64,000 nt of DNA from assembly GCF_001431425.1 (NCBI RefSeq), contig NZ_LDJG01000001.1, forward strand, positions 1-64,000, written 5' to 3'. Source of the stretch: Stenotrophomonas nitritireducens. Its GTDB lineage: Bacteria; Pseudomonadota; Gammaproteobacteria; Xanthomonadales; Xanthomonadaceae. Shown here in pieces: positions 1 to 64,000 of the stretch (its first letter is position 1; every line of letters starts with the position of its first letter). The notes under the pieces are model-generated. The model was not told the DNA's origin and searched no databases. It saw nothing but the letters and a program-made list of their open reading frames with translations. The translations under genes and the position numbers were made by a program.

Positions 1-1332
1 GAAGTCTTCCGTGGATGGGGGCGAGGGGAGGGCGCTGCGCGGACGCACGTGTTCGGCATCGAAATGGCAGGCGAAGGTGCTGCCCTGGCCGACTTCGCTG
101 CGGATTTCCAGCCGCGCCTGGTGCAGGCCGAGGATGTGCTTGACGATGGACAGGCCCAGGCCGGTGCCGCCGCTCTCGCGCGAACGGCTGCTGGACACGC
201 GGTAGAAACGTTCGGTCAGGCGCGGCAGGTGGTTGGCGGGAATGCCGTAGCCGGTATCGGTCACCGCCAGCACCGCGCCCTTGCCGTCGCGGGCGAAGGT
301 CAGGGTGATGCGGCCGCCGGCCGGGGTGTAGCGCACCGCGTTTGTGACCAGGTTGGAGAACGCGCTGTGCAGCTCCTTGTTGGAGCCGGCCAGGTCGACG
401 CCCGCGGTGTCTTCGACGGTGATCGTGTGGCGGCCCTGGCTGTGCGCTTCGGCCTCGCGCCGCAGCGAGGCGAGCATCGAGGTCATCGCCACGGTTTCCA
501 GTTCGGTGTGCTGCTGCGATTCGAGCCGCGACAGGGTGAGCAGGTCTTCCACCAGCTGCGCCATGCGCTGGGACTGCTTGCGCATCTCCGCCAGCATCGG
601 ACCGGTATCGGGGAAGTCCTCCGGGTCCATCATGTCCAGGTAGCCGTGAACCACGGTCAGCGGCGTGCGCAGTTCATGCGAGACATTGGCGACGAAATCG
701 CGGCGCACCTGTTCCAGGTGCAGCAGCTTGGTGACGTCGCGCGCCACCAGCAGCCAGTGGTGGTCCGAATACGGGATCAGGCGCAGGTGCAGGCGGATGC
801 CCGGATCGACCGGCGAGTTGGCGTCGAGGATCGGTTCGGCGTTGCGGCCGCCGGCCAGCCAGTGTGCCAGCGGCAGCGGCAGCAGGCGTTCGACCAGCGG
901 TGCGTCCATGTCGGCCGGATGCTGCAGGCCGAGCAACGCGGTGGCCGCTTCGTTGAACCACTGCACGCGCTGGGTGTTGCGGTCCACCACCACCACCGCG
1001 TCGGGCAGCGCCGCGGCGGCGGCGCGGTAGCTGCGCAGCATGTCGATCAGGCGCCGCTTGCGCGCGCGCATTTCCTGCTGGTTGCGGTGCAGCAGGCGAT
1101 CCAGTTCATTCCATACGCCGGTGCCGCTGGCCGTTTCCCAGCGCTGGCGCGCGGTCAGGCGCAGCAGCACCTGGCGCAGCCGCCAGTAGTGCCAGGCCAG
1201 GACGCCCAGCGCCGCCAGGGCCACCACCAGCGAAGGGAAGCCTAGCAGGGTGCCGATCAGCAGGGCCGACAACAGCAGCACGGCCACGGTGGCCAGTGTC
1301 TTCAACCAGGCGGATCGGAATTGGCGGGGCAT
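1..1332 (-). CDS. phoR: phosphate regulon sensor histidine kinase PhoR (C-terminus beyond window)
   Basis: Membrane-bound sensor kinase that phosphorylates and dephosphorylates PhoB according to phosphate supply. 444 codons are in the window and the frame is still open at base 1, so only the extreme C-terminus is missing. Near the N-terminus are two closely spaced hydrophobic stretches (about residues 11-30 and 32-48), then a PAS-like region (about 100-200). The H-box VSHELRTPL has the phospho-acceptor at His219. It is followed by the ATPase N box (NLVTNAVRY), G1 (DTGYGIP) and G2 (GGTGLGLSIV). The ATG at 1332 gives the usual start with a short cytoplasmic tail. It lies 88 bp downstream of phoB on the same strand. 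Family and role are known; the sequence matches closely. Confidence 0.93.
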   Translation of the reverse strand, partial: MPRQFRSAWLKTLATVAVLLLSALLIGTLLGFPSLVVALAALGVLAWHYWRLRQVLLRLTARQRWETASGTGVWNELDRLLHRNQQEMRARKRRLIDMLRSYRAAAAALPDAVVVVDRNTQRVQWFNEAATALLGLQHPADMDAPLVERLLPLPLAHWLAGGRNAEPILDANSPVDPGIRLHLRLIPYSDHHWLLVARDVTKLLHLEQVRRDFVANVSHELRTPLTVVHGYLDMMDPEDFPDTGPMLAEMRKQSQRMAQLVEDLLTLSRLESQQHTELETVAMTSMLASLRREAEAHSQGRHTITVEDTAGVDLAGSNKELHSAFSNLVTNAVRYTPAGGRITLTFARDGKGAVLAVTDTGYGIPANHLPRLTERFYRVSSSRSRESGGTGLGLSIVKHILGLHQARLEIRSEVGQGSTFACHFDAEHVRPRSALPSPPSTEDF

Positions 1333-1420
1333 TGCGCTCTCGGGTGTTGCGGATGGATCCGTTGGAACTGTGACCGTTTGTTATAGCAGGAAGCACCGGG
1401 GCCGGCCGCGACCCCGGAAT

Positions 1421-2110
1421 TCAGGTCGAGGCCGAAAAGCGATAGCCGGCGCCGCGCACGGTCTGCACCATGTTTTCCGCGCCGAACGGTTCCAGCGTCT
1501 TGCGCAGGCGGCGGATGTGCACGTCGATGGTGCGTTCTTCCACGTACACGCTGCCGCCCCAGACGTGGTCCAGCAGCTGCGAACGGGTATAGACCCGCTC
1601 GGGGTGGGTCATGAAGAAATGCAGCAGGCGGTATTCGGTCGGGCCGATCGAGACCGGCGCATCGCCGGCGAACACGCGGTGCGCGGCGCCGTCGATGCGG
1701 ATCGGGCCGATCGCCACGCTGCCGTCCTCGTCGTCATCGCGGGTACGGCGCATCACCGCGCGGATGCGCGCCAGCAGTTCGCGCGCCGAGAACGGCTTGA
1801 CCACGTAATCGTCCACGCCGGCTTCCAGCCCGCCTACACGGTCGTTCTCCTCGCCGCGGGCGGTGAGCATGATGATCGGCACGTCGCGGGTCAGCGTTTC
1901 CTTGCGCCAGCGCCGCGCCAGTTCCAGCCCGCTGGTGCCGGGCAGCATCCAGTCCAGCAGGATCATGTCCGGCACGCGGTCGGCGATGGCGGTCTGCGCC
2001 TCCAGCGCGTCGCCGGCATGCACCGGCTCGTATTCGCCCTTGCGCAGGGCGAAGGCGACCATGTCGCGGATCGCCGGTTCGTCATCGACGATAAGGATGC
2101 GTTTCTGCAC
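1421..2110 (-). CDS. phoB: phosphate regulon response regulator PhoB
   Basis: OmpR/PhoB-type transcription factor of 229 residues, activating phosphate-starvation genes when phosphorylated by PhoR. The receiver domain has the acidic pair D9/D10, the phospho-acceptor D53 in ILLDWMLPG and the conserved Lys in VVKPF. The C-terminal winged-helix domain ends with the wing sequence VRGAGYRF. The start is a GTG at 2110: a GGCAGG Shine-Dalgarno lies about 8 bases upstream and the protein then begins directly with the receiver sequence QKRILIVDDEP. The frame is open far upstream but has no family similarity there. A Pho box lies 56-75 bp upstream of the start, so autoregulation is expected. Confidence 0.95.
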   Translation of the reverse strand: MQKRILIVDDEPAIRDMVAFALRKGEYEPVHAGDALEAQTAIADRVPDMILLDWMLPGTSGLELARRWRKETLTRDVPIIMLTARGEENDRVGGLEAGVDDYVVKPFSARELLARIRAVMRRTRDDDEDGSVAIGPIRIDGAAHRVFAGDAPVSIGPTEYRLLHFFMTHPERVYTRSQLLDHVWGGSVYVEERTIDVHIRRLRKTLEPFGAENMVQTVRGAGYRFSAST

Positions 2111-2165
2111 GAGTTGCCTGCCGTAAAGCCCATCAGGACCGGGATGTGCCCAGTAGACTACGGTT

Positions 2166-2185
2166 TGATGACGGGTTTGTGACAG
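2166..2185 (-). promoter_or_regulatory. Pho box upstream of phoB
   Basis: Read on the minus strand the site is CTGTCACAAACCCGTCATCA. This fits the two 7-bp direct repeats (consensus CTGTCAT) separated by 4 A/T-rich bases that PhoB dimers bind. A weak -10-like TAGTCT lies about 8 bp further toward phoB, as in classical Pho-activated promoters. Autoregulation of phoBR is inferred. Confidence 0.75.
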
Positions 2186-2312
2186 CGCGGGCGGTGGCGG
2201 TTGCTGGCCGGCAGCCGCGGGAATGCATCGGCGATGCAGCCTGGCCGGTCCGCCATGGCCCGGGGTGTCCCGGTGCTCCGGCATGCGGCCGTCGGGAGGG
2301 TTTGGCCCCGGC

Positions 2313-3962
2313 CTACCGACGCTGCATGTCCGGGTCGCGCACGCCCAGCCGGCGCATTTCCAGCACGGTGGGCATGATCGCCTCGATCCGCGCATCGACC
2401 CGCGAGCGGCTCACGTAGTCCAGGTCCGGCTGCTTGAGCAGCGCCTGGAACTGGAGCAGGGCCTGCTCCGGGCGTCCATTCAGGTAAGCCGCCTCGGCAT
2501 AGGCCTCGCTGGCGCGGACGGTGTCGCCGGCCAGTTCGCAGGCGCGGGCGAAGGTGCGCTGGAATACCGGGTCGTCGCCGGCGCGGGCCAGCAGCGGGCG
2601 CAGCATGGCCTGGGCGCGCTTGCCGGCCTCCACGCCGCCCTGCTCGTTGAGTACCTGCGCATAGGTCAGCGCCACCGGCCGGCTCTGCGGCAGTTTCTGC
2701 AGCAGGGCGTCGAAGCGGCGGTTGGCCTCGGCGTGGCGGCCGCTGCGAGACTCGGCCTCGCCCAGCGCCAGGTTCACCCACAGGTTGTCCGGATGCTCGG
2801 ACTGCAGCTGCTGGAGTTCCTGCAACGCCTGCTGGACCGCGTTGCCGCCGTCGCGCAGCTGGGCGATGGCCACGCCATAGCGCTGCGGGTCGCTCAGGCC
2901 GTTCTTCTGGCTACGGCGCAGGTCCTGGTATTCGCGGACCAGTTCGGACGGAGTGGGGGCGCTGAGCACGCGCAGGCGTTCGCGCGCCCAGTCGAACTGG
3001 CCGCTGGGGCCGCTGGGCAGGCCGATCGACGGCAGCGACAGCTGCATCGAGCCGGGCAGCAGCGGGTTGCCGCTGGCCTTGATCGGGTCGGTGCTGGGCT
3101 GGGTGGGGTTCACCCGCTCCTGGCGCACGCCGGTGGGCGTGGCCGTGGTCAGCAGTACCGTGTCCTTCTTCATCTGCTCGGCGCGGGACTTGGCCTCGCT
3201 GATGCGGGTGACGGTGACCGGGTGGGTGCGCAGGAAATCCGGCGTGGAATAGCCGCCCTCGTTGCCGCGCATCGCCGCCGACATGCGCTCGAAGAAGCCG
3301 GCCATCGCATCGACGTCGTAGCCGCTGCGGGCCAGGGTACGGATGCCGAGCCGGTCGGCCTCCGATTCGTTGGAGCGGGTGAAGTTGATCTGCAGCTGCT
3401 GCATCAGGCCCATGCCCGAGGTGATCGCCGCGATGGTGGCGTCGCCGGAGGAGTTGCCGCCGGCCTGCTGCGCGGCGACCACCGCCGCCAGCATGCCCAG
3501 CAGGATCGGGATCTGGTCGCGCTGGGCCTTCTCCACGCTGCGCAGCACGTGCTGCTGGGTGACGTGCGAGATCTCGTGCGACAGCACCGCCGCGACCTCG
3601 TCCTCGCGCTCGGCGGTCAGCACCAGGCCGGCGTTCATGCCGATATAGCCGCCCAGCGTGGCGAAGGCGTTGATCTGCCGGTCCTTGAGCATGAAGAAGG
3701 TGAATTTCTGCTGCGGCTGGGCGCTGTTGGAGCCCAGCCGGGTGCCCATGGCCTGCAGCCAGTCGTCGATCAGCGGGTCGTCGACCAGATAGCCGTAGTT
3801 GCGCAGCTCGCGCAGCATCATGCCGCCGTACTCGGCCTGCCGCGCCGGAGTGAGCAGTTCGCCGGCGGACGAACCGATGTCCGGCAGCTTGCTTTCCTGG
3901 GCCCGGGAAAGAGGCGTGGCCAGGGCCAGGGCGACGGCGGTGGCGAGCAGCAGGGTACGCAA
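2313..3962 (-). CDS. periplasmic M48 metallopeptidase with TPR repeats (BepA-like)
   Basis: Secreted zinc protease/chaperone of 549 residues. The zinc motif HEISH is at residues 129-133 and the third ligand is the Glu of SNESEADRLG about 60 residues later. The C-terminal half is Ala/Leu/Arg-rich tetratricopeptide-like helices. BepA/YfgC family members help assemble LptD and degrade misassembled outer-membrane proteins. The start chosen is a TTG (3962) behind a GGAG, because it begins exactly at a signal peptide (RTLLLATAVALALATPLSRAQ). The in-frame ATGs upstream add sequence that is not signal-peptide-like. It is longer than E. coli BepA (487) because of extra TPR sequence. It is divergent from the glutaredoxin gene; 152 bp separate them. 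Confidence 0.85.
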   Translation of the reverse strand: MRTLLLATAVALALATPLSRAQESKLPDIGSSAGELLTPARQAEYGGMMLRELRNYGYLVDDPLIDDWLQAMGTRLGSNSAQPQQKFTFFMLKDRQINAFATLGGYIGMNAGLVLTAEREDEVAAVLSHEISHVTQQHVLRSVEKAQRDQIPILLGMLAAVVAAQQAGGNSSGDATIAAITSGMGLMQQLQINFTRSNESEADRLGIRTLARSGYDVDAMAGFFERMSAAMRGNEGGYSTPDFLRTHPVTVTRISEAKSRAEQMKKDTVLLTTATPTGVRQERVNPTQPSTDPIKASGNPLLPGSMQLSLPSIGLPSGPSGQFDWARERLRVLSAPTPSELVREYQDLRRSQKNGLSDPQRYGVAIAQLRDGGNAVQQALQELQQLQSEHPDNLWVNLALGEAESRSGRHAEANRRFDALLQKLPQSRPVALTYAQVLNEQGGVEAGKRAQAMLRPLLARAGDDPVFQRTFARACELAGDTVRASEAYAEAAYLNGRPEQALLQFQALLKQPDLDYVSRSRVDARIEAIMPTVLEMRRLGVRDPDMQRR

Positions 3963-4114
3963 GCGTTGGGGCTCCGGTGGGGCTGGGCGGAGGATGACGG
4001 GGAAGCGCGGGCGCGGTGTGAAGCACAGGTTAACCCGCAGTGTTCCAGCGGTGACCGATGCGATCCGGCGCGCCGGTACCATATAGGGACATCGTTTCCC
4101 GCGTGGAGTTTCCC

Positions 4115-4390
4115 GTGAGCAGCCAGACACCCGAGATCACCCTGTATTCCACCGCCGTGTGCCCGTACTGCGTGGCGGCCAAGAACTTCCTCAAGAGCAA
4201 GGGCCAGACCTGGAACGAGGTGCGCATCGACCTGGACCCGGCCGAGCGCGAAAAGATGATGGCGCGCACCCGCCGCACCAGCGTGCCGCAGATTTTCGTC
4301 GGCGACGTCCACGTCGGCGGCTACGACGACATGATGGCGCTGCACCGCGCCGGCAAGCTCGAGCCGCTGCTGGCGGGGCAGGGCGGATGA
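4115..4390 (+). CDS. grxC: glutaredoxin 3 (dithiol, CPYC)
   Basis: Small cytosolic thiol-disulfide oxidoreductase of 91 residues that uses glutathione. The active site CPYC is Cys16-Cys19. The cis-Pro and glutathione-binding segment TSVPQIFVGDVHVGGYDD is intact. The GTG start at 4115 is preceded by GGAG at 4104-4107, which decides against the longer open frame. Its stop overlaps the next gene's ATG (ATGA), so the two are probably co-translated. Confidence 0.93.
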   Translation: MSSQTPEITLYSTAVCPYCVAAKNFLKSKGQTWNEVRIDLDPAEREKMMARTRRTSVPQIFVGDVHVGGYDDMMALHRAGKLEPLLAGQGG

Positions 4391-4776
4391 GCGGCGGCGA
4401 CAAGGACCGCCTGGCCGAATTCACCGAATTCCGCCAGCGCATGAACCAGCGCATCCTCGCCGAGCCGAACCAGGTCGTGCGGCGCTTCTTCGCGCTGGAT
4501 ACGCAGACCTACCAGGCCGGCGCGCTGGATGTGAAGACCAAGGAGCTGCTGGGGCTGGTGGCCTCGCTGGTACTGCGCTGCGACGACTGCATCAGCTACC
4601 ACGTGGCCCAGTGCAAGGACGCCGGGGTCAACCGCGAGGAGTTCTTCGAGACCTTCTCGGTGGGGCTGGTGGTCGGCGGTTCCATCGTGATCCCGCACCT
4701 GCGGCGCGCGGTGGATTTCCTGGACCAGCTGGAGTCCGGGGCCGTGCAGGCGCCGGCCGGGCACGACCACGGCTGA
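4387..4776 (+). CDS. carboxymuconolactone decarboxylase/AhpD-family protein
   Basis: Protein of 129 residues with the AhpD-like helical fold. The redox motif is Cys65-Asp-Asp-Cys68 with His72 four residues on (RCDDCISYH). In AhpD-family alkylhydroperoxidases this cysteine pair transfers electrons to a peroxidase; in true carboxymuconolactone decarboxylases it is absent, so a redox role is more likely here. Coupling by ATGA overlap to a glutaredoxin supports thiol/peroxide metabolism. The physiological partner is not visible in the window. Confidence 0.8.
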   Translation: MSGGDKDRLAEFTEFRQRMNQRILAEPNQVVRRFFALDTQTYQAGALDVKTKELLGLVASLVLRCDDCISYHVAQCKDAGVNREEFFETFSVGLVVGGSIVIPHLRRAVDFLDQLESGAVQAPAGHDHG

Positions 4777-4906
4777 ACCTGCGACCTTGGTCCAGTTGGG
4801 GCGGGGCGGGCGGATCGGGCATAATTGACAGCTGAAACTTTTGGATGCGCCTGATCCCGGGCAGCCGGCTGGCGCGCGCTCCCCCACACTGTTCGGAACC
4901 CAAATC

Positions 4907-5911
4907 ATGACGCAGACAATCACCGTCATCCGCGGCGATGGCATCGGCCCGGAAATCATGGACGCCACCCTGTTCGTGCTGGACAAGCTCGGTGCCGGGC
5001 TGTCCTACGAATTCGCCGACGCCGGCCTGGCCGCGCTGGAAAAGCACGGTGAGCTGATCCCGGCCGGCACGCTGGAATCGATCAAGAAGAACAAGGTCGC
5101 CCTGAAGAGCCCGCTGACCACGCCGGTCGGTGGCGGTTTCAGCTCGATCAACGTTGCCCTGCGTCGCCAGTTCGACCTGTATGCCAACGTGCGCCCGGCC
5201 ATCTCGTTCCCGAACACCAAGTCGCGCTACGAGAACATCAACATGATCACGGTGCGTGAGAATACCGAAGGCGCCTACCTGGCCGAAGGCCAGGAAGTGT
5301 CGGCCGACGGCGAGACCGCGTTCTCCGGCACCCGCATCACCCGCAAGGGCTCCGAGCGCATCGTGCGTTACGCCTTCGAGCTGGCCAAGAGCACCGGCCG
5401 CAAGAAGGTCACCGCCGTGCACAAGGCCAACATCATCAAGTCGACCTCGGGCCTGTTCCTGGACGTGGCGCGCGAAGTCGCCGCCAAGTACCCGGAAATC
5501 GAGTTCCAGGAAATGATCGTCGACAACGCCTGCATGCAGCTGGTGATGCGTCCGGAGCAGTTCGACATCATCGTCACCACCAACCTGTTCGGTGACATCA
5601 TCTCCGACCTGTGTGCTGGTCTGGTCGGCGGCCTGGGCCTGGCCCCGGGTGCCAACATCGGCGTTGACGTGGCCATCTTCGAAGCCGTGCACGGCACCGC
5701 GCCGGACATTGCCGGCCAGGGCAAGGCCAACCCGGTCGCGCTGCTGCTGGGTGCTGCGCAGATGCTGGACCATGTCGGCCAGCCGGAAAACGCCGAGCGC
5801 CTGCGCAAGGCCATTGTTGCCACGATGGAAGCCAAGGATTCGCTGACCGGCGACCTCGGCGGCACCGGCACCACCATGGGCTTCGCCCAGGCCATCGCCA
5901 GCCGCCTCTGA
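4907..5911 (+). CDS. icd: NAD-dependent isocitrate dehydrogenase
   Basis: TCA-cycle enzyme converting isocitrate to 2-oxoglutarate and CO2; 334 residues. It is the short isocitrate/isopropylmalate dehydrogenase type rather than the 415-residue E. coli NADP enzyme. Visible are the N-terminal GDGIGPEI, the substrate-binding region RENTEGAY, the Mg/substrate Asp segment DNACMQLV, NLFGDIISDL, and the cofactor loop EAVHGTAPDIAGQ. The alternative, isopropylmalate dehydrogenase, is less likely: leu genes are absent nearby and RENTEGAYLAEGQ is characteristic of this family. The ATG at 4907 has no strong Shine-Dalgarno. A -10-like CATAAT lies near 4820. A strong terminator follows. Confidence 0.9.
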   Translation: MTQTITVIRGDGIGPEIMDATLFVLDKLGAGLSYEFADAGLAALEKHGELIPAGTLESIKKNKVALKSPLTTPVGGGFSSINVALRRQFDLYANVRPAISFPNTKSRYENINMITVRENTEGAYLAEGQEVSADGETAFSGTRITRKGSERIVRYAFELAKSTGRKKVTAVHKANIIKSTSGLFLDVAREVAAKYPEIEFQEMIVDNACMQLVMRPEQFDIIVTTNLFGDIISDLCAGLVGGLGLAPGANIGVDVAIFEAVHGTAPDIAGQGKANPVALLLGAAQMLDHVGQPENAERLRKAIVATMEAKDSLTGDLGGTGTTMGFAQAIASRL

Positions 5912-5938
5912 TTGCAGCTGCGGTAGTTGGTGTTGCAG

Positions 5939-5967
5939 AAAACGGAGCGCGAAAGCGCTCCGTTTTT
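5939..5967 (+). terminator. rho-independent terminator of icd
   Basis: A 12-bp stem AAAACGGAGCGC/GCGCTCCGTTTT with a GAAA tetraloop followed by T residues, 27 bp after the icd stop. Confidence 0.9.
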
Positions 5968-5973
5968 GTTGAT

Positions 5974-6180
5974 GTGGTGCCGAGCCATGCTCGGCAGGGG
6001 CATTGCCGACAATGCATCGGCCCATCGGCATCTTGTAGGGGGGGGGGCGTCAGCCGCAAAGCTGGCTGCAATGAAATCGCAGCCGGCGCTGGGTCGGATT
6101 GATCGTCGACTTCGCGGCTTATGCCGCTCCTGCAAGCTGGATCCTTGCGGAAGCCCCAGCCGAGCATGGCTCGGCACTAC
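5974..6180. repeat. inverted pair of GTAG-type REP palindromes
   Basis: The stretch 5912-6240 has no gene. At 5974-5995 is GTGGTGCCGAGCCATGCTCGGC; at 6159-6180 is the reverse complement of the same 22-mer with one change (GTAG instead of GTGG). The head tetranucleotide plus palindrome, in facing orientation, is the layout of SMAG/GTAG REPs known in Stenotrophomonas and relatives. Between them lie a run of ten Gs (6038-6047) and a degenerate GGAGCGGCATAAGCCGCGA palindrome (minus strand, around 6110-6130), a second REP type. Confidence 0.75.
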
Positions 6181-6190
6181 AAATCAGCAC

Positions 6191-6221
6191 GGGCGCCTTC
6201 GGTTCACAAAGGCGCCCTTTT
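6191..6221 (+). terminator. stem-loop with T run between icd and the BI-1 gene
   Basis: GGGCGCCTT/AAGGCGCCC stem (6191-6199 and 6209-6217) followed by TTTTC on the plus strand. It lies just past the 3' end of the minus-strand BI-1 gene, where it may also stall transcription; only the plus-strand reading has the T run. Confidence 0.6.
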
Positions 6222-6240
6222 CATGCCGCCTGCAACAGCC

Positions 6241-7002
6241 TCAGTTGCGTGACTGCAGCTTGGACAGCAAACGCAGGAACTCGATGTACAGCCATACCAG
6301 GGTGACCATCAGCCCGAACGCGCCGTACCACTCCATGTACTTTGGCGCACCGGCTTCCACGCCGCTCTCGATGAAGTCGAAATCCAGCACCAGGTTCAAC
6401 GCGGCGACCACCACCACGAACAGGCTGAAGCCGATGCCGACCAGCCCGGAATCGTGGATGAAGGGAATGCGCACGCCGAACAGGCCCAGCACGATGGTCG
6501 CCAGGTAGACCAGCGCGATGCCGCCGGTAGCCGCCACCACGCCGAGCTTGAAATTTTCGGTGGCCTTGATCAGCCCGCTGCGATAGGCGAACAACAGTGC
6601 GAACAGGGTGCCGAAGGTCAGCAGTACCGCCTGGAACACGATGCCGTGGAAGCGCGCTTCGTAGATCGCCGAGATCGTGCCCAGGAACAGGCCTTCGGCC
6701 AAGGCATACAGCGGCGCGCTCACTGGCGCCCAGTTCTTCTTGAAGACGGTGACCATCGCCAGCACGAAGCCGCCGATCATGCCGCCCCACAGGTACAGGC
6801 GCGCACCGTTGGCGAGTTCGCCGGTGCCGGTCAGGGTGTGGTTCCATGCGAAGGCGGCGGTCAGCACGGCCAACAGCAACAGCAGGCCGGTCTTGTTGAC
6901 GGTGCCGTTGAGGGTCATCGCATCGGCGCCGCGGGAGACCACGGTGCCACTGCCCAGGTCGAGGAAGGTGGAGTCGGAGAGGGCGGGGTTGCCGCTGCGC
7001 AT
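6241..7002 (-). CDS. Bax inhibitor-1/YccA family membrane protein
   Basis: Inner-membrane protein of 253 residues with a polar N-terminus (about 50 residues) followed by seven hydrophobic helices. It ends with a short basic tail, the general plan of BI-1/TMBIM proteins. Bacterial members are pH-dependent calcium-leak channels (BsYetJ) or FtsH-associated modulators (YccA). The ATG at 7002 has AGGAG about ten bases upstream; the upstream in-frame extension is rejected. No operon partner is visible; the tRNA cluster begins on the other side. Confidence 0.88.
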   Translation of the reverse strand: MRSGNPALSDSTFLDLGSGTVVSRGADAMTLNGTVNKTGLLLLLAVLTAAFAWNHTLTGTGELANGARLYLWGGMIGGFVLAMVTVFKKNWAPVSAPLYALAEGLFLGTISAIYEARFHGIVFQAVLLTFGTLFALLFAYRSGLIKATENFKLGVVAATGGIALVYLATIVLGLFGVRIPFIHDSGLVGIGFSLFVVVVAALNLVLDFDFIESGVEAGAPKYMEWYGAFGLMVTLVWLYIEFLRLLSKLQSRN

Positions 7003-7068
7003 GAGGGGCTCCTGGAGAGGCGGGAATGCCGGCAGCATAACCAACCGCCGTCGCGATGAAATCCGCCG

Positions 7069-7097
7069 TTGACAGACTGCTCCACAGTTCCGACAAT
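7069..7097 (+). promoter_or_regulatory. sigma-70 promoter of the tRNA cluster
   Basis: TTGACA (7069-7074), 17-bp spacer, GACAAT (7092-7097), about 39 bp before tRNA-Pro. Perfect -35 and optimal spacing. Confidence 0.7.
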
Positions 7098-7135
7098 AGC
7101 CGACCTTTCGGGGGGAACCTCGGGAGATTCACCGC

Positions 7136-7212
7136 CGGGGTATAGCGCAGTCTGGTAGCGCGCCTGCTTTGGGAGCAGGATGTCGGGGGTTCGAATCCCT
7201 CTACCCCGACCA
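7136..7212 (+). tRNA. tRNA-Pro (TGG)
   Basis: 77 nt including encoded CCA. Acceptor CGGGGTA/TACCCCG; anticodon stem CCTGC/GCAGG enclosing TTTGGGA, anticodon TGG; T arm GGGGGTTCGAATCCC. Confidence 0.97.
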
Positions 7213-7256
7213 TCCGATGCGACCAGCGCGCGTTGGAGTGCGACGATCCGGTCAGA

Positions 7257-7333
7257 GCGCCCGTAGCTCAACTGGATAGAGCACCGGCCTTCTAAGCCGG
7301 CGGTTACAGGTTCGATTCCTGTCGGGCGCGCCA
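7257..7333 (+). tRNA. tRNA-Arg (TCT)
   Basis: 77 nt with encoded CCA. Acceptor GCGCCCG/CGGGCGC; anticodon stem CCGGC/GCCGG with loop CTTCTAA, anticodon TCT. Confidence 0.97.
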
Positions 7334-7367
7334 ATCGGTGCAAGCGGTAGGTTGCAGGTTTTCAGTG

Positions 7368-7444
7368 GTGGCTGTAGCTCAGTTGGTTAGAGTACCGGAT
7401 TGTGATTCCGGTGGTCGGGGGTTCGAATCCCCTCAGCCACCCCA
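7368..7444 (+). tRNA. tRNA-His (GTG)
   Basis: 77 nt with CCA; acceptor GTGGCTG/CAGCCAC, C73 and an encoded G at -1 (7367), the identity elements of tRNA-His. Anticodon GTG in loop TTGTGAT. Confidence 0.97.
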
Positions 7445-7480
7445 CTGAACAACAAAGACGTCGGAATGTGTATTCCGGGG

Positions 7481-7509
7481 TTGAAAGAACTGAAGGGTGC
7501 GGGTAACAT
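7481..7509 (+). promoter_or_regulatory. promoter of tRNA-Lys
   Basis: TTGAAA (7481-7486), 17-bp spacer, TAACAT (7504-7509), 17 bp before the tRNA-Lys start. Confidence 0.6.
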
Positions 7510-7526
7510 TCGCTCCCTGATTTTCA

Positions 7527-7602
<76 letters not shown>

Positions 7603-7607
7603 ATAAG

Positions 7608-7639
7608 AACAGCCACCTGGTACGCCGGGTGGCTGTTTT
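7608..7639 (+). terminator. terminator after tRNA-Lys copy 1
   Basis: Stem AACAGCCACC/GGTGGCTGTT followed by TTTTC. Confidence 0.8.
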
Positions 7640-7713
7640 CCTCTCAAGGTGAGGATCCTGCGTTTTCCAGCAGGAGTCCGGTGTCGCATGTGGTAACGCG
7701 CGCCGTTGTTTCA

Positions 7714-7789
7714 GGGCTGTTAGCTCAGTTGGTAGAGCAGTTGACTCTTAATCAATAGGTCCAAGGTTCGAATCCTTGACAGCCCACCA
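7714..7789 (+). tRNA. tRNA-Lys (CTT), copy 2
   Basis: 76 nt with CCA, nearly identical to copy 1. The acceptor carries the compensated pair GGGCTGT/ACAGCCC, and one base differs 3' of the anticodon stem. Anticodon CTT. Confidence 0.96.
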
Positions 7790-7792
7790 GAC

Positions 7793-7826
7793 AAGGGCAT
7801 CCGCTGCGGCGGGTGCCCTTTTCTTT
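7793..7826 (+). terminator. terminator after tRNA-Lys copy 2
   Basis: Imperfect stem AAGGGCATCCGC/GCGGGTGCCCTT followed by TTTTCTTT. Confidence 0.75.
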
Positions 7827-7981
7827 GCCTCCTCGCTGGCGAGCCGGACCGGATCTGCAGGCGCGCTGTGCGGCAACCGGCGCCACCACTCGGGCGGGTT
7901 GTATCGCGGGCGATCGCTTGCGCGACCAGGGGCTGTTCCGGGGGTTTTTTGCCCGCAGGTCTGCAACAATGCCGGCCGGAC

Positions 7982-8066
<85 letters not shown>

Positions 8067-8233
8067 TCCGTGAGTCGGCCGGATGGTCCTTGGGCGCGCC
8101 TGTCCGGCGGCAGGCTGGAAGCGCCAGCCGGAATCGGCGAAACTACAGGGCTGCGGCGGAATCGTGTCCGTCGGAAACCGTTCATCTTCCACATCGTACC
8201 GGGGCCTGGGCGCCACCGGTGGCAGGAGTCCAC

Positions 8234-9529
8234 ATGCAAGCTTCGATCGAATCCACCGGCAACCTGGAACGCCGCCTGACCTTCTCCCTGCCGGAGGAGC
8301 GCCTGCAGAGCCACATCAGTGGCCGGCTCGGCGAGATCGCCCGCACCGTGCGCATCAAGGGCTTCCGTCCGGGCAAGGTGCCGGCCAAGGTGGTCGAGCA
8401 GCGTTTCGGCCAGCAGGTGCGTGCCGAAGCGATGGACGGCCTGCTGCGCGAGACCTTCGATGCCGCGCTGCGCGAGCATGAGCTGCGCATCGCCGGCAAC
8501 CCGCGCATCGACAAGGCTGGCGAAGGCGAGTTCGATTTCGTCGCCACCGTCGAGCTGGTGCCGGATTTCGGCGATGTCGACGTGACCAAGCTGACCGTGG
8601 TGCGCCACGCCGCCGAAGTCGCCGACACCGACATCGATCAGATGATCGAGAACCTGCGCCAGCAGCGCCGCAGCTGGAAGGCGGTCGCGCGCGGCGCGCA
8701 GGAAGGCGATCTGGTCGCGCTGGAAACCTGGTCGCAGGCCGGTGACGAGCGCCTGCCGGCCGAAGGCGTGGAGCAGGGTACGATCATTGTTGGCCAGGGC
8801 ATGATGTTCGAGCAGATCGAAAAGGGTCTGGTCGGCCTGGCCAAGGGCGAAGAGAAGACGCTGGACGTCGAATTCCCGGCCGACTGGCGCGTGCCGGCGC
8901 TGGCCGGCAGGAACGTCAAGGTCACGGTCAAGGCCACCGAGGTGTCCGAGCCGGTGGTGCCGGAAGTCGACGCCGCCTTCATCAAGAGCTTCGGCGTGAA
9001 GAACGGCGGTCTGGAGCAGTTCCGCGCCGACATCCGTTCGAACCTTGAGCGTGAGCTCAAGGGCGCGCTGATGAACCGCCTGCGCCGCGAAGTGGGCGAG
9101 CAGCTGATCGCCGCCTATGCGTCGGTCGAACTGCCGCCGCGCCTGGTCGAGAGCGAAGCCCGCGCCATGCTGGCCCAGCAGATCGACGCGATCCGCCGCC
9201 AGGGCGGCAATCCCGGCAATGTGCCGGCCGATGCGCACGAAGGCTTCAAGGACGCCGCCTCCAAGCGCGTGCTGGTCGGCCTGCTGGTCGGCGAGGTTGC
9301 CCGCCGGAACGACCTGCGCCTGGACCCCAAGCGCCTGAACGAAACCATGCGCCTGATCGCCTCGACCTACGAAGAGCCGGAGCAGGTCATTGAGATGTAC
9401 CGCAACGACCCCCAGCTGATGGGTAGCCTGCAGAACCGCGTGATGGAAGAGCAGGTCATCGACTGGATCGCCGAGCGTGCCCAGCACACCGAGCAGGCGC
9501 TGTCGTTCCAGGAAGCGATCCGCCAGTAA
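8234..9529 (+). CDS. tig: trigger factor
   Basis: Ribosome-bound chaperone and FKBP-type prolyl isomerase of 431 residues, acting on nascent chains. The N-terminal ribosome-binding domain contains the signature GFRPGKVP at about residues 44-51. The middle FKBP-like PPIase domain (about 150-240) and C-terminal helical chaperone arms follow. The ATG at 8234 has GGCAGGAG upstream; a longer open frame reaches back over the tRNA-Leu gene and is spurious. It heads the conserved tig-clpP-clpX-lon-hupB order. Confidence 0.97.
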
Positions 9530-9595
9530 GGCGGCCGCTCCATCCGCCCCGCGCTCCGGCGCGGGGATGTTTTCCGTCAAATACAGGTGCCTCAC

Positions 9596-10222
9596 ATGGA
9601 CAACCGAACCACAGCCTTGAACATGGTTCCGATGGTGGTCGAACAGACCAGCCGCGGCGAGCGCGCCTACGACATCTATTCGCGCCTGCTCAAGGAACGG
9701 ATCATCTTCCTGGTCGGTCCGATCGACGACCACGTCGCCAATCTGGTGGTCGCGCAGATGCTGTTCCTCGAGGCGGAGAACCCCGAAAAGGACATTCATC
9801 TGTACATCAACTCGCCCGGCGGCGTGGTGACGGCGGGTCTGGCGATCTACGACACGATGCAGTTCATCAAGCCCGACGTCAGCACCATGTGTACCGGCCA
9901 GGCCTGCAGCATGGGGTCGTTCCTGCTGATGGCCGGCGCCAAGGGCAAGCGTTTCGCGCTGCCCAACTCGCGGGTGATGATCCACCAGCCGTCCGGTGGC
10001 GCGCAGGGGCAGGCGACCGACATCGAAATCCATGCGAAGGAAATCCTCTACCTGCGCCAGCGCCTGAATGGGCTGTATGCCCAGCACACCGGGCAGCCGC
10101 TGGAGCGGATCGAGCGCGACATGGAGCGCGACCGTTTCCTGAGCGCGGAAGCAGCGAAGGAATACGGCCTGGTCGACCAGGTCGTGGATCGTCGATCGGA
10201 AGAGTCGATCCAGCCGGCGTGA
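9596..10222 (+). CDS. clpP: ATP-dependent Clp protease proteolytic subunit
   Basis: Serine peptidase of 208 residues forming the 14-mer chamber that degrades proteins unfolded by ClpX. The catalytic triad is Ser105 (GQACSMGSF), His130 (VMIHQPSGG) and Asp179. The ATG at 9596 is chosen over a GTG three codons earlier because AGGTG lies 8 bases upstream. It is 66 bp after tig and 127 bp before clpX, its partner. Confidence 0.97.
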
Positions 10223-10349
10223 CCGGTACAAGTAGCCGAAAACACGGTGTTTTCTGCAGGGTCGGAACTGGACTGGCGTCCATCCGGCCCTGTGCTATTC
10301 TCGAAATCGAACCCCCTGTTCACGGGGGGAGCAACTGGGTAAGCGAAGC

Positions 10350-11630
<1,281 letters not shown>

Positions 11631-11710
11631 ACGGGCGGCACGGAGTGCCCTGTCGAGGGCCTGTGAAGCCCGGTTCAGGCCTCGCCCTCGACCCCACTTG
11701 CATCACCCCG

Positions 11711-11744
11711 CCGATGGCCCCATAACGGGGCCATCGGCTTTTTT
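11711..11744 (+). terminator. rho-independent terminator of clpX
   Basis: Perfect 11-bp stem CCGATGGCCCC/GGGGCCATCGG with loop ATAAC, then CTTTTTT; 34 bp before lon. Confidence 0.92.
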
Positions 11745-11777
11745 CATGGCCGCCCCCGAATCCAAGTGGAGCCCCCC

Positions 11778-14234
<2,457 letters not shown>

Positions 14235-14283
14235 TGATGAACGCAAAATCCCTTGAAACCCGCGTCGTTATTGGCTTTTCGGC

Positions 14284-14312
14284 TTGCGTGGGTAGGGGGG
14301 CGCTGGTATAAA
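14284..14312 (+). promoter_or_regulatory. promoter of hupB
   Basis: TTGCGT (14284-14289), 17-bp spacer, TATAAA (14307-14312). It gives a leader of about 120 nt before the HU start. Confidence 0.6.
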
Positions 14313-14442
14313 AGTGCGACTCACGCGCCCGCTCGACGAGCGGGCGATGTGTTTGCAGGATCTTACGGTTGCCGCCGCTGCTGTAACGGGCGACGACCAA
14401 CCCAATCTATTCCGCGGGTTGCCGCATAGGGAGTTTTACATA

Positions 14443-14715
14443 ATGAACAAGACCGAATTGATCGATGGCGTTGCCGCTGCTGCTGACCTGTCCAAGGCCG
14501 AGGCCGGCCGTGCGGTCGATGCCGTCGTCGCCGAGATCACCAAGGCGCTGAAGAAGGGCGACGCCGTGACGCTGGTCGGCTTCGGCACCTTCCAGGTCCG
14601 CGAGCGCGCCGAGCGCACCGGCCGCAACCCGAAGACCGGCGACACCATCAAGATCGCTGCTTCGAAAAATCCTGCCTTCAAGGCTGGTAAAGCCCTGAAG
14701 GACGCTGTAAACTAA
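14443..14715 (+). CDS. hupB: DNA-binding protein HU-beta
   Basis: Nucleoid protein of 90 residues. It has the full HU signature [18 protein letters not shown] with the DNA-intercalating arm, and ends KALKDAVN. Start ATG with AGGGAG about ten bases upstream. It sits directly downstream of lon as in many proteobacteria and is itself a known Lon substrate in E. coli. Confidence 0.96.
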
Positions 14716-14727
14716 GCGGCTCACCGG

Positions 14728-14802
14728 GGGTGCTTAGCTCAGTGGTAGAGCGTCTCCCTTACAAGGAGAGGGTCGGGGGTTCGAAACCCTCAGCACCCAC
14801 CA
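14728..14802 (+). tRNA. tRNA-Val (TAC)
   Basis: 75 nt with CCA, 12 bp after hupB. Acceptor GGGTGCT/AGCACCC; anticodon TAC between TCTCC and GGAGA. Confidence 0.96.
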
Positions 14803-14833
14803 CGTAAAAGCACCGTCGAGCAGTATTGAAAGT

Positions 14834-14910
14834 GGAGCGGTAGTTCAGCTGGTTAGAATGCTGGCCTGTCACGCCGGAGGTCGCGGGTTCGAGTCCCGTC
14901 CGCTCCGCCA
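14834..14910 (+). tRNA. tRNA-Asp (GTC), copy 1
   Basis: 77 nt with CCA. Acceptor GGAGCGG/CCGCTCC, anticodon GTC in loop CTGTCAC. Identical in sequence to the two copies downstream. Confidence 0.97.
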
Positions 14911-14918
14911 GTTTCAAG

Positions 14919-14950
14919 AAGGCCCCTGAGCGATCGGGGGCCTTGCTTTC
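14919..14950 (+). terminator. terminator after tRNA-Asp copy 1
   Basis: Stem AAGGCCCC/GGGGCCTT followed by GCTTTCTCT. Confidence 0.75.
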
Positions 14951-14991
14951 TCTCCACCCGCGGGTGGAGGCGAAGGCGAACAATCAAGTGC

Positions 14992-15068
14992 GGAGCGGTA
15001 GTTCAGCTGGTTAGAATGCTGGCCTGTCACGCCGGAGGTCGCGGGTTCGAGTCCCGTCCGCTCCGCCA
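14992..15068 (+). tRNA. tRNA-Asp (GTC), copy 2
   Basis: Same 77-nt sequence as copy 1, anticodon GTC, CCA encoded. Confidence 0.97.
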
Positions 15069-15134
15069 GTTCCATCCGCCACTGCATGCAGTGGCACCCG
15101 GTCGCGATGTCGATCGGTAACAGTTTCAATATGC

Positions 15135-15211
15135 GGAGCGGTAGTTCAGCTGGTTAGAATGCTGGCCTGTCACGCCGGAGGTCGCGGGTTCGAGTCCCGT
15201 CCGCTCCGCCA
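15135..15211 (+). tRNA. tRNA-Asp (GTC), copy 3
   Basis: Same 77-nt sequence, anticodon GTC, CCA encoded. The three copies are spaced 158 and 143 bp apart (start to start) with unrelated spacers. Confidence 0.97.
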
Positions 15212-15220
15212 TTGATTCCA

Positions 15221-15250
15221 AGCCCCGGGCCATAAGCCCGGGGTTTTTTT
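15221..15250 (+). terminator. terminator after the tRNA-Asp cluster
   Basis: Stem CCCCGGGC/GCCCGGGG, loop CATAA, then seven T residues. Confidence 0.92.
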
Positions 15251-15473
15251 ATTCCCGCCCGCCATGAGGGATCGCTCGGGCCGTCGGCGGGCGATGGCAA
15301 AAGCCGCTCCCGGCGTTTCTTACCCGCTGCCCGGGCAATGGCCGGGCGGATCCGGGATGGCACCGGCACTGCGGGAGGTTTCCGCCGGGACCGGCGTGCG
15401 GCCGGGCCGGCTGGGAGTCAGGCGGGAAGCGGGTTACACTGCCCGGCTCGCCAATCAGGCCTTGATTTCTCCC

Positions 15474-17444
15474 ATGCTGCAGAAACTCCGCGACAAGACC
15501 TCGGGCTGGATCGTGACCGTGATCCTGGGGCTGCTGATGATTCCGTTCCTGTTCGTGATCGACAACAGCTATCTCGGCGGTGTCGGCGCGCAGAACGTCG
15601 CCAAGGTGTCCGCACCGCCGTCGTGGTGGCGTTCGGCGCCGTCGTGGTGGCCGATGTCGTTCCTGTGGAACCACCATGAGATCAGCGTCGAGGAGTTCCG
15701 TACGCGCTTCGAACAGGCGCGCATGGAAGCCCGCGAGCAGCAGAGCGACAACTTCGATCCGCGCCATTTCGAGACGGTCGAGAACAAGCTGGCCGTGCTC
15801 GACCAGATGATCGACGAGCAGGTGGTCCGCCTGGCGGCCGACGATGCACGCATCGTGATCGGCGACGCGGCCGTGCGCAGCTACATCGCCAGCATCCCGG
15901 CATTCCAGCGCGACGGCAAGTTCGATCCGGAGCAGTACCGCCTGGTGCTGGCGCAGAGCCAGCCACCGCGCACCCCGGCGATGTTCGACCAGGTGGTCCG
16001 CACCAGCCTGCAGCAGTCGATCATCCCGACCGCGCTGGCGCAGTCGGGCTTCGCCACCAAGGGCGAAAGCGAGCGGCTGCTGAAACTGCTGGGCGAGACG
16101 CGCGACGTGGAGTTCGCGATGCTGCCGGCGCCGGAGGCAGACACCTCGGCGGTGGACGACGCGCAGATCAAGCAGTGGTACGACGCGCATGCGCGCGACT
16201 TCCTGCAGCCGGAAAGCGTGTCCATCGAATACGTCGAGCTGGATGCGTCGCACATGCCGGCGGCCGCGCCTGCGGACGAGGCGGCGCTGCGCCGTCGCTA
16301 TGAAGAAGAGAAGGCGCGCTTCGTGGCCCCGGAACAGCGCCTGGCCTCGCACATCCTGATCAGCGCCGGCAGTGATGCCGCCTCGCAGAAGGCCGCCGAA
16401 GCCAAGGCCGCCAAGCTGGCCGAAGAAGCCAAGCAGCCGGGTGCCGACTTCGCCGCGCTGGCCAAGGCCAACTCCGACGATCCGGGTTCCAAGGCCGAAG
16501 GCGGCGACCTGGGTTGGGTCGAGCATGGCGTGATGGTGAAGCCGTTCGAGGATGCGCTGTTCGCCATGCAGCCGGGCCAGGTCAGCGGTCCGGTGAAGAC
16601 CGAGTTCGGCTATCACGTGCTGAAGCTGCGTGAGGTCAAGGGCGGCGAAGGCCGTCCGTTCGAAGAAGTGCGCGACCAGCTCGCGGCCGAGCAGATGCAG
16701 GCCGACAACGAGCGTGCGTTCAACGACCTGAGCGGCCGCCTGGTGGACCAGGTCTACAAGAATCCGACCGTGCTGGATTCGGCGGCCAAGGAAGTGGGGT
16801 TGCCGGTGCAGACGCTGGGGCCGTTCACCCACGCCACCGCCAGCGGCATCGCCGCCAATCCGGCGGTGTTGCGCGCCGCGTTCTCCGATGCGCTGAAGGA
16901 AGACGGCACGGTCAGCGACCCGATCGAACTGGGCCCGAACCACAACGTGATGATCCGGGTGACCGCGCATACGCCGGAGCAGGCCATCCCGCTGGCGCAG
17001 GCGCGCGAGAAGGTGATCGCCGCGGTGCATGCGCATCGCGCCGAGGAAGCGGCGAAGAAGGCCGCCGATGCGCTGCTGGCCAAGCTGCAGGGCGGCCAGA
17101 CGCTGCAGGCGCTGGCCGAGGGCGAGAAGCTGCAGCTGATGCCGATGCCGGGCCTGCCGCGCACCGCGCCGATGCCGACCGCCGCTGCCAATCGGGCCGT
17201 GTTCAGCGTGGCGCCGCCGGCCGGCGACAAGCCGAGCTATGGCAAGGTGGAGCTGGATGGCGGCCGCTACGCGGTGTTCGCGGTGACCAAGGTCACCCCG
17301 GGCGATCTGAAGGAAGTGCCGGAGCCGCAGCTGGCGATGCTGAAGCAGCAGCTGAGCCAGATCGACGGCGCGGCGGCGGCCAAGGCCTTCGTGGACGGCC
17401 TGCGCAAGCGCTTCAAGGTGCAGGTGCAGGAATCCCAGCTCTGA
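15474..17444 (+). CDS. ppiD: SurA N-terminal/PpiC-domain periplasmic chaperone PpiD
   Basis: Membrane-anchored periplasmic folding factor of 656 residues acting near the Sec translocon. A short cytoplasmic N-terminus is followed by one transmembrane helix (about residues 12-30), a SurA-like chaperone region, and a parvulin domain (about 265-385, with ASHILI and GGDLGWVEHG). A long C-terminal chaperone part follows. Unusual is a Trp-rich stretch just after the membrane helix (SWWRSAPSWWPMSFLW). The ATG at 15474 places the helix correctly; no good Shine-Dalgarno is visible. A -10-like TACACT lies at about 15435. Two hairpins follow the gene. Confidence 0.9.
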   Translation: MLQKLRDKTSGWIVTVILGLLMIPFLFVIDNSYLGGVGAQNVAKVSAPPSWWRSAPSWWPMSFLWNHHEISVEEFRTRFEQARMEAREQQSDNFDPRHFETVENKLAVLDQMIDEQVVRLAADDARIVIGDAAVRSYIASIPAFQRDGKFDPEQYRLVLAQSQPPRTPAMFDQVVRTSLQQSIIPTALAQSGFATKGESERLLKLLGETRDVEFAMLPAPEADTSAVDDAQIKQWYDAHARDFLQPESVSIEYVELDASHMPAAAPADEAALRRRYEEEKARFVAPEQRLASHILISAGSDAASQKAAEAKAAKLAEEAKQPGADFAALAKANSDDPGSKAEGGDLGWVEHGVMVKPFEDALFAMQPGQVSGPVKTEFGYHVLKLREVKGGEGRPFEEVRDQLAAEQMQADNERAFNDLSGRLVDQVYKNPTVLDSAAKEVGLPVQTLGPFTHATASGIAANPAVLRAAFSDALKEDGTVSDPIELGPNHNVMIRVTAHTPEQAIPLAQAREKVIAAVHAHRAEEAAKKAADALLAKLQGGQTLQALAEGEKLQLMPMPGLPRTAPMPTAAANRAVFSVAPPAGDKPSYGKVELDGGRYAVFAVTKVTPGDLKEVPEPQLAMLKQQLSQIDGAAAAKAFVDGLRKRFKVQVQESQL

Positions 17445-17499
17445 AACGCAGACCGAACCGGGGCATTCCCTGAGGAATCCCCGGTTTCCATGAAGCAGA

Positions 17500-17529
17500 A
17501 AGCCCGGTTTGCAGCCGGGCTTTCCTGTT
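17500..17529 (+). terminator. terminator after ppiD
   Basis: AAGCCCGG/CCGGGCTT stem followed by TCCTGTTT. A second stem (AACCGGGG/CCCCGGTT, 17457-17487) precedes it. Confidence 0.75.
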
Positions 17530-17556
17530 TCTGGCGCCTGGAGAGCCGAAGCCGCG

Positions 17557-18768
17557 TCAGCGGCTTTCTTCGTAGCGCAGCACCATGCCGGGCTTGAGGA
17601 CCGCGTTGGCGTCCAGGTTGTTGCGGGAAAGCAGGGTCTTGACCGGAATGCCGTAACGGCGCGCGATCGACCAGGCCGATTCGCCGCTGCGGACCGTGTG
17701 GCGGCGCCCGCTGCTACCGGCGCCCAAGGCCGCCACGGTAGTGGTGGCGACATCGATCGCGGCGGGGGCGGGGAGTGCGGGCACGCTGGCGGAGGGCGCC
17801 ATGGCCATGCTTTGGGTGTCCATGCCCGTATCCGGCAGGGCCGGCGCCAGCACCCGCGTGCCGGCGCGCTTGCCGGTGACGGCGGGGTTGAGCCGGGCGA
17901 CGCGCGCCGGGTCCAGCGCATTGCTGGCCGACCAGTCGGCCAGAGTGGTGCCGGCGGGCAGCGCGTGCCCGCGCAGGACCGGTACCGGGCGGTCGAGGGC
18001 CGCCATCAGGTCCGGCTCCTTCTCCGCCTGCTCAAGCACGCAGGCCAGGGCGTGCAGTTTCTCCACATAGGCGTGGGTGATCGGGGACAGGCCCGGCAGT
18101 TCGGCCGGGCGCGCGTTCTGCGCATTCATGCCGCCACGGCGCAGGGCCTGGAGGACGCGGTATTCCCCCGCGTTGTAGGCCATGACCGCCAGCTGCCAGT
18201 CGCCGCCGAACATGCCATACAGCGTTTTCAGGTAGCGCACCGCGGCCCGGGTCGAATCCACCGCCGAAAGCCGGCCGTCGTAGCCGCTCTCCATCGGTAC
18301 CCGATGGTTGCGTGCGGTGGTGGCGATGAACTGCCACAACCCGGCAGGGCCGCTGGCATTGCGCGCGCCGGGACGATAGCCGCTTTCCACGAAGGGAATC
18401 AGCGCGAATTCGGTGGGCAGGCCGGCGCCACGCAGTTCGTCCACCACGTAGCCGAACAGCGGCAGGGCGTCGTCCTCGACATTGCCCAGCCGCGAGGGCG
18501 CATGCGCGAACTGCTTGCGCCAGCGCGGGCTGGTCGCGTCCGCATCGCATTGCGCCACGGCCAGTCCCTCGCGGAAGCTGGTGAATATCTGGTGGCCGTT
18601 GCGGGTAAGCGGCGCCGGCAGCATGGCCGGATCGGTCGGCAGGGCCGCGAGCGAAGCGATGTTCTGGGTCAGGCCGGCGCTGGCCGGCAGCGACTGTGCG
18701 CCGGCGGTGACGCCGGCACCGGCGCCGAGCAGCAGCCCCAGCGCCAATGACAGGCCGCGCCGCTTCAC
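17557..18768 (-). CDS. mltD: LysM-containing lytic transglycosylase (MltD-like)
   Basis: Periplasmic murein hydrolase of 403 residues cleaving the MurNAc-GlcNAc bond with 1,6-anhydro product. A signal peptide ([22 protein letters not shown]) precedes the SLT domain. The catalytic Glu is in FVESGYRPG, followed by GPAGLWQF and AYNAGE. A degenerate middle LysM-like segment and a clear C-terminal LysM ([17 protein letters not shown]) follow. There is no lipobox, unlike E. coli MltD, so it may be soluble. The GTG start overlaps the stop of gloB (GTGA), as in the mltD-gloB adjacency of E. coli. Confidence 0.87.
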
Positions 18769-19529
18769 GCGCGGAAACCGTCTTTCCAGCGCCGTAATTC
18801 GGCGAACACTTCCGCTGCGTCCATCGGCGCGCGGCCCAGCCGCGCGGCAACGGCCTGGCGCACGGGTTCGGCATGCGTGCGCAGGAAGGGATTGCATTCC
18901 AGTTCGCTGGACAGCAGCGAGGGGACGGTCGGGCGGGAACGGCTGCGCATGTCCATGGCTTCCTGTTGGCGGCGGTGCAATGCCGCGTTGGTGGGATCGA
19001 CATGCCGCGCGAACACGGCATTGCCCAGCGTGTACTCATGCCCGCAACAGACCCGCGTCTGCGCCGGCAAAGCTGCCAACCGCTCCAGCGAGGCCAGCAT
19101 CCGGGCGGGCGTACCTTCGAACATGCGTCCACAGCCCAGGCTGAACAACGTGTCGCCACAGAACAGATGACCGTGGCCATGGAAGGCGATATGGCTTCGG
19201 GTGTGGCCGGGAACGGACAGCACGGTGAAATCGAAGCCGGCCGATTGTACCCGGTCGCCTTCGCCGACCCTTTCACATTCCAGGTGAATTCGTTCATCTT
19301 CCGGGGCGAAGACTGGCAGGGCGGGCCAGCGTTCCCGCAGTTCCGCCACGCCGCCGATGTGGTCGTCATGGTGATGGGTGAGCAGGATCGCCGCCGGCTG
19401 CATGCCCTGCGCGGCCGCGTCGAGCACTGGTTGCGCCTGGCCCGGATCGACGAACAAGGTGCTTCCATCGGGCGCCTGCAGCGCCCAGATGTAGTTGTCC
19501 TGGAATGCAGGCAGGGCGGTCAGTCGCAT
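18765..19529 (-). CDS. gloB: hydroxyacylglutathione hydrolase (glyoxalase II)
   Basis: Metallo-beta-lactamase-fold hydrolase of 254 residues splitting S-D-lactoylglutathione in methylglyoxal detoxification. The metal motif THHHDDH is at about residues 51-57, further metal ligands are in PGHTRSH and FCGDTLF, and the substrate-binding CCGHEYT is present. The C-terminal glyoxalase II domain is present. It is divergent from the methyltransferase gene with only 11 bp between start codons, so the promoters of each lie inside the other gene or are shared. Confidence 0.94.
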
Positions 19530-19540
19530 AGAATTGGACC

Positions 19541-20194
19541 ATGCCTGCCGCCCCGTTCCCCCGTCAAGCTGCAGTCTCGGCCTGGTTTGAGAAGGCTGGA
19601 GTGGGGGCGATGCGGGCAGCGGAGCAGCGCCATCTGCTCGATCAGGTGCGGAGTTTCCCTGCGCAGCCCTGGTTGTGGCTTGCTCCCTGCGCGACCTGGC
19701 TGCCGGAAGAAGCGCCCAATGGGCGTGGAGTGCGGTTGCACCGGGCCGCCGACGGGCGTGGCTGGGGAGGGGACGTGTGCTGTGCCTTGCCGCTGCCGCT
19801 GCCTTCGGAGGCGGTCAACGCCATCGTCCTGCAGCACGTCGCCACGCTGGAGCTGGAGCCGCTGTTGTCCGAGGTCGCGCGCGTGCTGATGCCCGGTGGC
19901 AGGCTCTGGATGACCCTGCTCAACCGCTACAGTCCCTATCGCGCGCGCTGGCAATGGCAGGGCGCGCGGCCGCCGTCGGCCACGCATTGCCAGCTCCGGC
20001 TGCAGCGTGAGGGGCTGCGGGTCCGCTCGATACGCCACTTCGGGCCGTTGTGGAGCGAATCAGGGCGGGCCGGCGGCAAGGCATTGCCGGGATTGCGCGC
20101 GGTCTGCGTGCTGGAATTCGAGAAGCGTGCCGCGGCCTTCATCGGCCCGGAACCCGTGCGGCCGGTGGGCTGGCGCGGGCCGCTGGCGACCTGA
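19541..20194 (+). CDS. class I SAM-dependent methyltransferase, substrate unknown
   Basis: Protein of 217 residues with a degenerate methyltransferase fold. The best-preserved part is the motif around [21 protein letters not shown], the conserved post-motif-III segment of methyltransferases; the Gly-rich SAM loop is weak. Homologues are consistently encoded between gloB and rnhA in gammaproteobacteria (YafS in E. coli). It precedes rnhA by 21 bp and dnaQ follows, so the three form a probable operon. The substrate is not known. Confidence 0.7.
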
Positions 20195-20215
20195 CGCTTC
20201 ATTCAACGGAACGAC

Positions 20216-20668
20216 ATGAAATCGATTGAAATACATACCGACGGCGCCTGCCTCGGCAACCCGGGGCCGGGCGGCTGGGCGGCGTTGCTGCGCTACAAGG
20301 CGCATGAGCGCGAACTGTCCGGTGGCGAGGTCCATACCACCAACAACCGGATGGAATTGATGGCGGCTATTGCCGGGCTGGAAGCGCTCAGCGAACCCTG
20401 CGAGATCATGCTGCAGACCGATTCGCAGTACGTGCGCCAGGGCATCACCGAGTGGATGTCCGGTTGGGTACGGCGCAACTGGAAGACCGCCGGCGGCGAC
20501 CCGGTGAAGAACCGCGACCTGTGGGAACGCCTGCATGCCGCCACCGGGCGCCACCAGATCGAATGGCGCTGGGTGAAGGGGCACAATGGTGACCCCGACA
20601 ACGAACGCGTGGACCAGTTGGCCCGCGATGCGGCAATCCGCGTGCGCGACGGCGCCGCTAGCAACTGA
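20216..20668 (+). CDS. rnhA: ribonuclease HI
   Basis: Cytosolic nuclease of 150 residues degrading RNA in RNA-DNA hybrids. The acidic catalytic residues are Asp9 (HTDGAC), Glu47 (NNRMEL), Asp69 (QTDSQY) and a C-terminal Asp in [15 protein letters not shown]; the handle region [11 protein letters not shown] is present. Seven bases separate its stop from dnaQ. Confidence 0.97.
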
Positions 20669-20675
20669 GGCAGCC

Positions 20676-21401
20676 ATGCGCCAGATCGTCCTTGATACCG
20701 AAACCACCGGCCTGGAATGGAAGAAGGGCAACCGCGTGGTCGAAATCGGCTGCGTCGAACTGCTCGAACGCCGTCCCAGCGGCAACAACTTCCACCGCTA
20801 TCTCAAGCCTGACTGCGAATTCGAGGCGGGGGCGCAGGAAGTCACCGGTCTGAGCCTGGAGTTCCTGGCCGACAAGCCGCTTTTCGAGGAGGTCGTCGAC
20901 GAGTTCCTGGCCTACGTGGACGGCGCCGAGCTGATCATCCACAACGCCGCCTTCGACATGGGCTTCCTCGAAAACGAGATGCAGCTCTTGGGGCGTGGGC
21001 GGCTGGGCGAGCGGGTGACGGTGACCGATACGCTGGCAATGGCGCGCGAGCGTTTCCCCGGGCAGCGCAACTCGCTGGACGCACTGTGCAGGCGGCTGGG
21101 CGTGGACAATTCGCATCGCCACCTGCACGGCGGCCTGCTCGATGCGCAGATCCTGGCCGATGTTTACATCGCACTGACCTCGGGGCAGGAGGAAATCGGC
21201 TTCGGGCTCCCGGAGGCCGAGGCCGCGGGCGCTGCCGGCATGGTGCAGGCCTTCGATGCCGCGGTCCTGCTGCCGCGTCCGCGGGTGGTGACCACCGCAT
21301 CGGAGCTGCAGGCGCACGAGGCGCGCCTGGAACGCCTGCGCAAGAAGGCCGGCCATGCCTGGTGGGATGGCGCGAAGCCTGAAGAAGTGGTCGGCGCGTA
21401 A
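20676..21401 (+). CDS. dnaQ: DNA polymerase III epsilon subunit (3'-5' exonuclease)
   Basis: Proofreading exonuclease of 241 residues in the Pol III core. Exo I is DTET (Asp7, Glu9), Exo II NAAFDMGFL, Exo III HGGLLDAQILADVY (His/Asp), the DEDDh arrangement. The C-terminal tail that binds the alpha subunit is present. Adjacent to rnhA as in E. coli, but on the same strand rather than divergent. Confidence 0.96.
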   Translation: MRQIVLDTETTGLEWKKGNRVVEIGCVELLERRPSGNNFHRYLKPDCEFEAGAQEVTGLSLEFLADKPLFEEVVDEFLAYVDGAELIIHNAAFDMGFLENEMQLLGRGRLGERVTVTDTLAMARERFPGQRNSLDALCRRLGVDNSHRHLHGGLLDAQILADVYIALTSGQEEIGFGLPEAEAAGAAGMVQAFDAAVLLPRPRVVTTASELQAHEARLERLRKKAGHAWWDGAKPEEVVGA

Positions 21402-21486
21402 AGCGGGGAGGAGCGTCGGCCGCCGGCCGGTATCACGCGCGGTATGGGATGCCCGCGGCAGCCGGCTGTCTATCCGCGCGCCGCGC

Positions 21487-22191
21487 TCAGTGGCAGCGGA
21501 CCAGGATGGCGGTGATGTTGTCCGAACCGCCGCCATCCAGCGCTGCGGCCACCAGCGTATCCACGCATTCCTGCGCGCTGCTGTCGGCCTGCGCCAGCGT
21601 CTGCGCCAGGCTGTGGTCGTTCACTTCCTCGGTCAGGCCGTCGCTGCATAGCAGCAGCTGCATGCCCGGGCGCAGTTCGCCGGTCATGGTGGCCACGTTG
21701 AGATGGGCCGGGTCGGTCACGCCGAGCGCCTGGGTGACGACGTTGCGGTGTGGGTGGGCGCGGGCCTGCTCGGCGGTCAGCGAGCCCTGGGCGATCAGTT
21801 CCTGCACATAACTGTGGTCCTGGCTGAGCTGGGCCAGCTTGCCGTCGCGCCACAGGTAGGCGCGGCTGTCGCCGACCCAGGCCACCTCGAAGCGGTTGCC
21901 CTGCACGCGCGCGGCGACCACCGTGGTGCCCATCGGCAGGCTGTCGTTGCGCCGGCGCGAGGCACGGATGATCTCCTCGTCGGCGATGCGGATGGCCTGT
22001 GGCAGCGCGGTGCCGTTGCGGATCTCGCGGACGATGGTTTCGCGCGCCAGCGCGCTGGCGACCTCGCCGCAGGCATGGCCGCCCATGCCGTCGGCGATCA
22101 GCCACAGTCCCAACTCGCCGTCACCGTAATAGGTGTCCTCGTTGAGCTGGCGGCGCAGGCCGACATGGCTGAGGTGTCCGAATTCGATCAT
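21487..22191 (-). CDS. PP2C-family serine/threonine protein phosphatase
   Basis: Soluble metal-dependent phosphatase of 234 residues. It shows the PP2C motifs RQLNEDTYY, LIADGMGGH (metal-binding Asp and Gly), GTTVVAARV, WVGDSRAYL, LLLCSDGLTEEV and GGSDNITAILV. All catalytic Asp residues appear present. The chosen ATG (22191) starts right before the conserved domain; an ATG 14 codons upstream is possible. It stands alone, and no partner kinase is visible in the window. Confidence 0.88.
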   Translation of the reverse strand: MIEFGHLSHVGLRRQLNEDTYYGDGELGLWLIADGMGGHACGEVASALARETIVREIRNGTALPQAIRIADEEIIRASRRRNDSLPMGTTVVAARVQGNRFEVAWVGDSRAYLWRDGKLAQLSQDHSYVQELIAQGSLTAEQARAHPHRNVVTQALGVTDPAHLNVATMTGELRPGMQLLLCSDGLTEEVNDHSLAQTLAQADSSAQECVDTLVAAALDGGGSDNITAILVRCH

Positions 22192-22404
22192 GGGTGCCCG
22201 CAGGGGGCCGTTTCCAGCGGAAAGGTTTTTCATGATCGCGTTCACGCAGGTGCACGGCAAGAGCCGGCGTCGTGCCCGTCGGGAAGGCCGATCGGGGGCA
22301 GGGTGGGGGGAGCGGGAAGCAGGCAGGCCGGTACGCTGCAAAAACAGCTTGTCCGCGCAGCCAAGGCCCCGTATCATTCGCAGCCCGGTACGCCGGGAAC
22401 CACC

Positions 22405-22495
22405 GGGAAGGTGGCAGAGTGGTTGAATGTACCTGACTCGAAATCAGGCATGCGTTTATAGCGCATCGGGGGTTCGAATCCCCCCCTTCCCGCCA
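22405..22495 (+). tRNA. tRNA-Ser (CGA)
   Basis: 91-nt class II tRNA with CCA. Acceptor GGGAAGG/CCTTCCC; anticodon CGA between CCTGA and TCAGG; long variable arm ATGCGTTTATAGCGCAT. Confidence 0.97.
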
Positions 22496-22501
22496 GATTT
22501 G

Positions 22502-22527
22502 AAAACGGCCCCGACGGGGCCGTTTTC
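22502..22527 (+). terminator. terminator after tRNA-Ser(CGA)
   Basis: AAAACGGCCCC/GGGGCCGTTTT stem with trailing T residues. Confidence 0.88.
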
Positions 22528-22618
22528 GTTTCCGGGCTCATGGGCCGCACGCAGCGCTGCCGTGCCGGCCTTCGGCCCCGGCCGCTACACTGCTCCCCTC
22601 GTTCCCCTGGTGTCCGTC

Positions 22619-23017
22619 ATGTCCGAAATCCTGGTGCCCGTCTCCTTCGGCGAACTACTCGACAAGATCTCGATCCTGCAGATCAAGTCCGAGCGGATGA
22701 GCGATGCGGCCAAGCTGGCGAACGTGCGCAACGAACTGGCCGCGCTGGAGCGCACCTGGAGCGCGCACCCGGCCGCGGCGCGGGAAATCGATGGCCTGCG
22801 CGCCGAGCTGAAGGCGGTGAACGAGCGGCTGTGGGACATCGAGGACGACATCCGCCTCAAGGACAAGGCCCAGGCCTTCGACGCCGGTTTCGTCGAGCTG
22901 GCGCGCAGTGTCTACTTCCAGAACGACGAGCGCGCGCGGATCAAGAAGGCGATCAACCTCGCGCTGGGCTCGGGTTACGTGGAAGAGAAGTCCTACTCGG
23001 ACTACCGCGCCCGCTGA
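22619..23017 (+). CDS. conserved protein, DUF6165-like
   Basis: Protein of 132 residues, largely helical with heptad-like charged segments (LANVRNELAALERTW; LRAELKAVNERLWDIEDDIR), no membrane segment or signal peptide. I recognise it as the small conserved protein often found beside surface-polysaccharide glycosyltransferases (DUF6165); its function is not established. It faces the glycosyltransferase 9 gene convergently across a perfect 23-bp inverted repeat. Start ATG at 22619; no strong Shine-Dalgarno. Confidence 0.65.
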   Translation: MSEILVPVSFGELLDKISILQIKSERMSDAAKLANVRNELAALERTWSAHPAAAREIDGLRAELKAVNERLWDIEDDIRLKDKAQAFDAGFVELARSVYFQNDERARIKKAINLALGSGYVEEKSYSDYRAR

Positions 23018-23034
23018 GTCTTGAACTCCGTAGG

Positions 23035-23093
23035 AGCGACGTCAGTCGCGATGGGGCCTTTTCCAGGAAAGCCCCATCGCGACTGACGTCGCT
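23035..23093. repeat. perfect 23-bp inverted repeat (REP/bidirectional terminator)
   Basis: The arm at 23035-23057 (AGCGACGTCAGTCGCGATGG...) recurs exactly as its reverse complement at 23071-23093, with a 13-base loop. The head GTAGGAGCGACGTCAGTCGCGA matches the GTAGGAGCG..CGCGA type of REP found in pseudomonads and xanthomonads. It lies between two convergent genes. Confidence 0.85.
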
Positions 23094-23126
23094 TATGCAG
23101 GCGTTCCAGCGGCCTGCTTTTGCGCT

Positions 23127-24173
23127 TCAGTCGAGCTGGTCGGCCACGTAGCGCTCGAACGCGGCGATGGCATCGTCCACGGCGACCAGTTCCATCACCC
23201 CGTCGAATTCGATCTTCGTACCCCATTTCAGCCCGGTGGCGGGCTGGTGCAGGAAGCGCCTCGCCGCCGCATCGTAGCGGTCCACGCAGTAGCGGCGGTC
23301 CGAATACGGGCCGCTGCGCTCCGGGTTGCTGGCCGCATGCAGGCCCAGCACCTTGGTGCCGACCGCGTTGGCAATGTGCATCGGGCCCGAATCGGGCGTC
23401 ATCAGCAGGTTGGCGCGGGCCAGCAGGGCGGGCAGCTGCTTGAGCGTGTCCTTGCCGACCAGGTCCAGCGCCGGCGCGCGCATCGCCGCCAGGATCGCGT
23501 CGGCGGTGCGGCGTTCCAGATCACTGCGGCCGCCGCACAGCACCACCCGCCAGCCGCGTGCGGCGGCGTGGTCGGCGACCGCCGCATAGCGGTCGGCGTA
23601 CCAGTTGCGGCGTTCGTGGCTGGAACAGGGCGAAATCATCAGCACCGGTCGGCCATCGTCATCCCACTGCGCGCGCGCCCAGTCGTGGGCGTCGGCGGGC
23701 GTGGCCATGTCCCAGCTCACCTCGGTCTGCTTCATCCCCAGCGGCTCGCAGAAGCTGCCGATCGCGTCGAGCACATGGATGCCGGGACGGTCGGGGATGC
23801 GCTCATTGACGAACAGCCCGTGCAGATCCTTGGAGCGCGAGCGGTCGTAGCCGATGCGGCGCCGGGCGGGGATGAAAGCCGACAGCACGTTGGCGCGGAA
23901 GGCGACCTGCATCTGCAGCAGTGCGGCGAAACCCGTGGCGGGCAAGCCGCGGCGCAGCGCGCGCATGCCGGCCAGGCCGGATTTCTTGTCATAGACATGG
24001 AACGCCACGCCGGGCAGTCCTTCCAGCAGGCGATGCCCGGCCTTGTCGATCACCCAGTGCAGTTCCACGCCTGGCCTGGCCTGTTGCAGCGTCCGCACCA
24101 GCGGGACCACGTGGGTCACATCCCCGAGCGCGGACAGGCGCAGGAGGCACAATGGGGAGGACGCTGAAGGCAT
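23127..24173 (-). CDS. glycosyltransferase family 9 (LPS heptosyltransferase-like)
   Basis: Cytoplasmic glycosyltransferase of 348 residues with the GT-B architecture of WaaC/WaaF. The N-terminus is LCLLRLSALGDVTHVVPLVRTLQ; the C-terminal donor-binding part contains LLMTPDSGPMHIANAVGTKVLGLH, the conserved D(S/T)GPMH motif. It probably builds the LPS inner core. It is divergent from kdkA with 22 bp between start codons, which fits a joint LPS-core function. The sugar donor is not determinable from sequence alone. Confidence 0.85.
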   Translation of the reverse strand: MPSASSPLCLLRLSALGDVTHVVPLVRTLQQARPGVELHWVIDKAGHRLLEGLPGVAFHVYDKKSGLAGMRALRRGLPATGFAALLQMQVAFRANVLSAFIPARRRIGYDRSRSKDLHGLFVNERIPDRPGIHVLDAIGSFCEPLGMKQTEVSWDMATPADAHDWARAQWDDDGRPVLMISPCSSHERRNWYADRYAAVADHAAARGWRVVLCGGRSDLERRTADAILAAMRAPALDLVGKDTLKQLPALLARANLLMTPDSGPMHIANAVGTKVLGLHAASNPERSGPYSDRRYCVDRYDAAARRFLHQPATGLKWGTKIEFDGVMELVAVDDAIAAFERYVADQLD

Positions 24174-24195
24174 GGTGTTGTTAGACTCGCGGTGA

Positions 24196-24945
24196 ATGGT
24201 CGCTTTCGACGCCACTGAAGCGCTGACGCCTTGCCGCGAAGGCCGCGGCTATGGCGCCATTCTGTTCGACCGCCAACATCTGCGGCAAGCCGAAACCACC
24301 TTGTTTTCGCCTGCGCACTGGGGCGGCAGGGCGCGTCCGGTGGGCGAGGGCGGACGGGGCGGGGCGTGGTTCGTGGACGCGCCGTTCGGGCATTGCGTGC
24401 TGCGCCACTACCTGCGCGGCGGTGTCGCCGCCAGGCTCAGCCGCGACCGCTACCTGTGGCAGGGCGCCGACCGTACCCGCAGCTTCGCCGAGTTCCGGCT
24501 GATGCGGAAGCTGATCGCATTCAAGCTGCCGGTGCCGCGGCCGCTGGCCGCGTTCTACATGCGCCAGGGCGCGACCTACCGTGCGGCGATCCTGATGGAG
24601 CGGCTGGACGGCGTGCGTTCGCTGGCCGACCGGGCGCTGGTCGCCGGGCGCGGTGCGCCTTGGGAGGAGACCGGACGCCTGATCGCGCGCTTCCACCGTG
24701 CCGGGCTGGACCATGCCGACCTCAACGCGCACAACATCCTGTTCGATGCCGGCGGGCACGGCTGGCTGATCGACTTTGACCGCGGCGTGCTGCGCATTCC
24801 CGCCACGCGCTGGCGCGAGCGCAACCTCAAGCGCCTGCTGCGTTCGCTGCTCAAGCTGCGCGGCGAGCGCAGCCGCGAGGACGTGGAGAAGGACTTCGCG
24901 CGCCTGCGCCGCGCCTACGATCTGGCCTGGAACCGGGGCGTGTGA
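24196..24945 (+). CDS. kdkA: 3-deoxy-D-manno-octulosonic acid kinase
   Basis: Membrane-associated small-molecule kinase of 249 residues phosphorylating Kdo in the LPS core. The protein-kinase-like catalytic loop is [12 protein letters not shown] (Asp and Asn) and the metal-binding Asp is in WLIDFDRG. The Gly/Arg-rich beginning ([13 protein letters not shown]) and FAEFRLM are typical of KdkA/WaaP. Its stop overlaps the next ATG (TGATG). The divergent glycosyltransferase 9 gene supports the assignment. Confidence 0.88.
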
Positions 24946-25709
24946 TGGAGTGGTCCTTGCGCTTTCTCGGCGTCGGCAACGCCTCGGCGGTCGAACTCGG
25001 TTCGCCGATGGCGGTGATCGAGCGCGATGGCCGGCCGTGGCTGACCATCGACTGTGGCGGCGAAGGCCTGACCGCTTACCGCGCCCATTACGGGGCGATG
25101 CCGGACGCGTTGTTCGTCACCCACGTGCACCTGGACCATGTGGCCGGGTTCGAGCGGCTGTTCGTCGATGCCTATTTCAATCCGCGCCGCCGCGGGCGGG
25201 TGCGCCTGTACGTGCCCGCGCCGGTGGTGCCGCTGCTGCACCGGCGCGTCGGCGACTATCCGAACGTGCTGGCCGAGGGTGGCGCCAATTTCTGGGATGC
25301 GTTCCAGCTGATTGTGGTCGGCGAGGCGTTCTGGCATGACGGCGTGCGCCTGGAGGTGTTCCCGGTGCGCCATCACTGGCCGGAGACCGCCTGGGGCCTG
25401 CGCCTGCAGGGCGCGCTGGTCTGGAGCGGCGATACCCGGCCGATCCCGGAAATGCTCGCCCGCCACGCGGATGATGGCGAACTGGTCGCCCACGACTGCG
25501 GCCTGCATGGCAACCCGTCGCATACCGGCGTGGACGATCTGGAGCGCGAGTACCCGGCGGAACTGCAGGCGCGGATGGTGCTGTACCACTACGCCAGTGC
25601 GGCCGATGGCCAGGCATTGCGCGCGCGCGGCCACCGTGTGGCCGAGCCGGGGGAGTGCGTGTTGCTGGCCGAGCCGACCGCGCCACGCGCGGTGCCGTTC
25701 GCGGGTTGA
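24945..25709 (+). CDS. MBL-fold metallohydrolase
   Basis: Protein of 254 residues with the metal motif THVHLDH (about residues 66-72) and further ligands in the HHWPETAWG, SGDTRPIPE and HDCGLHG segments. It is in the RNase Z/arylsulfatase-like branch of metallo-beta-lactamase hydrolases, but no substrate is evident. It is translationally coupled to kdkA (TGATG), which suggests an envelope-related or coregulated role. Confidence 0.8.
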   Translation: MEWSLRFLGVGNASAVELGSPMAVIERDGRPWLTIDCGGEGLTAYRAHYGAMPDALFVTHVHLDHVAGFERLFVDAYFNPRRRGRVRLYVPAPVVPLLHRRVGDYPNVLAEGGANFWDAFQLIVVGEAFWHDGVRLEVFPVRHHWPETAWGLRLQGALVWSGDTRPIPEMLARHADDGELVAHDCGLHGNPSHTGVDDLEREYPAELQARMVLYHYASAADGQALRARGHRVAEPGECVLLAEPTAPRAVPFAG

Positions 25710-25856
25710 GCCTCGGCCGGCAGGACTGCCGGCAGACTGGCCGCGCGTTCATGGTGAAACAATGCGAAGCGGGACGGGTCTTCCGTCGCGCGGGCCGCCT
25801 GCATGCGCAGCGTGCGCCGGGGCTTGCGGCACGCAACGGCGTGCCTGGGCCGAAAA

Positions 25857-25967
25857 GGTGGCGGCCCCGCCGGCTGACCTCGGCGCCCGCGTCGATCGAT
25901 ACCGTTGCTGCCTTCCGGCCCTGGCGGGATTTTCGACCTAGCGTCGCGAGGGGCCGACGGGGCCACC
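25857..25967 (-). ncRNA. ffs: signal recognition particle 4.5S RNA
   Basis: About 111 nt on the minus strand. The invariant Ffh-binding core CAGGGCCGGAAGGCAGCAACG (tetraloop GGAA with the asymmetric loop) lies at about 25905-25925. The ends GGTGGCCCCG and CGGGGCCGCCACC pair, closing the long hairpin, and TTTT follows the 3' end. Protein-coding frames across this stretch are spurious. In related genomes ffs lies close to dnaX; here the integrative element separates them. Confidence 0.93.
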
Positions 25968-26034
25968 ATAGACGCGGGCCGCGCATCGCGCGGCCCGGGT
26001 TTCTCTGTTCCGGGCGGAAACCGGAATCGTGAAT

Positions 26035-26049
26035 CTGGCGGAGAGAGGG
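26035..26049. other. attL (duplicated tRNA-Ser 3' end)
   Basis: CTGGCGGAGAGAGGG, the same 15 bases as the 3' end of tRNA-Ser(GGA) at 38696-38710, here without the rest of the tRNA. It lies 161 bp before the integrase start. Confidence 0.85.
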
Positions 26050-26169
26050 ACCGCGCTTGGGTGGTCTTAGCTCATCTCGCTAAGTCTCTATTCTCGCTGT
26101 ACCTGCATGTTTCGGCAAGGAGTTTTCGTCTCGGGTGGTCTCGCCCTCTATCGCTACATCGCTCATTCA

Positions 26170-26180
26170 TAGTAGGGTAG
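26170..26180 (+). repeat. putative integrase arm-type site (left)
   Basis: TAGTAGGGTAG, exactly repeated in direct orientation at 38645-38655 inside the right end. A partial copy TAGTAGG occurs at 38633-38639. Placement 120 bp and 40 bp inside the two att cores suits arm-type integrase binding sites. Confidence 0.5.
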
Positions 26181-26209
26181 GTGGTAGGTTAATACTCGAT
26201 GGGCGCGCC

Positions 26210-27502
26210 ATGCCTCGCAAGGCAAAAGAACTGACAGACATAGCGGTGCGGAACCTGAAGAAGCCCGGATACTACGCTGTGGGTGGGTCTGTCTCGGGCC
26301 TCCTGTTGCAAGTTACCGCGACCGGAGCCCGGAGCTGGGTGCTTCGCTATACCGCCGGTGTGAAACCCGGAACAGGCAAGCCGTGGCGGCGCGATCTTGG
26401 GCTGGGTGGCTATCCCGACGTGTCGCTGTCCGAAGCACGGCGCAAAGCAGCCGAGGCGCGCGAACTGCTGTCAAAGAACATCGACCCGATCACCGCCAAG
26501 CGTGAGGCCCGGAGCGCGATGCTCGCGGCGCGGCTTGCTGAGATCACCTTCGAGAAGGCCGCGCACCAGTTCATCGAGGCCAAGTCCGCTGAATGGAAGT
26601 CGGGCGGCAAGAGTGCCGACCAGTGGACCAGCTCGCTCGAAGCCTATGCCTTTCCGGTGCTGGGCTCGCTCCGCGTCGCCGATATCGACCGGGCGCACGT
26701 CCTGCGCGTCCTTGAGCCAATCTGGACCGACAAAAACGAGACGGCGAACCGGGTGCGCCAGCGCATGGAGTCGGTGTTGGACTGGGCGAAGGTCCGCGGT
26801 TTCCGCGAGGGCGACAACCCGGCGCGCTGGAAGGGCTACCTGGACAAGGTCCTGCCTGCGCCCGGGAAGGTGCGGGACGTGCAACACCATCCGGCGCTTC
26901 CCTATGCCCATATGCAGCCGTTCATGCTGGACCTCCGCACGCGGAATGGCATGGGCGCGCGGGCGCTTGAGTTCGCGATCCTGACCGCGGCCCGGTCGGG
27001 CGAAGCGCGTGGCGCGCGCTGGGACGAAATCGACTTGGATGCGAAGGTCTGGACGGTCCCTCCCGAGCGGATGAAGTCCAGCAAGAAAGAACACCGAGTG
27101 CCGCTCTCGGACGCGGCAATCAACATGCTCAAGGCACTGCCGCGGATCGAGGGAACGGACCTCGTTTTCACGCCGCAGCGTGGCAAGAATCCGCTGTCCG
27201 ACAACACGCTGACGAAGCTGCTGGGCGATATGCACGATGCCAGCGTCAAGCGTGGCGGCGCTGGTTACATCGACCCGAAACAGGGCAAGGTCATCACCGC
27301 GCATGGGTTTCGCTCGACCTTCCGTGACTGGGCATCAGAAGAGACGCACGCTGCACGCGACGTGGTGGAAATGGCGCTGGCTCACACCATAGGCAACAAG
27401 GTCGAAGCCGCCTACCGTCGCGGCGATCTTTTCGAGAAGCGGCGGACACTTATGGCGGAGTGGGCCAGGTTCTGCTCCCCAAAAAGTAAAGTAAGCGACT
27501 GA
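26210..27502 (+). CDS. P4-type tyrosine integrase
   Basis: Site-specific recombinase of 430 residues that would integrate and excise the element at tRNA-Ser. It has an N-terminal DUF4102 arm-binding domain (KAKELTDIAVRNLKKPG...LGLGGYPDVSLSEARRKA, about 5-95), a SAM-like core-binding domain, and a catalytic domain. Its tetrad residues lie in TAARSGEARGARW (Arg), HGFRSTFRDWA (His, Arg) and IGNKVEAAYRRGD (Tyr nucleophile near the C-terminus). The start chosen is the ATG at 26210, immediately before the family N-terminus; an in-frame ATG 25 codons upstream lacks support. The Shine-Dalgarno is weak. It is intact, so the element may be mobile. Confidence 0.93.
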   Translation: MPRKAKELTDIAVRNLKKPGYYAVGGSVSGLLLQVTATGARSWVLRYTAGVKPGTGKPWRRDLGLGGYPDVSLSEARRKAAEARELLSKNIDPITAKREARSAMLAARLAEITFEKAAHQFIEAKSAEWKSGGKSADQWTSSLEAYAFPVLGSLRVADIDRAHVLRVLEPIWTDKNETANRVRQRMESVLDWAKVRGFREGDNPARWKGYLDKVLPAPGKVRDVQHHPALPYAHMQPFMLDLRTRNGMGARALEFAILTAARSGEARGARWDEIDLDAKVWTVPPERMKSSKKEHRVPLSDAAINMLKALPRIEGTDLVFTPQRGKNPLSDNTLTKLLGDMHDASVKRGGAGYIDPKQGKVITAHGFRSTFRDWASEETHAARDVVEMALAHTIGNKVEAAYRRGDLFEKRRTLMAEWARFCSPKSKVSD

Positions 27503-27762
27503 TCTACAAGACTATTTGCTAGACGACGGTCGTCTTACTCGGCTATAGTTCCTCTCGATTGATCGTAGAACGCAGAGGCGAGGGGAGCTGCCCTGAAGGC
27601 GGCTTTTGATCTGCGCGGAGCCAACAAGCCCGCCCGAGCGTTCAAATTTCTCTGCGGGACAGCGAGGAAGCGACAAGAGGTCACCCGTCCGCGGGTGCAT
27701 CGCTTGCGCTGCCTCGTTCTTGTTTCTGGCAGCGCGAGCCATCTGGCTCAGGAACCGCTGTC

Positions 27763-28011
27763 ATGAAGCATCAAACGATCACCTTGCCTGCCTTGAAGCA
27801 GGCTGTCTCCGATGAACTTGCCCGCCGCAAAGAGCGGCGCTATGCCCGTCCGACAGGCGCAGCCCAGTATTTGGGCGTCAGCCTGGCGACACTCTGGCGC
27901 TGGAATGCCGAGCGCGACGACTTCCCAAGGCCGCGCAAGATCGGGCCACGCGCAACCGTGTGGGACCTCAACGAAATCGATGCTTGGCTCGACGCCCAGC
28001 AGGCGAAGTGA
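27763..28011 (+). CDS. AlpA-family/excisionase-like DNA-binding protein
   Basis: Small protein of 82 residues. A MerR/Xis-like winged helix begins at about residue 28: TGAAQYLGVSLATLWRWNAE, followed by FPRPRKIGPRATVWDLNEIDAWL, the AlpA signature in which a basic wing and WDLxEIDxWL occur. AlpA proteins activate integrase expression or act as excisionases in P4-like elements. Its place shortly after the integrase fits that role. The 260-bp gap before it (27503-27762) contains no convincing gene and probably holds its promoter. Confidence 0.78.
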   Translation: MKHQTITLPALKQAVSDELARRKERRYARPTGAAQYLGVSLATLWRWNAERDDFPRPRKIGPRATVWDLNEIDAWLDAQQAK

Positions 28012-28022
28012 GGGCACACGTC

Positions 28023-28433
28023 ATGAGTAATAGCGCAAGTGACGTCCCCGAAATGACGCCGCAGAAGGCACGCGAAGCGGCCAGCCTCGTTTCATACCTG
28101 CTCGTCACCGACGCCGAGAAGTTCATGCGGGAGTTCTTTCCGCAGGGCTTGGAGCCACGCCCGCAGCAAAGTGACTTCAACAACGAGGACCTGCATACCT
28201 ACGACATGACCTGCGGCATGCTGGGTTCGCTGAAGGCGACGCTGCATGAGGTCGATGACGGCACCCCAGAATTCATGGACTACAAGCGCCTGCTCTGGTG
28301 GTGCGACAAGGTCCTTGAAGGTGAAACGTCTTTCCCTTCGCAGCACGCCGCCCAGTGCAACGATGCTTGGGCACGCTGGGCGCGGGTCCGCGGGATCAAG
28401 CGTGGCATCTACCGCGGAGGTCGCCGCGGATGA
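28023..28433 (+). CDS. unknown protein of the element's replication operon
   Basis: 136 residues, acidic, with two Trp-rich stretches (LLWWCDKV; DAWARWARVRG) and a basic C-terminal tail (KRGIYRGGRRG). No family is recognised and there is no signal peptide or membrane segment. It begins 11 bp after the AlpA-like gene, and its stop overlaps the start of the primase-helicase (ATGA), so translation is coupled; a helper of replication is a reasonable but untested idea. Confidence 0.7.
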   Translation: MSNSASDVPEMTPQKAREAASLVSYLLVTDAEKFMREFFPQGLEPRPQQSDFNNEDLHTYDMTCGMLGSLKATLHEVDDGTPEFMDYKRLLWWCDKVLEGETSFPSQHAAQCNDAWARWARVRGIKRGIYRGGRRG

Positions 28434-30793
28434 AGCCGAAGATCGAGCACGACACCCGTGCCGCCATCGAATTCCTCAAGAAGTGGAGCCCGGAAGGGTC
28501 TTGGGTGCTGACCGCGATTGTCCCGGACGGCAAGATTGAGACAACGACGTTCCAGCCCGCGGAGTGGGTCGAAGCGGCCCAGTGGATCGAGGAGCGGCAA
28601 GGCGTCGCCAACCAATACTTCCATGTAAACCCAGTCCGGCGCGAGCTGAAGAACAAAGCCTCCAAGGAGGACGTTGCCGCGCTCGCTTGGCTGCATGTGG
28701 ACATAGACCCGCGTGCAGGCGAAGACATTGCCGAGGAACAGGACCGTGCCCTGCGCCTGCTGCGTGACCACTCGCCGAAGCCAACCGTGATCCTTTTCAG
28801 TGGCGGCGGATACCAAGGTTTCTGGAAGCTCGCACCGGATGACCGGCTGGTCATCGACGGCAACGTGGCGAAGGCGCAGGAACTGGAGGCATACAACGTC
28901 CAGCTCGAAAAAGTCTTTCAGGCAGACCATTGCTCGAACTGCGACAGGATCATGAGGCTGGTCGGGACGGTGAATCTTCCGACAGCCAAGAAGCGCAAGA
29001 AGGGCCGCATGCCTGCACTGGCAACACTGGTCGAATGGGACGATGCCGCCGTCTATTCCATCGACCAGTTCACCCCGGCAGCGAAGGCGACCGCTACGCC
29101 ACCGCGCGCAGCGCGTAGGCAACGGGTGTCCCCGCCGGTGGCCGGAGGTACAGGGGTCGGCGTCGATGAGCTTACGGCGTGGGCGACGGCCAACGGCAAG
29201 ACCATCAAGGAGTCGACGCTGGCCCTGATCGCAACCGGCACGGACCCTATCGACCCGACCAAGTACACCTCACGGTCGGAACCCCTGTTCCGGGTCTGCT
29301 GCGACCTGGTGCGCGCCGACGTGCCGGACGACATGATTTTGGGCGTTATCACTGGGCCGAACGAGATTGCCGCGAGCGTCAGGGACAAGCCGGACTGGAA
29401 GGGCTACGCGCTCCGGCAGATCGAGCGCGCGCACGAGAACGCCGTTGATCCGTGGCTCCTCAAGCTCAATGATCAGCACGCGGTCATCACTTCGGGCAAG
29501 GTTCGCATCGCTGGCTGGCGGCGGACGCACCCCGAGCTGGACCGCGAAGCCCTCGATCTACAGTCGTTCGATGACTTCCGGAACCGCTATCGCAACCAGA
29601 AGGTAATTGTCGGCTTCGCTGAGAACGGCCAGCCGATCCAGAAGGCTGTCGGAAGCTGGTGGATTGACCACCCGCAGCGGCGCGAGTTCGACAATGTGAT
29701 CTTCATTCCCGGCAAGGCCGAGGAGATCAATGGATTCCTGAATCTCTGGCGCGGCTGGGGCGTGGCTCCTGCGCCCGGCGGCGACTGGTCCCTGATGCGC
29801 GAGCATATCCACTTCCTTTGCGGCGGCTCCGACTACGGACTGAAGTGGCTGGCTGACGCGGTGCAGCGTCCGGATCGCCCAGCGGGCGTCGCGCTGATCC
29901 TGCGGGGCAAAGAAGGCACCGGCAAGGGCGTATTTGGTCGCGCAGCCAAGGAGCTTTTTGGGCGGCACGGCCTCCAAGTCACCAACGCGAAACACGTCAC
30001 AGGCAACTTCAACCTTCATCTGCGGGACTGCTGCCTGTTGTTCGCGGACGAAGTGACCACGCATGGCGACAAGACCGCGGACGCAGTGATGAAAACCCTC
30101 ATCACCGAGGACACGCTGGTCATCGAAGGGAAAGGCGCTGACGTGGTCACTGCGCCGAATTACGCCCATATCATCATGGCGTCGAATGAGCGGTGGATTG
30201 TCCCGGCGGGTGCGAACGCCAGGCGCTTTGCAATCTTCGACGTGCCCGACGACCACATGGAGGACTACGCCTATTTTGCGGCCATCGAGAGGCAGCTTTA
30301 CGCCAAGTCACCGAACGGCACGCTGATCCCCGGAGCCGGGCTGGCGGCCATGCTTTACGACCTGATGAAAATGGATCTTGGTGATTGGCGTCCGTCGCAC
30401 AATCTTCCAAAGAACATGGCGCTTTCGGAGCAGAAGGCGCGCAGCCTGCCCGGCCTGTCTGCCTACGTGTTCGACATGCTGCTGACCGGCAACCTCCCAC
30501 CGAACACGGAGGAATCCGGCGGCGTGCCGTGGGTGGCTACGTCGGACCTGCGTGCCGCTGCCGACAACTGGCTGAAGCCACGCAAGGGTGACAACCACTT
30601 TGCCGACAACGACATTCAAATCCTGCTGGCGAAGCGGCTCAAGGCCCGGAAGAAGCGGCGTGGCGGTCGCAACGGCTACTTCCTCGACCTGCAACGCATG
30701 CGCGCCGAATGGGACACCTGCCCCGACTTGTTTACATGGGGTGAATGGCCTGACGATAGCGAGGACGATTCGGACCCGAAGCCGCCGTTCTGA
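28430..30793 (+). CDS. primase-helicase (AEP-like primase plus D5/DUF5906-type SF3 helicase)
   Basis: Replication protein of 787 residues. The N-terminal half resembles archaeo-eukaryotic primases of mobile elements: the metal-binding pair Asp91/Asp93 lies in HVDIDP, and FSGGGYQGFWKL and NCDRIMRLVGTVNLP follow. The C-terminal half is an SF3/DUF5906 ATPase with Walker A GKEGTGKG (Lys499), Walker B-like CCLLFADE, and the sensor IIMASNE. The P4 alpha protein has an analogous primase-helicase combination and also binds origin repeats. The repeat array 0.5 kb downstream is therefore the likely origin. The ATG at 28430 overlaps the previous stop. Confidence 0.85.
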   Translation: MKPKIEHDTRAAIEFLKKWSPEGSWVLTAIVPDGKIETTTFQPAEWVEAAQWIEERQGVANQYFHVNPVRRELKNKASKEDVAALAWLHVDIDPRAGEDIAEEQDRALRLLRDHSPKPTVILFSGGGYQGFWKLAPDDRLVIDGNVAKAQELEAYNVQLEKVFQADHCSNCDRIMRLVGTVNLPTAKKRKKGRMPALATLVEWDDAAVYSIDQFTPAAKATATPPRAARRQRVSPPVAGGTGVGVDELTAWATANGKTIKESTLALIATGTDPIDPTKYTSRSEPLFRVCCDLVRADVPDDMILGVITGPNEIAASVRDKPDWKGYALRQIERAHENAVDPWLLKLNDQHAVITSGKVRIAGWRRTHPELDREALDLQSFDDFRNRYRNQKVIVGFAENGQPIQKAVGSWWIDHPQRREFDNVIFIPGKAEEINGFLNLWRGWGVAPAPGGDWSLMREHIHFLCGGSDYGLKWLADAVQRPDRPAGVALILRGKEGTGKGVFGRAAKELFGRHGLQVTNAKHVTGNFNLHLRDCCLLFADEVTTHGDKTADAVMKTLITEDTLVIEGKGADVVTAPNYAHIIMASNERWIVPAGANARRFAIFDVPDDHMEDYAYFAAIERQLYAKSPNGTLIPGAGLAAMLYDLMKMDLGDWRPSHNLPKNMALSEQKARSLPGLSAYVFDMLLTGNLPPNTEESGGVPWVATSDLRAAADNWLKPRKGDNHFADNDIQILLAKRLKARKKRRGGRNGYFLDLQRMRAEWDTCPDLFTWGEWPDDSEDDSDPKPPF

Positions 30794-30801
30794 GGTCACT
30801 C

Positions 30802-31305
30802 ATGAGCATCCAGCAGGGTTGGCGACAACGTGGATTGCCCCACAAGGGCTGGCGGCTGATCGCCGTGTATGACTCGCGTGATGCGGAGTCGCACGGCGAT
30901 TCACCGCGGTATGAGGTTTGCCAGATGTGCGGCAACGAGCAGGTTCGGTACGTCCATGTCCTGGACCACGATGACGTGGCCGAATCCATCGAAGTCGGCT
31001 GCGTCTGCGCGGAGAACCTCTGCGAGGACTACAGCGATAGCGGGCCGCGTGCCCGCGAGCGTCGGCTGGTCAACCGGGCGGCGCGCCGGAGCAAGTGGCT
31101 CAAGCGCAAGTGGCGGCAGTCTGCGAAGGGCAACGACTTCCTCAACGTCGAGGGAAACAATCTAGGCGTCCACCAGCAGAAGAATGGCCGCTGGGGATAC
31201 CGCATCAACTCCACCTTCAGCGTCACCAGCTATCCAACTGAGGACGCGGCCAAGCTCGCCCTGTTCGACCGACTCTGGCCTGCGGACCCGGAAAGCACGC
31301 AGTAG
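30802..31305 (+). CDS. unknown protein with zinc-ribbon-like cysteines
   Basis: 167 residues. CQMCG (about residue 40) and a later cluster VGCVCAENLC (about 65-74) could bind zinc. This is followed by a strongly basic segment (RRLVNRAARRSKWLKRKWRQS) and a segment rich in Gly/Asn/Tyr (NGRWGYRINSTFSVTSYPT) that resembles a small beta-sheet domain. It lies 8 bp after the primase-helicase and just before the repeat array; DNA binding at the origin is a guess. No family recognised. Confidence 0.7.
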   Translation: MSIQQGWRQRGLPHKGWRLIAVYDSRDAESHGDSPRYEVCQMCGNEQVRYVHVLDHDDVAESIEVGCVCAENLCEDYSDSGPRARERRLVNRAARRSKWLKRKWRQSAKGNDFLNVEGNNLGVHQQKNGRWGYRINSTFSVTSYPTEDAAKLALFDRLWPADPESTQ

Positions 31306-31318
31306 TGCGCCGATCCGG

Positions 31319-31629
31319 CTGACCTAGCCGACCTCATACTGACCTCCGCGATGAGGTCAGCCTGTTCTAGGCCCAGTAATCCGTGGGCTTTAGCTGACCT
31401 AGCTGACCTAGCTGGCCTTTTCGTGCGTACTTGCCCGAGAAAATCTCGGCGGTGTGCCTGCTGGCAGAAGGCCCAGAGGTGCAGCGTCGGAGCGTCGCTG
31501 ACCGCCGCAATTTCTCTTTCTCCTCCTAAAAGGTCAGAAAGGTCAGCTAGGTCAGCCGAAACCCAGTAACGGATGGGGCTCCCGACTAGCTGACCTCGCG
31601 CTGACCTCGCTGGGCGGTCAGCTAGGTCA
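31319..31629. repeat. iteron-like TGACCT/AGGTCA array, putative replication origin
   Basis: The gene-free stretch 31306-31840 holds 11 exact TGACCT or AGGTCA hexamers and three one-mismatch variants. Three groups are phased at 9 bp: 31395/31404/31413 (TGACCT direction), 31531/31540/31549 (AGGTCA) and 31615/31624 (AGGTCA). Groups face each other across a segment containing the pyrimidine-rich tract TTTCTCTTTCTCCTCC (31511-31526). Position behind a primase-helicase suggests an origin; operator or centromere sites are the alternatives. The rest, up to 31828, shows nothing else clear. Confidence 0.65.
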
Positions 31630-31840
31630 GCTAGTGCGACGCCGACGCTCCTCTGGGCAGGAGGCAGCGCACCGCCCCTCACATACAAGATCCATCCAAT
31701 CTGAAATCGGGTCCGGAAACCCACTTCCGGCACCCCACGATTTTCCAACTCGCTGATCCCAGTGAATTTTTATCCGTTCGCGGCCCTTTTCGGATGCGTG
31801 CCGGCCAGTTATGGTCTCGCCGTCTCACAGGAGATTGAGA

Positions 31841-32443
31841 ATGGCTCGCGTAGCCCTGTACGTCCGGGTGTCCACCCACAAGGACCAGACCGTTGAAAAC
31901 CAGTTGATCGCGCTGCGGGAGTGGGCCCGGGCCAGCGGCCACACCATCGCCGCTGAGTTCGCCGACGAAGGCATCAGCGGCGCGAAGGGTCGCGACAAGC
32001 GCCCGGCGCTGGACGCGATGCTCAAGGCCGCCACGCGCCGCGAGGTGGATATGGTCGCGGTGACGGCGCTGGACCGGCTGGGCCGTAGCCTGCCGCACCT
32101 CGTGTCGTTGGTCGCCGAGCTGGAAGCCCTGCGGGTCGGGCTGTTCGTTCGCAACCTCGCGATGGACACCTCCACGCCCGCCGGGCGGCTGATGTTCAAC
32201 GTGATGGGTTCGCTCGCCGAGTTCGAGCGCGAGCTGATCCGGGAGCGCACGCTACTGGGCCTAGAACGTGCCCGGCGGCAAGGGAAGAAGCTCGGCAGGC
32301 CGAAGGTGCCGCCCGGGGTCGAACACCGCATAGCGGCACTCCTAGAGGCAGGGACCCCCGCCAACCGCGTCGCCCGCATGACCTGCGTGGGGAACGCCGC
32401 CGTCTATCGCATCAAGCGGGAGCTGGAAGCATGTCGCGCCTGA
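31841..32443 (+). CDS. serine recombinase (resolvase/invertase family)
   Basis: Recombinase of 200 residues. The catalytic domain has the nucleophile Ser11 (YVRVSTHKDQ), ALDRLGRS and the E-helix region AEFERELIRERTLLGLERAR. The C-terminal helix-turn-helix is short (AALLEAGTPANRVARMTCVGNAAVYRIKRE). AGGAG 8 bases before the ATG supports the start. It is complete. It may resolve dimers, invert a segment, or be a second integration system; no inverted-repeat target was found nearby. It overlaps the next gene by 13 bp. Confidence 0.92.
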   Translation: MARVALYVRVSTHKDQTVENQLIALREWARASGHTIAAEFADEGISGAKGRDKRPALDAMLKAATRREVDMVAVTALDRLGRSLPHLVSLVAELEALRVGLFVRNLAMDTSTPAGRLMFNVMGSLAEFERELIRERTLLGLERARRQGKKLGRPKVPPGVEHRIAALLEAGTPANRVARMTCVGNAAVYRIKRELEACRA

Positions 32444-32850
32444 CCTTGCCCGACCTCACGACAAAGGCCATCGACGCAGCCCGCCTCCTCGCGCAGGAGG
32501 GATGCCGGGAACACACTATCCGCCGTGCCCTGGGCCTGACCGTGCCGCAGTGGAAGGCTCTCAAGGAGGACACCGAGGCGGGCGAGTTGTCGCCACTGGC
32601 GCTGGCCTTGGAGGAAGGCCGCGCCGAAGGTGCCGGGGACATCATCGCCTTCATGAAGAAGCGCATGGGCGAAGGCAGCGAGCGCGCCGCCGAGTTCCTC
32701 GCCGACCGGGTATTCCAGCTTGGCCGCGGCGACGGCAACGCCGACGTGCCGAGGGTCGCGATCTTCATCCAAGCCGCCATGTCGCCCGATGAGTACGCGC
32801 GCGTGATCGCCGTCCAGCAGCAGCCGGGAGTCCTGACCCATGAGCGTTGA
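32431..32850 (+). CDS. putative terminase small subunit
   Basis: 139 residues. A helix-turn-helix-like N-terminal part (LLAQEGCREHTIRRALGLTVPQWKALKED) is followed by a helical region (LEEGRAEGAGDIIAFMKKRM). The type and order of segments, and the position directly before and overlapping (11 bp) the large terminase gene, suggest the DNA-recognition subunit of a packaging terminase. Direct sequence similarity is weak, so the call rests mainly on context. Confidence 0.6.
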   Translation: MSRLTLPDLTTKAIDAARLLAQEGCREHTIRRALGLTVPQWKALKEDTEAGELSPLALALEEGRAEGAGDIIAFMKKRMGEGSERAAEFLADRVFQLGRGDGNADVPRVAIFIQAAMSPDEYARVIAVQQQPGVLTHER

Positions 32851-34228
32851 GATTCGCCCGACGCCGTTCCAGTCGCAGGTCCTGACCGTGCCCGAGGATC
32901 ACTTCATGTTCTTGGGTGGTGGTCGCGGTGGCGGGAAGTCGATGGCCGTGCAGTTCCTGATCCTGCGCCATTGCGACCAATACAAGAGCCGCGCCCGGGT
33001 CCTTGTGACCCGCCGCCGCTTGAAGTCCTTGGGCCAGTTTGCCGAGGAACTGCGCCAGCTTCTGCGCTCTGCCTACGGGCGCGACATTGCCTACAACCAG
33101 AACGATGCGATGTTCCGCTTGCCGAACGGGGCGACGATCCAGCTCACGCACGTTGAATCGGCATCGGCTCTGTCCGACGTGGCGCAAGGTATGTCCTACA
33201 CTTTGATCGCGTGCGATGAGGCGGGCGAAGGTCCCTCCATCGAGGTCATCGACCAGCTCGGCATGAGCCTTCGCGGTAACGGCACGCCGCTCCGGCTCGT
33301 GCTCGCCGGAAATCCTGGAGGCCAAAATCACGGCGCGCTCGCCGAGCGGTACGTGACGGGTCGCGAGCCGTGGGTGCCGTTCGAGTTCGAGGGCAATACG
33401 TGGGTCTATGCGCCGTCGCGTCTCGATGACAACCCGTATCTGCCGGAGGCATACCGGCGGAACTTTGAGGTCTTGGCCCGCACCGACCCGGCCTTGTACC
33501 GCGCGATGCGCTTGGGCGACTGGTCCGCACTGGTCGGTGATTTCTTCCAAGGAATATGGAACGCGGACAAGATGGTCATCGACCATCACGACGTGCCGCT
33601 GGATTGCTTCGCCTCGCTCAAGCTCTCCATCGACTGGGGCAGCGCCGCGCCGTGTGCGACGGTCCTTGTCGGGCAGCTCGCCTATGCCGTGCGCCTGCCG
33701 GATGATCGCGTGATGCCGCGGGGCGCGTGGGTGGTGTTCGATGAGCACGCCGAATGCGATCCGCGGAACATTTCCCGTGGTACGGGCCGCACCCCGGGCC
33801 AGATTGCGCCGTCGCTACATGCGATGGCCGCGCGCAACGGTGTCCGGGCGCGTGGGGTGATCGACTCCGCCGCCGAGGCGCGGCAGATGGGCCGGGCGGA
33901 GGCGTCTATCGCCGACCTGTTCCGTGAGGCCGGGGTGCGCGTCTCGCCCGCCAAAAAGGGCGCGCGTGTCCCACGTTTCGAGCATCTAAAGCAGCTCATG
34001 GTGAACGGCGAGTTCTTTGTCGCGTCACGGTGCCGCATGTGGCTGGCGACGGTCCCGAGCCTGCCGCGCGATTCGCGCGTTCCGGATGACTGCGACAGCG
34101 CGGCAAATGACCACATGCTCGACGCGACCAGCTACGGCATCGCGGGCGAGTCCGGCGGGCGTGTCCACCAGCGCGGGTTCCTGCCCGAAGCGCGGATGCC
34201 GCGCGAGGAACGGATTGTTTGGATTTGA
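32840..34228 (+). CDS. terL: phage terminase large subunit
   Basis: DNA-packaging motor ATPase/nuclease of 462 residues. Walker A is GGGRGGGKS (residues 26-34), Walker B is LIACDEAGEG (about 118-127) and the coupling motif follows in LAGNPGG. The RNase H-like nuclease domain begins at LSIDWGSAAPC (first Asp), with a middle acidic GVIDSAAEA and a last acidic AANDHMLDATSYG. All appear intact. It is notable because the element has no recognisable portal or capsid; a satellite could use it to redirect packaging into helper heads. Confidence 0.9.
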   Translation: MSVEIRPTPFQSQVLTVPEDHFMFLGGGRGGGKSMAVQFLILRHCDQYKSRARVLVTRRRLKSLGQFAEELRQLLRSAYGRDIAYNQNDAMFRLPNGATIQLTHVESASALSDVAQGMSYTLIACDEAGEGPSIEVIDQLGMSLRGNGTPLRLVLAGNPGGQNHGALAERYVTGREPWVPFEFEGNTWVYAPSRLDDNPYLPEAYRRNFEVLARTDPALYRAMRLGDWSALVGDFFQGIWNADKMVIDHHDVPLDCFASLKLSIDWGSAAPCATVLVGQLAYAVRLPDDRVMPRGAWVVFDEHAECDPRNISRGTGRTPGQIAPSLHAMAARNGVRARGVIDSAAEARQMGRAEASIADLFREAGVRVSPAKKGARVPRFEHLKQLMVNGEFFVASRCRMWLATVPSLPRDSRVPDDCDSAANDHMLDATSYGIAGESGGRVHQRGFLPEARMPREERIVWI

Positions 34229-34242
34229 TGGGAGAAATGGCG

Positions 34243-34545
34243 ATGAAGCGTTCCTACAAGTACCTGATGCTGGCCCTCGTGATCGGCAACGCGCAGGCGG
34301 CGCAGCGCGAATTGTTCAACGCCCGCGAGACGTTGGAGCGGGCGAAGGTCGGCACCTACTCGCCGCGCGCGCAGCCGCCGGTTCGCGTGGAGGTGGAGCA
34401 GCCCGCGCGGTTTCGCGCGACGGGCCACGGAAACCGCCAGATTCAACAACGATTCGAGCGGATGGACTGCCGTTGGCAGGACGCCACGAATTCCATGCGC
34501 TGCGTGCCGTTTCCAGCCGAAGAAGTAAACCGACCCAAGAAATAA
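34243..34545 (+). CDS. small exported or membrane-associated protein, unknown
   Basis: 100 residues. The N-terminus MKRSYKYLMLALVIGNAQAAQ looks like a signal peptide with cleavage after AQA. The rest is basic and Gln/Arg-rich, with two cysteines (MDCRWQ; MRCVPF) that could form a disulfide in the periplasm. The start at 34243 is favoured by GGAG at spacing 8; an ATG six bases upstream is too close to it. It begins 14 bp after terL. No family recognised. Confidence 0.6.
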   Translation: MKRSYKYLMLALVIGNAQAAQRELFNARETLERAKVGTYSPRAQPPVRVEVEQPARFRATGHGNRQIQQRFERMDCRWQDATNSMRCVPFPAEEVNRPKK

Positions 34546-34627
34546 CACTCGCGCGGGGCAAATCCGGTCCATATGGTCGGGAGCGAGCGGCTCCACTGGC
34601 TGGGCCGCACGCTGAGGAATAGCCCCC

Positions 34628-35386
34628 ATGCCCAACGTCAACTTCAAGACCATCCCCACCGATGTTCCGCTGACCGTGGAGAACATCGACCGGCTCGCGA
34701 ATCGCGCCGCCGAACTCGCCACCGCCTTCGGTGCGCGCATCGCCAACATCCAGCAGCAGGTCGCTGACGCCCGCGACCGTTTCAGCCGCGACGGTGACGA
34801 CCTTGTCCGTGAGACGGACGCCGCCAATCGCGCCGTTGCCAAGCAATTCGCACGTCGCCAGCTCGCCTCGCGCATCGCCAAGTTCCGTCTGACCATCGTG
34901 GAATCGAGCCGTGGCCAGCGCGAAGAACTCCTGCGCCCGCTGGCGAAGGTCGCCGCCGATGCCGCGTTCCTCCTGACCCTGTGCCAGTCGCCCGCGCAGA
35001 TGCTCGGGCGCGTTGCTTTGGGCGATGCCCGGCGCACGCAGTACCAGATGCAGCTCGAAGGCGCAGGCCCGGTCGAGCTGGAAACCGCCGCGATCACCGC
35101 GATTGCCACCGGGGACATGCCTCTGGCTGCCGCGGTCGCGACCGTGGTAGACCGCCGCCCTTCGGATCGCCGTCCGTTCTCGGTGGCGGCGTTTGCCGAG
35201 AGGGTGTGGGGTGCGCAGCACGCCGAGGTCACGGCCAAGCTCAAGGGCGTCCTGCTGGCCGAGCGTACCGCGCGCGCGGCCAATGACGAGTTTGTGCGCG
35301 GCAAGGCCGACCCCATCGCCAACCTGAGCAACCAGCTCGCCGCCCGGGCCATCGCCGAGGCGTCGGGCGAGGAGGACGAAGCATGA
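34628..35386 (+). CDS. Ala-rich helical protein, unknown
   Basis: 252 residues, predicted almost wholly alpha-helical with long Ala/Arg/Leu/Glu stretches (RLANRAAELATAFGARIANI; AVAKQFARRQLASRIAKF) and no membrane segment. Homology is not recognised. It lies after terL where tailed phages encode portal or scaffolding proteins, but no portal or scaffold motif can be seen. Its stop overlaps the next start (ATGA). Confidence 0.65.
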   Translation: MPNVNFKTIPTDVPLTVENIDRLANRAAELATAFGARIANIQQQVADARDRFSRDGDDLVRETDAANRAVAKQFARRQLASRIAKFRLTIVESSRGQREELLRPLAKVAADAAFLLTLCQSPAQMLGRVALGDARRTQYQMQLEGAGPVELETAAITAIATGDMPLAAAVATVVDRRPSDRRPFSVAAFAERVWGAQHAEVTAKLKGVLLAERTARAANDEFVRGKADPIANLSNQLAARAIAEASGEEDEA

Positions 35387-35505
35387 AAGGCGCGGTTCCC
35401 AACGTCCGGAAGGCCAAGGCCATCCACGAGAAGAAGCAGGCCGAGCGCAACGCCACGGCCAACAAGATGAAGAAGCGCGCGGCGACCACTCGCCGCGGTC
35501 GCTGA
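35383..35505 (+). CDS. very small basic protein (40 residues)
   Basis: 40 codons from ATG 35383 to TGA 35505: MKGAVPNVRKAKAIHEKKQA, then a Lys/Arg-rich remainder ending TTRRGR; about a third of the residues are Lys or Arg. Evidence that it is real: the ATGA overlap with the preceding stop, the same G+C codon style, and lack of any alternative gene here. It could bind nucleic acid; function unknown. Confidence 0.55.
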   Translation: MKGAVPNVRKAKAIHEKKQAERNATANKMKKRAATTRRGR

Positions 35506-35526
35506 TCGAATCGGGGTGTCCCGGCG

Positions 35527-35970
35527 GTGACGTATCGCGCCCGCCTCGTGCCGCCGAGGCACCCTGACCAACCAGCGACCCCCGGCGCGGACGGGAACGA
35601 CGGTGACGGGGCGACCGCGCCGGGGGAAGCTGCCTCGCGACAGGCAACCGCGACGCGCGAGGCAATGGCCCGCCTATGGGCTGATCCTGACTACCGCGCA
35701 CGCATGTCCGCGCAGATGAAGGCCAGGTGGGCGGACCCTGCTTACCGGAAGCGGGCCGCAGGCAACAATCGCGACGAACGCGCCTACCGTTGGCAGCACA
35801 TCGAGTCCGGGCGGATCGTCTCCCGGACCAAGCTCGAAATGCGCGAGGAACACGGCTTGCGTCCCGATTCACTGGACGGCCTCGTGGCTGGGCGCATCCA
35901 GACCTCGCGGGGCTGGCGGCTCGCGCCGCGGTCGCTGCTGGGCGAGGGGCCGCGGTGGATCTTTCCGTGA
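35527..35970 (+). CDS. NUMOD-motif DNA-binding protein without nuclease domain
   Basis: 147 residues from a GTG. After a disordered Pro/Gly/Asp-rich N-terminus there are two tandem copies of a short helical motif (REAMARLWADPDYRARM and SAQMKARWADPAYRKR) of the NUMOD3 type found in homing endonucleases. Then comes a NUMOD1-like segment (HIESGRIVSRTKLEMREEHG...SRGWRL). No GIY-YIG, HNH or LAGLIDADG catalytic core is visible. It ends 4 bp before the convergent NADAR gene. Confidence 0.6.
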   Translation: MTYRARLVPPRHPDQPATPGADGNDGDGATAPGEAASRQATATREAMARLWADPDYRARMSAQMKARWADPAYRKRAAGNNRDERAYRWQHIESGRIVSRTKLEMREEHGLRPDSLDGLVAGRIQTSRGWRLAPRSLLGEGPRWIFP

Positions 35971-35974
35971 TGGG

Positions 35975-36634
35975 CTAGAGCAGAGGCGGCTGCTCGCCCA
36001 GTTCCTGAGGCTCGTCGCTGGAAACGGTGGTTCCCGGCGCTCCAATCGCTTCGATGGGCTCGCCGTAGAGCGAGAAGTTCGGAATCCGCAGCGGCGGCAC
36101 GAACCGAAGTTGCTCGTCAGTGTCTTTTTTCAACGCCTCTCTAAGCTCCATGAGGAGGCGGCCGAGTACATTTTCGCCCATCAACGTTTCGCCGTCCTGC
36201 AGGAGGATTGCGCCCCAGTACTCGTCCTTTCTCGACTGCTCAACGATGGACTTTTCCTTGGTGGCGAGGAGTAGGCGACCAAACTCCTTGTAATGCTGTG
36301 CGAGCTTCACTCTCAAGCACCAGCGCATCACATTGTGGCGCACTTTGTCCCAGTCGCTACGGGTTGCCTTCCTGTGGGGCTTCCCCTTCATCTTCGCGGT
36401 CATGGGGCTATGTTGAGCAATGATCTCTCGCTGCACATCGGGCAGGTCGGGGAATCGACATGCTTGGTAGAGCGCCTCACTTGTCGGAATCCTGAACCCG
36501 TTTATGCGGAGGGGGAAACCCGCGGCCATATTGGACAAGCCGCCGAAAGCCTCCTTGGTCTTGTGAACGACGACAGACTCCGCGCGCACATACGTACGGA
36601 GTCTTGCGTTGGGTTCAGAGTTCGTCAAAGTCAT
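35975..36634 (-). CDS. NADAR-family protein (YbiA-like ADP-ribosyl/N-glycosidase)
   Basis: 219 residues. The NADAR pattern is clear: FGGLSNMAAGFPLRINGFRI, TSEALYQACRFP, the basic middle (KMKGKPHRKATRSDW), MRWCLRVKLAQH, LLATKEKSIVEQSRKDEYWG and GENVLGRLLMELR. NADAR proteins hydrolyse N-glycosidic bonds; YbiA acts on riboflavin intermediates, and others remove ADP-ribose from guanine as antitoxins to DarT-type toxins. The start (36634) overlaps the upstream phosphoribosyltransferase-like gene by 20 bp, so it is the last gene of a three-gene minus-strand operon. Base composition is visibly more A+T-rich than the phage genes. Antitoxin or effector role is inference. Confidence 0.85.
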   Translation of the reverse strand: MTLTNSEPNARLRTYVRAESVVVHKTKEAFGGLSNMAAGFPLRINGFRIPTSEALYQACRFPDLPDVQREIIAQHSPMTAKMKGKPHRKATRSDWDKVRHNVMRWCLRVKLAQHYKEFGRLLLATKEKSIVEQSRKDEYWGAILLQDGETLMGENVLGRLLMELREALKKDTDEQLRFVPPLRIPNFSLYGEPIEAIGAPGTTVSSDEPQELGEQPPLL

Positions 36635-37655
36635 TGAACACGTTTTCTGCCGATGCGTATGTCTTGCGCTGAAACAGTGGGTACCAATGCAATGCCCCTG
36701 AGTCATCGTCGGGATTGCCCCACCACATAGCTAGGGGGCAATTGTTTGGGCAATTGCGGTGCGTGACGATAGTTGATCCGAATCCTACTCCGAAGCTGCC
36801 GCATCCGAGTGGGCGGTAGAAGTCGAGTAAGTTCTGCGCCAAGGACCTGATCTTTACTCCCGCAATGAGAAATTCCTGTTCAAGGAGGTTCCTTCCTGCC
36901 TCAGAAGAGAATATCCCTAGAGTTCCAAGGTTTCCTGCGGTCCGGAGCTGAACTTGTTGAGTCGCTACGTAGGCTTGTACCGCTGCATCGTTCGGGATTG
37001 AGGTGGGCCACAGAACGTCGGAAGTGTTCTTGGAGTAGAGTCGATTCTCGAAATTGAACAGCCTCCAGAAAGTTATGCGAATGTTCTTTCCTGAGCGGGC
37101 TATCGCTTCGCGTAGCTTTCTCGATTCGATGTAGTAATGGCCGCTTGTATGCAGGGCAATTGTGATCACCTTGACTACAGCATTGTTTGGTGCGGGACCC
37201 TCTATCCAAGCGGTCAAATCGGTCGAGATTCGTCCTCCGGTAAACAAGACGTCATCAAGGTAGATGAATTCTCCCTGCGGGCTTCCTGAGCGCGTGATAT
37301 CAAGACCCAGCCTTTCGGCAAGCCTTTCTCCCATTAGTGAAACCATTTGTTTCTGGCTCTGGCCTCGCCTCTGGATTTTGAGGAAGTTTGCGTTGGCCCA
37401 ATACACGCCCGGGTTCGATCCGGCGAGAGCGGTGTTCGTCAGAAGGCCGTCTAGGAACTGGACAAAATTATCTTTGGTTATGAATGTCTGCTTGATTACG
37501 TGATTGAACTCGCGAAGAAACGCAACTTGATTCGCTGGCGTGAACTGACTCGCCCATCGGTCTACGTGCTCTGGTGTTGGCTGAGCTATTTCGCCTTCGC
37601 GATACGTCTTGATCTCGTTTGCGATTGAAACAAGAAGGTCCCTTCTCTCGCTCAT
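36615..37655 (-). CDS. phosphoribosyltransferase-fold protein of a conflict system (PRTase-CE-like)
   Basis: 346 residues. The PRPP-binding loop is present: FIYLDDVLFTGGR at residues 130-142, matching the hydrophobic-hydrophobic-DD-x4-TG pattern of type I PRTases. The C-terminal signature GSFGVGFGSTIVTHRNCPNNCP...WWG is the feature I associate with PRTase-like proteins of prokaryotic conflict systems (some occur in retrons). A ribosome site GGGGGAG precedes the ATG. It follows the DinD-like gene by 25 bp and overlaps the NADAR gene. It carries many rarer A/T-ending codons, unlike neighbours. Substrate unknown; the pairing with a ribosyl-bond hydrolase is suggestive. Confidence 0.75.
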   Translation of the reverse strand: MSERRDLLVSIANEIKTYREGEIAQPTPEHVDRWASQFTPANQVAFLREFNHVIKQTFITKDNFVQFLDGLLTNTALAGSNPGVYWANANFLKIQRRGQSQKQMVSLMGERLAERLGLDITRSGSPQGEFIYLDDVLFTGGRISTDLTAWIEGPAPNNAVVKVITIALHTSGHYYIESRKLREAIARSGKNIRITFWRLFNFENRLYSKNTSDVLWPTSIPNDAAVQAYVATQQVQLRTAGNLGTLGIFSSEAGRNLLEQEFLIAGVKIRSLAQNLLDFYRPLGCGSFGVGFGSTIVTHRNCPNNCPLAMWWGNPDDDSGALHWYPLFQRKTYASAENVFNDFDEL

Positions 37656-37680
37656 CTTCGCTCCCCCTGTAGAGCACTAT

Positions 37681-38508
37681 TTATGGCTTCTTCTTGGCTT
37701 TCGGTTTGTCCAGCTTTTTCATTTCACGGTCAACTTTCTTGAGGCGCTTCTGGACGCCCTGAACGTCCTCCTCAATAGCGAGGTGCTCAGGCGCGGTGCC
37801 GCTGTTCTGAATCATCATGCGGCGCACTTCGCTGCCTACGTCTTGTGCGGTGCGCTGTAGGCTGTTCAGCCCGCTGACGTTCTTGCTCTTGATTCGGGCT
37901 GCTGTCTGCGTCACGCGGAACAGGTTGCCGGCAAGCTCTTCCAACCCCATGAAGTCATACAAGGTCTTGCCTTGTGGCATCCCCTTGTGGGCTTGGAGGT
38001 CGCGCAGACTCATGTTGTACATGCCACGGAAGCCGGCGTCCTTGAAGATGCCGAACTCGGTGGTCTGCAGTCCACCGTCGCGGGCTGCCCCGGTCATGGC
38101 CTTCTCGGCAATCTTGAGGTCCTCACGAGTTTCGAGACGAGCGAGGTCCGCAGATTCGACGCGCTGTTGGATGAGGGTGTCTGCGATGGCGGCAAGTGCG
38201 GCCTTGGCTTCCGCGACCTCCGGCTTCTTCGAGTCGGCGGTCATCGAGACCAGCAGGCACGCAAACCGAGTGAGCCGATACGTCTTGACGGTTTTCCCGC
38301 CTTCGATCACTTCTTCGCGGGTGAACGCTTCGGTCGGATCGAGCCCAAGGCGAGTACAGGACCCCATCGCCTTGGTGATAACGCCTTGGAACGACTGCCA
38401 AGAGTCGTACCCGAGCCAGCCCATGAGCTGATGGGCGTACCAGAAGCGGGAATCGCCGCCGTCGTGGGCGCTATCCTCGAATGCCTGAAGCGAGAAGTTT
38501 GTCGTCAT
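37681..38508 (-). CDS. DinD/BRO-N family protein
   Basis: 275 residues, the size of E. coli DinD (274). An N-terminal BRO-like domain (RFWYAHQLMGWLGYDSWQSF...YRLTRFACLLVSM) precedes the conserved block TEFGIFKDAGFRGMYNMSLRDLQ, LYDFMGLEELAGNLFRVTQT and DVGSEVRRMM, all found in DinD. The C-terminus is Lys-rich (KLDKPKAKKKP). DinD is DNA-damage inducible and interferes with RecA filaments in E. coli; BRO-N domains bind DNA. It heads the operon with the PRTase-like and NADAR genes. A TATGAT -10-like sequence lies about 30 bp upstream. Confidence 0.85.
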   Translation of the reverse strand: MTTNFSLQAFEDSAHDGGDSRFWYAHQLMGWLGYDSWQSFQGVITKAMGSCTRLGLDPTEAFTREEVIEGGKTVKTYRLTRFACLLVSMTADSKKPEVAEAKAALAAIADTLIQQRVESADLARLETREDLKIAEKAMTGAARDGGLQTTEFGIFKDAGFRGMYNMSLRDLQAHKGMPQGKTLYDFMGLEELAGNLFRVTQTAARIKSKNVSGLNSLQRTAQDVGSEVRRMMIQNSGTAPEHLAIEEDVQGVQKRLKKVDREMKKLDKPKAKKKP

Positions 38509-38575
38509 CGGTTTGCTGCCATATATGCTGAATGCATCATAGGACAGCGCCCACGAACTCGCAGCGGCAGGGCAA

Positions 38576-38608
38576 CAAAAAGGCCACCTCGACGGGTGGC
38601 CTTTTTGC
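38576..38608. terminator. bidirectional terminator near the right end of the element
   Basis: AAAAAGGCCACC/GGTGGCCTTTTT stem with loop TCGAC(G). Flanking A and T runs allow function on both strands. It isolates the element from the tRNA-Ser transcript. Confidence 0.85.
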
Positions 38609-38644
38609 CCACCTAGCCCAGCACATCAGGCGTAGTAGGTATTT

Positions 38645-38655
38645 TAGTAGGGTAG
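38645..38655 (+). repeat. putative integrase arm-type site (right)
   Basis: TAGTAGGGTAG, direct repeat of 26170-26180; lies 41 bp inside the right att core. Confidence 0.5.
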
Positions 38656-38695
38656 TTCCGGAACTGCTTGGCCGGAGCCACTACCTATTGGATAA

Positions 38696-38710
38696 CTGGC
38701 GGAGAGAGGG
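38696..38710. other. attR core within tRNA-Ser 3' end
   Basis: CTGGCGGAGAGAGGG, identical to 26035-26049. It covers the CCA end and acceptor strand of the minus-strand tRNA, so integration keeps the tRNA functional. Confidence 0.85.
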
Positions 38711-38789
38711 GGATTCGAACCCCCGAAGCGCGGTTTAGACGCTTACACACTTTCCAGGCGTGCTCCTTCAACCACTCGGACACCTCTCC
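38697..38789 (-). tRNA. tRNA-Ser (GGA)
   Basis: 93-nt class II tRNA on the minus strand with encoded CCA. Acceptor GGAGAGG/TCTCTCC (one G-U pair), anticodon GGA between CACGC and GTGTG, variable arm GCGTCTAAACCGCGC. It is the integration target of the element. Confidence 0.97.
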
Positions 38790-38929
38790 GGGACCTGCCG
38801 CCACCCGAAGGCGCTGCAGGGGCGCAGATTCTATAGGGCGGAAGCGCAGGCCACAAGCGGTAACCGCACGGATGCGGTCGATGGGGCGGGGCGTGGCACA
38901 ATGGCGGCTCAGATGAAGACGGTTGCCTG

Positions 38930-40846
38930 ATGTCCTATCTCGTCCTTGCCCGCAAGTGGCGCCCGAAGCGTTTTGCCGAGCTGGTGGGCCAGGAACACGT
39001 GGTCCGCGCGCTGAGCAACGCGCTGGACAGCGGCCGCGTCCACCATGCCTTCCTGTTCACCGGCACCCGCGGCGTGGGCAAGACCACCATCGCCCGCATC
39101 TTCGCCAAGTCGCTGAACTGCGAGCACGGCACCAGCGCCGACCCGTGCGGCCAGTGCGCGGCCTGCCTGGACATCGACAGCGGCCGCTACATCGACCTGC
39201 TGGAGATCGACGCGGCGTCCAATACCGGCGTGGACGACGTGCGCGAGGTGATCGAGAACGCGCAGTACATGCCTTCGCGCGGCAAGTTCAAGGTCTACCT
39301 GATCGACGAAGTGCACATGCTGTCCAAGGCGGCGTTCAACGCGCTGCTGAAGACGCTGGAGGAGCCGCCGGAACACGTGAAGTTCCTGCTGGCCACCACC
39401 GACCCGCAGAAGCTGCCGGTCACCGTGCTGTCGCGCTGCCTGCAGTTCAACCTCAAGCGGCTGGACGAGGAGCAGATCCGCGGGCAGATGACGCGCATCC
39501 TCGGCGCCGAGCAGATCGAGTTCGAGGACGGCGCGATCGCGCAGCTGGCGCGCGGCGCCGACGGTTCGCTGCGCGACGGCCTGTCGCTGCTGGACCAGGC
39601 CATCGCCTATGCCGGCGGCGCGCTGAGCGACGACGTGGTGCGGGCGATGCTCGGCACCGTCGACCGTACCCAGGTGGCGGCGATGCTCGATGCGCTGGCG
39701 GCCGGCGACGGCGCGCGCCTGCTGCAGGTCGTCACCATCCTGGCCGATTTCTCGCCGGACTGGAGCGGCGTGCTCGACGCGCTGGCCGAAGCCCTGCACC
39801 GCATCCAGGTGCAGCAGCTGGTGCCGGGCGCCACGACGCCAGGCGATGGCATCGATGCGGCGGCGTTCGCCTCGCGGCTGCGCCCGGAAGTGGTGCAGCT
39901 CTGGTACCAGATGGCGCTCGGCGGCCGTCGCGACCTGCACCTGGCGCCAAGCCCGCGCGCCGGGTTCGAGATGACCGTGCTGCGCATGCTGGCGTTCCGC
40001 CCGGCTGGTGCAGTGCCGGCGGTGCCGGAGGGCGACGGGCCGAATGCAGGGGCGTCGTCGTCGGTGGGCGGTTCCACGCTTGCAGCGTCGGCTGCCGCCG
40101 CTGCGTCGGCAACGCCGGCGCAGGCCGCGCCCACGCGTGAATCCGCTCATGGTGACGTGGCTCCCGAGCGGAAAGAAACTGCCCCCTTGGCGGTGCGCGA
40201 ACCGCACGTCGAGCCCATGCCGGTGGTTGCCCCGGCTCCGCCAGCGAAACCCGTCCAGGCGCGCAGCGACGACGACCTGCCGCCGTGGATGGTGGAGGAC
40301 GCCGAAGCCGCACGCGATCCATCGCCTGTGGCAAGCCATGCGATGCCTGAACCGATGCCCGAACCGGTACGGCAGGCGCCACCGCCGCGCCCGGCCGGTA
40401 TCGCTATCGAACCGGCGAAGCCGGTTGCGCCTTCGCCCGAAGGTGGCGCGGTGCGCGCGCTGGAAAGCGCCGAGCAGTGGCTGGACCTGGTCGCTGCCAG
40501 CGGCCTGTCCGGGCCATCGCGCGAACTGGCCGCCAATGCCGCCTTCGTCGGCTACCGCAACGGCGTGCTGCGGCTGGCGCTGCTGCCGGGTTTCGAATAC
40601 CTGCAGTCCGAGCGTTCGCTGGGCGCGCTGGCGCAGACCCTGGCGCAGGCGCTGGGCAGCGCGCCGAAGATCGTGATCGAGACCGGCAACGCCGAGGCCG
40701 AAACGCTGCACGAGCGCGCCGACCGCCGGCGCGGCGAACGACAGAACGCGGCCGAGGCCGTTTTCATGGCCGACCCCCAGGTGCAGCACCTGCTCGCGCA
40801 GGGCGCCCGGGTCGTGCCCGATTCCATCCGTCCCTTTGAAGAGTAG
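38930..40846 (+). CDS. dnaX: DNA polymerase III subunits gamma/tau
   Basis: Clamp-loader ATPase of 638 residues. Walker A GTRGVGKT, the zinc module C-x8-C-x2-C-x2-C (LNCEHGTSADPCGQCAAC), Walker B YLIDEVHM, and SRC sensor 1 are all intact in domains I-III (about 1-365). A low-complexity Ala/Pro/Glu linker (about 370-510) follows, then the tau C-terminal domain that contacts the alpha subunit. No A6G-type slippery site for gamma production was noticed. It is followed after 6 bp by ybaB. Confidence 0.96.
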   Translation: MSYLVLARKWRPKRFAELVGQEHVVRALSNALDSGRVHHAFLFTGTRGVGKTTIARIFAKSLNCEHGTSADPCGQCAACLDIDSGRYIDLLEIDAASNTGVDDVREVIENAQYMPSRGKFKVYLIDEVHMLSKAAFNALLKTLEEPPEHVKFLLATTDPQKLPVTVLSRCLQFNLKRLDEEQIRGQMTRILGAEQIEFEDGAIAQLARGADGSLRDGLSLLDQAIAYAGGALSDDVVRAMLGTVDRTQVAAMLDALAAGDGARLLQVVTILADFSPDWSGVLDALAEALHRIQVQQLVPGATTPGDGIDAAAFASRLRPEVVQLWYQMALGGRRDLHLAPSPRAGFEMTVLRMLAFRPAGAVPAVPEGDGPNAGASSSVGGSTLAASAAAAASATPAQAAPTRESAHGDVAPERKETAPLAVREPHVEPMPVVAPAPPAKPVQARSDDDLPPWMVEDAEAARDPSPVASHAMPEPMPEPVRQAPPPRPAGIAIEPAKPVAPSPEGGAVRALESAEQWLDLVAASGLSGPSRELAANAAFVGYRNGVLRLALLPGFEYLQSERSLGALAQTLAQALGSAPKIVIETGNAEAETLHERADRRRGERQNAAEAVFMADPQVQHLLAQGARVVPDSIRPFEE

Positions 40847-40852
40847 GAAGCC

Positions 40853-41173
40853 ATGCGCGGCAACATCGCCCAACTGATGCAACAGGCCCAGAAGATGCAG
40901 GAAAACCTGCAGAAGGCCCAGGAAGAACTGGCCAAGCTGGAAGTCACCGGCAGCGCCGGCGGCGGCATGGTCAGCGTGACCCTCACCGGTACCAAGGAGT
41001 GCCGCAAGGTGCGCATCGACCCGTCGGTGCTGTCCGACCAGGAAATGGTCGAGGACCTGATCGCCGCGGCGTTCAACGATGCCTCCAACAAGATCGACAG
41101 CGAATCGCAGAGCCGCATGGGTTCGGCCACGGCCGGCATGAAGCTGCCGCCGGGCATGAAGCTGCCGTTCTGA
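40853..41173 (+). CDS. ybaB: YbaB/EbfC nucleoid-associated protein
   Basis: 106 residues with the family layout: a Gln/Lys-rich helix ([22 protein letters not shown]), the [16 protein letters not shown] beta segment, and [14 protein letters not shown]. The C-terminus is Gly/Met-rich. It binds DNA in a claw-like dimer. Encoded between dnaX and recR as is usual. Confidence 0.95.
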
Positions 41174-41266
41174 TGACGGCGGGCCGGCCTTGCCCGGCCG
41201 CCTGTTCCATCCACGCCGCGAAGCCCACGGGCTTCGCGCGTTGGTTTCGACGATGAGCACGACGCG

Positions 41267-41866
41267 ATGAGCCTGCCGCTGCTGGAACAACTGATCGAAG
41301 CCTTCCGGGTGTTGCCCGGCGTCGGCCAGAAGACCGCCCAGCGCATGGCTTACCACGTGCTCGAACGCGCGCGCGATGGCGGCCTGCGCCTGTCCGCCGT
41401 GCTGGCCGAGGCGATCGAACGGATTGGCCACTGCGCGCAGTGCCGCGATTTCAGCGAGACAGCGGTCTGCCCGCTGTGCGCCAGCGCCAGCCGCGAACGG
41501 CAGACGCTGTGCGTGGTGGAATCGCCGGCCGACCGCCTGGCCATCGAGCACGCCACCAGTTATCGCGGCCTGTATTACGTGCTGCAGGGGCGGTTGTCGC
41601 CGCTGGACGGCATCGGTCCGCGCGAACTGGGCCTCGACCAACTGGAAGCGCGGCTGGCGCAGGGCGAGGTCACCGAGCTGATCATCGCCACCAACTCCAC
41701 CGTCGAAGGCGAGGCCACCGCGCATTATCTGGCGCAGCTGGCGCGCCGCCACAAGGTGCGTCCGAGCCGGCTGGCGCAGGGACTGCCGCTGGGCGGCGAG
41801 CTGGAGTACGTGGATCGCGGCACGCTCTCGCACGCCTTCGGCAGCCGCAGCGAAATCCACGATTGA
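41267..41866 (+). CDS. recR: recombination mediator RecR
   Basis: 199-residue DNA-repair protein acting with RecO and RecF in gap repair. It has the N-terminal helix-hairpin-helix ([15 protein letters not shown]), the four-cysteine zinc finger ([19 protein letters not shown]), the Toprim domain ([12 protein letters not shown]) and the C-terminal Walker-like region. Confidence 0.96.
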
Positions 41867-42070
41867 GGCAGTGCCGGTCGTTGGCCGGCAGCTGCATGGA
41901 TGGCCGCGGATGCGGGGTTGCCCGTCAGCAGCTGCTACTGCCCGGCAGGAGCGCACTCCAGTGCGCGATCAAGCTCTGACGACAAGGCTTCATCGCGGGG
42001 GGGCATGCGTTGGCCGGTACCGATGGCCACTGCGTTAAGCTCCCGCCAGTCCCGATTTCCAAGGCAGGCC

Positions 42071-42424
42071 ATGAGCAACGACACGATATTCGGCAAGATC
42101 ATCCGCCGCGAGATTCCAGCCGCCATCGTCTATGAAGACGAGGATGTGCTGGGCTTCAGGGACATCGCGCCGCAGGCGCCGGTGCATGTGCTCTTCATCC
42201 CGAAGAACGAGGTCATCCCGACCCTGGACGACCTGCAGCCGGCGCAGGCGCACCTGATCGGCAAACTGGCGCTGGCCGCGGCCGGATACGCGCGCCGCGA
42301 AGGTTTCGCGCAGGACGGCTACCGCATCGTGATGAACTGCCGCGAGGACGCCGGGCAGACGGTATTCCACATCCACATGCACCTGCTGGCCGGCGCGCCG
42401 CTGGGGCATTTCGGCGCGGCTTGA
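42071..42424 (+). CDS. HIT-family nucleotide hydrolase (HinT-like)
   Basis: 117 residues. The histidine triad HIHMH spans residues 100-104 with the catalytic His102. The N-terminus DTIFGKIIRREIPA is the HinT signature. HinT enzymes hydrolyse adenosine phosphoramidates. The 204-bp gap before it contains a degenerate REP (GGAGCGCACTCCAGTGCGCGA, near 41948) and no gene. Start ATG 42071. Confidence 0.93.
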   Translation: MSNDTIFGKIIRREIPAAIVYEDEDVLGFRDIAPQAPVHVLFIPKNEVIPTLDDLQPAQAHLIGKLALAAAGYARREGFAQDGYRIVMNCREDAGQTVFHIHMHLLAGAPLGHFGAA

Positions 42425-42479
42425 GCGGCCATTGCTGCCGGTGCGCGGGCTCTGTTTCCGCCTGGCGGGAGGACTGACG

Positions 42480-43781
42480 ATGCGGCGAACTGTCCGCCGA
42501 TATCTCTGCCTGGCGCTGCCGATGGCCGTATCGGCCGCCGCGATGGCACAGGCGCCACTGCAGCCGGCCGTGGCGACGGCGGCCTTCCAGCGCATGCAGG
42601 CGCTGTGCACGGCCGATGCGGGAAAGGCGTGGGGTGCGGAGCTGTGCGGTCCCACCCTGCTGGCGGATCCGGCGACGCGGCGGTTCATGGCGAACATGGA
42701 CGGGCTCGAGACTTCCCTTGAGCGGGACGGGGCGATCTTCCGTGGACGCCTGCCCGATACGGTTCCGGTCGCCAACACCGCGGTGAAATGGAACGGGCGC
42801 ACCTGGACCATGCTGATGCTGCCCCTGCCGCAAGGGGAGCCGGCGCTTTCGATCCTGCTCATGCATGAAGCCTGGCACCGCATCCAGGGGCAGGTCGGCC
42901 TGGCGGCGGTCCACGCCGACCAGGAGCAACTGGAGACGGAACAGGGACGGTTGTCGCTGCGCCTTGAGCTGCGCGCGCTGGCGGCCGCCGTCGCCGCCAC
43001 GGATCCGCAAGACCGGCTGCGCGCGACACGGGATGCACTGACCTTCCGGGCCTGGAGGCAGGCACGGTTCCCGGAGGCGCGGCCGGCCGAGGACGCGATG
43101 GAGCGGCACGAGGGCATCGCCGAGTACACCGGCCGGCTCCTGTCGCAGGACGCCGCGATGGCCGCGCATCTGGCCGATCACCTGCGCAAAGGCGACGGCG
43201 TCGCCGCCTATGCCCGTTCCTTCGCCTATTACACGGGGCCCGCCTATGGGGTACTGCTGGACAGCGCGTCGCCGGGCTGGCGGACAGACTGGAACCGGCG
43301 CGATGGTTTGCCGGCGATGCTCGCATCGGCCCTTGGCCTGAGGGTTTCTCCCGACGATGCGGTCTTCGCGCAGAGCGGGGCGCGTTACGGCATGGACGGA
43401 ATACGGGCCGAAGAAACCGCCCGGGCCGTCAGGCAGGCCACGGTCGTGGCGGCATTGCGCGCCCGCCTGGTCGATGGACCGGTGCTCGTGGCGCCGGTGG
43501 AGGGCGCCAGTTTCAGCTTCGACCCCAACAGGGTGACGCCGCTGCCGCCGGAGGGCGCGGCCTATGCAACCATCCGCGCGGCAACGGCCTGGGGAGTATT
43601 GGAGGTCGAGAAGGATGGCCTGCTTTCGACGGACTGGTCGCGCCTGTCCGTGCAGTACGCGGGCGCGCAGGCGGCTGCCGGTGGCCTGAAGGGGGATGGC
43701 TGGTCGTTGGCCTTGAAGCCGGGCTGGGTGCTGGTGCCGGGCGCGCGGGCTGGCGACTGGACGATCCGCGCGCAGGACTGA
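42480..43781 (+). CDS. exported HExxH metallopeptidase-like protein, unassigned
   Basis: 433 residues with a signal peptide (RRTVRRYLCLALPMAVSAAAMA, cleavage after AQA). The zinc motif HEAWH is at residues 129-133 (His129, Glu130, His133). About 80 residues later HEGIAEYTG holds two candidate third-ligand glutamates (Glu211, Glu215), the spacing of gluzincins. The C-terminal third is beta-rich and could be a separate domain. I do not recognise a named family. GGGAGGA before the ATG decides the start. It lies 55 bp after the HIT gene. Confidence 0.75.
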   Translation: MRRTVRRYLCLALPMAVSAAAMAQAPLQPAVATAAFQRMQALCTADAGKAWGAELCGPTLLADPATRRFMANMDGLETSLERDGAIFRGRLPDTVPVANTAVKWNGRTWTMLMLPLPQGEPALSILLMHEAWHRIQGQVGLAAVHADQEQLETEQGRLSLRLELRALAAAVAATDPQDRLRATRDALTFRAWRQARFPEARPAEDAMERHEGIAEYTGRLLSQDAAMAAHLADHLRKGDGVAAYARSFAYYTGPAYGVLLDSASPGWRTDWNRRDGLPAMLASALGLRVSPDDAVFAQSGARYGMDGIRAEETARAVRQATVVAALRARLVDGPVLVAPVEGASFSFDPNRVTPLPPEGAAYATIRAATAWGVLEVEKDGLLSTDWSRLSVQYAGAQAAAGGLKGDGWSLALKPGWVLVPGARAGDWTIRAQD

Positions 43782-43836
43782 TCCCCGCCTGGAGCTGCCG
43801 GCGGGTCCGCCTTTCCCCGGACGGCCATCGCCGATC

Positions 43837-43866
43837 GAAAAAAGACGCCGCCCGAAGGCGGCGTCT
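43837..43866 (-). terminator. terminator of the moxR-tgpA-slp operon
   Basis: Stem AGACGCCGCC/GGCGGCGTCT; on the minus strand it is followed by six T residues. Confidence 0.9.
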
Positions 43867-43903
43867 GTCTGTTCGTCACACGTGCGGGATCACGCCCGGC
43901 CGG

Positions 43904-44431
43904 TCACCACCAGCCGCCGCGCCAACCCCAGCCCCAGCCGGGACCCCAGCCCGGGCCCCACGGGCCATACGGGTAGGCCGGCACCACTTCGACCTCGCGC
44001 TGCACCGGCCACAGGTACACCACGTCGGCGGCGATCTTCGGCAGCGGGTAGTCGTAGTCGCCGATTTTGGTGGTCTGGTAGCCATCGATGCGGCCGATGA
44101 AGGTCACGTCGCGGCCCGGCTCGAATACCGCCGGATCGTAGAAGCCGGCGCGGCAGGCGAGGAAGCGGCCATCGCTGGCATCGGCGGACGTGGCGCTCGG
44201 GCGGCCGTTGCCATTGAGCGGGCGGGCGATCATCTGGAAGCAGGTTTCGCCCTGGCCGGGAAGCGTCTCGATGATGCGGCCGCCCCAGCGTACCGGCGTG
44301 CCGGTCTGCTTCTGCGCGACGGTATCGCGCGGGGACACCGTACTGAACTGTCCCTGCAGCGGCTTGGGAGCGGTGGCACAGGCGGCCAGGGCCAGGCTGG
44401 CGGCGAGGGTGAGGAGGATGCGGGTCTTCAT
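43904..44431 (-). CDS. Slp-family outer-membrane lipoprotein
   Basis: 175 residues. Lipoprotein signal peptide with lipobox LALAAC and modified Cys18. The body has the Slp features GGRIIET, FEPGRDVTFIGRIDGY and IGDYDYPLP...YLWP. It ends in an unusual Gly/Trp-rich tail (GPWGPGWGPGWGWGWRGGWW). Slp in E. coli is a starvation-induced lipoprotein. Its start overlaps the tgpA stop (ATGA), so it is the last gene of the operon. Confidence 0.85.
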   Translation of the reverse strand: MKTRILLTLAASLALAACATAPKPLQGQFSTVSPRDTVAQKQTGTPVRWGGRIIETLPGQGETCFQMIARPLNGNGRPSATSADASDGRFLACRAGFYDPAVFEPGRDVTFIGRIDGYQTTKIGDYDYPLPKIAADVVYLWPVQREVEVVPAYPYGPWGPGWGPGWGWGWRGGWW

Positions 44432-46404
44432 GTTCGTGCTCCGGTTGGTACTCCGGGTTGAGGGCGGTGCCTGTGCAGGTCACGCAATAATGAAGCGAGG
44501 TCCGACGAGGCGCCAGCGTAACGCGTCTCGCTGAAACGCTGGCTGAGCAGTACCAGTCCGCTGCCGGGACGCGCCGCTTCCACGCGCGCGGCCCAGCTGC
44601 CCGCCGGTTCGTGCGGATGGCGGCCCAGGCCGAGACGGGCATAGCGGCGATCGAGCCGGTGCCAGGCGCGCAGCAGCGGATCGCGTTCGCGCTCGCCGCG
44701 CGCCAGCAGCCAGGCCATGGCGGCGACGGCGATGAGCGCGAACGTGGCGAGCAGCCCGATCAGTTGCGCCGGCTCCAGACGCTCGATGCCGAAGGGGCGC
44801 AGCAACTGCTGCTGGCGCCGCGCATCGAAGGACAGGACCATGCCGTTCCAGTTGCGGCGCAGCCAGTCGCCGGCCTGCGCGAGCTGCAGCCAGCGCGCCC
44901 CGATGTCCAGCCCGGCGCCGCCGGCACCGCTCCGCGCCAGGCGGTCTTCGAGTGTGTCGCGGATGCGTTCGGGTGCTACCGCCGCGGTCGGGTCGACGCG
45001 GGTCCAGCCGCGCTGCGGCAACCAGACCTCGGCCCAGGCGTGTGCGTCCATCCTGCGCACCAGCCAGTAGCCGCCGTAGCGGTTGCGGGTGCCGCCGGCA
45101 TAGCCGGTGACCACGCGGGCGGGGATGCCGGCGCCGCGCATCAGCACCACGAAGGCCGAGCTGAAGTGTTCGCAGAAGCCGGCCTTCCAGTCGAACAGGA
45201 ACTCGTCGGCGCCGTGCCGGCCGGGCAGCGGTGTGCTCAGGGTGTAGCTGAAGTCGCGGCCGATCCATTGCAGCGCGCGGCGGACGATGGCCGCGTCGTC
45301 GGTGCCGGCATCCCGGCGCCATTGCCGTGCCAGCGCCAGCGTGCGTGGATTGAACCCGGCGGGCAGCTGCAGGGCCTGTTCGCGCAGGGCGGGCGGCAGG
45401 TCCGGCTGGAAGCGCGCGGGCGGCGCGGAGCGCAGGTGCCAGCGGGTCAGTGCGGTCAACGGGCGGGCGCTCACCAGGGTGTAGTCGGCGTCCAGGCCGG
45501 TTTCGTCCGGCGCAGCCAGCGGCAGGTCCAGCGCCACCAGTTCGCGCCGTTCGGTGGGTTCGTACTCGATCTGGTAGTCCCACTGCGGCGGCGCTGTGGC
45601 GACAGGCGGCGGCGCGGCGCGGCGCTGGCTTTCCAGCCGTGTCCAGGTGCGTCCGTCGAAGCGGGTCAGTACCGGTCCGCGCCAGTAACGCTGCTCGGGC
45701 GCGGGGGCCGCGCCGGCGAACTGCACGCGCAGCGCGGGACTGTCGTCGGTCATCAGGTCCAGCCACTGCCCCGGCGCCATCGTGTCCGACAGGCCGGGTT
45801 GTCCTGCCGCCCGTTGCGGGATGCCCCACAACGGTGTCGGCAGCCGCGGCAGCAGCCAGAAGGCGGACAGCGCCAGCGGCAATGCGACCGCCAGCAGCCG
45901 GCCGACCATCCGCAACTGGAAGGCGGCCGGCCGCGGCGCCGTGCCGGTCTCGGCGTCGGCCAGGCGCTGCAGGCCGAGCAGGGCGCAGACCACCGCCGCC
46001 AGCGCCAGCAGCAGGGTGCCGGGCCCCTGGTCGAGCAGGAAGGCGGCGAACGGGGCGAACAGGGCGAAGCCGAGCAGGCTGCGCGCGTCGCGCAGGGTGC
46101 GCAGTTCGCTGGATTTGATCGCCAGCATCGCCGCCAGCAACGCGCAGCCGGTGTCGCGGCCCGGCGAAGCGCCCATCTGCCAGTAGATCGCCACCAGCAT
46201 GGTGGCCACCAGCAACAGGCGCAGCGGCAGGGGAACCCGGCGTCGCCAGGACAGCGCAGCCACCATCAGCGCCATCGCGGCAAACACGCCGGCCAGCGTG
46301 GTGGGCAACTGCAGCAGCAGTGGCAACAGGGCCAGCGCGGTGGTCAGCAGCGCCCAGCCGCGTGCGGCCGGATTCAGCGGTGGAAGAGCGGCCGCGCCGT
46401 TCAT
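44428..46404 (-). CDS. tgpA: TgpA-type membrane transglutaminase
   Basis: 658 residues. About six N-terminal transmembrane helices (to about residue 190), then a large periplasmic part. Its transglutaminase-like catalytic residues lie in DWKAGFCEHFSSAFVVLMR (Cys), MDAHAWAEVW (His) and WTRVDPTAAV (Asp). One more membrane helix and a cytoplasmic DUF4129-like tail follow. TgpA is essential in Pseudomonas aeruginosa. It follows the DUF58 and MoxR genes, the conserved partner set. Confidence 0.92.
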   Translation of the reverse strand: MNGAAALPPLNPAARGWALLTTALALLPLLLQLPTTLAGVFAAMALMVAALSWRRRVPLPLRLLLVATMLVAIYWQMGASPGRDTGCALLAAMLAIKSSELRTLRDARSLLGFALFAPFAAFLLDQGPGTLLLALAAVVCALLGLQRLADAETGTAPRPAAFQLRMVGRLLAVALPLALSAFWLLPRLPTPLWGIPQRAAGQPGLSDTMAPGQWLDLMTDDSPALRVQFAGAAPAPEQRYWRGPVLTRFDGRTWTRLESQRRAAPPPVATAPPQWDYQIEYEPTERRELVALDLPLAAPDETGLDADYTLVSARPLTALTRWHLRSAPPARFQPDLPPALREQALQLPAGFNPRTLALARQWRRDAGTDDAAIVRRALQWIGRDFSYTLSTPLPGRHGADEFLFDWKAGFCEHFSSAFVVLMRGAGIPARVVTGYAGGTRNRYGGYWLVRRMDAHAWAEVWLPQRGWTRVDPTAAVAPERIRDTLEDRLARSGAGGAGLDIGARWLQLAQAGDWLRRNWNGMVLSFDARRQQQLLRPFGIERLEPAQLIGLLATFALIAVAAMAWLLARGERERDPLLRAWHRLDRRYARLGLGRHPHEPAGSWAARVEAARPGSGLVLLSQRFSETRYAGASSDLASLLRDLHRHRPQPGVPTGART

Positions 46405-46471
46405 GGCGCGCCTCCCCGTGCGCCGCTTTTCGGGCTGCGTTGCCGTGAAAAACGGCTGTCCTGTCGTTTCT

Positions 46472-47429
46472 TCATGCGTCGGGCATCAACGCCAGCGCAC
46501 GCAGGCACTGGTGGCGGTGGGCATCGCCGGTGGCCGGTCCCAGGGGCGGTTGGCCCGGCAGCAGCAGGCGATAGCGGCGGCCCTCGCGTTCGGCATCATC
46601 CACCCAGCGCGCCAACCGTGCGATGCGGCGCTCATGCGGCAGCGGGCCGAGGGCATGCCAGTCCAGCAGCAGCTCGGAGCCGATGGGACGTTCGTATTCG
46701 CGCACCAGCAGGGTGTCGCGGCGGGCCGAGTGTTTCCAGGCGATGGTGCGTCGGGCGTCGCCCTGCCGGTAGGGGCGCAGCTGCTGCAGTTCGTCGCCGA
46801 GCCGGTGCTGGCGGGTACGGGGCGAGGCGCTGCCGGTGTCGGGCAGCGGTGGAGCGGCATGTTCCGGAGCGGGATAGACCAGCACCGGCGCCGCCGGCCA
46901 GACCCAGCTCCAGGCGCGCACCAGCCCCAGCGGCTGGGTGGTGGACAGGCGGATCCGCTGCAGGTCGAGCCAGCCGCGGTGGACGGTGGGCAGCCACAGG
47001 TCGATTTCCGTGCGGTCGGTCTCGGCGAGGTCGGCGCAGGCCGTGGCCGGACCGCGGGCCACCTGCAGCCCGCGACGCGGTCGGCGGTCATTGCGGGCCA
47101 GCGCCAGGCGCAGCCGCAGCGGCATGCCGGCCGCCACCGGCTCGGCCGATGCGGCCTCCACGCGCAGCCCGGCCAACTGCAGATGCGCCTGCAGCGCGCT
47201 GGCCAGCGCGGTGGCCGCGAGCAGCAGGGCCAGCAGCAGTGCCGGGTTGTTGTTGTAGTTCAGCGCGCCCAGCAGCATCACCGCCAGCAGCGCGGCGAGG
47301 AACAGGCCGAAGCCGGTGGGCAGGACGTAGATGCGATGGCGATCGAGCGTGACCGGCAGCGATTCGGGCCGGCGCGGCCGCGCGAGTCGTTGCAGGGCCT
47401 GCAGGCGGGCGTGCAGCCAGGCGGGCACG

Positions 47430-47449
<20 letters not shown>
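46472..47449 (-). CDS. DUF58-domain membrane protein
   Basis: 325 residues. Two transmembrane helices near residues 30-75, then a beta-rich part and the DUF58 signature GDELQQLRPYRQGDARRTIAWKH followed by LLVREYE. The family accompanies MoxR ATPases and transglutaminases in envelope assembly; its biochemical role is unclear. The start overlaps the moxR gene by 20 bp. Confidence 0.9.
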
Positions 47450-48380
<931 letters not shown>

Positions 48381-48420
48381 GGTCGTCTCGGATCAGGGGT
48401 CTAAGGGAGTGTAAGCGGCA

Positions 48421-50268
48421 ATGCAGGTGGGTCAGCGTGCGCGCAATGCGTTCGTCGTGCTTTGGGTGGTGATCACGGCGCTGAAGGCGGTCGTGGCCGC
48501 GCGCCTGCCGTTGTTCGTCGACGAGGCGTTCTACTGGCAGGAGGGCCGGCATCTGGCAGCCGCCTATTCGGACCTGCCGGCGCTGACCGCGTGGATGACG
48601 CGTTTCGGCGAAGAGCTGGCCGGCCATCACGCCTTCGGCATACGCCTGCCGTTCCTGGTGATGGGGGCGCTCCTGCCGTGGATGGTCGTGCGCATATCCG
48701 CACGCTGGTTCGGAGCGCGGTTCGGTTGGCAGGCCGGCTCGCTCACGCTGTTGATGCCGCTCTCGGCGACGCTGGGGATCCTGGCGGTGCCCGACGTGCC
48801 CATGGCGTTCGCCGCCGTGCTCTGCCTCGACGCCGGCGCCCGCCTGCTGCGCAATGTCGATGCGGGCAGCGCGTTGATGCTGGCCTCCGGGCTGGTGCTG
48901 GGGGCGCTGAGCCACTACCGCTTCATCGGCGTGATCGGGGTCGGTTTCATCGCGCTGCTGCTGTTGCCGGAAGGTCGGCGCACGCTGCGCGATGCACGGA
49001 TATGGGTGGCGCTGACGGTCGGCATCGTCGCCTGGTTGCCGCTGCTGGCCTGGAACCTGGACAACCAGGACGCGGGCCTGAAGTTCCAGCTGGTCGAGCG
49101 CCATCCCTGGGCGTTCCAGAGCAGCGGGCTGTGGTTCCTGGCCATCCAACCGCTGCTGGTGACGCCGTTGCTATGCATCGCCATGTGGCAGGCATGTGTG
49201 GCCGGCATCCGCCCGCTGCCGGCGGGCCCGCACCCGGTGCAATGGCGCTATTTCGCGCTGGTGGGCGGTGTCTCCACGCTCGCCATCTTCCTGCTCGGGT
49301 TCTTCACCGACGTGGAGCGCATCAGTTTCCATTGGCCGCTGCCGGGCTACTTCGCCCTGCTGGTAGCGGTGCCGCTCATCCTTGGCCGCTGGCCACGCCT
49401 CTGGCGGCGGCTCGCCTGGGTGCTGGCGCTGGCCGGCGTGGTCTGCGCGTTCGGCTATTACCTGGTCGCCGCTTCGCCGGCGCTGCGCGAGCAGCTGGCC
49501 GGCAACAAGTTCTACCCGCGCAATTTCGCCGGCTGGCAGCCCCTGGCCGATGCGGTGCGCGAGGAACTGGCCGGCATGCCGGAAGGCACCCGGGTGGTGG
49601 CCGGCAGCTTCAAGGTTGGCGCCGAGCTGGGATTCCTGCGCGACGATGCGTCCATCCATGTACTGCCGCATCCGCTCAACGACAAGCACGGACGTACCGC
49701 GCAGCTGGCATTGTGGAAGCTGATCGGAGAAGACCCGCATCCAGGCCAGCGGCTGCTGGTGCTGGCGCCGGGCGACCAGCGCTATCGCGACCTGCTGGCG
49801 CGCTACCACCAGGTGTGCGCGCTGGTGGGGCCGCTGCCGCCACCGCGCGTCGTGTCCACCGACCATGGCTACCAGCGTTTCCTGCTGTTCCGGCTGCCGG
49901 CCGGAAAGCAGCAGGGAGCCTGCGTCACCCCGGCGATGGCCTGGGTCAATATGCCGGAACCGGACGCTGTGGTGAGGGGTGTTGTCGACGTGCAGGGCTG
50001 GGCGTTCAAGGATGGCGTGGGGCTGGCCGGCGTCGATGTGCTGGTGGATGGCAAGGTCGTGGCCGTGGCCGACTACGGAGCGGACTACGATGTCACCGGC
50101 TACTGGAAGGTATCCACCGATCCGTATCATCCGAAGGTCGGCTTCAATGCGCATCTCGATGGCGCTGCGCTGGCGCCCGGCAGACACTGGCTTGGGCTGC
50201 GGCTGCGTGGGCGCGATGGCAGCGTCGAGGAATGGCAGGAGCAACCGTTCGAGGTTCCGGCGCGCTGA
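48421..50268 (+). CDS. ArnT/PMT-like membrane glycosyltransferase
   Basis: 615 residues. The first loop has the catalytic-acid pattern LFVDEAFYWQEGRHLAAAY (Asp-Glu), typical of GT39/GT83 enzymes using polyprenyl-phosphate sugars, followed by about ten transmembrane helices. The periplasmic C-terminal part ends with a beta-sandwich-like segment (VDVQGWAFKDGVGLAGVDVLVDG). It probably modifies lipid A, glycans or proteins on the periplasmic side. The acceptor is unknown. Confidence 0.82.
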   Translation: MQVGQRARNAFVVLWVVITALKAVVAARLPLFVDEAFYWQEGRHLAAAYSDLPALTAWMTRFGEELAGHHAFGIRLPFLVMGALLPWMVVRISARWFGARFGWQAGSLTLLMPLSATLGILAVPDVPMAFAAVLCLDAGARLLRNVDAGSALMLASGLVLGALSHYRFIGVIGVGFIALLLLPEGRRTLRDARIWVALTVGIVAWLPLLAWNLDNQDAGLKFQLVERHPWAFQSSGLWFLAIQPLLVTPLLCIAMWQACVAGIRPLPAGPHPVQWRYFALVGGVSTLAIFLLGFFTDVERISFHWPLPGYFALLVAVPLILGRWPRLWRRLAWVLALAGVVCAFGYYLVAASPALREQLAGNKFYPRNFAGWQPLADAVREELAGMPEGTRVVAGSFKVGAELGFLRDDASIHVLPHPLNDKHGRTAQLALWKLIGEDPHPGQRLLVLAPGDQRYRDLLARYHQVCALVGPLPPPRVVSTDHGYQRFLLFRLPAGKQQGACVTPAMAWVNMPEPDAVVRGVVDVQGWAFKDGVGLAGVDVLVDGKVVAVADYGADYDVTGYWKVSTDPYHPKVGFNAHLDGAALAPGRHWLGLRLRGRDGSVEEWQEQPFEVPAR

Positions 50269-50328
50269 CGCATCGGCGGCGTTGCCCGGCTTGGGTTCGA
50301 AGGCAGGTGTCGAGACTTGGGGGATGAC

Positions 50329-51630
50329 ATGGAGGCATTGAGCGGAACGCAGGTGACGCGCCGGCAGGCGCGCCTCTGGAGCATTGTTGGGGCACTGCTG
50401 CTGGTGGCGGCCACGCTGGCGCTGCACATCGGGTTGCCGCTGTGGGACCACATCGATCTGGTGCCGATTTATCGCGCCTGGCTGGAAGGGGACGTGTCTT
50501 CATCCGGGTTCTGGCGGGTGCATGACGGCAGCCATCTGCATACGTCGGCCTATGCGGTCTTGCTGCTGACCACCTGGTTGTCGCATGGGCGGCCCTGGCT
50601 GGATTGCCTGGTCAGTGCGCTGTTGATGGTGGGTGTGGCAATGCTGCTGTTGCGCTTGGCGAGCCGTGTGCTGCCGCGCGGATTGGCGCGCGGATGGTGG
50701 TTCGTGGTGGGACTGCTGGCGTTCTATCCGGGACATCTGATCAACCTGCAATGGGGGTGGCAGGTTGCCGTCTTCATCAGCCTGGCAGGCCTGGTGGTGC
50801 CGGTGGTCCTTTTGACGGCGAGCAGCCTGCGCTGGAGCGGATGGGTGGCGAGCCTGGTGGCCGCAGTGCTCGGCGTCATGTCGTTTGGCACGACGTTGGC
50901 GGTATTCCCGGTGGCGGTAGCCTTGCTGCTGTCGCGATCGGACTGGAGCTGGTTGCGGCGGGCAATCGGCGTGTCGTTCTGGTTATTGGCGCTGGCCGGG
51001 CTGGTGGCGTGGATGCGTTGGGATCATGCTGGCCAGGCCATTGCGCGGCCGCACCTTGGCGATGCCTTGCTGTATGCGGGCAATTACCTGGGCAGCGGCC
51101 TGCTGCATTTCGCGCAGCCATTGGCATTGCCGTGGCTGGGAGTGGCGCTGCTAGTGGCGGCAGTCGTGGCGTGGCGTGCGCCACGGCAGCGTTTGCTGCC
51201 TTGTCTGGCACTGATGGCCTGCGCCATGGGTGCGGCGCTGTTGACGGCCTGGGGGCGTGCGGCTCCTTTCGGAGTGGAGCATGGCTTCATGACCCGCTAC
51301 GTGAGTTACTCGATCCTGTTCTGGTTCGGCTGGTTCATGCTGGTGCTGCCGGCGATGGTCGAACGGCCTGCTTGGCGCCGATGGTTGCGGCCATTGCTGT
51401 TGTTGGCTGCGGTGATTGCCACGTTCAACGCCATGCACATGACCAAGAAGGCGATTGGCGTGTCACGCAACGCCAATGCCTATGCCCGGCAGATCGTGAG
51501 CCAGTATCCGGACTACGATCCGCAGTTGCTGGAACGCGCCTACGGGCCGGGAAGGGACCAGACAGCTCCAGAATTGCTGGGTATCTGGCGGCAATACGGT
51601 TTCGCGCCATTCGAGCGGACGCCGGAATGA
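50329..51630 (+). CDS. polytopic membrane protein, glycosyltransferase-like
   Basis: 433 residues with about ten hydrophobic helices. The first periplasmic loop (PLWDHIDLVPIYRAWLEG) and a second (GFWRVHDGSHLHTSAY) carry acidic and His residues where GT-C enzymes have catalytic ones, but no clear family motif is present. It lies 60 bp after the ArnT/PMT-like gene on the same strand. GGGGGA before the ATG at 50329 fixes the start. Function unknown; a surface-glycan role is inferred from context. Confidence 0.7.
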   Translation: MEALSGTQVTRRQARLWSIVGALLLVAATLALHIGLPLWDHIDLVPIYRAWLEGDVSSSGFWRVHDGSHLHTSAYAVLLLTTWLSHGRPWLDCLVSALLMVGVAMLLLRLASRVLPRGLARGWWFVVGLLAFYPGHLINLQWGWQVAVFISLAGLVVPVVLLTASSLRWSGWVASLVAAVLGVMSFGTTLAVFPVAVALLLSRSDWSWLRRAIGVSFWLLALAGLVAWMRWDHAGQAIARPHLGDALLYAGNYLGSGLLHFAQPLALPWLGVALLVAAVVAWRAPRQRLLPCLALMACAMGAALLTAWGRAAPFGVEHGFMTRYVSYSILFWFGWFMLVLPAMVERPAWRRWLRPLLLLAAVIATFNAMHMTKKAIGVSRNANAYARQIVSQYPDYDPQLLERAYGPGRDQTAPELLGIWRQYGFAPFERTPE

Positions 51631-51649
51631 ATGCCCTGCACCCCGGCGT

Positions 51650-52222
51650 TCATGGCAGGCGATATCCCGCCTGGCGCAGCAGGTTCGACAGCGCGATCAG
51701 GGGCAGGCCGACCAATGCGCTGGGATCTTCGCTGTGGATCGCCTCGAACAGCGCGATGCCCAGCCCCTCGCACTTGAAGCTGCCGGCGCAGTCCAGCGGC
51801 AGTTCCGCCTCGACGTAGCGCTCGATCTCGTCCGCGTGCAGCGTGCGGAAGTGGACTCGGGTCAGGTCGGCGGCCTGCAGGTGCCGTTCGCCGTTGCTCA
51901 GGCAGATGGCGGTATGGAACAGCACCTCGCGGCCCGACATCGCGGCCAGCTGCGAGCAGGCGGCTGCGCGGGTGCCGGGCTTGCCGAGCGGCGCACCCCC
52001 CAGCTCGGCGACCTGGTCCGAGCCGATGACCCATGCGCCCGGGTGGCGCGCGGCCACGACCGCGGCTTTCGCCTGCGCCAGCCGCGCGGCCAGCACGGAG
52101 GGCGGTTCGCCGGGAAGCGGGGTTTCATCCGCCTCCGGGGCCGCGCAGCTGAACGGTATCCGCAGGCGGGACAGCAGTTCGGCCCGATAGCGGGAAGTGG
52201 AGGCGAGAATCAGGGCTGACAT
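51650..52222 (-). CDS. maf: Maf-family nucleotide pyrophosphatase
   Basis: 190 residues. Family motifs: LILASTSRYRAELLSRL, the catalytic-region VIGSDQVAELGG, KP in LGKPGTRAAA, and CEGLGIALFEAI. It hydrolyses non-canonical nucleotides (YceF/m7GTP branch in E. coli, which lies beside yceD-rpmF just as here). It is divergent from yceD with about 115 bp between. Confidence 0.93.
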   Translation of the reverse strand: MSALILASTSRYRAELLSRLRIPFSCAAPEADETPLPGEPPSVLAARLAQAKAAVVAARHPGAWVIGSDQVAELGGAPLGKPGTRAAACSQLAAMSGREVLFHTAICLSNGERHLQAADLTRVHFRTLHADEIERYVEAELPLDCAGSFKCEGLGIALFEAIHSEDPSALVGLPLIALSNLLRQAGYRLP

Positions 52223-52336
52223 GCGAGAATACCGGCGTGGAAGCCGTATCGAGTCTGCGTTCCCGGCGCCTTCGTGGCAATGGCCGGCGGAGTGGATTTG
52301 ACAGCGGGTTGGCCTGTCCTTAACATTCTGCAGCTT

Positions 52337-52846
52337 ATGTCCGCGAACGTGCCCGAATTGCTGGATGCTTGGCGGATGGTCGCAGCGCGCAGGCGCTTCG
52401 AAGGCCGTGTGCCGTTGTCCGCACTGGCACGCCTGCAGGGGCTGGTCGCCGATGCCGAAGGAGAGTGCAGCTATGCGCTGGAGTTCGGTCGCGACGAGGT
52501 CCTGCGGGTCGCCTATGTCGAATTGACCATCGATGCCGCGCTGCCGCTGGTCTGCCAGCGCAGCATGCAGCGTTTCCTGTTGCCGGTGAACATGGTGCAG
52601 CGGCTGGGCCTGGTCCGCGACGAAGACGAGGAACAGGCGCTTCCGCCGGATTACGAAGCGCTGCTGGTGCCGGAAGACGGCAGCCTGCGGCCGCTGGATC
52701 TGGTGGAGGACGAGCTGGTGATGGCGGTGCCGGTAGTGCCGGTGGCGCCGGGGAGCGAGGCGGTCGAACGCGACTTCTCCGCGACCAGCGAGGAACTGGG
52801 CAAGGCCAATCCGTTCGCGGCATTGGCGGCGCTGAAGAAACAATAG
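52337..52846 (+). CDS. yceD: YceD/DUF177 family protein
   Basis: 169 residues. The conserved part is [21 protein letters not shown], where proteobacterial YceD has its first Cys, followed by an acidic region and a C-terminal NPFAALAAL. It is required for normal 23S rRNA levels in several bacteria and plants. It precedes rpmF as almost always. The ATG at 52337 has TAACAT ten bases before it, so the transcript may be nearly leaderless. Confidence 0.9.
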
Positions 52847-52952
52847 CAGCCGGTTGTCGTCGGCGGCTGCGGCGAAAGCAAAACCAGTGCCGGATGTCAG
52901 CATCCCGCGCACTGCAACGACGAAACGAACGAACCGAGTTTGGAGCAATCCC

Positions 52953-53147
52953 ATGGCTGTGCAGAAATCCCGTGTTACCCCGTCCCGCCGCGGCCAGCGC
53001 CGTTCGCATGACTCGCTGAGCGCCAAGCAGCTGTCCACCGACCCGACCACCGGCGAAGTGCACCTGCGTCACCACATCACCGCCGACGGCTTCTACCGCG
53101 GCAAGAAGGTGATCGCGACCAAGACCTCGGTCGTCGAAGAAGATTGA
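52953..53147 (+). CDS. rpmF: 50S ribosomal protein L32
   Basis: 64 residues starting [19 protein letters not shown], the L32 signature. The zinc-binding cysteines seen in some L32 proteins are absent, as in other gammaproteobacteria. TGGAG precedes the start. Confidence 0.97.
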
Positions 53148-53235
53148 TTCGCGGCGACGGCCGCCGCCATGCGGCGGCCGTCGCACCGATTCTTCCGGGT
53201 CTGCCGCAGAGCCGGCCCGCGCAACAGGAACCAGC

Positions 53236-54201
53236 ATGAGCAAGCGGATCTACTCGAGGATCGCGGGCACCGGTAGCTATTTGCCCGAGAAGGTGTTGAC
53301 CAATGAGGATCTGACCAAGATCGTCGACACCAGTGACGAGTGGATCCAGTCGCGTACGGGCATCCGCGAGCGGCACGTCGCCGCCGATGGCGAGACGACC
53401 GGCGACCTTGGCTACAACGCCGCGCTGCGCGCGCTGGAAGCGGCCGGCATCGAGCCGTCGCAGCTGGACATGATCGTCGTGGGGACCACCACGCCGGACC
53501 TGATCTTCCCGTCCACCGCCTGCCTGATCCAGGCGCGCCTCGGCGCGGCCGGCGCGGCGGCGTTCGACGTCAATGCGGCATGCTCGGGCTTCCTGTTCGC
53601 CTTGAGCGTGGCCGACAAATTCATCCGCAGCGGCGACGCCAGGCACGTACTGGTGATCGGTGCGGAAACCCTGACCCGCATCGTCGACTGGAACGACCGC
53701 ACCACCTGCGTGCTGTTCGGCGATGGCGCCGGCGCCGTCGTGCTCAAGGCCGACGAGGACACCGGCATCCTCAGTACCCATCTGCATGCCGACGGCACCA
53801 AGAAGGAACTGCTGTGGCACCCGGTCGGCGTATCCACTGGCCTGGACAAGCCCGGCAAGCTGACCATGAAGGGCAACGACGTGTTCAAGTACGCCGTCAA
53901 GGCGCTGGACTCGGTCGTGGACGAAACCCTGCAGGCCAACGGCCTGGACAAGTCCGACCTGGACTGGCTGATCCCGCACCAGGCCAACCTGCGCATCATC
54001 GAAGCCACGGCCAAGCGCCTGGATATGTCGATGGAGCAGGTGGTGGTGACCGTGGACAGGCATGGCAATACCTCGGCGGGCTCGGTGCCGCTGGCGCTGG
54101 ATCACGCGATCCGCTCCGGCAAGGTCGAGCGTGGCCAGCTGCTGCTGCTGGAAGCCTTCGGCGGCGGCTTCACCTGGGGTTCGGCGCTGCTGCGCTATTG
54201 A
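53236..54201 (+). CDS. fabH: beta-ketoacyl-ACP synthase III
   Basis: 321 residues; condenses acetyl- or acyl-CoA with malonyl-ACP to start fatty acid chains. The catalytic triad is Cys116 (NAACSGF), His248 (PHQANLRI) and Asn278 (HGNTSAG). It follows rpmF by 88 bp without an intervening plsX, unlike E. coli. Confidence 0.96.
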
Positions 54202-54272
54202 TATACCGGATTGGCCGGGGGCATGAGGTTCCCGGCGCGGCCCGATGGCCGCTGTTTCCGGGAGGTATCGTC

Positions 54273-55055
54273 ATGGCTGAACCCATTCTCATCGAAGGGC
54301 AGCGCGCATGGCTCAAACATTATGGTGAAAGCAGCCGGGCACTGGCCCTCGGGCTGCTGAATTTCGTCGCGCGCCGTTTCCAGCTCGATGCTTTGCGGCC
54401 GCCGCCGCACCGTGGCGGCGCGCAGGCGCGCGCGATCGAGGCGCGGCGCCTGGTCGAGCTCAAGGCGCAGGGCGTCAATGTTCCCGACGTGATCGGGCAG
54501 GGCAGGGCCGCGCTGGTGCTCGAGCATACCGGCGCTTCGTTCAATACCTGCCTGCGCGAGGCCGATGCGGCCGGGCGCGATCGCCTCGTGGCGGCCGCCA
54601 TCGAGGCCATTGCCGAAGCGCACCGGAGCGGCGCGTATTTCGGCCAGCCGTTGCCGCGCAACATGACCTGGGACGGGCGGCGCGTGGGTTTCATCGACTT
54701 CGAGGAAGACCCCCTGGAGGTCATGGACCTGGACCAGGCGCAGGCGCGCGACTGGCTGATGTTCGGCTACGGCGTGGCCCGCTATTACGAGAAGCGCCCG
54801 CAGGTGCTCAGGGCGATGCTGGCCGATGCGATGGAAGCGGCGGACCGGCCGGTGGTCGAACACGCGCATGAGGTCACCGGTCGCCTGCAGAGGCTGGCGG
54901 GCCTGCTGCAGCGCGCCGGCAAGTCGGGGCGCGCGCTCGCCCGTGCCATCCTGGTCGTGCACGCGGCCACCGCCTTCGGCTTCCTCGCCCTGGCGGTGTT
55001 GTCGCTGGACTGGCTTGCCGATGGCGAACTGGACCTGCTGGCGCTGCTTGCCTGA
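54273..55055 (+). CDS. kinase-fold membrane-linked protein, unassigned
   Basis: 260 residues. The middle resembles the atypical small kinases of the Kdo/RIO type: VLEHTGASF, then HRSGAYFGQPLPRNMTWDG (catalytic-loop-like but lacking the usual Asp) and the metal-Asp motif VGFIDFEEDPLEVMDL. One hydrophobic helix near the C-terminus (AATAFGFLALAVLSLDWLA). GGAGG before the ATG supports the start. It sits between fabH and fabD, where no such gene is found in E. coli; a link to lipid or LPS synthesis is inferred only. Confidence 0.65.
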   Translation: MAEPILIEGQRAWLKHYGESSRALALGLLNFVARRFQLDALRPPPHRGGAQARAIEARRLVELKAQGVNVPDVIGQGRAALVLEHTGASFNTCLREADAAGRDRLVAAAIEAIAEAHRSGAYFGQPLPRNMTWDGRRVGFIDFEEDPLEVMDLDQAQARDWLMFGYGVARYYEKRPQVLRAMLADAMEAADRPVVEHAHEVTGRLQRLAGLLQRAGKSGRALARAILVVHAATAFGFLALAVLSLDWLADGELDLLALLA

Positions 55056-55150
55056 GCCGGTTGGCAACGGCCTGCATACGCGCCAGTACAGACGGGCGGG
55101 GGCATTCACGCTTATGATGCGCCGCTTCGATTCATGCAGCAGATGACCGC

Positions 55151-56095
55151 GTGACTGACTCCCGACTCGCTTTCGTATTTCCCGGCCAGGGTTCCCAGTC
55201 GCTGGGCATGCTGGCCGAACTGGCCGAACTGCACCCGCAGGTCCGCGATACCTTCGCCGAAGCCTCGGAAGGAGCGGGCGTGGACCTGTGGGCGCTGTCG
55301 CAGGGCGGCCCGGAAGAGCAGCTCAACCGTACCGAATACACCCAGCCGGCCCTTCTGGCCGCGGGCATCGCGGTGTGGCGGCTGTGGAATGCGCAGGGTG
55401 GCGCCAGGCCGGCCCTTGTGGCCGGGCACAGCCTGGGTGAGTACACCGCGCTGGTCGCGGCCGGCGCGCTGTCGCTGCGCGACGGCGCACACCTGGTGCG
55501 CTTGCGCGGCCAGCTGATGCAGGAAGCCGCGCCGGCCGGCGTCGGCGCCATGGCCGCGGTGCTCGGCGCCGAGGACGCGCTGGTGCAGGAGGTCTGCGTG
55601 CAGGCCAGCGGCAGCCAGGTGGTGGTGCCGGCCAACTTCAATTCCCCGGGCCAGATCGTGATCGGCGGCGACGCCGGGGCGGTGGACCGTGCGCTGGCGC
55701 TGCTGGCCGAAAAAGGCGTGCGCAAGGCGGTCAAGCTGGCCGTGAGCGTGCCCTCGCATACCCCGCTGATGCGCGAGGCCGCCAACCGTCTGGCCGAGGC
55801 CATGGCCGGGCTGGACTGGCGCATGCCGGCGCTGCCGGTGGTGCAGAACGTCGATGCGCAGGCGCATGCGAGCATCGATGCCATCCGCGATGCGCTGGTG
55901 CGGCAGCTGTACCTGCCGGTGCAGTGGACCGGCTGCGTGCAGGCGCTGGCCGCGCGCGGTGCGAGCCGCGTGGCCGAATGCGGCCCGGGCAAGGTGCTGA
56001 CCGGCCTGGTCAAGCGCATCGACAAGAGCATCGATGGCCGCTCGCTCGCCACCCCGGCCGATTTTGCCGGCGCGCTGGAAGAGTGGGCCGCCTGA
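55151..56095 (+). CDS. fabD: malonyl-CoA:ACP transacylase
   Basis: 314 residues; loads malonyl groups onto ACP. The nucleophile is Ser94 in GHSLGEY, the N-terminal FPGQGSQ is intact and the catalytic His is in VPSHTPLM. The GTG start at 55151 immediately precedes the conserved N-terminus; no ATG alternative. Confidence 0.96.
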   Translation: MTDSRLAFVFPGQGSQSLGMLAELAELHPQVRDTFAEASEGAGVDLWALSQGGPEEQLNRTEYTQPALLAAGIAVWRLWNAQGGARPALVAGHSLGEYTALVAAGALSLRDGAHLVRLRGQLMQEAAPAGVGAMAAVLGAEDALVQEVCVQASGSQVVVPANFNSPGQIVIGGDAGAVDRALALLAEKGVRKAVKLAVSVPSHTPLMREAANRLAEAMAGLDWRMPALPVVQNVDAQAHASIDAIRDALVRQLYLPVQWTGCVQALAARGASRVAECGPGKVLTGLVKRIDKSIDGRSLATPADFAGALEEWAA

Positions 56096-56174
56096 CCCCT
56101 ACGATACGGCCGCCGGCGTCCGCGCCCGGCCCCGACCTGCAGCCGCAGCCTGCGGCGCATCAAGAGGAAACCGC

Positions 56175-56918
56175 ATGAGCAAGCCATTGCAGGGTGAAAT
56201 CGCGCTCGTCACCGGCGCCAGCCGTGGTATCGGCGCGGCCATCGCCGACGAACTGGCCGCGCAGGGCGCGACCGTCATCGGCACCGCCACCACCGAGTCC
56301 GGCGCGGCCGCCATCGGCACGCGCCTGGCCGCGCAGGGCGGCCACGGCCGTGCGTTGAACGTGACCGAGCCGGGTGCGGTGGACGCGCTGATCGACGCGG
56401 TGAGCAAGGAATTCGGCGCCATCAGCATCCTGGTGAACAACGCCGGCATCACCCGCGACAACCTGCTGATGCGCATGAAGGACGAGGACTGGCAGGCCAT
56501 CCTCGACACCAACCTGACCAGCGTCTACCGCACCTCCAAGGCGGTGATGCGCGGCATGATGAAGGCGCGCAAGGGCCGCATCGTCAACATCGCCTCGGTG
56601 ATCGGCGTGACCGGCAACGCCGGGCAGGCCAACTACGCCGCCGCCAAGGCCGGCATCATCGCCTTCTCCAAGTCGCTGGCCAAGGAAATCGGCAGCCGCG
56701 GGGTGACCGTCAATGTGGTCGCGCCGGGCTTCATCGATACCGACATGACCAAGGACCTGCCCGAGGACGCAAAGACCGCGATGCTCGGCCAGATCGCGCT
56801 GGGCCGCCTCGGCGAGCCGGCGGACATCGCCCGCGCGGTGGCGTTCCTGGCCGGCCCGTCGGCCAGCTACATCACCGGCGAAACCCTCCACGTGAACGGC
56901 GGCATGTACATGCCGTAA
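56175..56918 (+). CDS. fabG: 3-oxoacyl-ACP reductase
   Basis: 247-residue NADPH-dependent SDR enzyme. Cofactor motif TGASRGIG, NNAG, catalytic Ser in NIASVIG, and YAAAK are intact; the C-terminus GGMYMP is typical. AGAGGAAA precedes the ATG at 56175. Confidence 0.97.
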   Translation: MSKPLQGEIALVTGASRGIGAAIADELAAQGATVIGTATTESGAAAIGTRLAAQGGHGRALNVTEPGAVDALIDAVSKEFGAISILVNNAGITRDNLLMRMKDEDWQAILDTNLTSVYRTSKAVMRGMMKARKGRIVNIASVIGVTGNAGQANYAAAKAGIIAFSKSLAKEIGSRGVTVNVVAPGFIDTDMTKDLPEDAKTAMLGQIALGRLGEPADIARAVAFLAGPSASYITGETLHVNGGMYMP

Positions 56919-57066
56919 GCGTGCGGCGCAGGGACTGCGCCCAAGTGGTTGATCGCCGTGGCTTTTTGCCAGAATGCAAGGCTCCGGCGCTTTCCACTAC
57001 ACTATCCCACGGCCATCGCTTCCGATGGCGCCTTTTGAACCACTACTCCATCTGGAGCGATATCCA

Positions 57067-57306
57067 ATGAGCACCATCGAAGAACGCGTCAAGAAAATCG
57101 TCGTCGAACAGCTTGGCGTCAAGGAAGAAGAAGTCACCAACAGCGCATCGTTCGTCGATGACCTGGGCGCTGACTCGCTGGACACCGTTGAACTGGTGAT
57201 GGCGCTGGAAGAAGAGTTCGAGTGCGAGATCCCGGACGAAGAAGCCGAGAAGATCAGCACCGTGCAGGCCGCGATCGATTACATCAAGGCCCACGTCAAG
57301 GCCTGA
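57067..57306 (+). CDS. acpP: acyl carrier protein
   Basis: 79-residue acidic protein. The phosphopantetheine site is Ser37 in [11 protein letters not shown]. The leader (56919-57066) contains TACACTATC as a likely -10 element, so acpP probably has its own strong promoter. The ribosome site is GGAGCGAT before the ATG. Confidence 0.98.
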
Positions 57307-57367
57307 TGACCGGCGGCTGATGCGTGGCGGCGGCATGGCCGCACGCCGCGCACGGCAAGCCCATGGG

Positions 57368-57435
57368 GCCGCGACAGCGGCCCCATCCCATTTGGATGCC
57401 GGCCGCGACAATGGCCCCATCCCATTCGGGTGTTC
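57368..57435. repeat. two imperfect 34-bp direct repeats between acpP and fabF
   Basis: GCCGCGACAGCGGCCCCATC (from 57368) recurs at 57402 as GCCGCGACAATGGCCCCATC; both continue with CCATT before diverging. The 257-bp acpP-fabF gap (57307-57563) contains no gene. Confidence 0.6.
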
Positions 57436-57563
57436 CATCCATCAGGGGGCGGCCGCGCAGCGGCCCGGCCCCTGAAATCTGAAATCGGGCCGCAGGCGGC
57501 CACGTGCATCCAAGCGTCCCCCGCGCCATACCCGCATCGAGCACCGGGTCAGGAGAAACCGCA

Positions 57564-58826
<1,263 letters not shown>

Positions 58827-59047
58827 TGTTTTTCCTCGAACCCTTCTCCCTTCGGGAGGAGAGGGGCGGCCTGCGAACGCGCCTGCGCTGCCTGCAGGGG
58901 CCGCGACGCGAAGCAGGGGCCGGGGTGTAGGGGCGGGCCGGGTCATGGCCGTCCAGGTCGCACCGGCTCCGTCCGCCGCTCATGCGCCCCTGCGCGGGAG
59001 CTTTTCCCGGGAGGGGAAGGGCGGCATTTCCTGACGACTCCTGGCTG

Positions 59048-60394
59048 ATGATGCTCACCGAATCCCTGCACGCCGATACCGACCTGCTGGCGTTGCATCG
59101 ACTCGCGCCGCAGCGCTACCCGATGCTGCTCGAGTCCACCGCGGCCGGCCGGCAGGGGCGTTGGGACCTGCTGCTGGTCGCCGATGGCGGCCAACTGCGG
59201 CTGGAGGCCGATGGCCAGGTGCGGCGCGAGGACGGTACGCCGGTCGAAGGCGGCTTCCTCGATGCCCTGGATAGCGACTGGCAGGCGCTGCGCCGGGCGC
59301 ACGACCCAGCCGATGCAGGTGTGCCGTTCCGCGGGGGCTGGGCGCTGCTGTTCGATTACGAACTGGCCGGGCAGATCGAGCCGGTGCTGCGCCTGCCGCA
59401 ACGCGCCGATGGCCTGCCCTCGGCGCTGGCCCTGCGTTGCCCGGCGGCATTGCTGCGCGACCGCGAGAGCGGGCGATGCTGGGCGGTGGCCGAAGACGGG
59501 CATGACGCGCTGCTCGGGCGACTGCGGCAGGATCTACTGGAGTCGCGGCATCTGCCGGCGCTGCCGGCATGGCAGCCGCCTGTGGCGATGGAAGAGGATC
59601 TCGACGGGCAGTTCATCGACGGTGTCCGCCGGGTGATCGACTACCTGCATGCTGGCGACGTGTTCCAGGTCAACCTGTCGCGCTGCTGGCAGGCCCGCTT
59701 CGAGCGGCCGCTGGCGCCGGCGGCGCTGTACGCGCGGCTGCGCCAGGCCAATCCGGCACCGTTCGCCGGTCTGTTCGACGCGGCAGGGCGCGCGGTGGTC
59801 AGTTCCTCGCCGGAACGGCTGGTATCGGTGGAAGGCAATGTGGTGCAGACCCGGCCGATCGCCGGCACGCGCCCGCGCTTCGAGGGCGACGACGATGCCG
59901 CACGCATCCGCGAGCTCGTGGGCCACCCCAAGGAGCGCGCCGAACACGTGATGCTGATCGACCTGGAGCGCAACGACCTGGGCCGCATCGCAATGCCGGG
60001 CAGCGTCGAGGTGGACGAGCTGATGACGGTCGAGAGCTACGCCCACGTGCACCACATCGTCAGCAACGTGCGTGCATTGCTGCGGCCGGAGGTGACGCCG
60101 GGACAGGTGATCGCGGCCACGTTCCCCGGCGGCACCATCACCGGCTGCCCCAAGGTGCGCTGCATGGAGATCATCGCCGAGCTCGAGAGGACCGCGCGCG
60201 GTGCCTACACCGGCGCCTTCGGCTGGCTCAACCGCGACGGCGACATGGACCTGAACATCCTGATCCGCACCGCCGAAGTGCGGGGCGACATGATGCGCTT
60301 CCGCACCGGCGCCGGCATCGTTGTCGATTCCGATGCGTCCAGTGAACTGGACGAAACCCGCGCCAAGGCGCGTGGCCTGCTGCGCGCGCTGTAG
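59048..60394 (+). CDS. pabB: aminodeoxychorismate synthase component I
   Basis: 448 residues; chorismate-binding enzyme for 4-amino-4-deoxychorismate in folate synthesis. The C-terminal domain has DVFQVNLS, PERLV, MLIDLERNDLGR, HHIVSNV and FPGGTITGCPKVR. The motif PIAGTRPR has Ala272 where E. coli PabB has its catalytic Lys274 (PIKGT), as in TrpE. Position between fabF and mltG, where pabC or pabB normally lies, favours PabB over TrpE. The start could also be the next ATG (59051). The 221-bp gap before it holds stem-loop repeats (CTTCTCCCTTCGGGAGGAGAG near 58840). Confidence 0.85.
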   Translation: MMLTESLHADTDLLALHRLAPQRYPMLLESTAAGRQGRWDLLLVADGGQLRLEADGQVRREDGTPVEGGFLDALDSDWQALRRAHDPADAGVPFRGGWALLFDYELAGQIEPVLRLPQRADGLPSALALRCPAALLRDRESGRCWAVAEDGHDALLGRLRQDLLESRHLPALPAWQPPVAMEEDLDGQFIDGVRRVIDYLHAGDVFQVNLSRCWQARFERPLAPAALYARLRQANPAPFAGLFDAAGRAVVSSSPERLVSVEGNVVQTRPIAGTRPRFEGDDDAARIRELVGHPKERAEHVMLIDLERNDLGRIAMPGSVEVDELMTVESYAHVHHIVSNVRALLRPEVTPGQVIAATFPGGTITGCPKVRCMEIIAELERTARGAYTGAFGWLNRDGDMDLNILIRTAEVRGDMMRFRTGAGIVVDSDASSELDETRAKARGLLRAL

Positions 60395-60410
60395 CCGATG
60401 CGGGCATTGG

Positions 60411-60635
60411 TTTGTTGCCGCCGCCCCGGGCGGCAACCCTTCGGGCCATCGACGGGCGATGCCAGGAAGCGCTCCGGGCGATTCCTTTGTTGCCGCCGTC
60501 CGGGGCGGCAACCCTTTGGGCCATCGGCGGGCGATGTCAGGAATCGCTCCGGGCGATTCCTTTGTTGCCGCCGTCCGGGGCGGCAACCCTTCGGGCCATC
60601 GATGGGCGATGTCAGGAATCGCTCCGGGCGATTCC
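60411..60635. repeat. three 75-bp tandem repeats, each with two stem-loops
   Basis: The 303-bp gap between pabB and mltG consists mostly of three direct copies starting at 60411, 60486 and 60561. Each copy contains GTTGCCGCC/GGGCGGCAAC and GGAATCG/CGATTCC hairpins joined by CCCTTCGGGCCATCGACGGG or a near variant. Copies differ at about 3-6 positions. Frames run through all copies because 75 is a multiple of three, but codon and composition patterns do not support a gene. Confidence 0.9.
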
Positions 60636-60697
60636 TTTGGCGGGCGTGAGGCGGCGCGCGGTATCCTGCGCGGCAGGATAGGACTTCGAGGTAATCC

Positions 60698-61759
60698 ATG
60701 GCGCTGGGCAAACGCGGCTGTCTTCTGGCGGTATTGATGCTGCTGATGACACTGGCCGGAATCGTGGCCGGCGTGGGCGGCTGGTTCTACTACCGGCAGG
60801 TGCAGTTCGCCGATGTCCGGCTCACGCCGAGCGAGCAGAGCGTGGTGGTCGCCAGCGGCGATGGTTTCAACGCGGTGCTGGGCAAGCTGCGCCACGCAGG
60901 CATCGCCGAAGGCAGGGACTACCAGTGGCAGCTGCTGGCGCGCCAGCTCGATGCCGCCGGCAAGCTCAAGGCCGGCGAATACGCGCTGGACGCCGGCCTC
61001 ACCCCGCGCGAACTGCTGCTGCGCATGCGCCAGGGCAAGGTGCTGCAGCACCGCGTGACCTTCGTCGAAGGCTGGAACATCCGCCAGCTGCGCGCCGCAT
61101 TGCAGCGCGCCGAACCGCTGCGGCACGAAACCGATGGGCTGGACGACGCCGAGCTGATGCGCCGCCTCGGTTTCCCCGACCAGCATCCGGAAGGTCGTTT
61201 CCTGCCGGAGACCTATGTCTACCAGCGCGGCGACAGCGACCTGGACGTGCTCAGGCGCGCCCATGCGGCGATGGAAAAGGAACTGGCTGCGGCCTGGGCC
61301 GCGCGCAGCGACGACCTGCCCCTGGCCTCGCCCTACGAGCTGCTGGTGCTGGCCTCGATCATCGAGAAGGAAACCGGACTGGCCGCCGAGCGTCCGCGGA
61401 TCGCCGGCGTGTTCGCGCGCCGGTTGAAGCTGGGCATGCGCCTGCAGACCGACCCGACCGTGATCTACGGCATCGGCAGCGCCTACGACGGCAACATCCG
61501 CAAGATCCACCTGACCACCGACACGCCGTACAACACCTACACGCGCGCGGGCCTGCCGCCCACGCCCATCGCCATGCCCGGCAAGGAGGCGCTGCAGGCC
61601 GCCGCGCAGCCGGCGCCGGGCGATGCGCTGTACTTCGTCGCGGTGGGCGACGGCAGCGGCGCCCATGTTTTCTCGGCGACCTATGCCGAGCACAACGCCG
61701 CCGTCGCGCGCTACCTGCGCCAGCTGCGCGAAAACCGCACGGCGGAGGAGCGGCAGTGA
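60698..61759 (+). CDS. mltG: endolytic murein transglycosylase MltG
   Basis: 353 residues; inner-membrane enzyme that cuts nascent glycan strands. One N-terminal membrane helix (about 9-32), a LysM-like region, then the YceG domain with the catalytic Glu223 (ASIIEKETG) and QTDPTVIYG, NTYTRAGLPPTPI. Its stop overlaps the holB GTG. Confidence 0.95.
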   Translation: MALGKRGCLLAVLMLLMTLAGIVAGVGGWFYYRQVQFADVRLTPSEQSVVVASGDGFNAVLGKLRHAGIAEGRDYQWQLLARQLDAAGKLKAGEYALDAGLTPRELLLRMRQGKVLQHRVTFVEGWNIRQLRAALQRAEPLRHETDGLDDAELMRRLGFPDQHPEGRFLPETYVYQRGDSDLDVLRRAHAAMEKELAAAWAARSDDLPLASPYELLVLASIIEKETGLAAERPRIAGVFARRLKLGMRLQTDPTVIYGIGSAYDGNIRKIHLTTDTPYNTYTRAGLPPTPIAMPGKEALQAAAQPAPGDALYFVAVGDGSGAHVFSATYAEHNAAVARYLRQLRENRTAEERQ

Positions 61760-62715
61760 GCGGGGGTTTCGCGCCCTGGCAGCAGCGCGCCTATGAACAG
61801 ACGGTGGCGGCGCTGGATGCCGGCCGCCTCGGCCACGGCCTGCTGCTGTGCGGGCCGGCCGGCATGGGCAAGCGCGAAGTGGCGATGGCGCTGGCCAGCC
61901 ACGTGCTGGGAGCCGGCGTGGACGCGGCCGGCCGCGCGCGCAACGCGCAGCTGATCGCCGCCGGCACCCATCCCGACCTGCAGGTGGTCTCCTTCATTCC
62001 CAACAAGACCGGCGACAAGCTGCGCACCGAGATCGTGATCGAACAGGTACGCGAGATCTCGCAGAAGCTCGCGCTGACGCCGCAGTACGGCGTGGCCCAG
62101 GTGGTGATCGTCGATCCGGCCGACGCCATCAACCGCGCCGCCTGCAATGCGCTGCTCAAGACGCTGGAAGAGCCGGCGCCGGGGCGCTACCTGTGGCTGG
62201 TCAGCGCCGATCCGGCGCGCCTGCCGCAGACCATCCGCAGCCGTTGCCAGCGGCTGGAGTTCCGCCTGCCGCCGCGCGAGGAGGCGCTGGCCTGGCTGCA
62301 GCGCCAGGGGCATGGCGAAAGCGCGGCGCACGAGGCGCTCGATGCCGCGCGCGGCCATCCCGGCCTCGCCGACCGCTGGCTGCAGGGCGAGGGCATGGCG
62401 CTGCGCCGGCAGGTGGCCGATGAACTGGACAAGCTGGCCGCCGGACGCATCGGCGCGGTGGAACTGGCGCAGCGCTGGAGCGGCGACGAACACGCCGACC
62501 TGCGCCTGCGCCATGCCGCCGACCTGGCCCTGCGCAGGGCCACGGACGGCTTGACCGATCCGGAGCGATTGAACAAGCTGGCCGCCTGGTTCGATGCCGC
62601 CAACCGCACGCGCGACCTGCTGCGCACCACGGTGCGCGCCGATCTGGCCGTGGTTGAGCTGCTGCTGGGCTGGACTGCGGCCAACCAGGTGTCATCCAGA
62701 GGGAATATCCGATGA
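61756..62715 (+). CDS. holB: DNA polymerase III delta' subunit
   Basis: 319-residue clamp-loader subunit. The GTG at 61756 is preceded by AGGAG and overlaps the mltG stop (GTGA). It has the P-loop-like GPAGMGKRE, NALLKTLEEP and the SRC motif (IRSRCQRLEF). The middle of the zinc module is missing most cysteines. tmk, usually between mltG and holB, is absent here. Confidence 0.93.
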   Translation: MSGGFAPWQQRAYEQTVAALDAGRLGHGLLLCGPAGMGKREVAMALASHVLGAGVDAAGRARNAQLIAAGTHPDLQVVSFIPNKTGDKLRTEIVIEQVREISQKLALTPQYGVAQVVIVDPADAINRAACNALLKTLEEPAPGRYLWLVSADPARLPQTIRSRCQRLEFRLPPREEALAWLQRQGHGESAAHEALDAARGHPGLADRWLQGEGMALRRQVADELDKLAAGRIGAVELAQRWSGDEHADLRLRHAADLALRRATDGLTDPERLNKLAAWFDAANRTRDLLRTTVRADLAVVELLLGWTAANQVSSRGNIR

Positions 62716-63065
62716 GTGCGACGAACGCCCGCCAGGGCATCCTTTCCCTGGCGGTCAAGGACAAGGCCGCGCTGTACAGCGCCTACATGCCGTTCGTGAA
62801 AAACGGCGGCGTGTTCGTGCCCACGCCCAAGCGCTATTTCCCGGGCGACGAGGTGTTCCTGTTGTTGACCCTGCCCGATTCCAGCGAGCGCCTGCCGGTG
62901 GCCGGCAAGGTCGTCTGGGTCACGCCGCTGGGCGCGCAGGGCAATCGACAGGCCGGTATCGGCGTGCAGTTGGCCGACGGCGCCGACGGCGAGGCGATCC
63001 GCAGCCGGATCGAGACGCTACTGGCCGGCACCACCGGTTCGGACAAGCCGACCCACACCATGTAA
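62712..63065 (+). CDS. pilZ: PilZ-domain protein for type IV pilus biogenesis
   Basis: 117 residues, N-terminus SATNARQGILSLAVKDKAAL, then NGGVFVPTPKRYFPGDEVFLLLTLP and the VAGKVVWVTP...GIGVQL strand. This is the original PilZ type that lacks the RxxxR c-di-GMP motif and works with PilB/FimX. Its start overlaps the holB stop (ATGA). Confidence 0.94.
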   Translation: MSATNARQGILSLAVKDKAALYSAYMPFVKNGGVFVPTPKRYFPGDEVFLLLTLPDSSERLPVAGKVVWVTPLGAQGNRQAGIGVQLADGADGEAIRSRIETLLAGTTGSDKPTHTM

Positions 63066-63168
63066 GCCCGGCGGGCGCGCCGGAAGGTCCGGAAAGCGCG
63101 CATGGAGGCTGCCATCGGCACGGCCGTGGCGGCCTGTGGAAGGGGGCGCAGAAAATTGCATCAATCCG

Positions 63169-63196
63169 TTGACGTCGCCGCGATTCCTCCTATAAT
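63169..63196 (+). promoter_or_regulatory. promoter of tRNA-Val(CAC)
   Basis: TTGACG (63169-63174), 16-bp spacer, consensus TATAAT (63191-63196), then a G+C-rich discriminator (GAGCGGCCCGC) as in stringently controlled promoters. Confidence 0.85.
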
Positions 63197-63212
63197 GAGC
63201 GGCCCGCAACAC

Positions 63213-63287
63213 GGGCGGTTAGCTCAGCGGTAGAGCATTGCCTTCACACGGCAAGGGTCGCAGGTTCGAACCCTGCACCGCCCACCA
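63213..63287 (+). tRNA. tRNA-Val (CAC)
   Basis: 75 nt with CCA. Acceptor GGGCGGT/ACCGCCC, anticodon CAC between TTGCC and GGCAA. Confidence 0.97.
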
Positions 63288-63301
63288 GATGCAGCAACGC
63301 A

Positions 63302-63327
63302 GAAAGACCGGCCCAGGCCGGTCTTTC
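63302..63327 (+). terminator. terminator after tRNA-Val(CAC)
   Basis: GAAAGACCGGC/GCCGGTCTTTC stem followed by GCGTTT. The stretch from here to 63542 holds no other feature I can support. Confidence 0.8.
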
Positions 63328-63542
63328 GCGTTTCCGGGCCGCGTGTTTCCCGGGACCGCAACCGCAGCAGGTGGTGCGTCCTGCGCCGGCGGTTCTGCCC
63401 GTGATCCGTCCGATGCCGCGGCGGGCGCCGGGCAGGTGCCCGGCCTTCATGAAGGAGCCTGTCGTCCCGGTATGCCGCGTCGTGCAGGGGCGCCTGACGC
63501 CGGGCCATCCCTGGCGATCGCCCACCGCCGGCGCCGCCCGCA

Positions 63543-64000
63543 TCAGTTCGATGTGTATGGGCCGAATACCGCCTTGACCTGCATCCGCTCGTCGCCATCC
63601 TCGAGTACGAACACGCGGTAGCTGTCGCCGCCGGCCGCCGCGCGGATCACCACGTGGCCCTGCGTGCTGCGGGCTTCCTTGTCGATGCCGTAGGTGGTCC
63701 GGGCCGTGGCCTCGGAAACATTGGTGACGAAGATGTCGCGTTCATCCGGCCACAGTTCCTTCGACGTGAGCCGGTTCCAGGTGTTCACGGCGGGGTGGCC
63801 CTCGGCGCGCGAAGTCACCACGATCACGCGCGGCTGCAGGGTCGCGAGGAATGGAGCGCTGTTGGCGTCCCAGCTGCCATGATGGTTGGCCTTCATCGCA
63901 TCGATCCTGCCGGCGGCCTCGGCTACCGGCTTTTCCACCTGCTTCCAGCTGCTGGCGGCGCCGGGAATGGCCACGCGTTCGTCGCTCAGGTCGCCGCCGC
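63543..64000 (-). CDS. MBL-fold/ComEC C-terminal-like protein (N-terminus beyond window)
   Basis: 151 codons plus stop, open at base 64000. The segment GGDLSDE, MKANHHGSWDANSAPFLATLQPRVIVVTSR is the second half of the metallo-beta-lactamase fold as found in ComEC/Rec2 C-termini and related extracellular hydrolases (metal-binding Asp and His-His). The ending, with HVVIRAAAGGDSYRVFVLED, is not part of typical ComEC, so a stand-alone MBL hydrolase is more likely. The catalytic THxHxDH would lie outside the window. Confidence 0.7.
   Translation of the reverse strand, partial: GGDLSDERVAIPGAASSWKQVEKPVAEAAGRIDAMKANHHGSWDANSAPFLATLQPRVIVVTSRAEGHPAVNTWNRLTSKELWPDERDIFVTNVSEATARTTYGIDKEARSTQGHVVIRAAAGGDSYRVFVLEDGDERMQVKAVFGPYTSN

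Follow-up and report, generated by a model that had tools for sequence, protein, structure and literature searches.

The conserved pair and its neighbouring gene

The question raised by this locus of Stenotrophomonas nitritireducens is whether three closely spaced genes, encoding a DinD-like protein, a phosphoribosyltransferase (PRTase)-like protein and a NADAR protein, form a single defence system, and how their products might act. The genes and the features in and beside them, numbered along the window (the whole stretch of 64,000 nucleotides analysed), are:

37681-38508, minus strand: DinD-like gene, 275 aa, opening the apparent operon but outside the conserved pair
36615-37655, minus strand: PRTase-like protein, DS32_1, 346 aa (NF053875, PF24390, AF2 model, fold comparison)
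37230-37268, minus strand: codons of the PRPP loop, PRTase residues 130-142 (FIYLDDVLFTGGR), from residues invariant in alignments
35975-36634, minus strand: NADAR protein, DS32_2, 219 aa when started at the 36634 ATG, with the ORF extending to 36706 (NF053876, PF08719)
35978-35992, minus strand: last five NADAR codons (QPPLL), a beta-clamp-binding-like motif in a predicted disordered tail (clamp pattern; tail blocks with pLDDT 46-58)
38577-38606, no strand assigned: terminator-like hairpin with flanking A/T runs upstream of the DinD-like gene, found by eye and absent from the terminator scan list

All three ORFs are present as an earlier note on this DNA described them, with 25 bp between the DinD-like and PRTase genes and an overlap of 20 bp between the PRTase and NADAR genes; the overlap depends on the NADAR start, an internal ATG at 36634 picked for its fit to relatives, and becomes 92 bp in the alternative ORF (35975-36706). 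The same note's observation that the operon is A+T-richer than its neighbours was confirmed (G+C 0.594 in the DinD-like gene, 0.513 in PRTase and 0.579 in NADAR; the remainder of the element has 0.644, and the measured flanks have 0.686 and 0.698). A promoter scan of the operon returned no sigma-70-like site (1.2 in shuffled sequences) and a terminator scan one terminator-like site (3.7 in shuffled sequences); inspection by eye upstream of the DinD-like gene revealed no E. coli-type SOS box.

The second and third genes almost certainly encode members of a DS-32-type anti-phage pair, as judged by profile scores. PRTase scores 386.7 bits with NCBIfam model NF053875 (cut-off 250) and NADAR 284.3 bits with NF053876 (cut-off 240), and the E. 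coli pair likewise exceeds both cut-offs; NADAR directly follows PRTase in the window and in 48/48 related loci. The NF053875 and NF053876 proteins, DS32_1 and DS32_2, are taken to be the DS-32 of the 2026 DefensePredictor screen (PMC13092281), a link made through the NCBIfam name because "DS-32" is absent from the available main text of that paper. No mechanism for the pair was found in the available part of this published E. coli screen, which stands behind the NCBIfam naming. The window pair resembles DS-32 in passing both cut-offs, in order and strand, and in a mobile setting like that of the E. coli pair; it differs in having a DinD-like gene 25 bp upstream, and in lying in a satellite-like element whereas the E. 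coli pair lies in a lambdoid prophage. The proposal that PRTase and NADAR form a defence pair is thus upheld by two anti-phage equivalog models, and the accompanying statement that no such system had been described is correct, as far as searched, for the trio, but not for the pair.

The upstream protein matches PADLOC PDC-S13 (1.4e-77) but scores 178.4 bits with NF008573 (cut-off 242) and 18.2 bits with Bro-N (cut-off 25.6). "DinD-like" is the right wording because the NF008573 score is below its cut-off. DinD acts on RecA filaments; it is also found inside BREX-like and type III-like operons. In a neighbourhood survey, the check that the earlier note had named as able to refute its trio, the DinD profile matched in 0/48 PRTase-NADAR loci (4/48 have less than 0.5 kb upstream), neither PRTase nor NADAR was found beside viral DinD in the 80 best of 300 loci, the window genome was the only one among the surveyed relatives in both the DinD and the pair match lists, and the genes annotated in 12 kb of DNA containing the E. 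coli pair include no DinD. These results reject the trio as a conserved system.

The integrated element

The operon is carried as cargo by a phage-satellite-like element that has inserted at tRNA-Ser and has these features:

26035-38710, no strand assigned: integrated element of 12.7 kb carrying the operon, bounded by comparison with an empty site in relative L038 (genome G012)
26035-26049, plus strand: attL core, 15 bp, same sequence as 38696-38710
26135-27502, plus strand: tyrosine integrase (PF00589, PF22022, PF13356)
27763-28011, plus strand: AlpA-type regulator (PF05930, 1.1e-8)
28355-30793, plus strand: primase-like replication protein (PHROG 1829 DNA primase, 2.3e-79; PF19263)
31811-32443, plus strand: serine resolvase (PF00239, 3.1e-44)
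32840-34228, plus strand: large terminase subunit (PHROG 2, 2.8e-26; PF04466)
38696-38710, plus strand: attR core, at the 3' end of tRNA-Ser(GGA)
38697-38789, minus strand: tRNA-Ser(GGA), the integration target (ARAGORN)

At the empty site homology stops on the left at 26049 and resumes on the right at 38696, with a shared core of 15 bp. The element is a candidate phage satellite: integrase, AlpA, primase and terminase were found, and no capsid gene was matched among the element proteins scanned; several ORFs gave no identifying match. As the earlier note had seen, the operon sits at one end of the element, the tRNA end, on the minus strand against the element's plus-strand genes.

Fold and active site of PRTase

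PRTase matches PRTase-CE (PF24390, 4e-51), and its AF2 model (pLDDT 88.1) is closest to 1o5o (best Z 9.5, rmsd 3.2, 123 residues aligned). Titles of 46 of the 50 fold matches listed name a PRTase, PyrR or PRPP synthetase (or an associated protein), and the other four (1v9s, 1ufr, 2e55, 7rh8) name no enzyme; Foldseek alone gave a best E of 1.6e-3, and a PDB sequence search with the PRTase profile gave no usable match (best E 0.12). Residues Y132, D134, D135, F138 and G140 do not vary in either of two alignments, one of 15 and one of 23 sequences, and the DD..F.G motif among them marks the PRPP loop. The protein is thus predicted, on its model, to have a type I phosphoribosyltransferase fold with a PRPP loop.

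PRTase also weakly matches the PADLOC PRTase_III-A profile (5.5e-6). A retron reading was rejected, there being no reverse transcriptase among the element proteins scanned. The likeness to Retron III-A PRTase and DprA-PRTase, in the available text of PMC12548924 and PMC9122126, is that of PRTase-like proteins in defence; unlike those systems, the window pairs its PRTase with NADAR, and the scanned neighbours included no reverse transcriptase, DprA or winged-helix partner.

Active site and tail of NADAR

NADAR matches PF08719 (8.7e-28), and its fold resembles YbiA and ADPr-bound NADAR. The residues that correspond to E43, E125 and W133 in the solved NADAR are kept in 49/49 pair NADARs. The equivalent of K50, a residue that in the solved protein touches the ADPr pyrophosphate (PMC11543638, available text), is Arg in 49/49 pair NADARs and Lys in 19/19 control NADARs, although 12 of these 19 come from the window's genus and the controls are therefore not independent. 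Judged from the alignment, Arg at this position suits a different phosphate group. The window NADAR scores 86.3 bits with TIGR02464, the YbiA-type riboflavin-intermediate N-glycosidase model, above the cut-off of 73.7, and its substrate may therefore be a small molecule; the NADARs of E. coli (71.0) and of loci L077 (73.3), L028 (71.8) and L132 (69.2) just missed the cut-off.

DarTG1, the DarT1-NADAR system described in the same source, likewise joins a transferase to a NADAR, and the E43-equivalent glutamate is kept in the pair NADARs. Membership of DarTG1 was rejected: the partner is a PRTase-CE protein of type I PRTase fold and not a DarT-type ADP-ribosyltransferase, and the equivalents of Lys95 and Asp171 are Arg and Glu in 49/49, so that the pair NADAR has Arg for the essential Lys and a YbiA-type Glu for Asp171. 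It differs further in its clamp-like tail.

That tail was scored with the pattern Q-x-x-[LMIF]-[FL] or Q-x-x-x-L-F, which is broader than the published QLxLF and was widened from the published forms after the tails had been inspected. It occurs in the tails of 16/23 NADAR clusters (shuffle mean 0.75) and in 0/19 control NADARs; the other 7/23 clusters lack it, as do the later-found L127 and L132 (16/25). The window tail, a low-pLDDT region, matches the pattern with QPPLL and ends in LL, not LF. Such a flexible end may be a binding site for DnaN; among the literature matches listed for NADAR and the sliding clamp, none concerned a clamp link by title.

Restriction and Hma contexts in relatives

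In 9/48 pair loci the pair lies inside a type I restriction operon in which NADAR and HsdS make up one fusion protein (hsdM-PRTase-NADAR::HsdS-hsdR); the other 39/48 have no HsdM, HsdS or HsdR match in the flanking DNA examined, and the PRTase tree implies at least three changes of type I context. Hma denotes helicase-methylase-ATPase. In three loci (L028, L029 and L132, one of them outside the 48) the pair is flanked by HmaA-like and HmaB-like genes, and in one of these NADAR is fused to the HmaB-like methylase; the PADLOC Hma models comprise HmaA, HmaB and HmaC, and no gene of the window operon is of that kind. The slot held in the window by the DinD-like gene holds HsdM or an HmaA-like helicase in other pair loci, and it is this position, 25 bp upstream of PRTase, that speaks for a putative sensor role of DinD. 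No type I partner acting in trans was found in the window genome, because neither HsdM_N nor Methylase_S matched there; 9/14 control genomes matched in each search.

Taken as sequence evidence, the fusions to HsdS and to the HmaB-like methylase, together with the clamp-like tail, point to a tie between the pair and DNA, while the HsdS fusion could regulate the restriction enzyme instead of showing that DNA is the substrate. A NADAR-HsdS or specificity-subunit fusion was not described in the titles and abstract openings of the literature matches listed; DUF4326 has been reported, in the available text of PMC7824862, fused independently to NADAR and to replication or restriction-modification parts.

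PRTase had no match in 50,697 phage records and matched in 3/72,556 plasmids. A search of genome contigs with a single PRTase sequence found one relative, and a search of the class of G723 (48 genomes) no pair locus beyond two already known; weak below-cut-off PRTase matches (L007, L008, L025) were left out of all counts. Two large viral contigs (L136, L156) carry NADARs with no PRTase in the DNA examined. A phage NADAR acting as an antitoxin mimic is kept as a lead, because the mimic described in the available part of PMC11481870 is another one.

Proposed mechanism and alternatives

The best overall explanation is a DS-32-type pair with a non-conserved DinD-like gene, carried as cargo of a satellite-like element and acting by the mechanism below; its probability is put at roughly 0.35. 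The mechanism judged most likely, offered as a proposal, keeps the pairing of ribosyl transfer with a hydrolase suggested in the earlier note. It builds on pair membership, conserved active sites, fusions and tail pattern, as read from sequence; the DNA substrate, the phosphoribosyl mark, clamp binding, the direction of each reaction and the trigger are what we infer. PRTase, drawing on PRPP, would attach a 5-phosphoribosyl group to a nucleobase in DNA, an adduct that would block replication, and NADAR would be the reversing enzyme (antitoxin), cutting the N-glycosidic bond of the adduct. Docking of the NADAR C-terminal tail on the host sliding clamp and, in some relatives, fusion to the subunit with which a restriction-type system reads or methylates DNA would let NADAR clean host DNA during copying or marking. 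DNA that a phage replisome has made would escape this cleaning and be blocked, and the same would hold in an infection that engages the clamp or the restriction complex. That DS-32 is reversible DNA phosphoribosylation, in which a PRPP-dependent PRTase marks nucleobases in DNA, a clamp-bound or HsdS/methylase-fused NADAR erases the host mark at replication and the replisome at work distinguishes self from non-self, is advanced tentatively, as a rather improbable idea.

Possible, if well short of probable, is a guard of the PrrC kind, in which PRTase, a latent toxin directed at tRNA, a nucleotide pool or a protein, is silenced by a NADAR tethered to the clamp or restriction complex until phage attack on that complex releases it. 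PrrC itself has its gene within a type I operon, and the restriction enzyme keeps it sequestered until T4 infection sets it free (PMC3874165, PMC2610378, available text), and nine relatives, though not the window, similarly place the pair as extra defence genes in a type I operon; the enzyme class is different from that of PrrC-EcoprrI, however, and the relatives' extra domain is fused to HsdS. The 39 copies lacking a type I match in the DNA examined argue against a guard, as do the catalytic glutamates kept in 49/49 NADARs, which exceed what a tether needs.

It is unlikely that the two enzymes are serial effectors, PRTase making a phosphoribosylated small molecule or draining PRPP and NADAR cleaving a nucleotide or intermediate, with no nucleic-acid mark reversed. 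The PRTase fold is nearest to small-molecule enzymes (UPRTase, PyrR) among the matches listed, and the TIGR02464 score of the window NADAR agrees with this reading, but DNA is indicated instead by the HsdS and DNA methylase fusions of NADAR and by its clamp-like tail. A reversal of roles, with NADAR a DNA N-glycosylase that the clamp or HsdS guides to phage DNA and PRTase marking host DNA or supplying a protective base, is more doubtful still: NADARs do cleave N-glycosidic bonds, and a sequence-reading HsdS is fused to NADAR in nine loci, but the catalytic residues are those of enzymes shown to take ADP-ribose off guanine rather than to split a base from deoxyribose (PMC11543638, available text), and the PRTase-free viral NADARs suit an antidote better than a weapon. 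Least probable is a three-gene system in this lineage, with DinD sensing recombination filaments, for although spacing, common strand, the equivalent slot of HsdM or HmaA-like helicase and the presence of DinD in BREX-like and type III-like operons favour it, the survey, the solitary co-occurrence in the window genome and the E. coli pair all speak against it.

The HsdS and HmaB-like fusions and the clamp-like tail link the pair to DNA and so make its mechanism testable. Should the mark prove to be a phosphoribosyl adduct on DNA, it would be a DNA modification beyond the known ADP-ribosylation chemistry; clamp docking, if true, would be a new way of sparing host DNA; and reversible DNA phosphoribosylation, if true, would represent both a new type of DNA modification and a new type of self-marking.

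Gene trio and integrated element

The three genes, which an earlier note had read as a candidate defence/conflict operon, and the ends of the integrated element that bears them lie in the window as follows; genes are ORFs read in the window, and the core was located by comparison with the same-genus stretch L038.

38508-37681, minus strand, DinD-like ORF
37655-36615, minus strand, phosphoribosyltransferase (PRTase) ORF
36706-35975, minus strand, NADAR ORF with internal ATG at 36634 (start chosen by fit to relatives)
26035-26049 and 38696-38710, shared 15-bp core, the second copy at the 3' end of tRNA-Ser(GGA)

With NADAR starting at ATG 36634, the PRTase and NADAR genes overlap by 20 bp, and 25 bp separate DinD from PRTase; these coordinates bear out the spacing described earlier. 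The A+T-richness of the trio relative to its neighbours is likewise confirmed, G+C being 0.594 (DinD), 0.513 (PRTase) and 0.579 (NADAR), in each case lower than in the remaining element (0.644) or the flanks (0.686 and 0.698).

Element ends were mapped against five stretches from the same genus (L038-L042). L038, from genome G012, is an empty site in which left homology stops at 26049, right homology starts at 38696, and the two are joined with a 15-bp overlap; the element is thus ~12.7 kb. The right flank starts at 38696 in L039 and L042 too, but kilobases away from the left flank, and the stretches fetched for L040 and L041 gave no match to the right flank. Element genes identified encode an integrase, AlpA, primase, resolvase and large terminase, with no capsid match among the element proteins scanned. 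The operon is cargo at the tRNA end of the element, in keeping with its earlier placement at the accessory end of an integrated phage-like element. An 11-bp direct repeat, TAGTAGGGTAG, at 26170 and 38645, just within either element end, may be an integrase arm site. ORF 32431-32850, judged by position, is a possible small terminase; neither it nor ORF 34628-35386 matched a Pfam or PHROG family, and ORF 35527-35970 gave a weak PHROG match and nothing else.

Identity of the PRTase-NADAR pair

On NF053875 'DS32_1_antiphage' (cut-off 250) the PRTase reaches 386.7 bits, and on NF053876 'DS32_2_antiphage' (cut-off 240) the NADAR reaches 284.3 bits; the NADAR also exceeds the cut-off of a riboflavin-intermediate N-glycosidase model and matches PADLOC PDC-M42C weakly. 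DS-nn names denote 42 systems validated in the DefensePredictor screen (PMC13092281), whose main text has a PRTase in Fig. 4 and mentions NADAR domains; since 'DS-32' is absent from that main text, the link is by name. An E. coli pair, likewise above both cut-offs, belongs to a lambdoid prophage, flanked by replication protein P on one side and ybcN/ninE on the other. With a Klebsiella pair as query, blastn gave matches in 62 of 5426 E. coli genomes, covering 22% of the query; among the 20 matches listed these fell in the NADAR gene, and the PRTase was also present in both loci inspected from the 62 genomes.

Structure prediction (pLDDT 88.1, pTM 0.88) upholds the phosphoribosyltransferase fold proposed earlier: the model is a type I PRTase fold, with uracil PRTase as best structural match (Z 9.5, rmsd 3.2, 123 aligned). 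The titles of 46 of 50 listed fold matches name a PRTase, PyrR, PRPP synthetase or associated protein, and the other four name no enzyme; Foldseek alone gave weak matches (best E 1.6e-3). Residues D134 and D135 of the loop FIYLDDVLFTGGR are invariant, and the PRTase should bind PRPP.

Survey of relatives

Outside the window, 48 PRTase loci were surveyed (15 genome, plasmid-record or E. coli loci and 33 viral contigs), a set containing many near-copies, as its NADARs with that of the window (49) form 23 clusters at 80% identity. NADAR follows PRTase in the same direction in 48/48. A DinD profile search matched none of the 48, four of which (L067, L068, L092, L098) have <0.5 kb upstream, so that for the gene preceding PRTase the result covers the others. 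Conversely, neither PRTase nor NADAR occurred in the fetched stretches around the best 80 of 300 viral DinD loci or around five genome DinD loci. Among related genomes, 5/298 exceeded the DS-32 PRTase cut-off and 10/199 matched DinD, the window's genome being the only one common to both lists; wider draws gave 4/369 (class) and 3/398 (phylum) over the PRTase cut-off, each including the window's own. Two later PRTase contigs, L132 and L157 (the latter with its NADAR split across two frames), both lack DinD. The trio is incidental, not conserved, and the earlier proposal of one DinD-PRTase-NADAR system finds no support in the loci surveyed. Because the pair is already known and the trio incidental, the locus is ordinary in identity.

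Association with methylation systems

In nine of the 48 loci (L016, L017, L020, L021, L071, L072, L074, L077, L092) the NADAR frame continues stop-free into an HsdS-like part. The L071 and L092 NADARs are identical, leaving eight different fusion proteins; seven match Pfam Methylase_S, and that of L020, without such a match, yet aligns to the others over most of its length. HsdR lies nearby in 9/9 and HsdM in 8/9, the contig of the ninth beginning within PRTase; in L017, L020, L071 and L077 a 4-bp overlap joins HsdM to the PRTase start. The remaining 39 loci gave no HsdM, HsdS or HsdR hits in the stretch examined. HmaA is the best match of the gene upstream of PRTase in L028 and L132, and L029 carries a version 95% identical to the L028 gene. 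L132 encodes a fusion of NADAR with a DUF1156/HmaB-like DNA methylase, and an HmaC-like gene comes next; the HmaB-like methylase has its own ORF in L028 and L029. Across these 12 methylation-system loci NADAR is thus fused with (10) or immediately before (2) a DNA-marking subunit.

A PRTase tree of 33 rows requires four context changes for its eight type I rows, three or more of them imposed by well-supported branches, so the pair entered or left methylation-based systems more than once. The window copy falls within a supported group of five stand-alone copies, and a search of its genome for HsdM_N and Methylase_S gave no match. The hsdM-PRTase slot also takes a GmrSD-like gene in L072 (3163-4956; 99% identical in L074) and SIR2-like plus HerA genes in L016 (1408-4937). 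By eye, the HsdS halves of the L020 fusion (2997-5105, minus strand) look nearly identical, and a palindromic target site would then be expected.

DinD genes occur in other settings: L055:6787-7647 lies between a BrxC-like and an Eco57I-type methylase gene (BREX-like), L058:5997-6827 is flanked by ResIII and N6/N4-methylase genes (type III-like), L059:6157-6999 adjoins an N6/N4-methylase gene, and L056 neighbours a glycerol-phosphate acyltransferase gene. Methylation-based defence systems may repeatedly take on DinD as an extra gene. The first part of the window DinD matches a PADLOC type I specificity model of 717 positions (3.9e-29), which hints that DinD-HsdS fusions exist. DinD may have a local role, because its slot upstream of PRTase mirrors the position of HsdM and the HmaA-like helicase.

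NADAR tail and active site

The NADAR structure model is confident for residues ~37-220 and disordered beyond. A beta-clamp-binding-like pattern (Q-x-x-[LMIF]-[FL] or Q-x-x-x-L-F) occurs in tails or HsdS linkers of 16/23 clusters, against a mean of 0.75 and maximum of 6 in 20,000 trials with shuffled tails, a figure that flatters the pattern because it was widened once tails had been seen. Q-L-x-L-F is a published clamp-binding form, defined by Q1 together with hydrophobic residues at positions 4 and 5 (PMC4549789), and QAMSLF is found in the clamp-loader delta subunit (PMC2705854). The seven clusters failing the pattern are L013, L019, L028, L070, L075, L076 and L079, with LF kept without Q in L028, L070 and L075; the later finds L127 and L132 likewise lack the Q. 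In place of the pattern, the L076 NADAR (5987-7036) carries a charged tail of 164 residues. Relatives also supplied 21 non-DS-32 NADARs as controls, from which L117 and L122 (truncated or partial) were left out; the pattern is in 0/19 of these controls, whose tails are 0-16 residues long and which are a narrow set because 12 belong to the window's genus. The window NADAR ends in QPPLL, and the family tail appears clamp-like.

Equivalents of E43, E125 and W133 (ADPr-bound NADAR numbering) are conserved in 49/49 NADARs. The K50 equivalent is Arg in 49/49 DS-32 NADARs versus Lys in 19/19 controls. In a solved NADAR structure this Lys contacts the ADPr pyrophosphate, and its change to Arg in a DarT1-linked NADAR kept in vitro activity and lost rescue in cells (PMC11543638). 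We infer that Arg would suit another phosphate arrangement in the substrate, e.g. ribose 5-phosphate. DS-32-like NADARs below the NF053876 cut-off of 240 occur in L136 (6031-6663; 485-kb viral contig; 231.8 bits) and L156 (6004-6609; 177-kb viral contig; 190.3 bits), neither with a PRTase in the fetched stretch or a clamp pattern; they are candidate phage-borne antidotes to DS-32. A weaker one is in L158 (103 kb).

Proposed mechanism

A predicted PRPP-dependent transferase beside an N-glycosidase whose relatives strip ADP-ribose from guanine suggests that a phosphoribosyl mark is written and erased. The NADAR-HsdS and methylase fusions and the clamp-like tail point to DNA as a candidate target, at replication or methylation; this wiring was not found in the literature searched. 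The PRTase would write a PRPP-derived phosphoribosyl mark, which the NADAR would erase, thereby protecting the host; on phage DNA replicated without the host clamp the mark would remain and the block persist. The leading alternative is a PrrC-like guard acting on another target, for which PrrC itself offers a precedent, being embedded in a type I operon and sequestered by the enzyme until freed upon T4 infection (PMC3874165). The wiring seen in relatives gives this known pair a specific mechanism open to testing.
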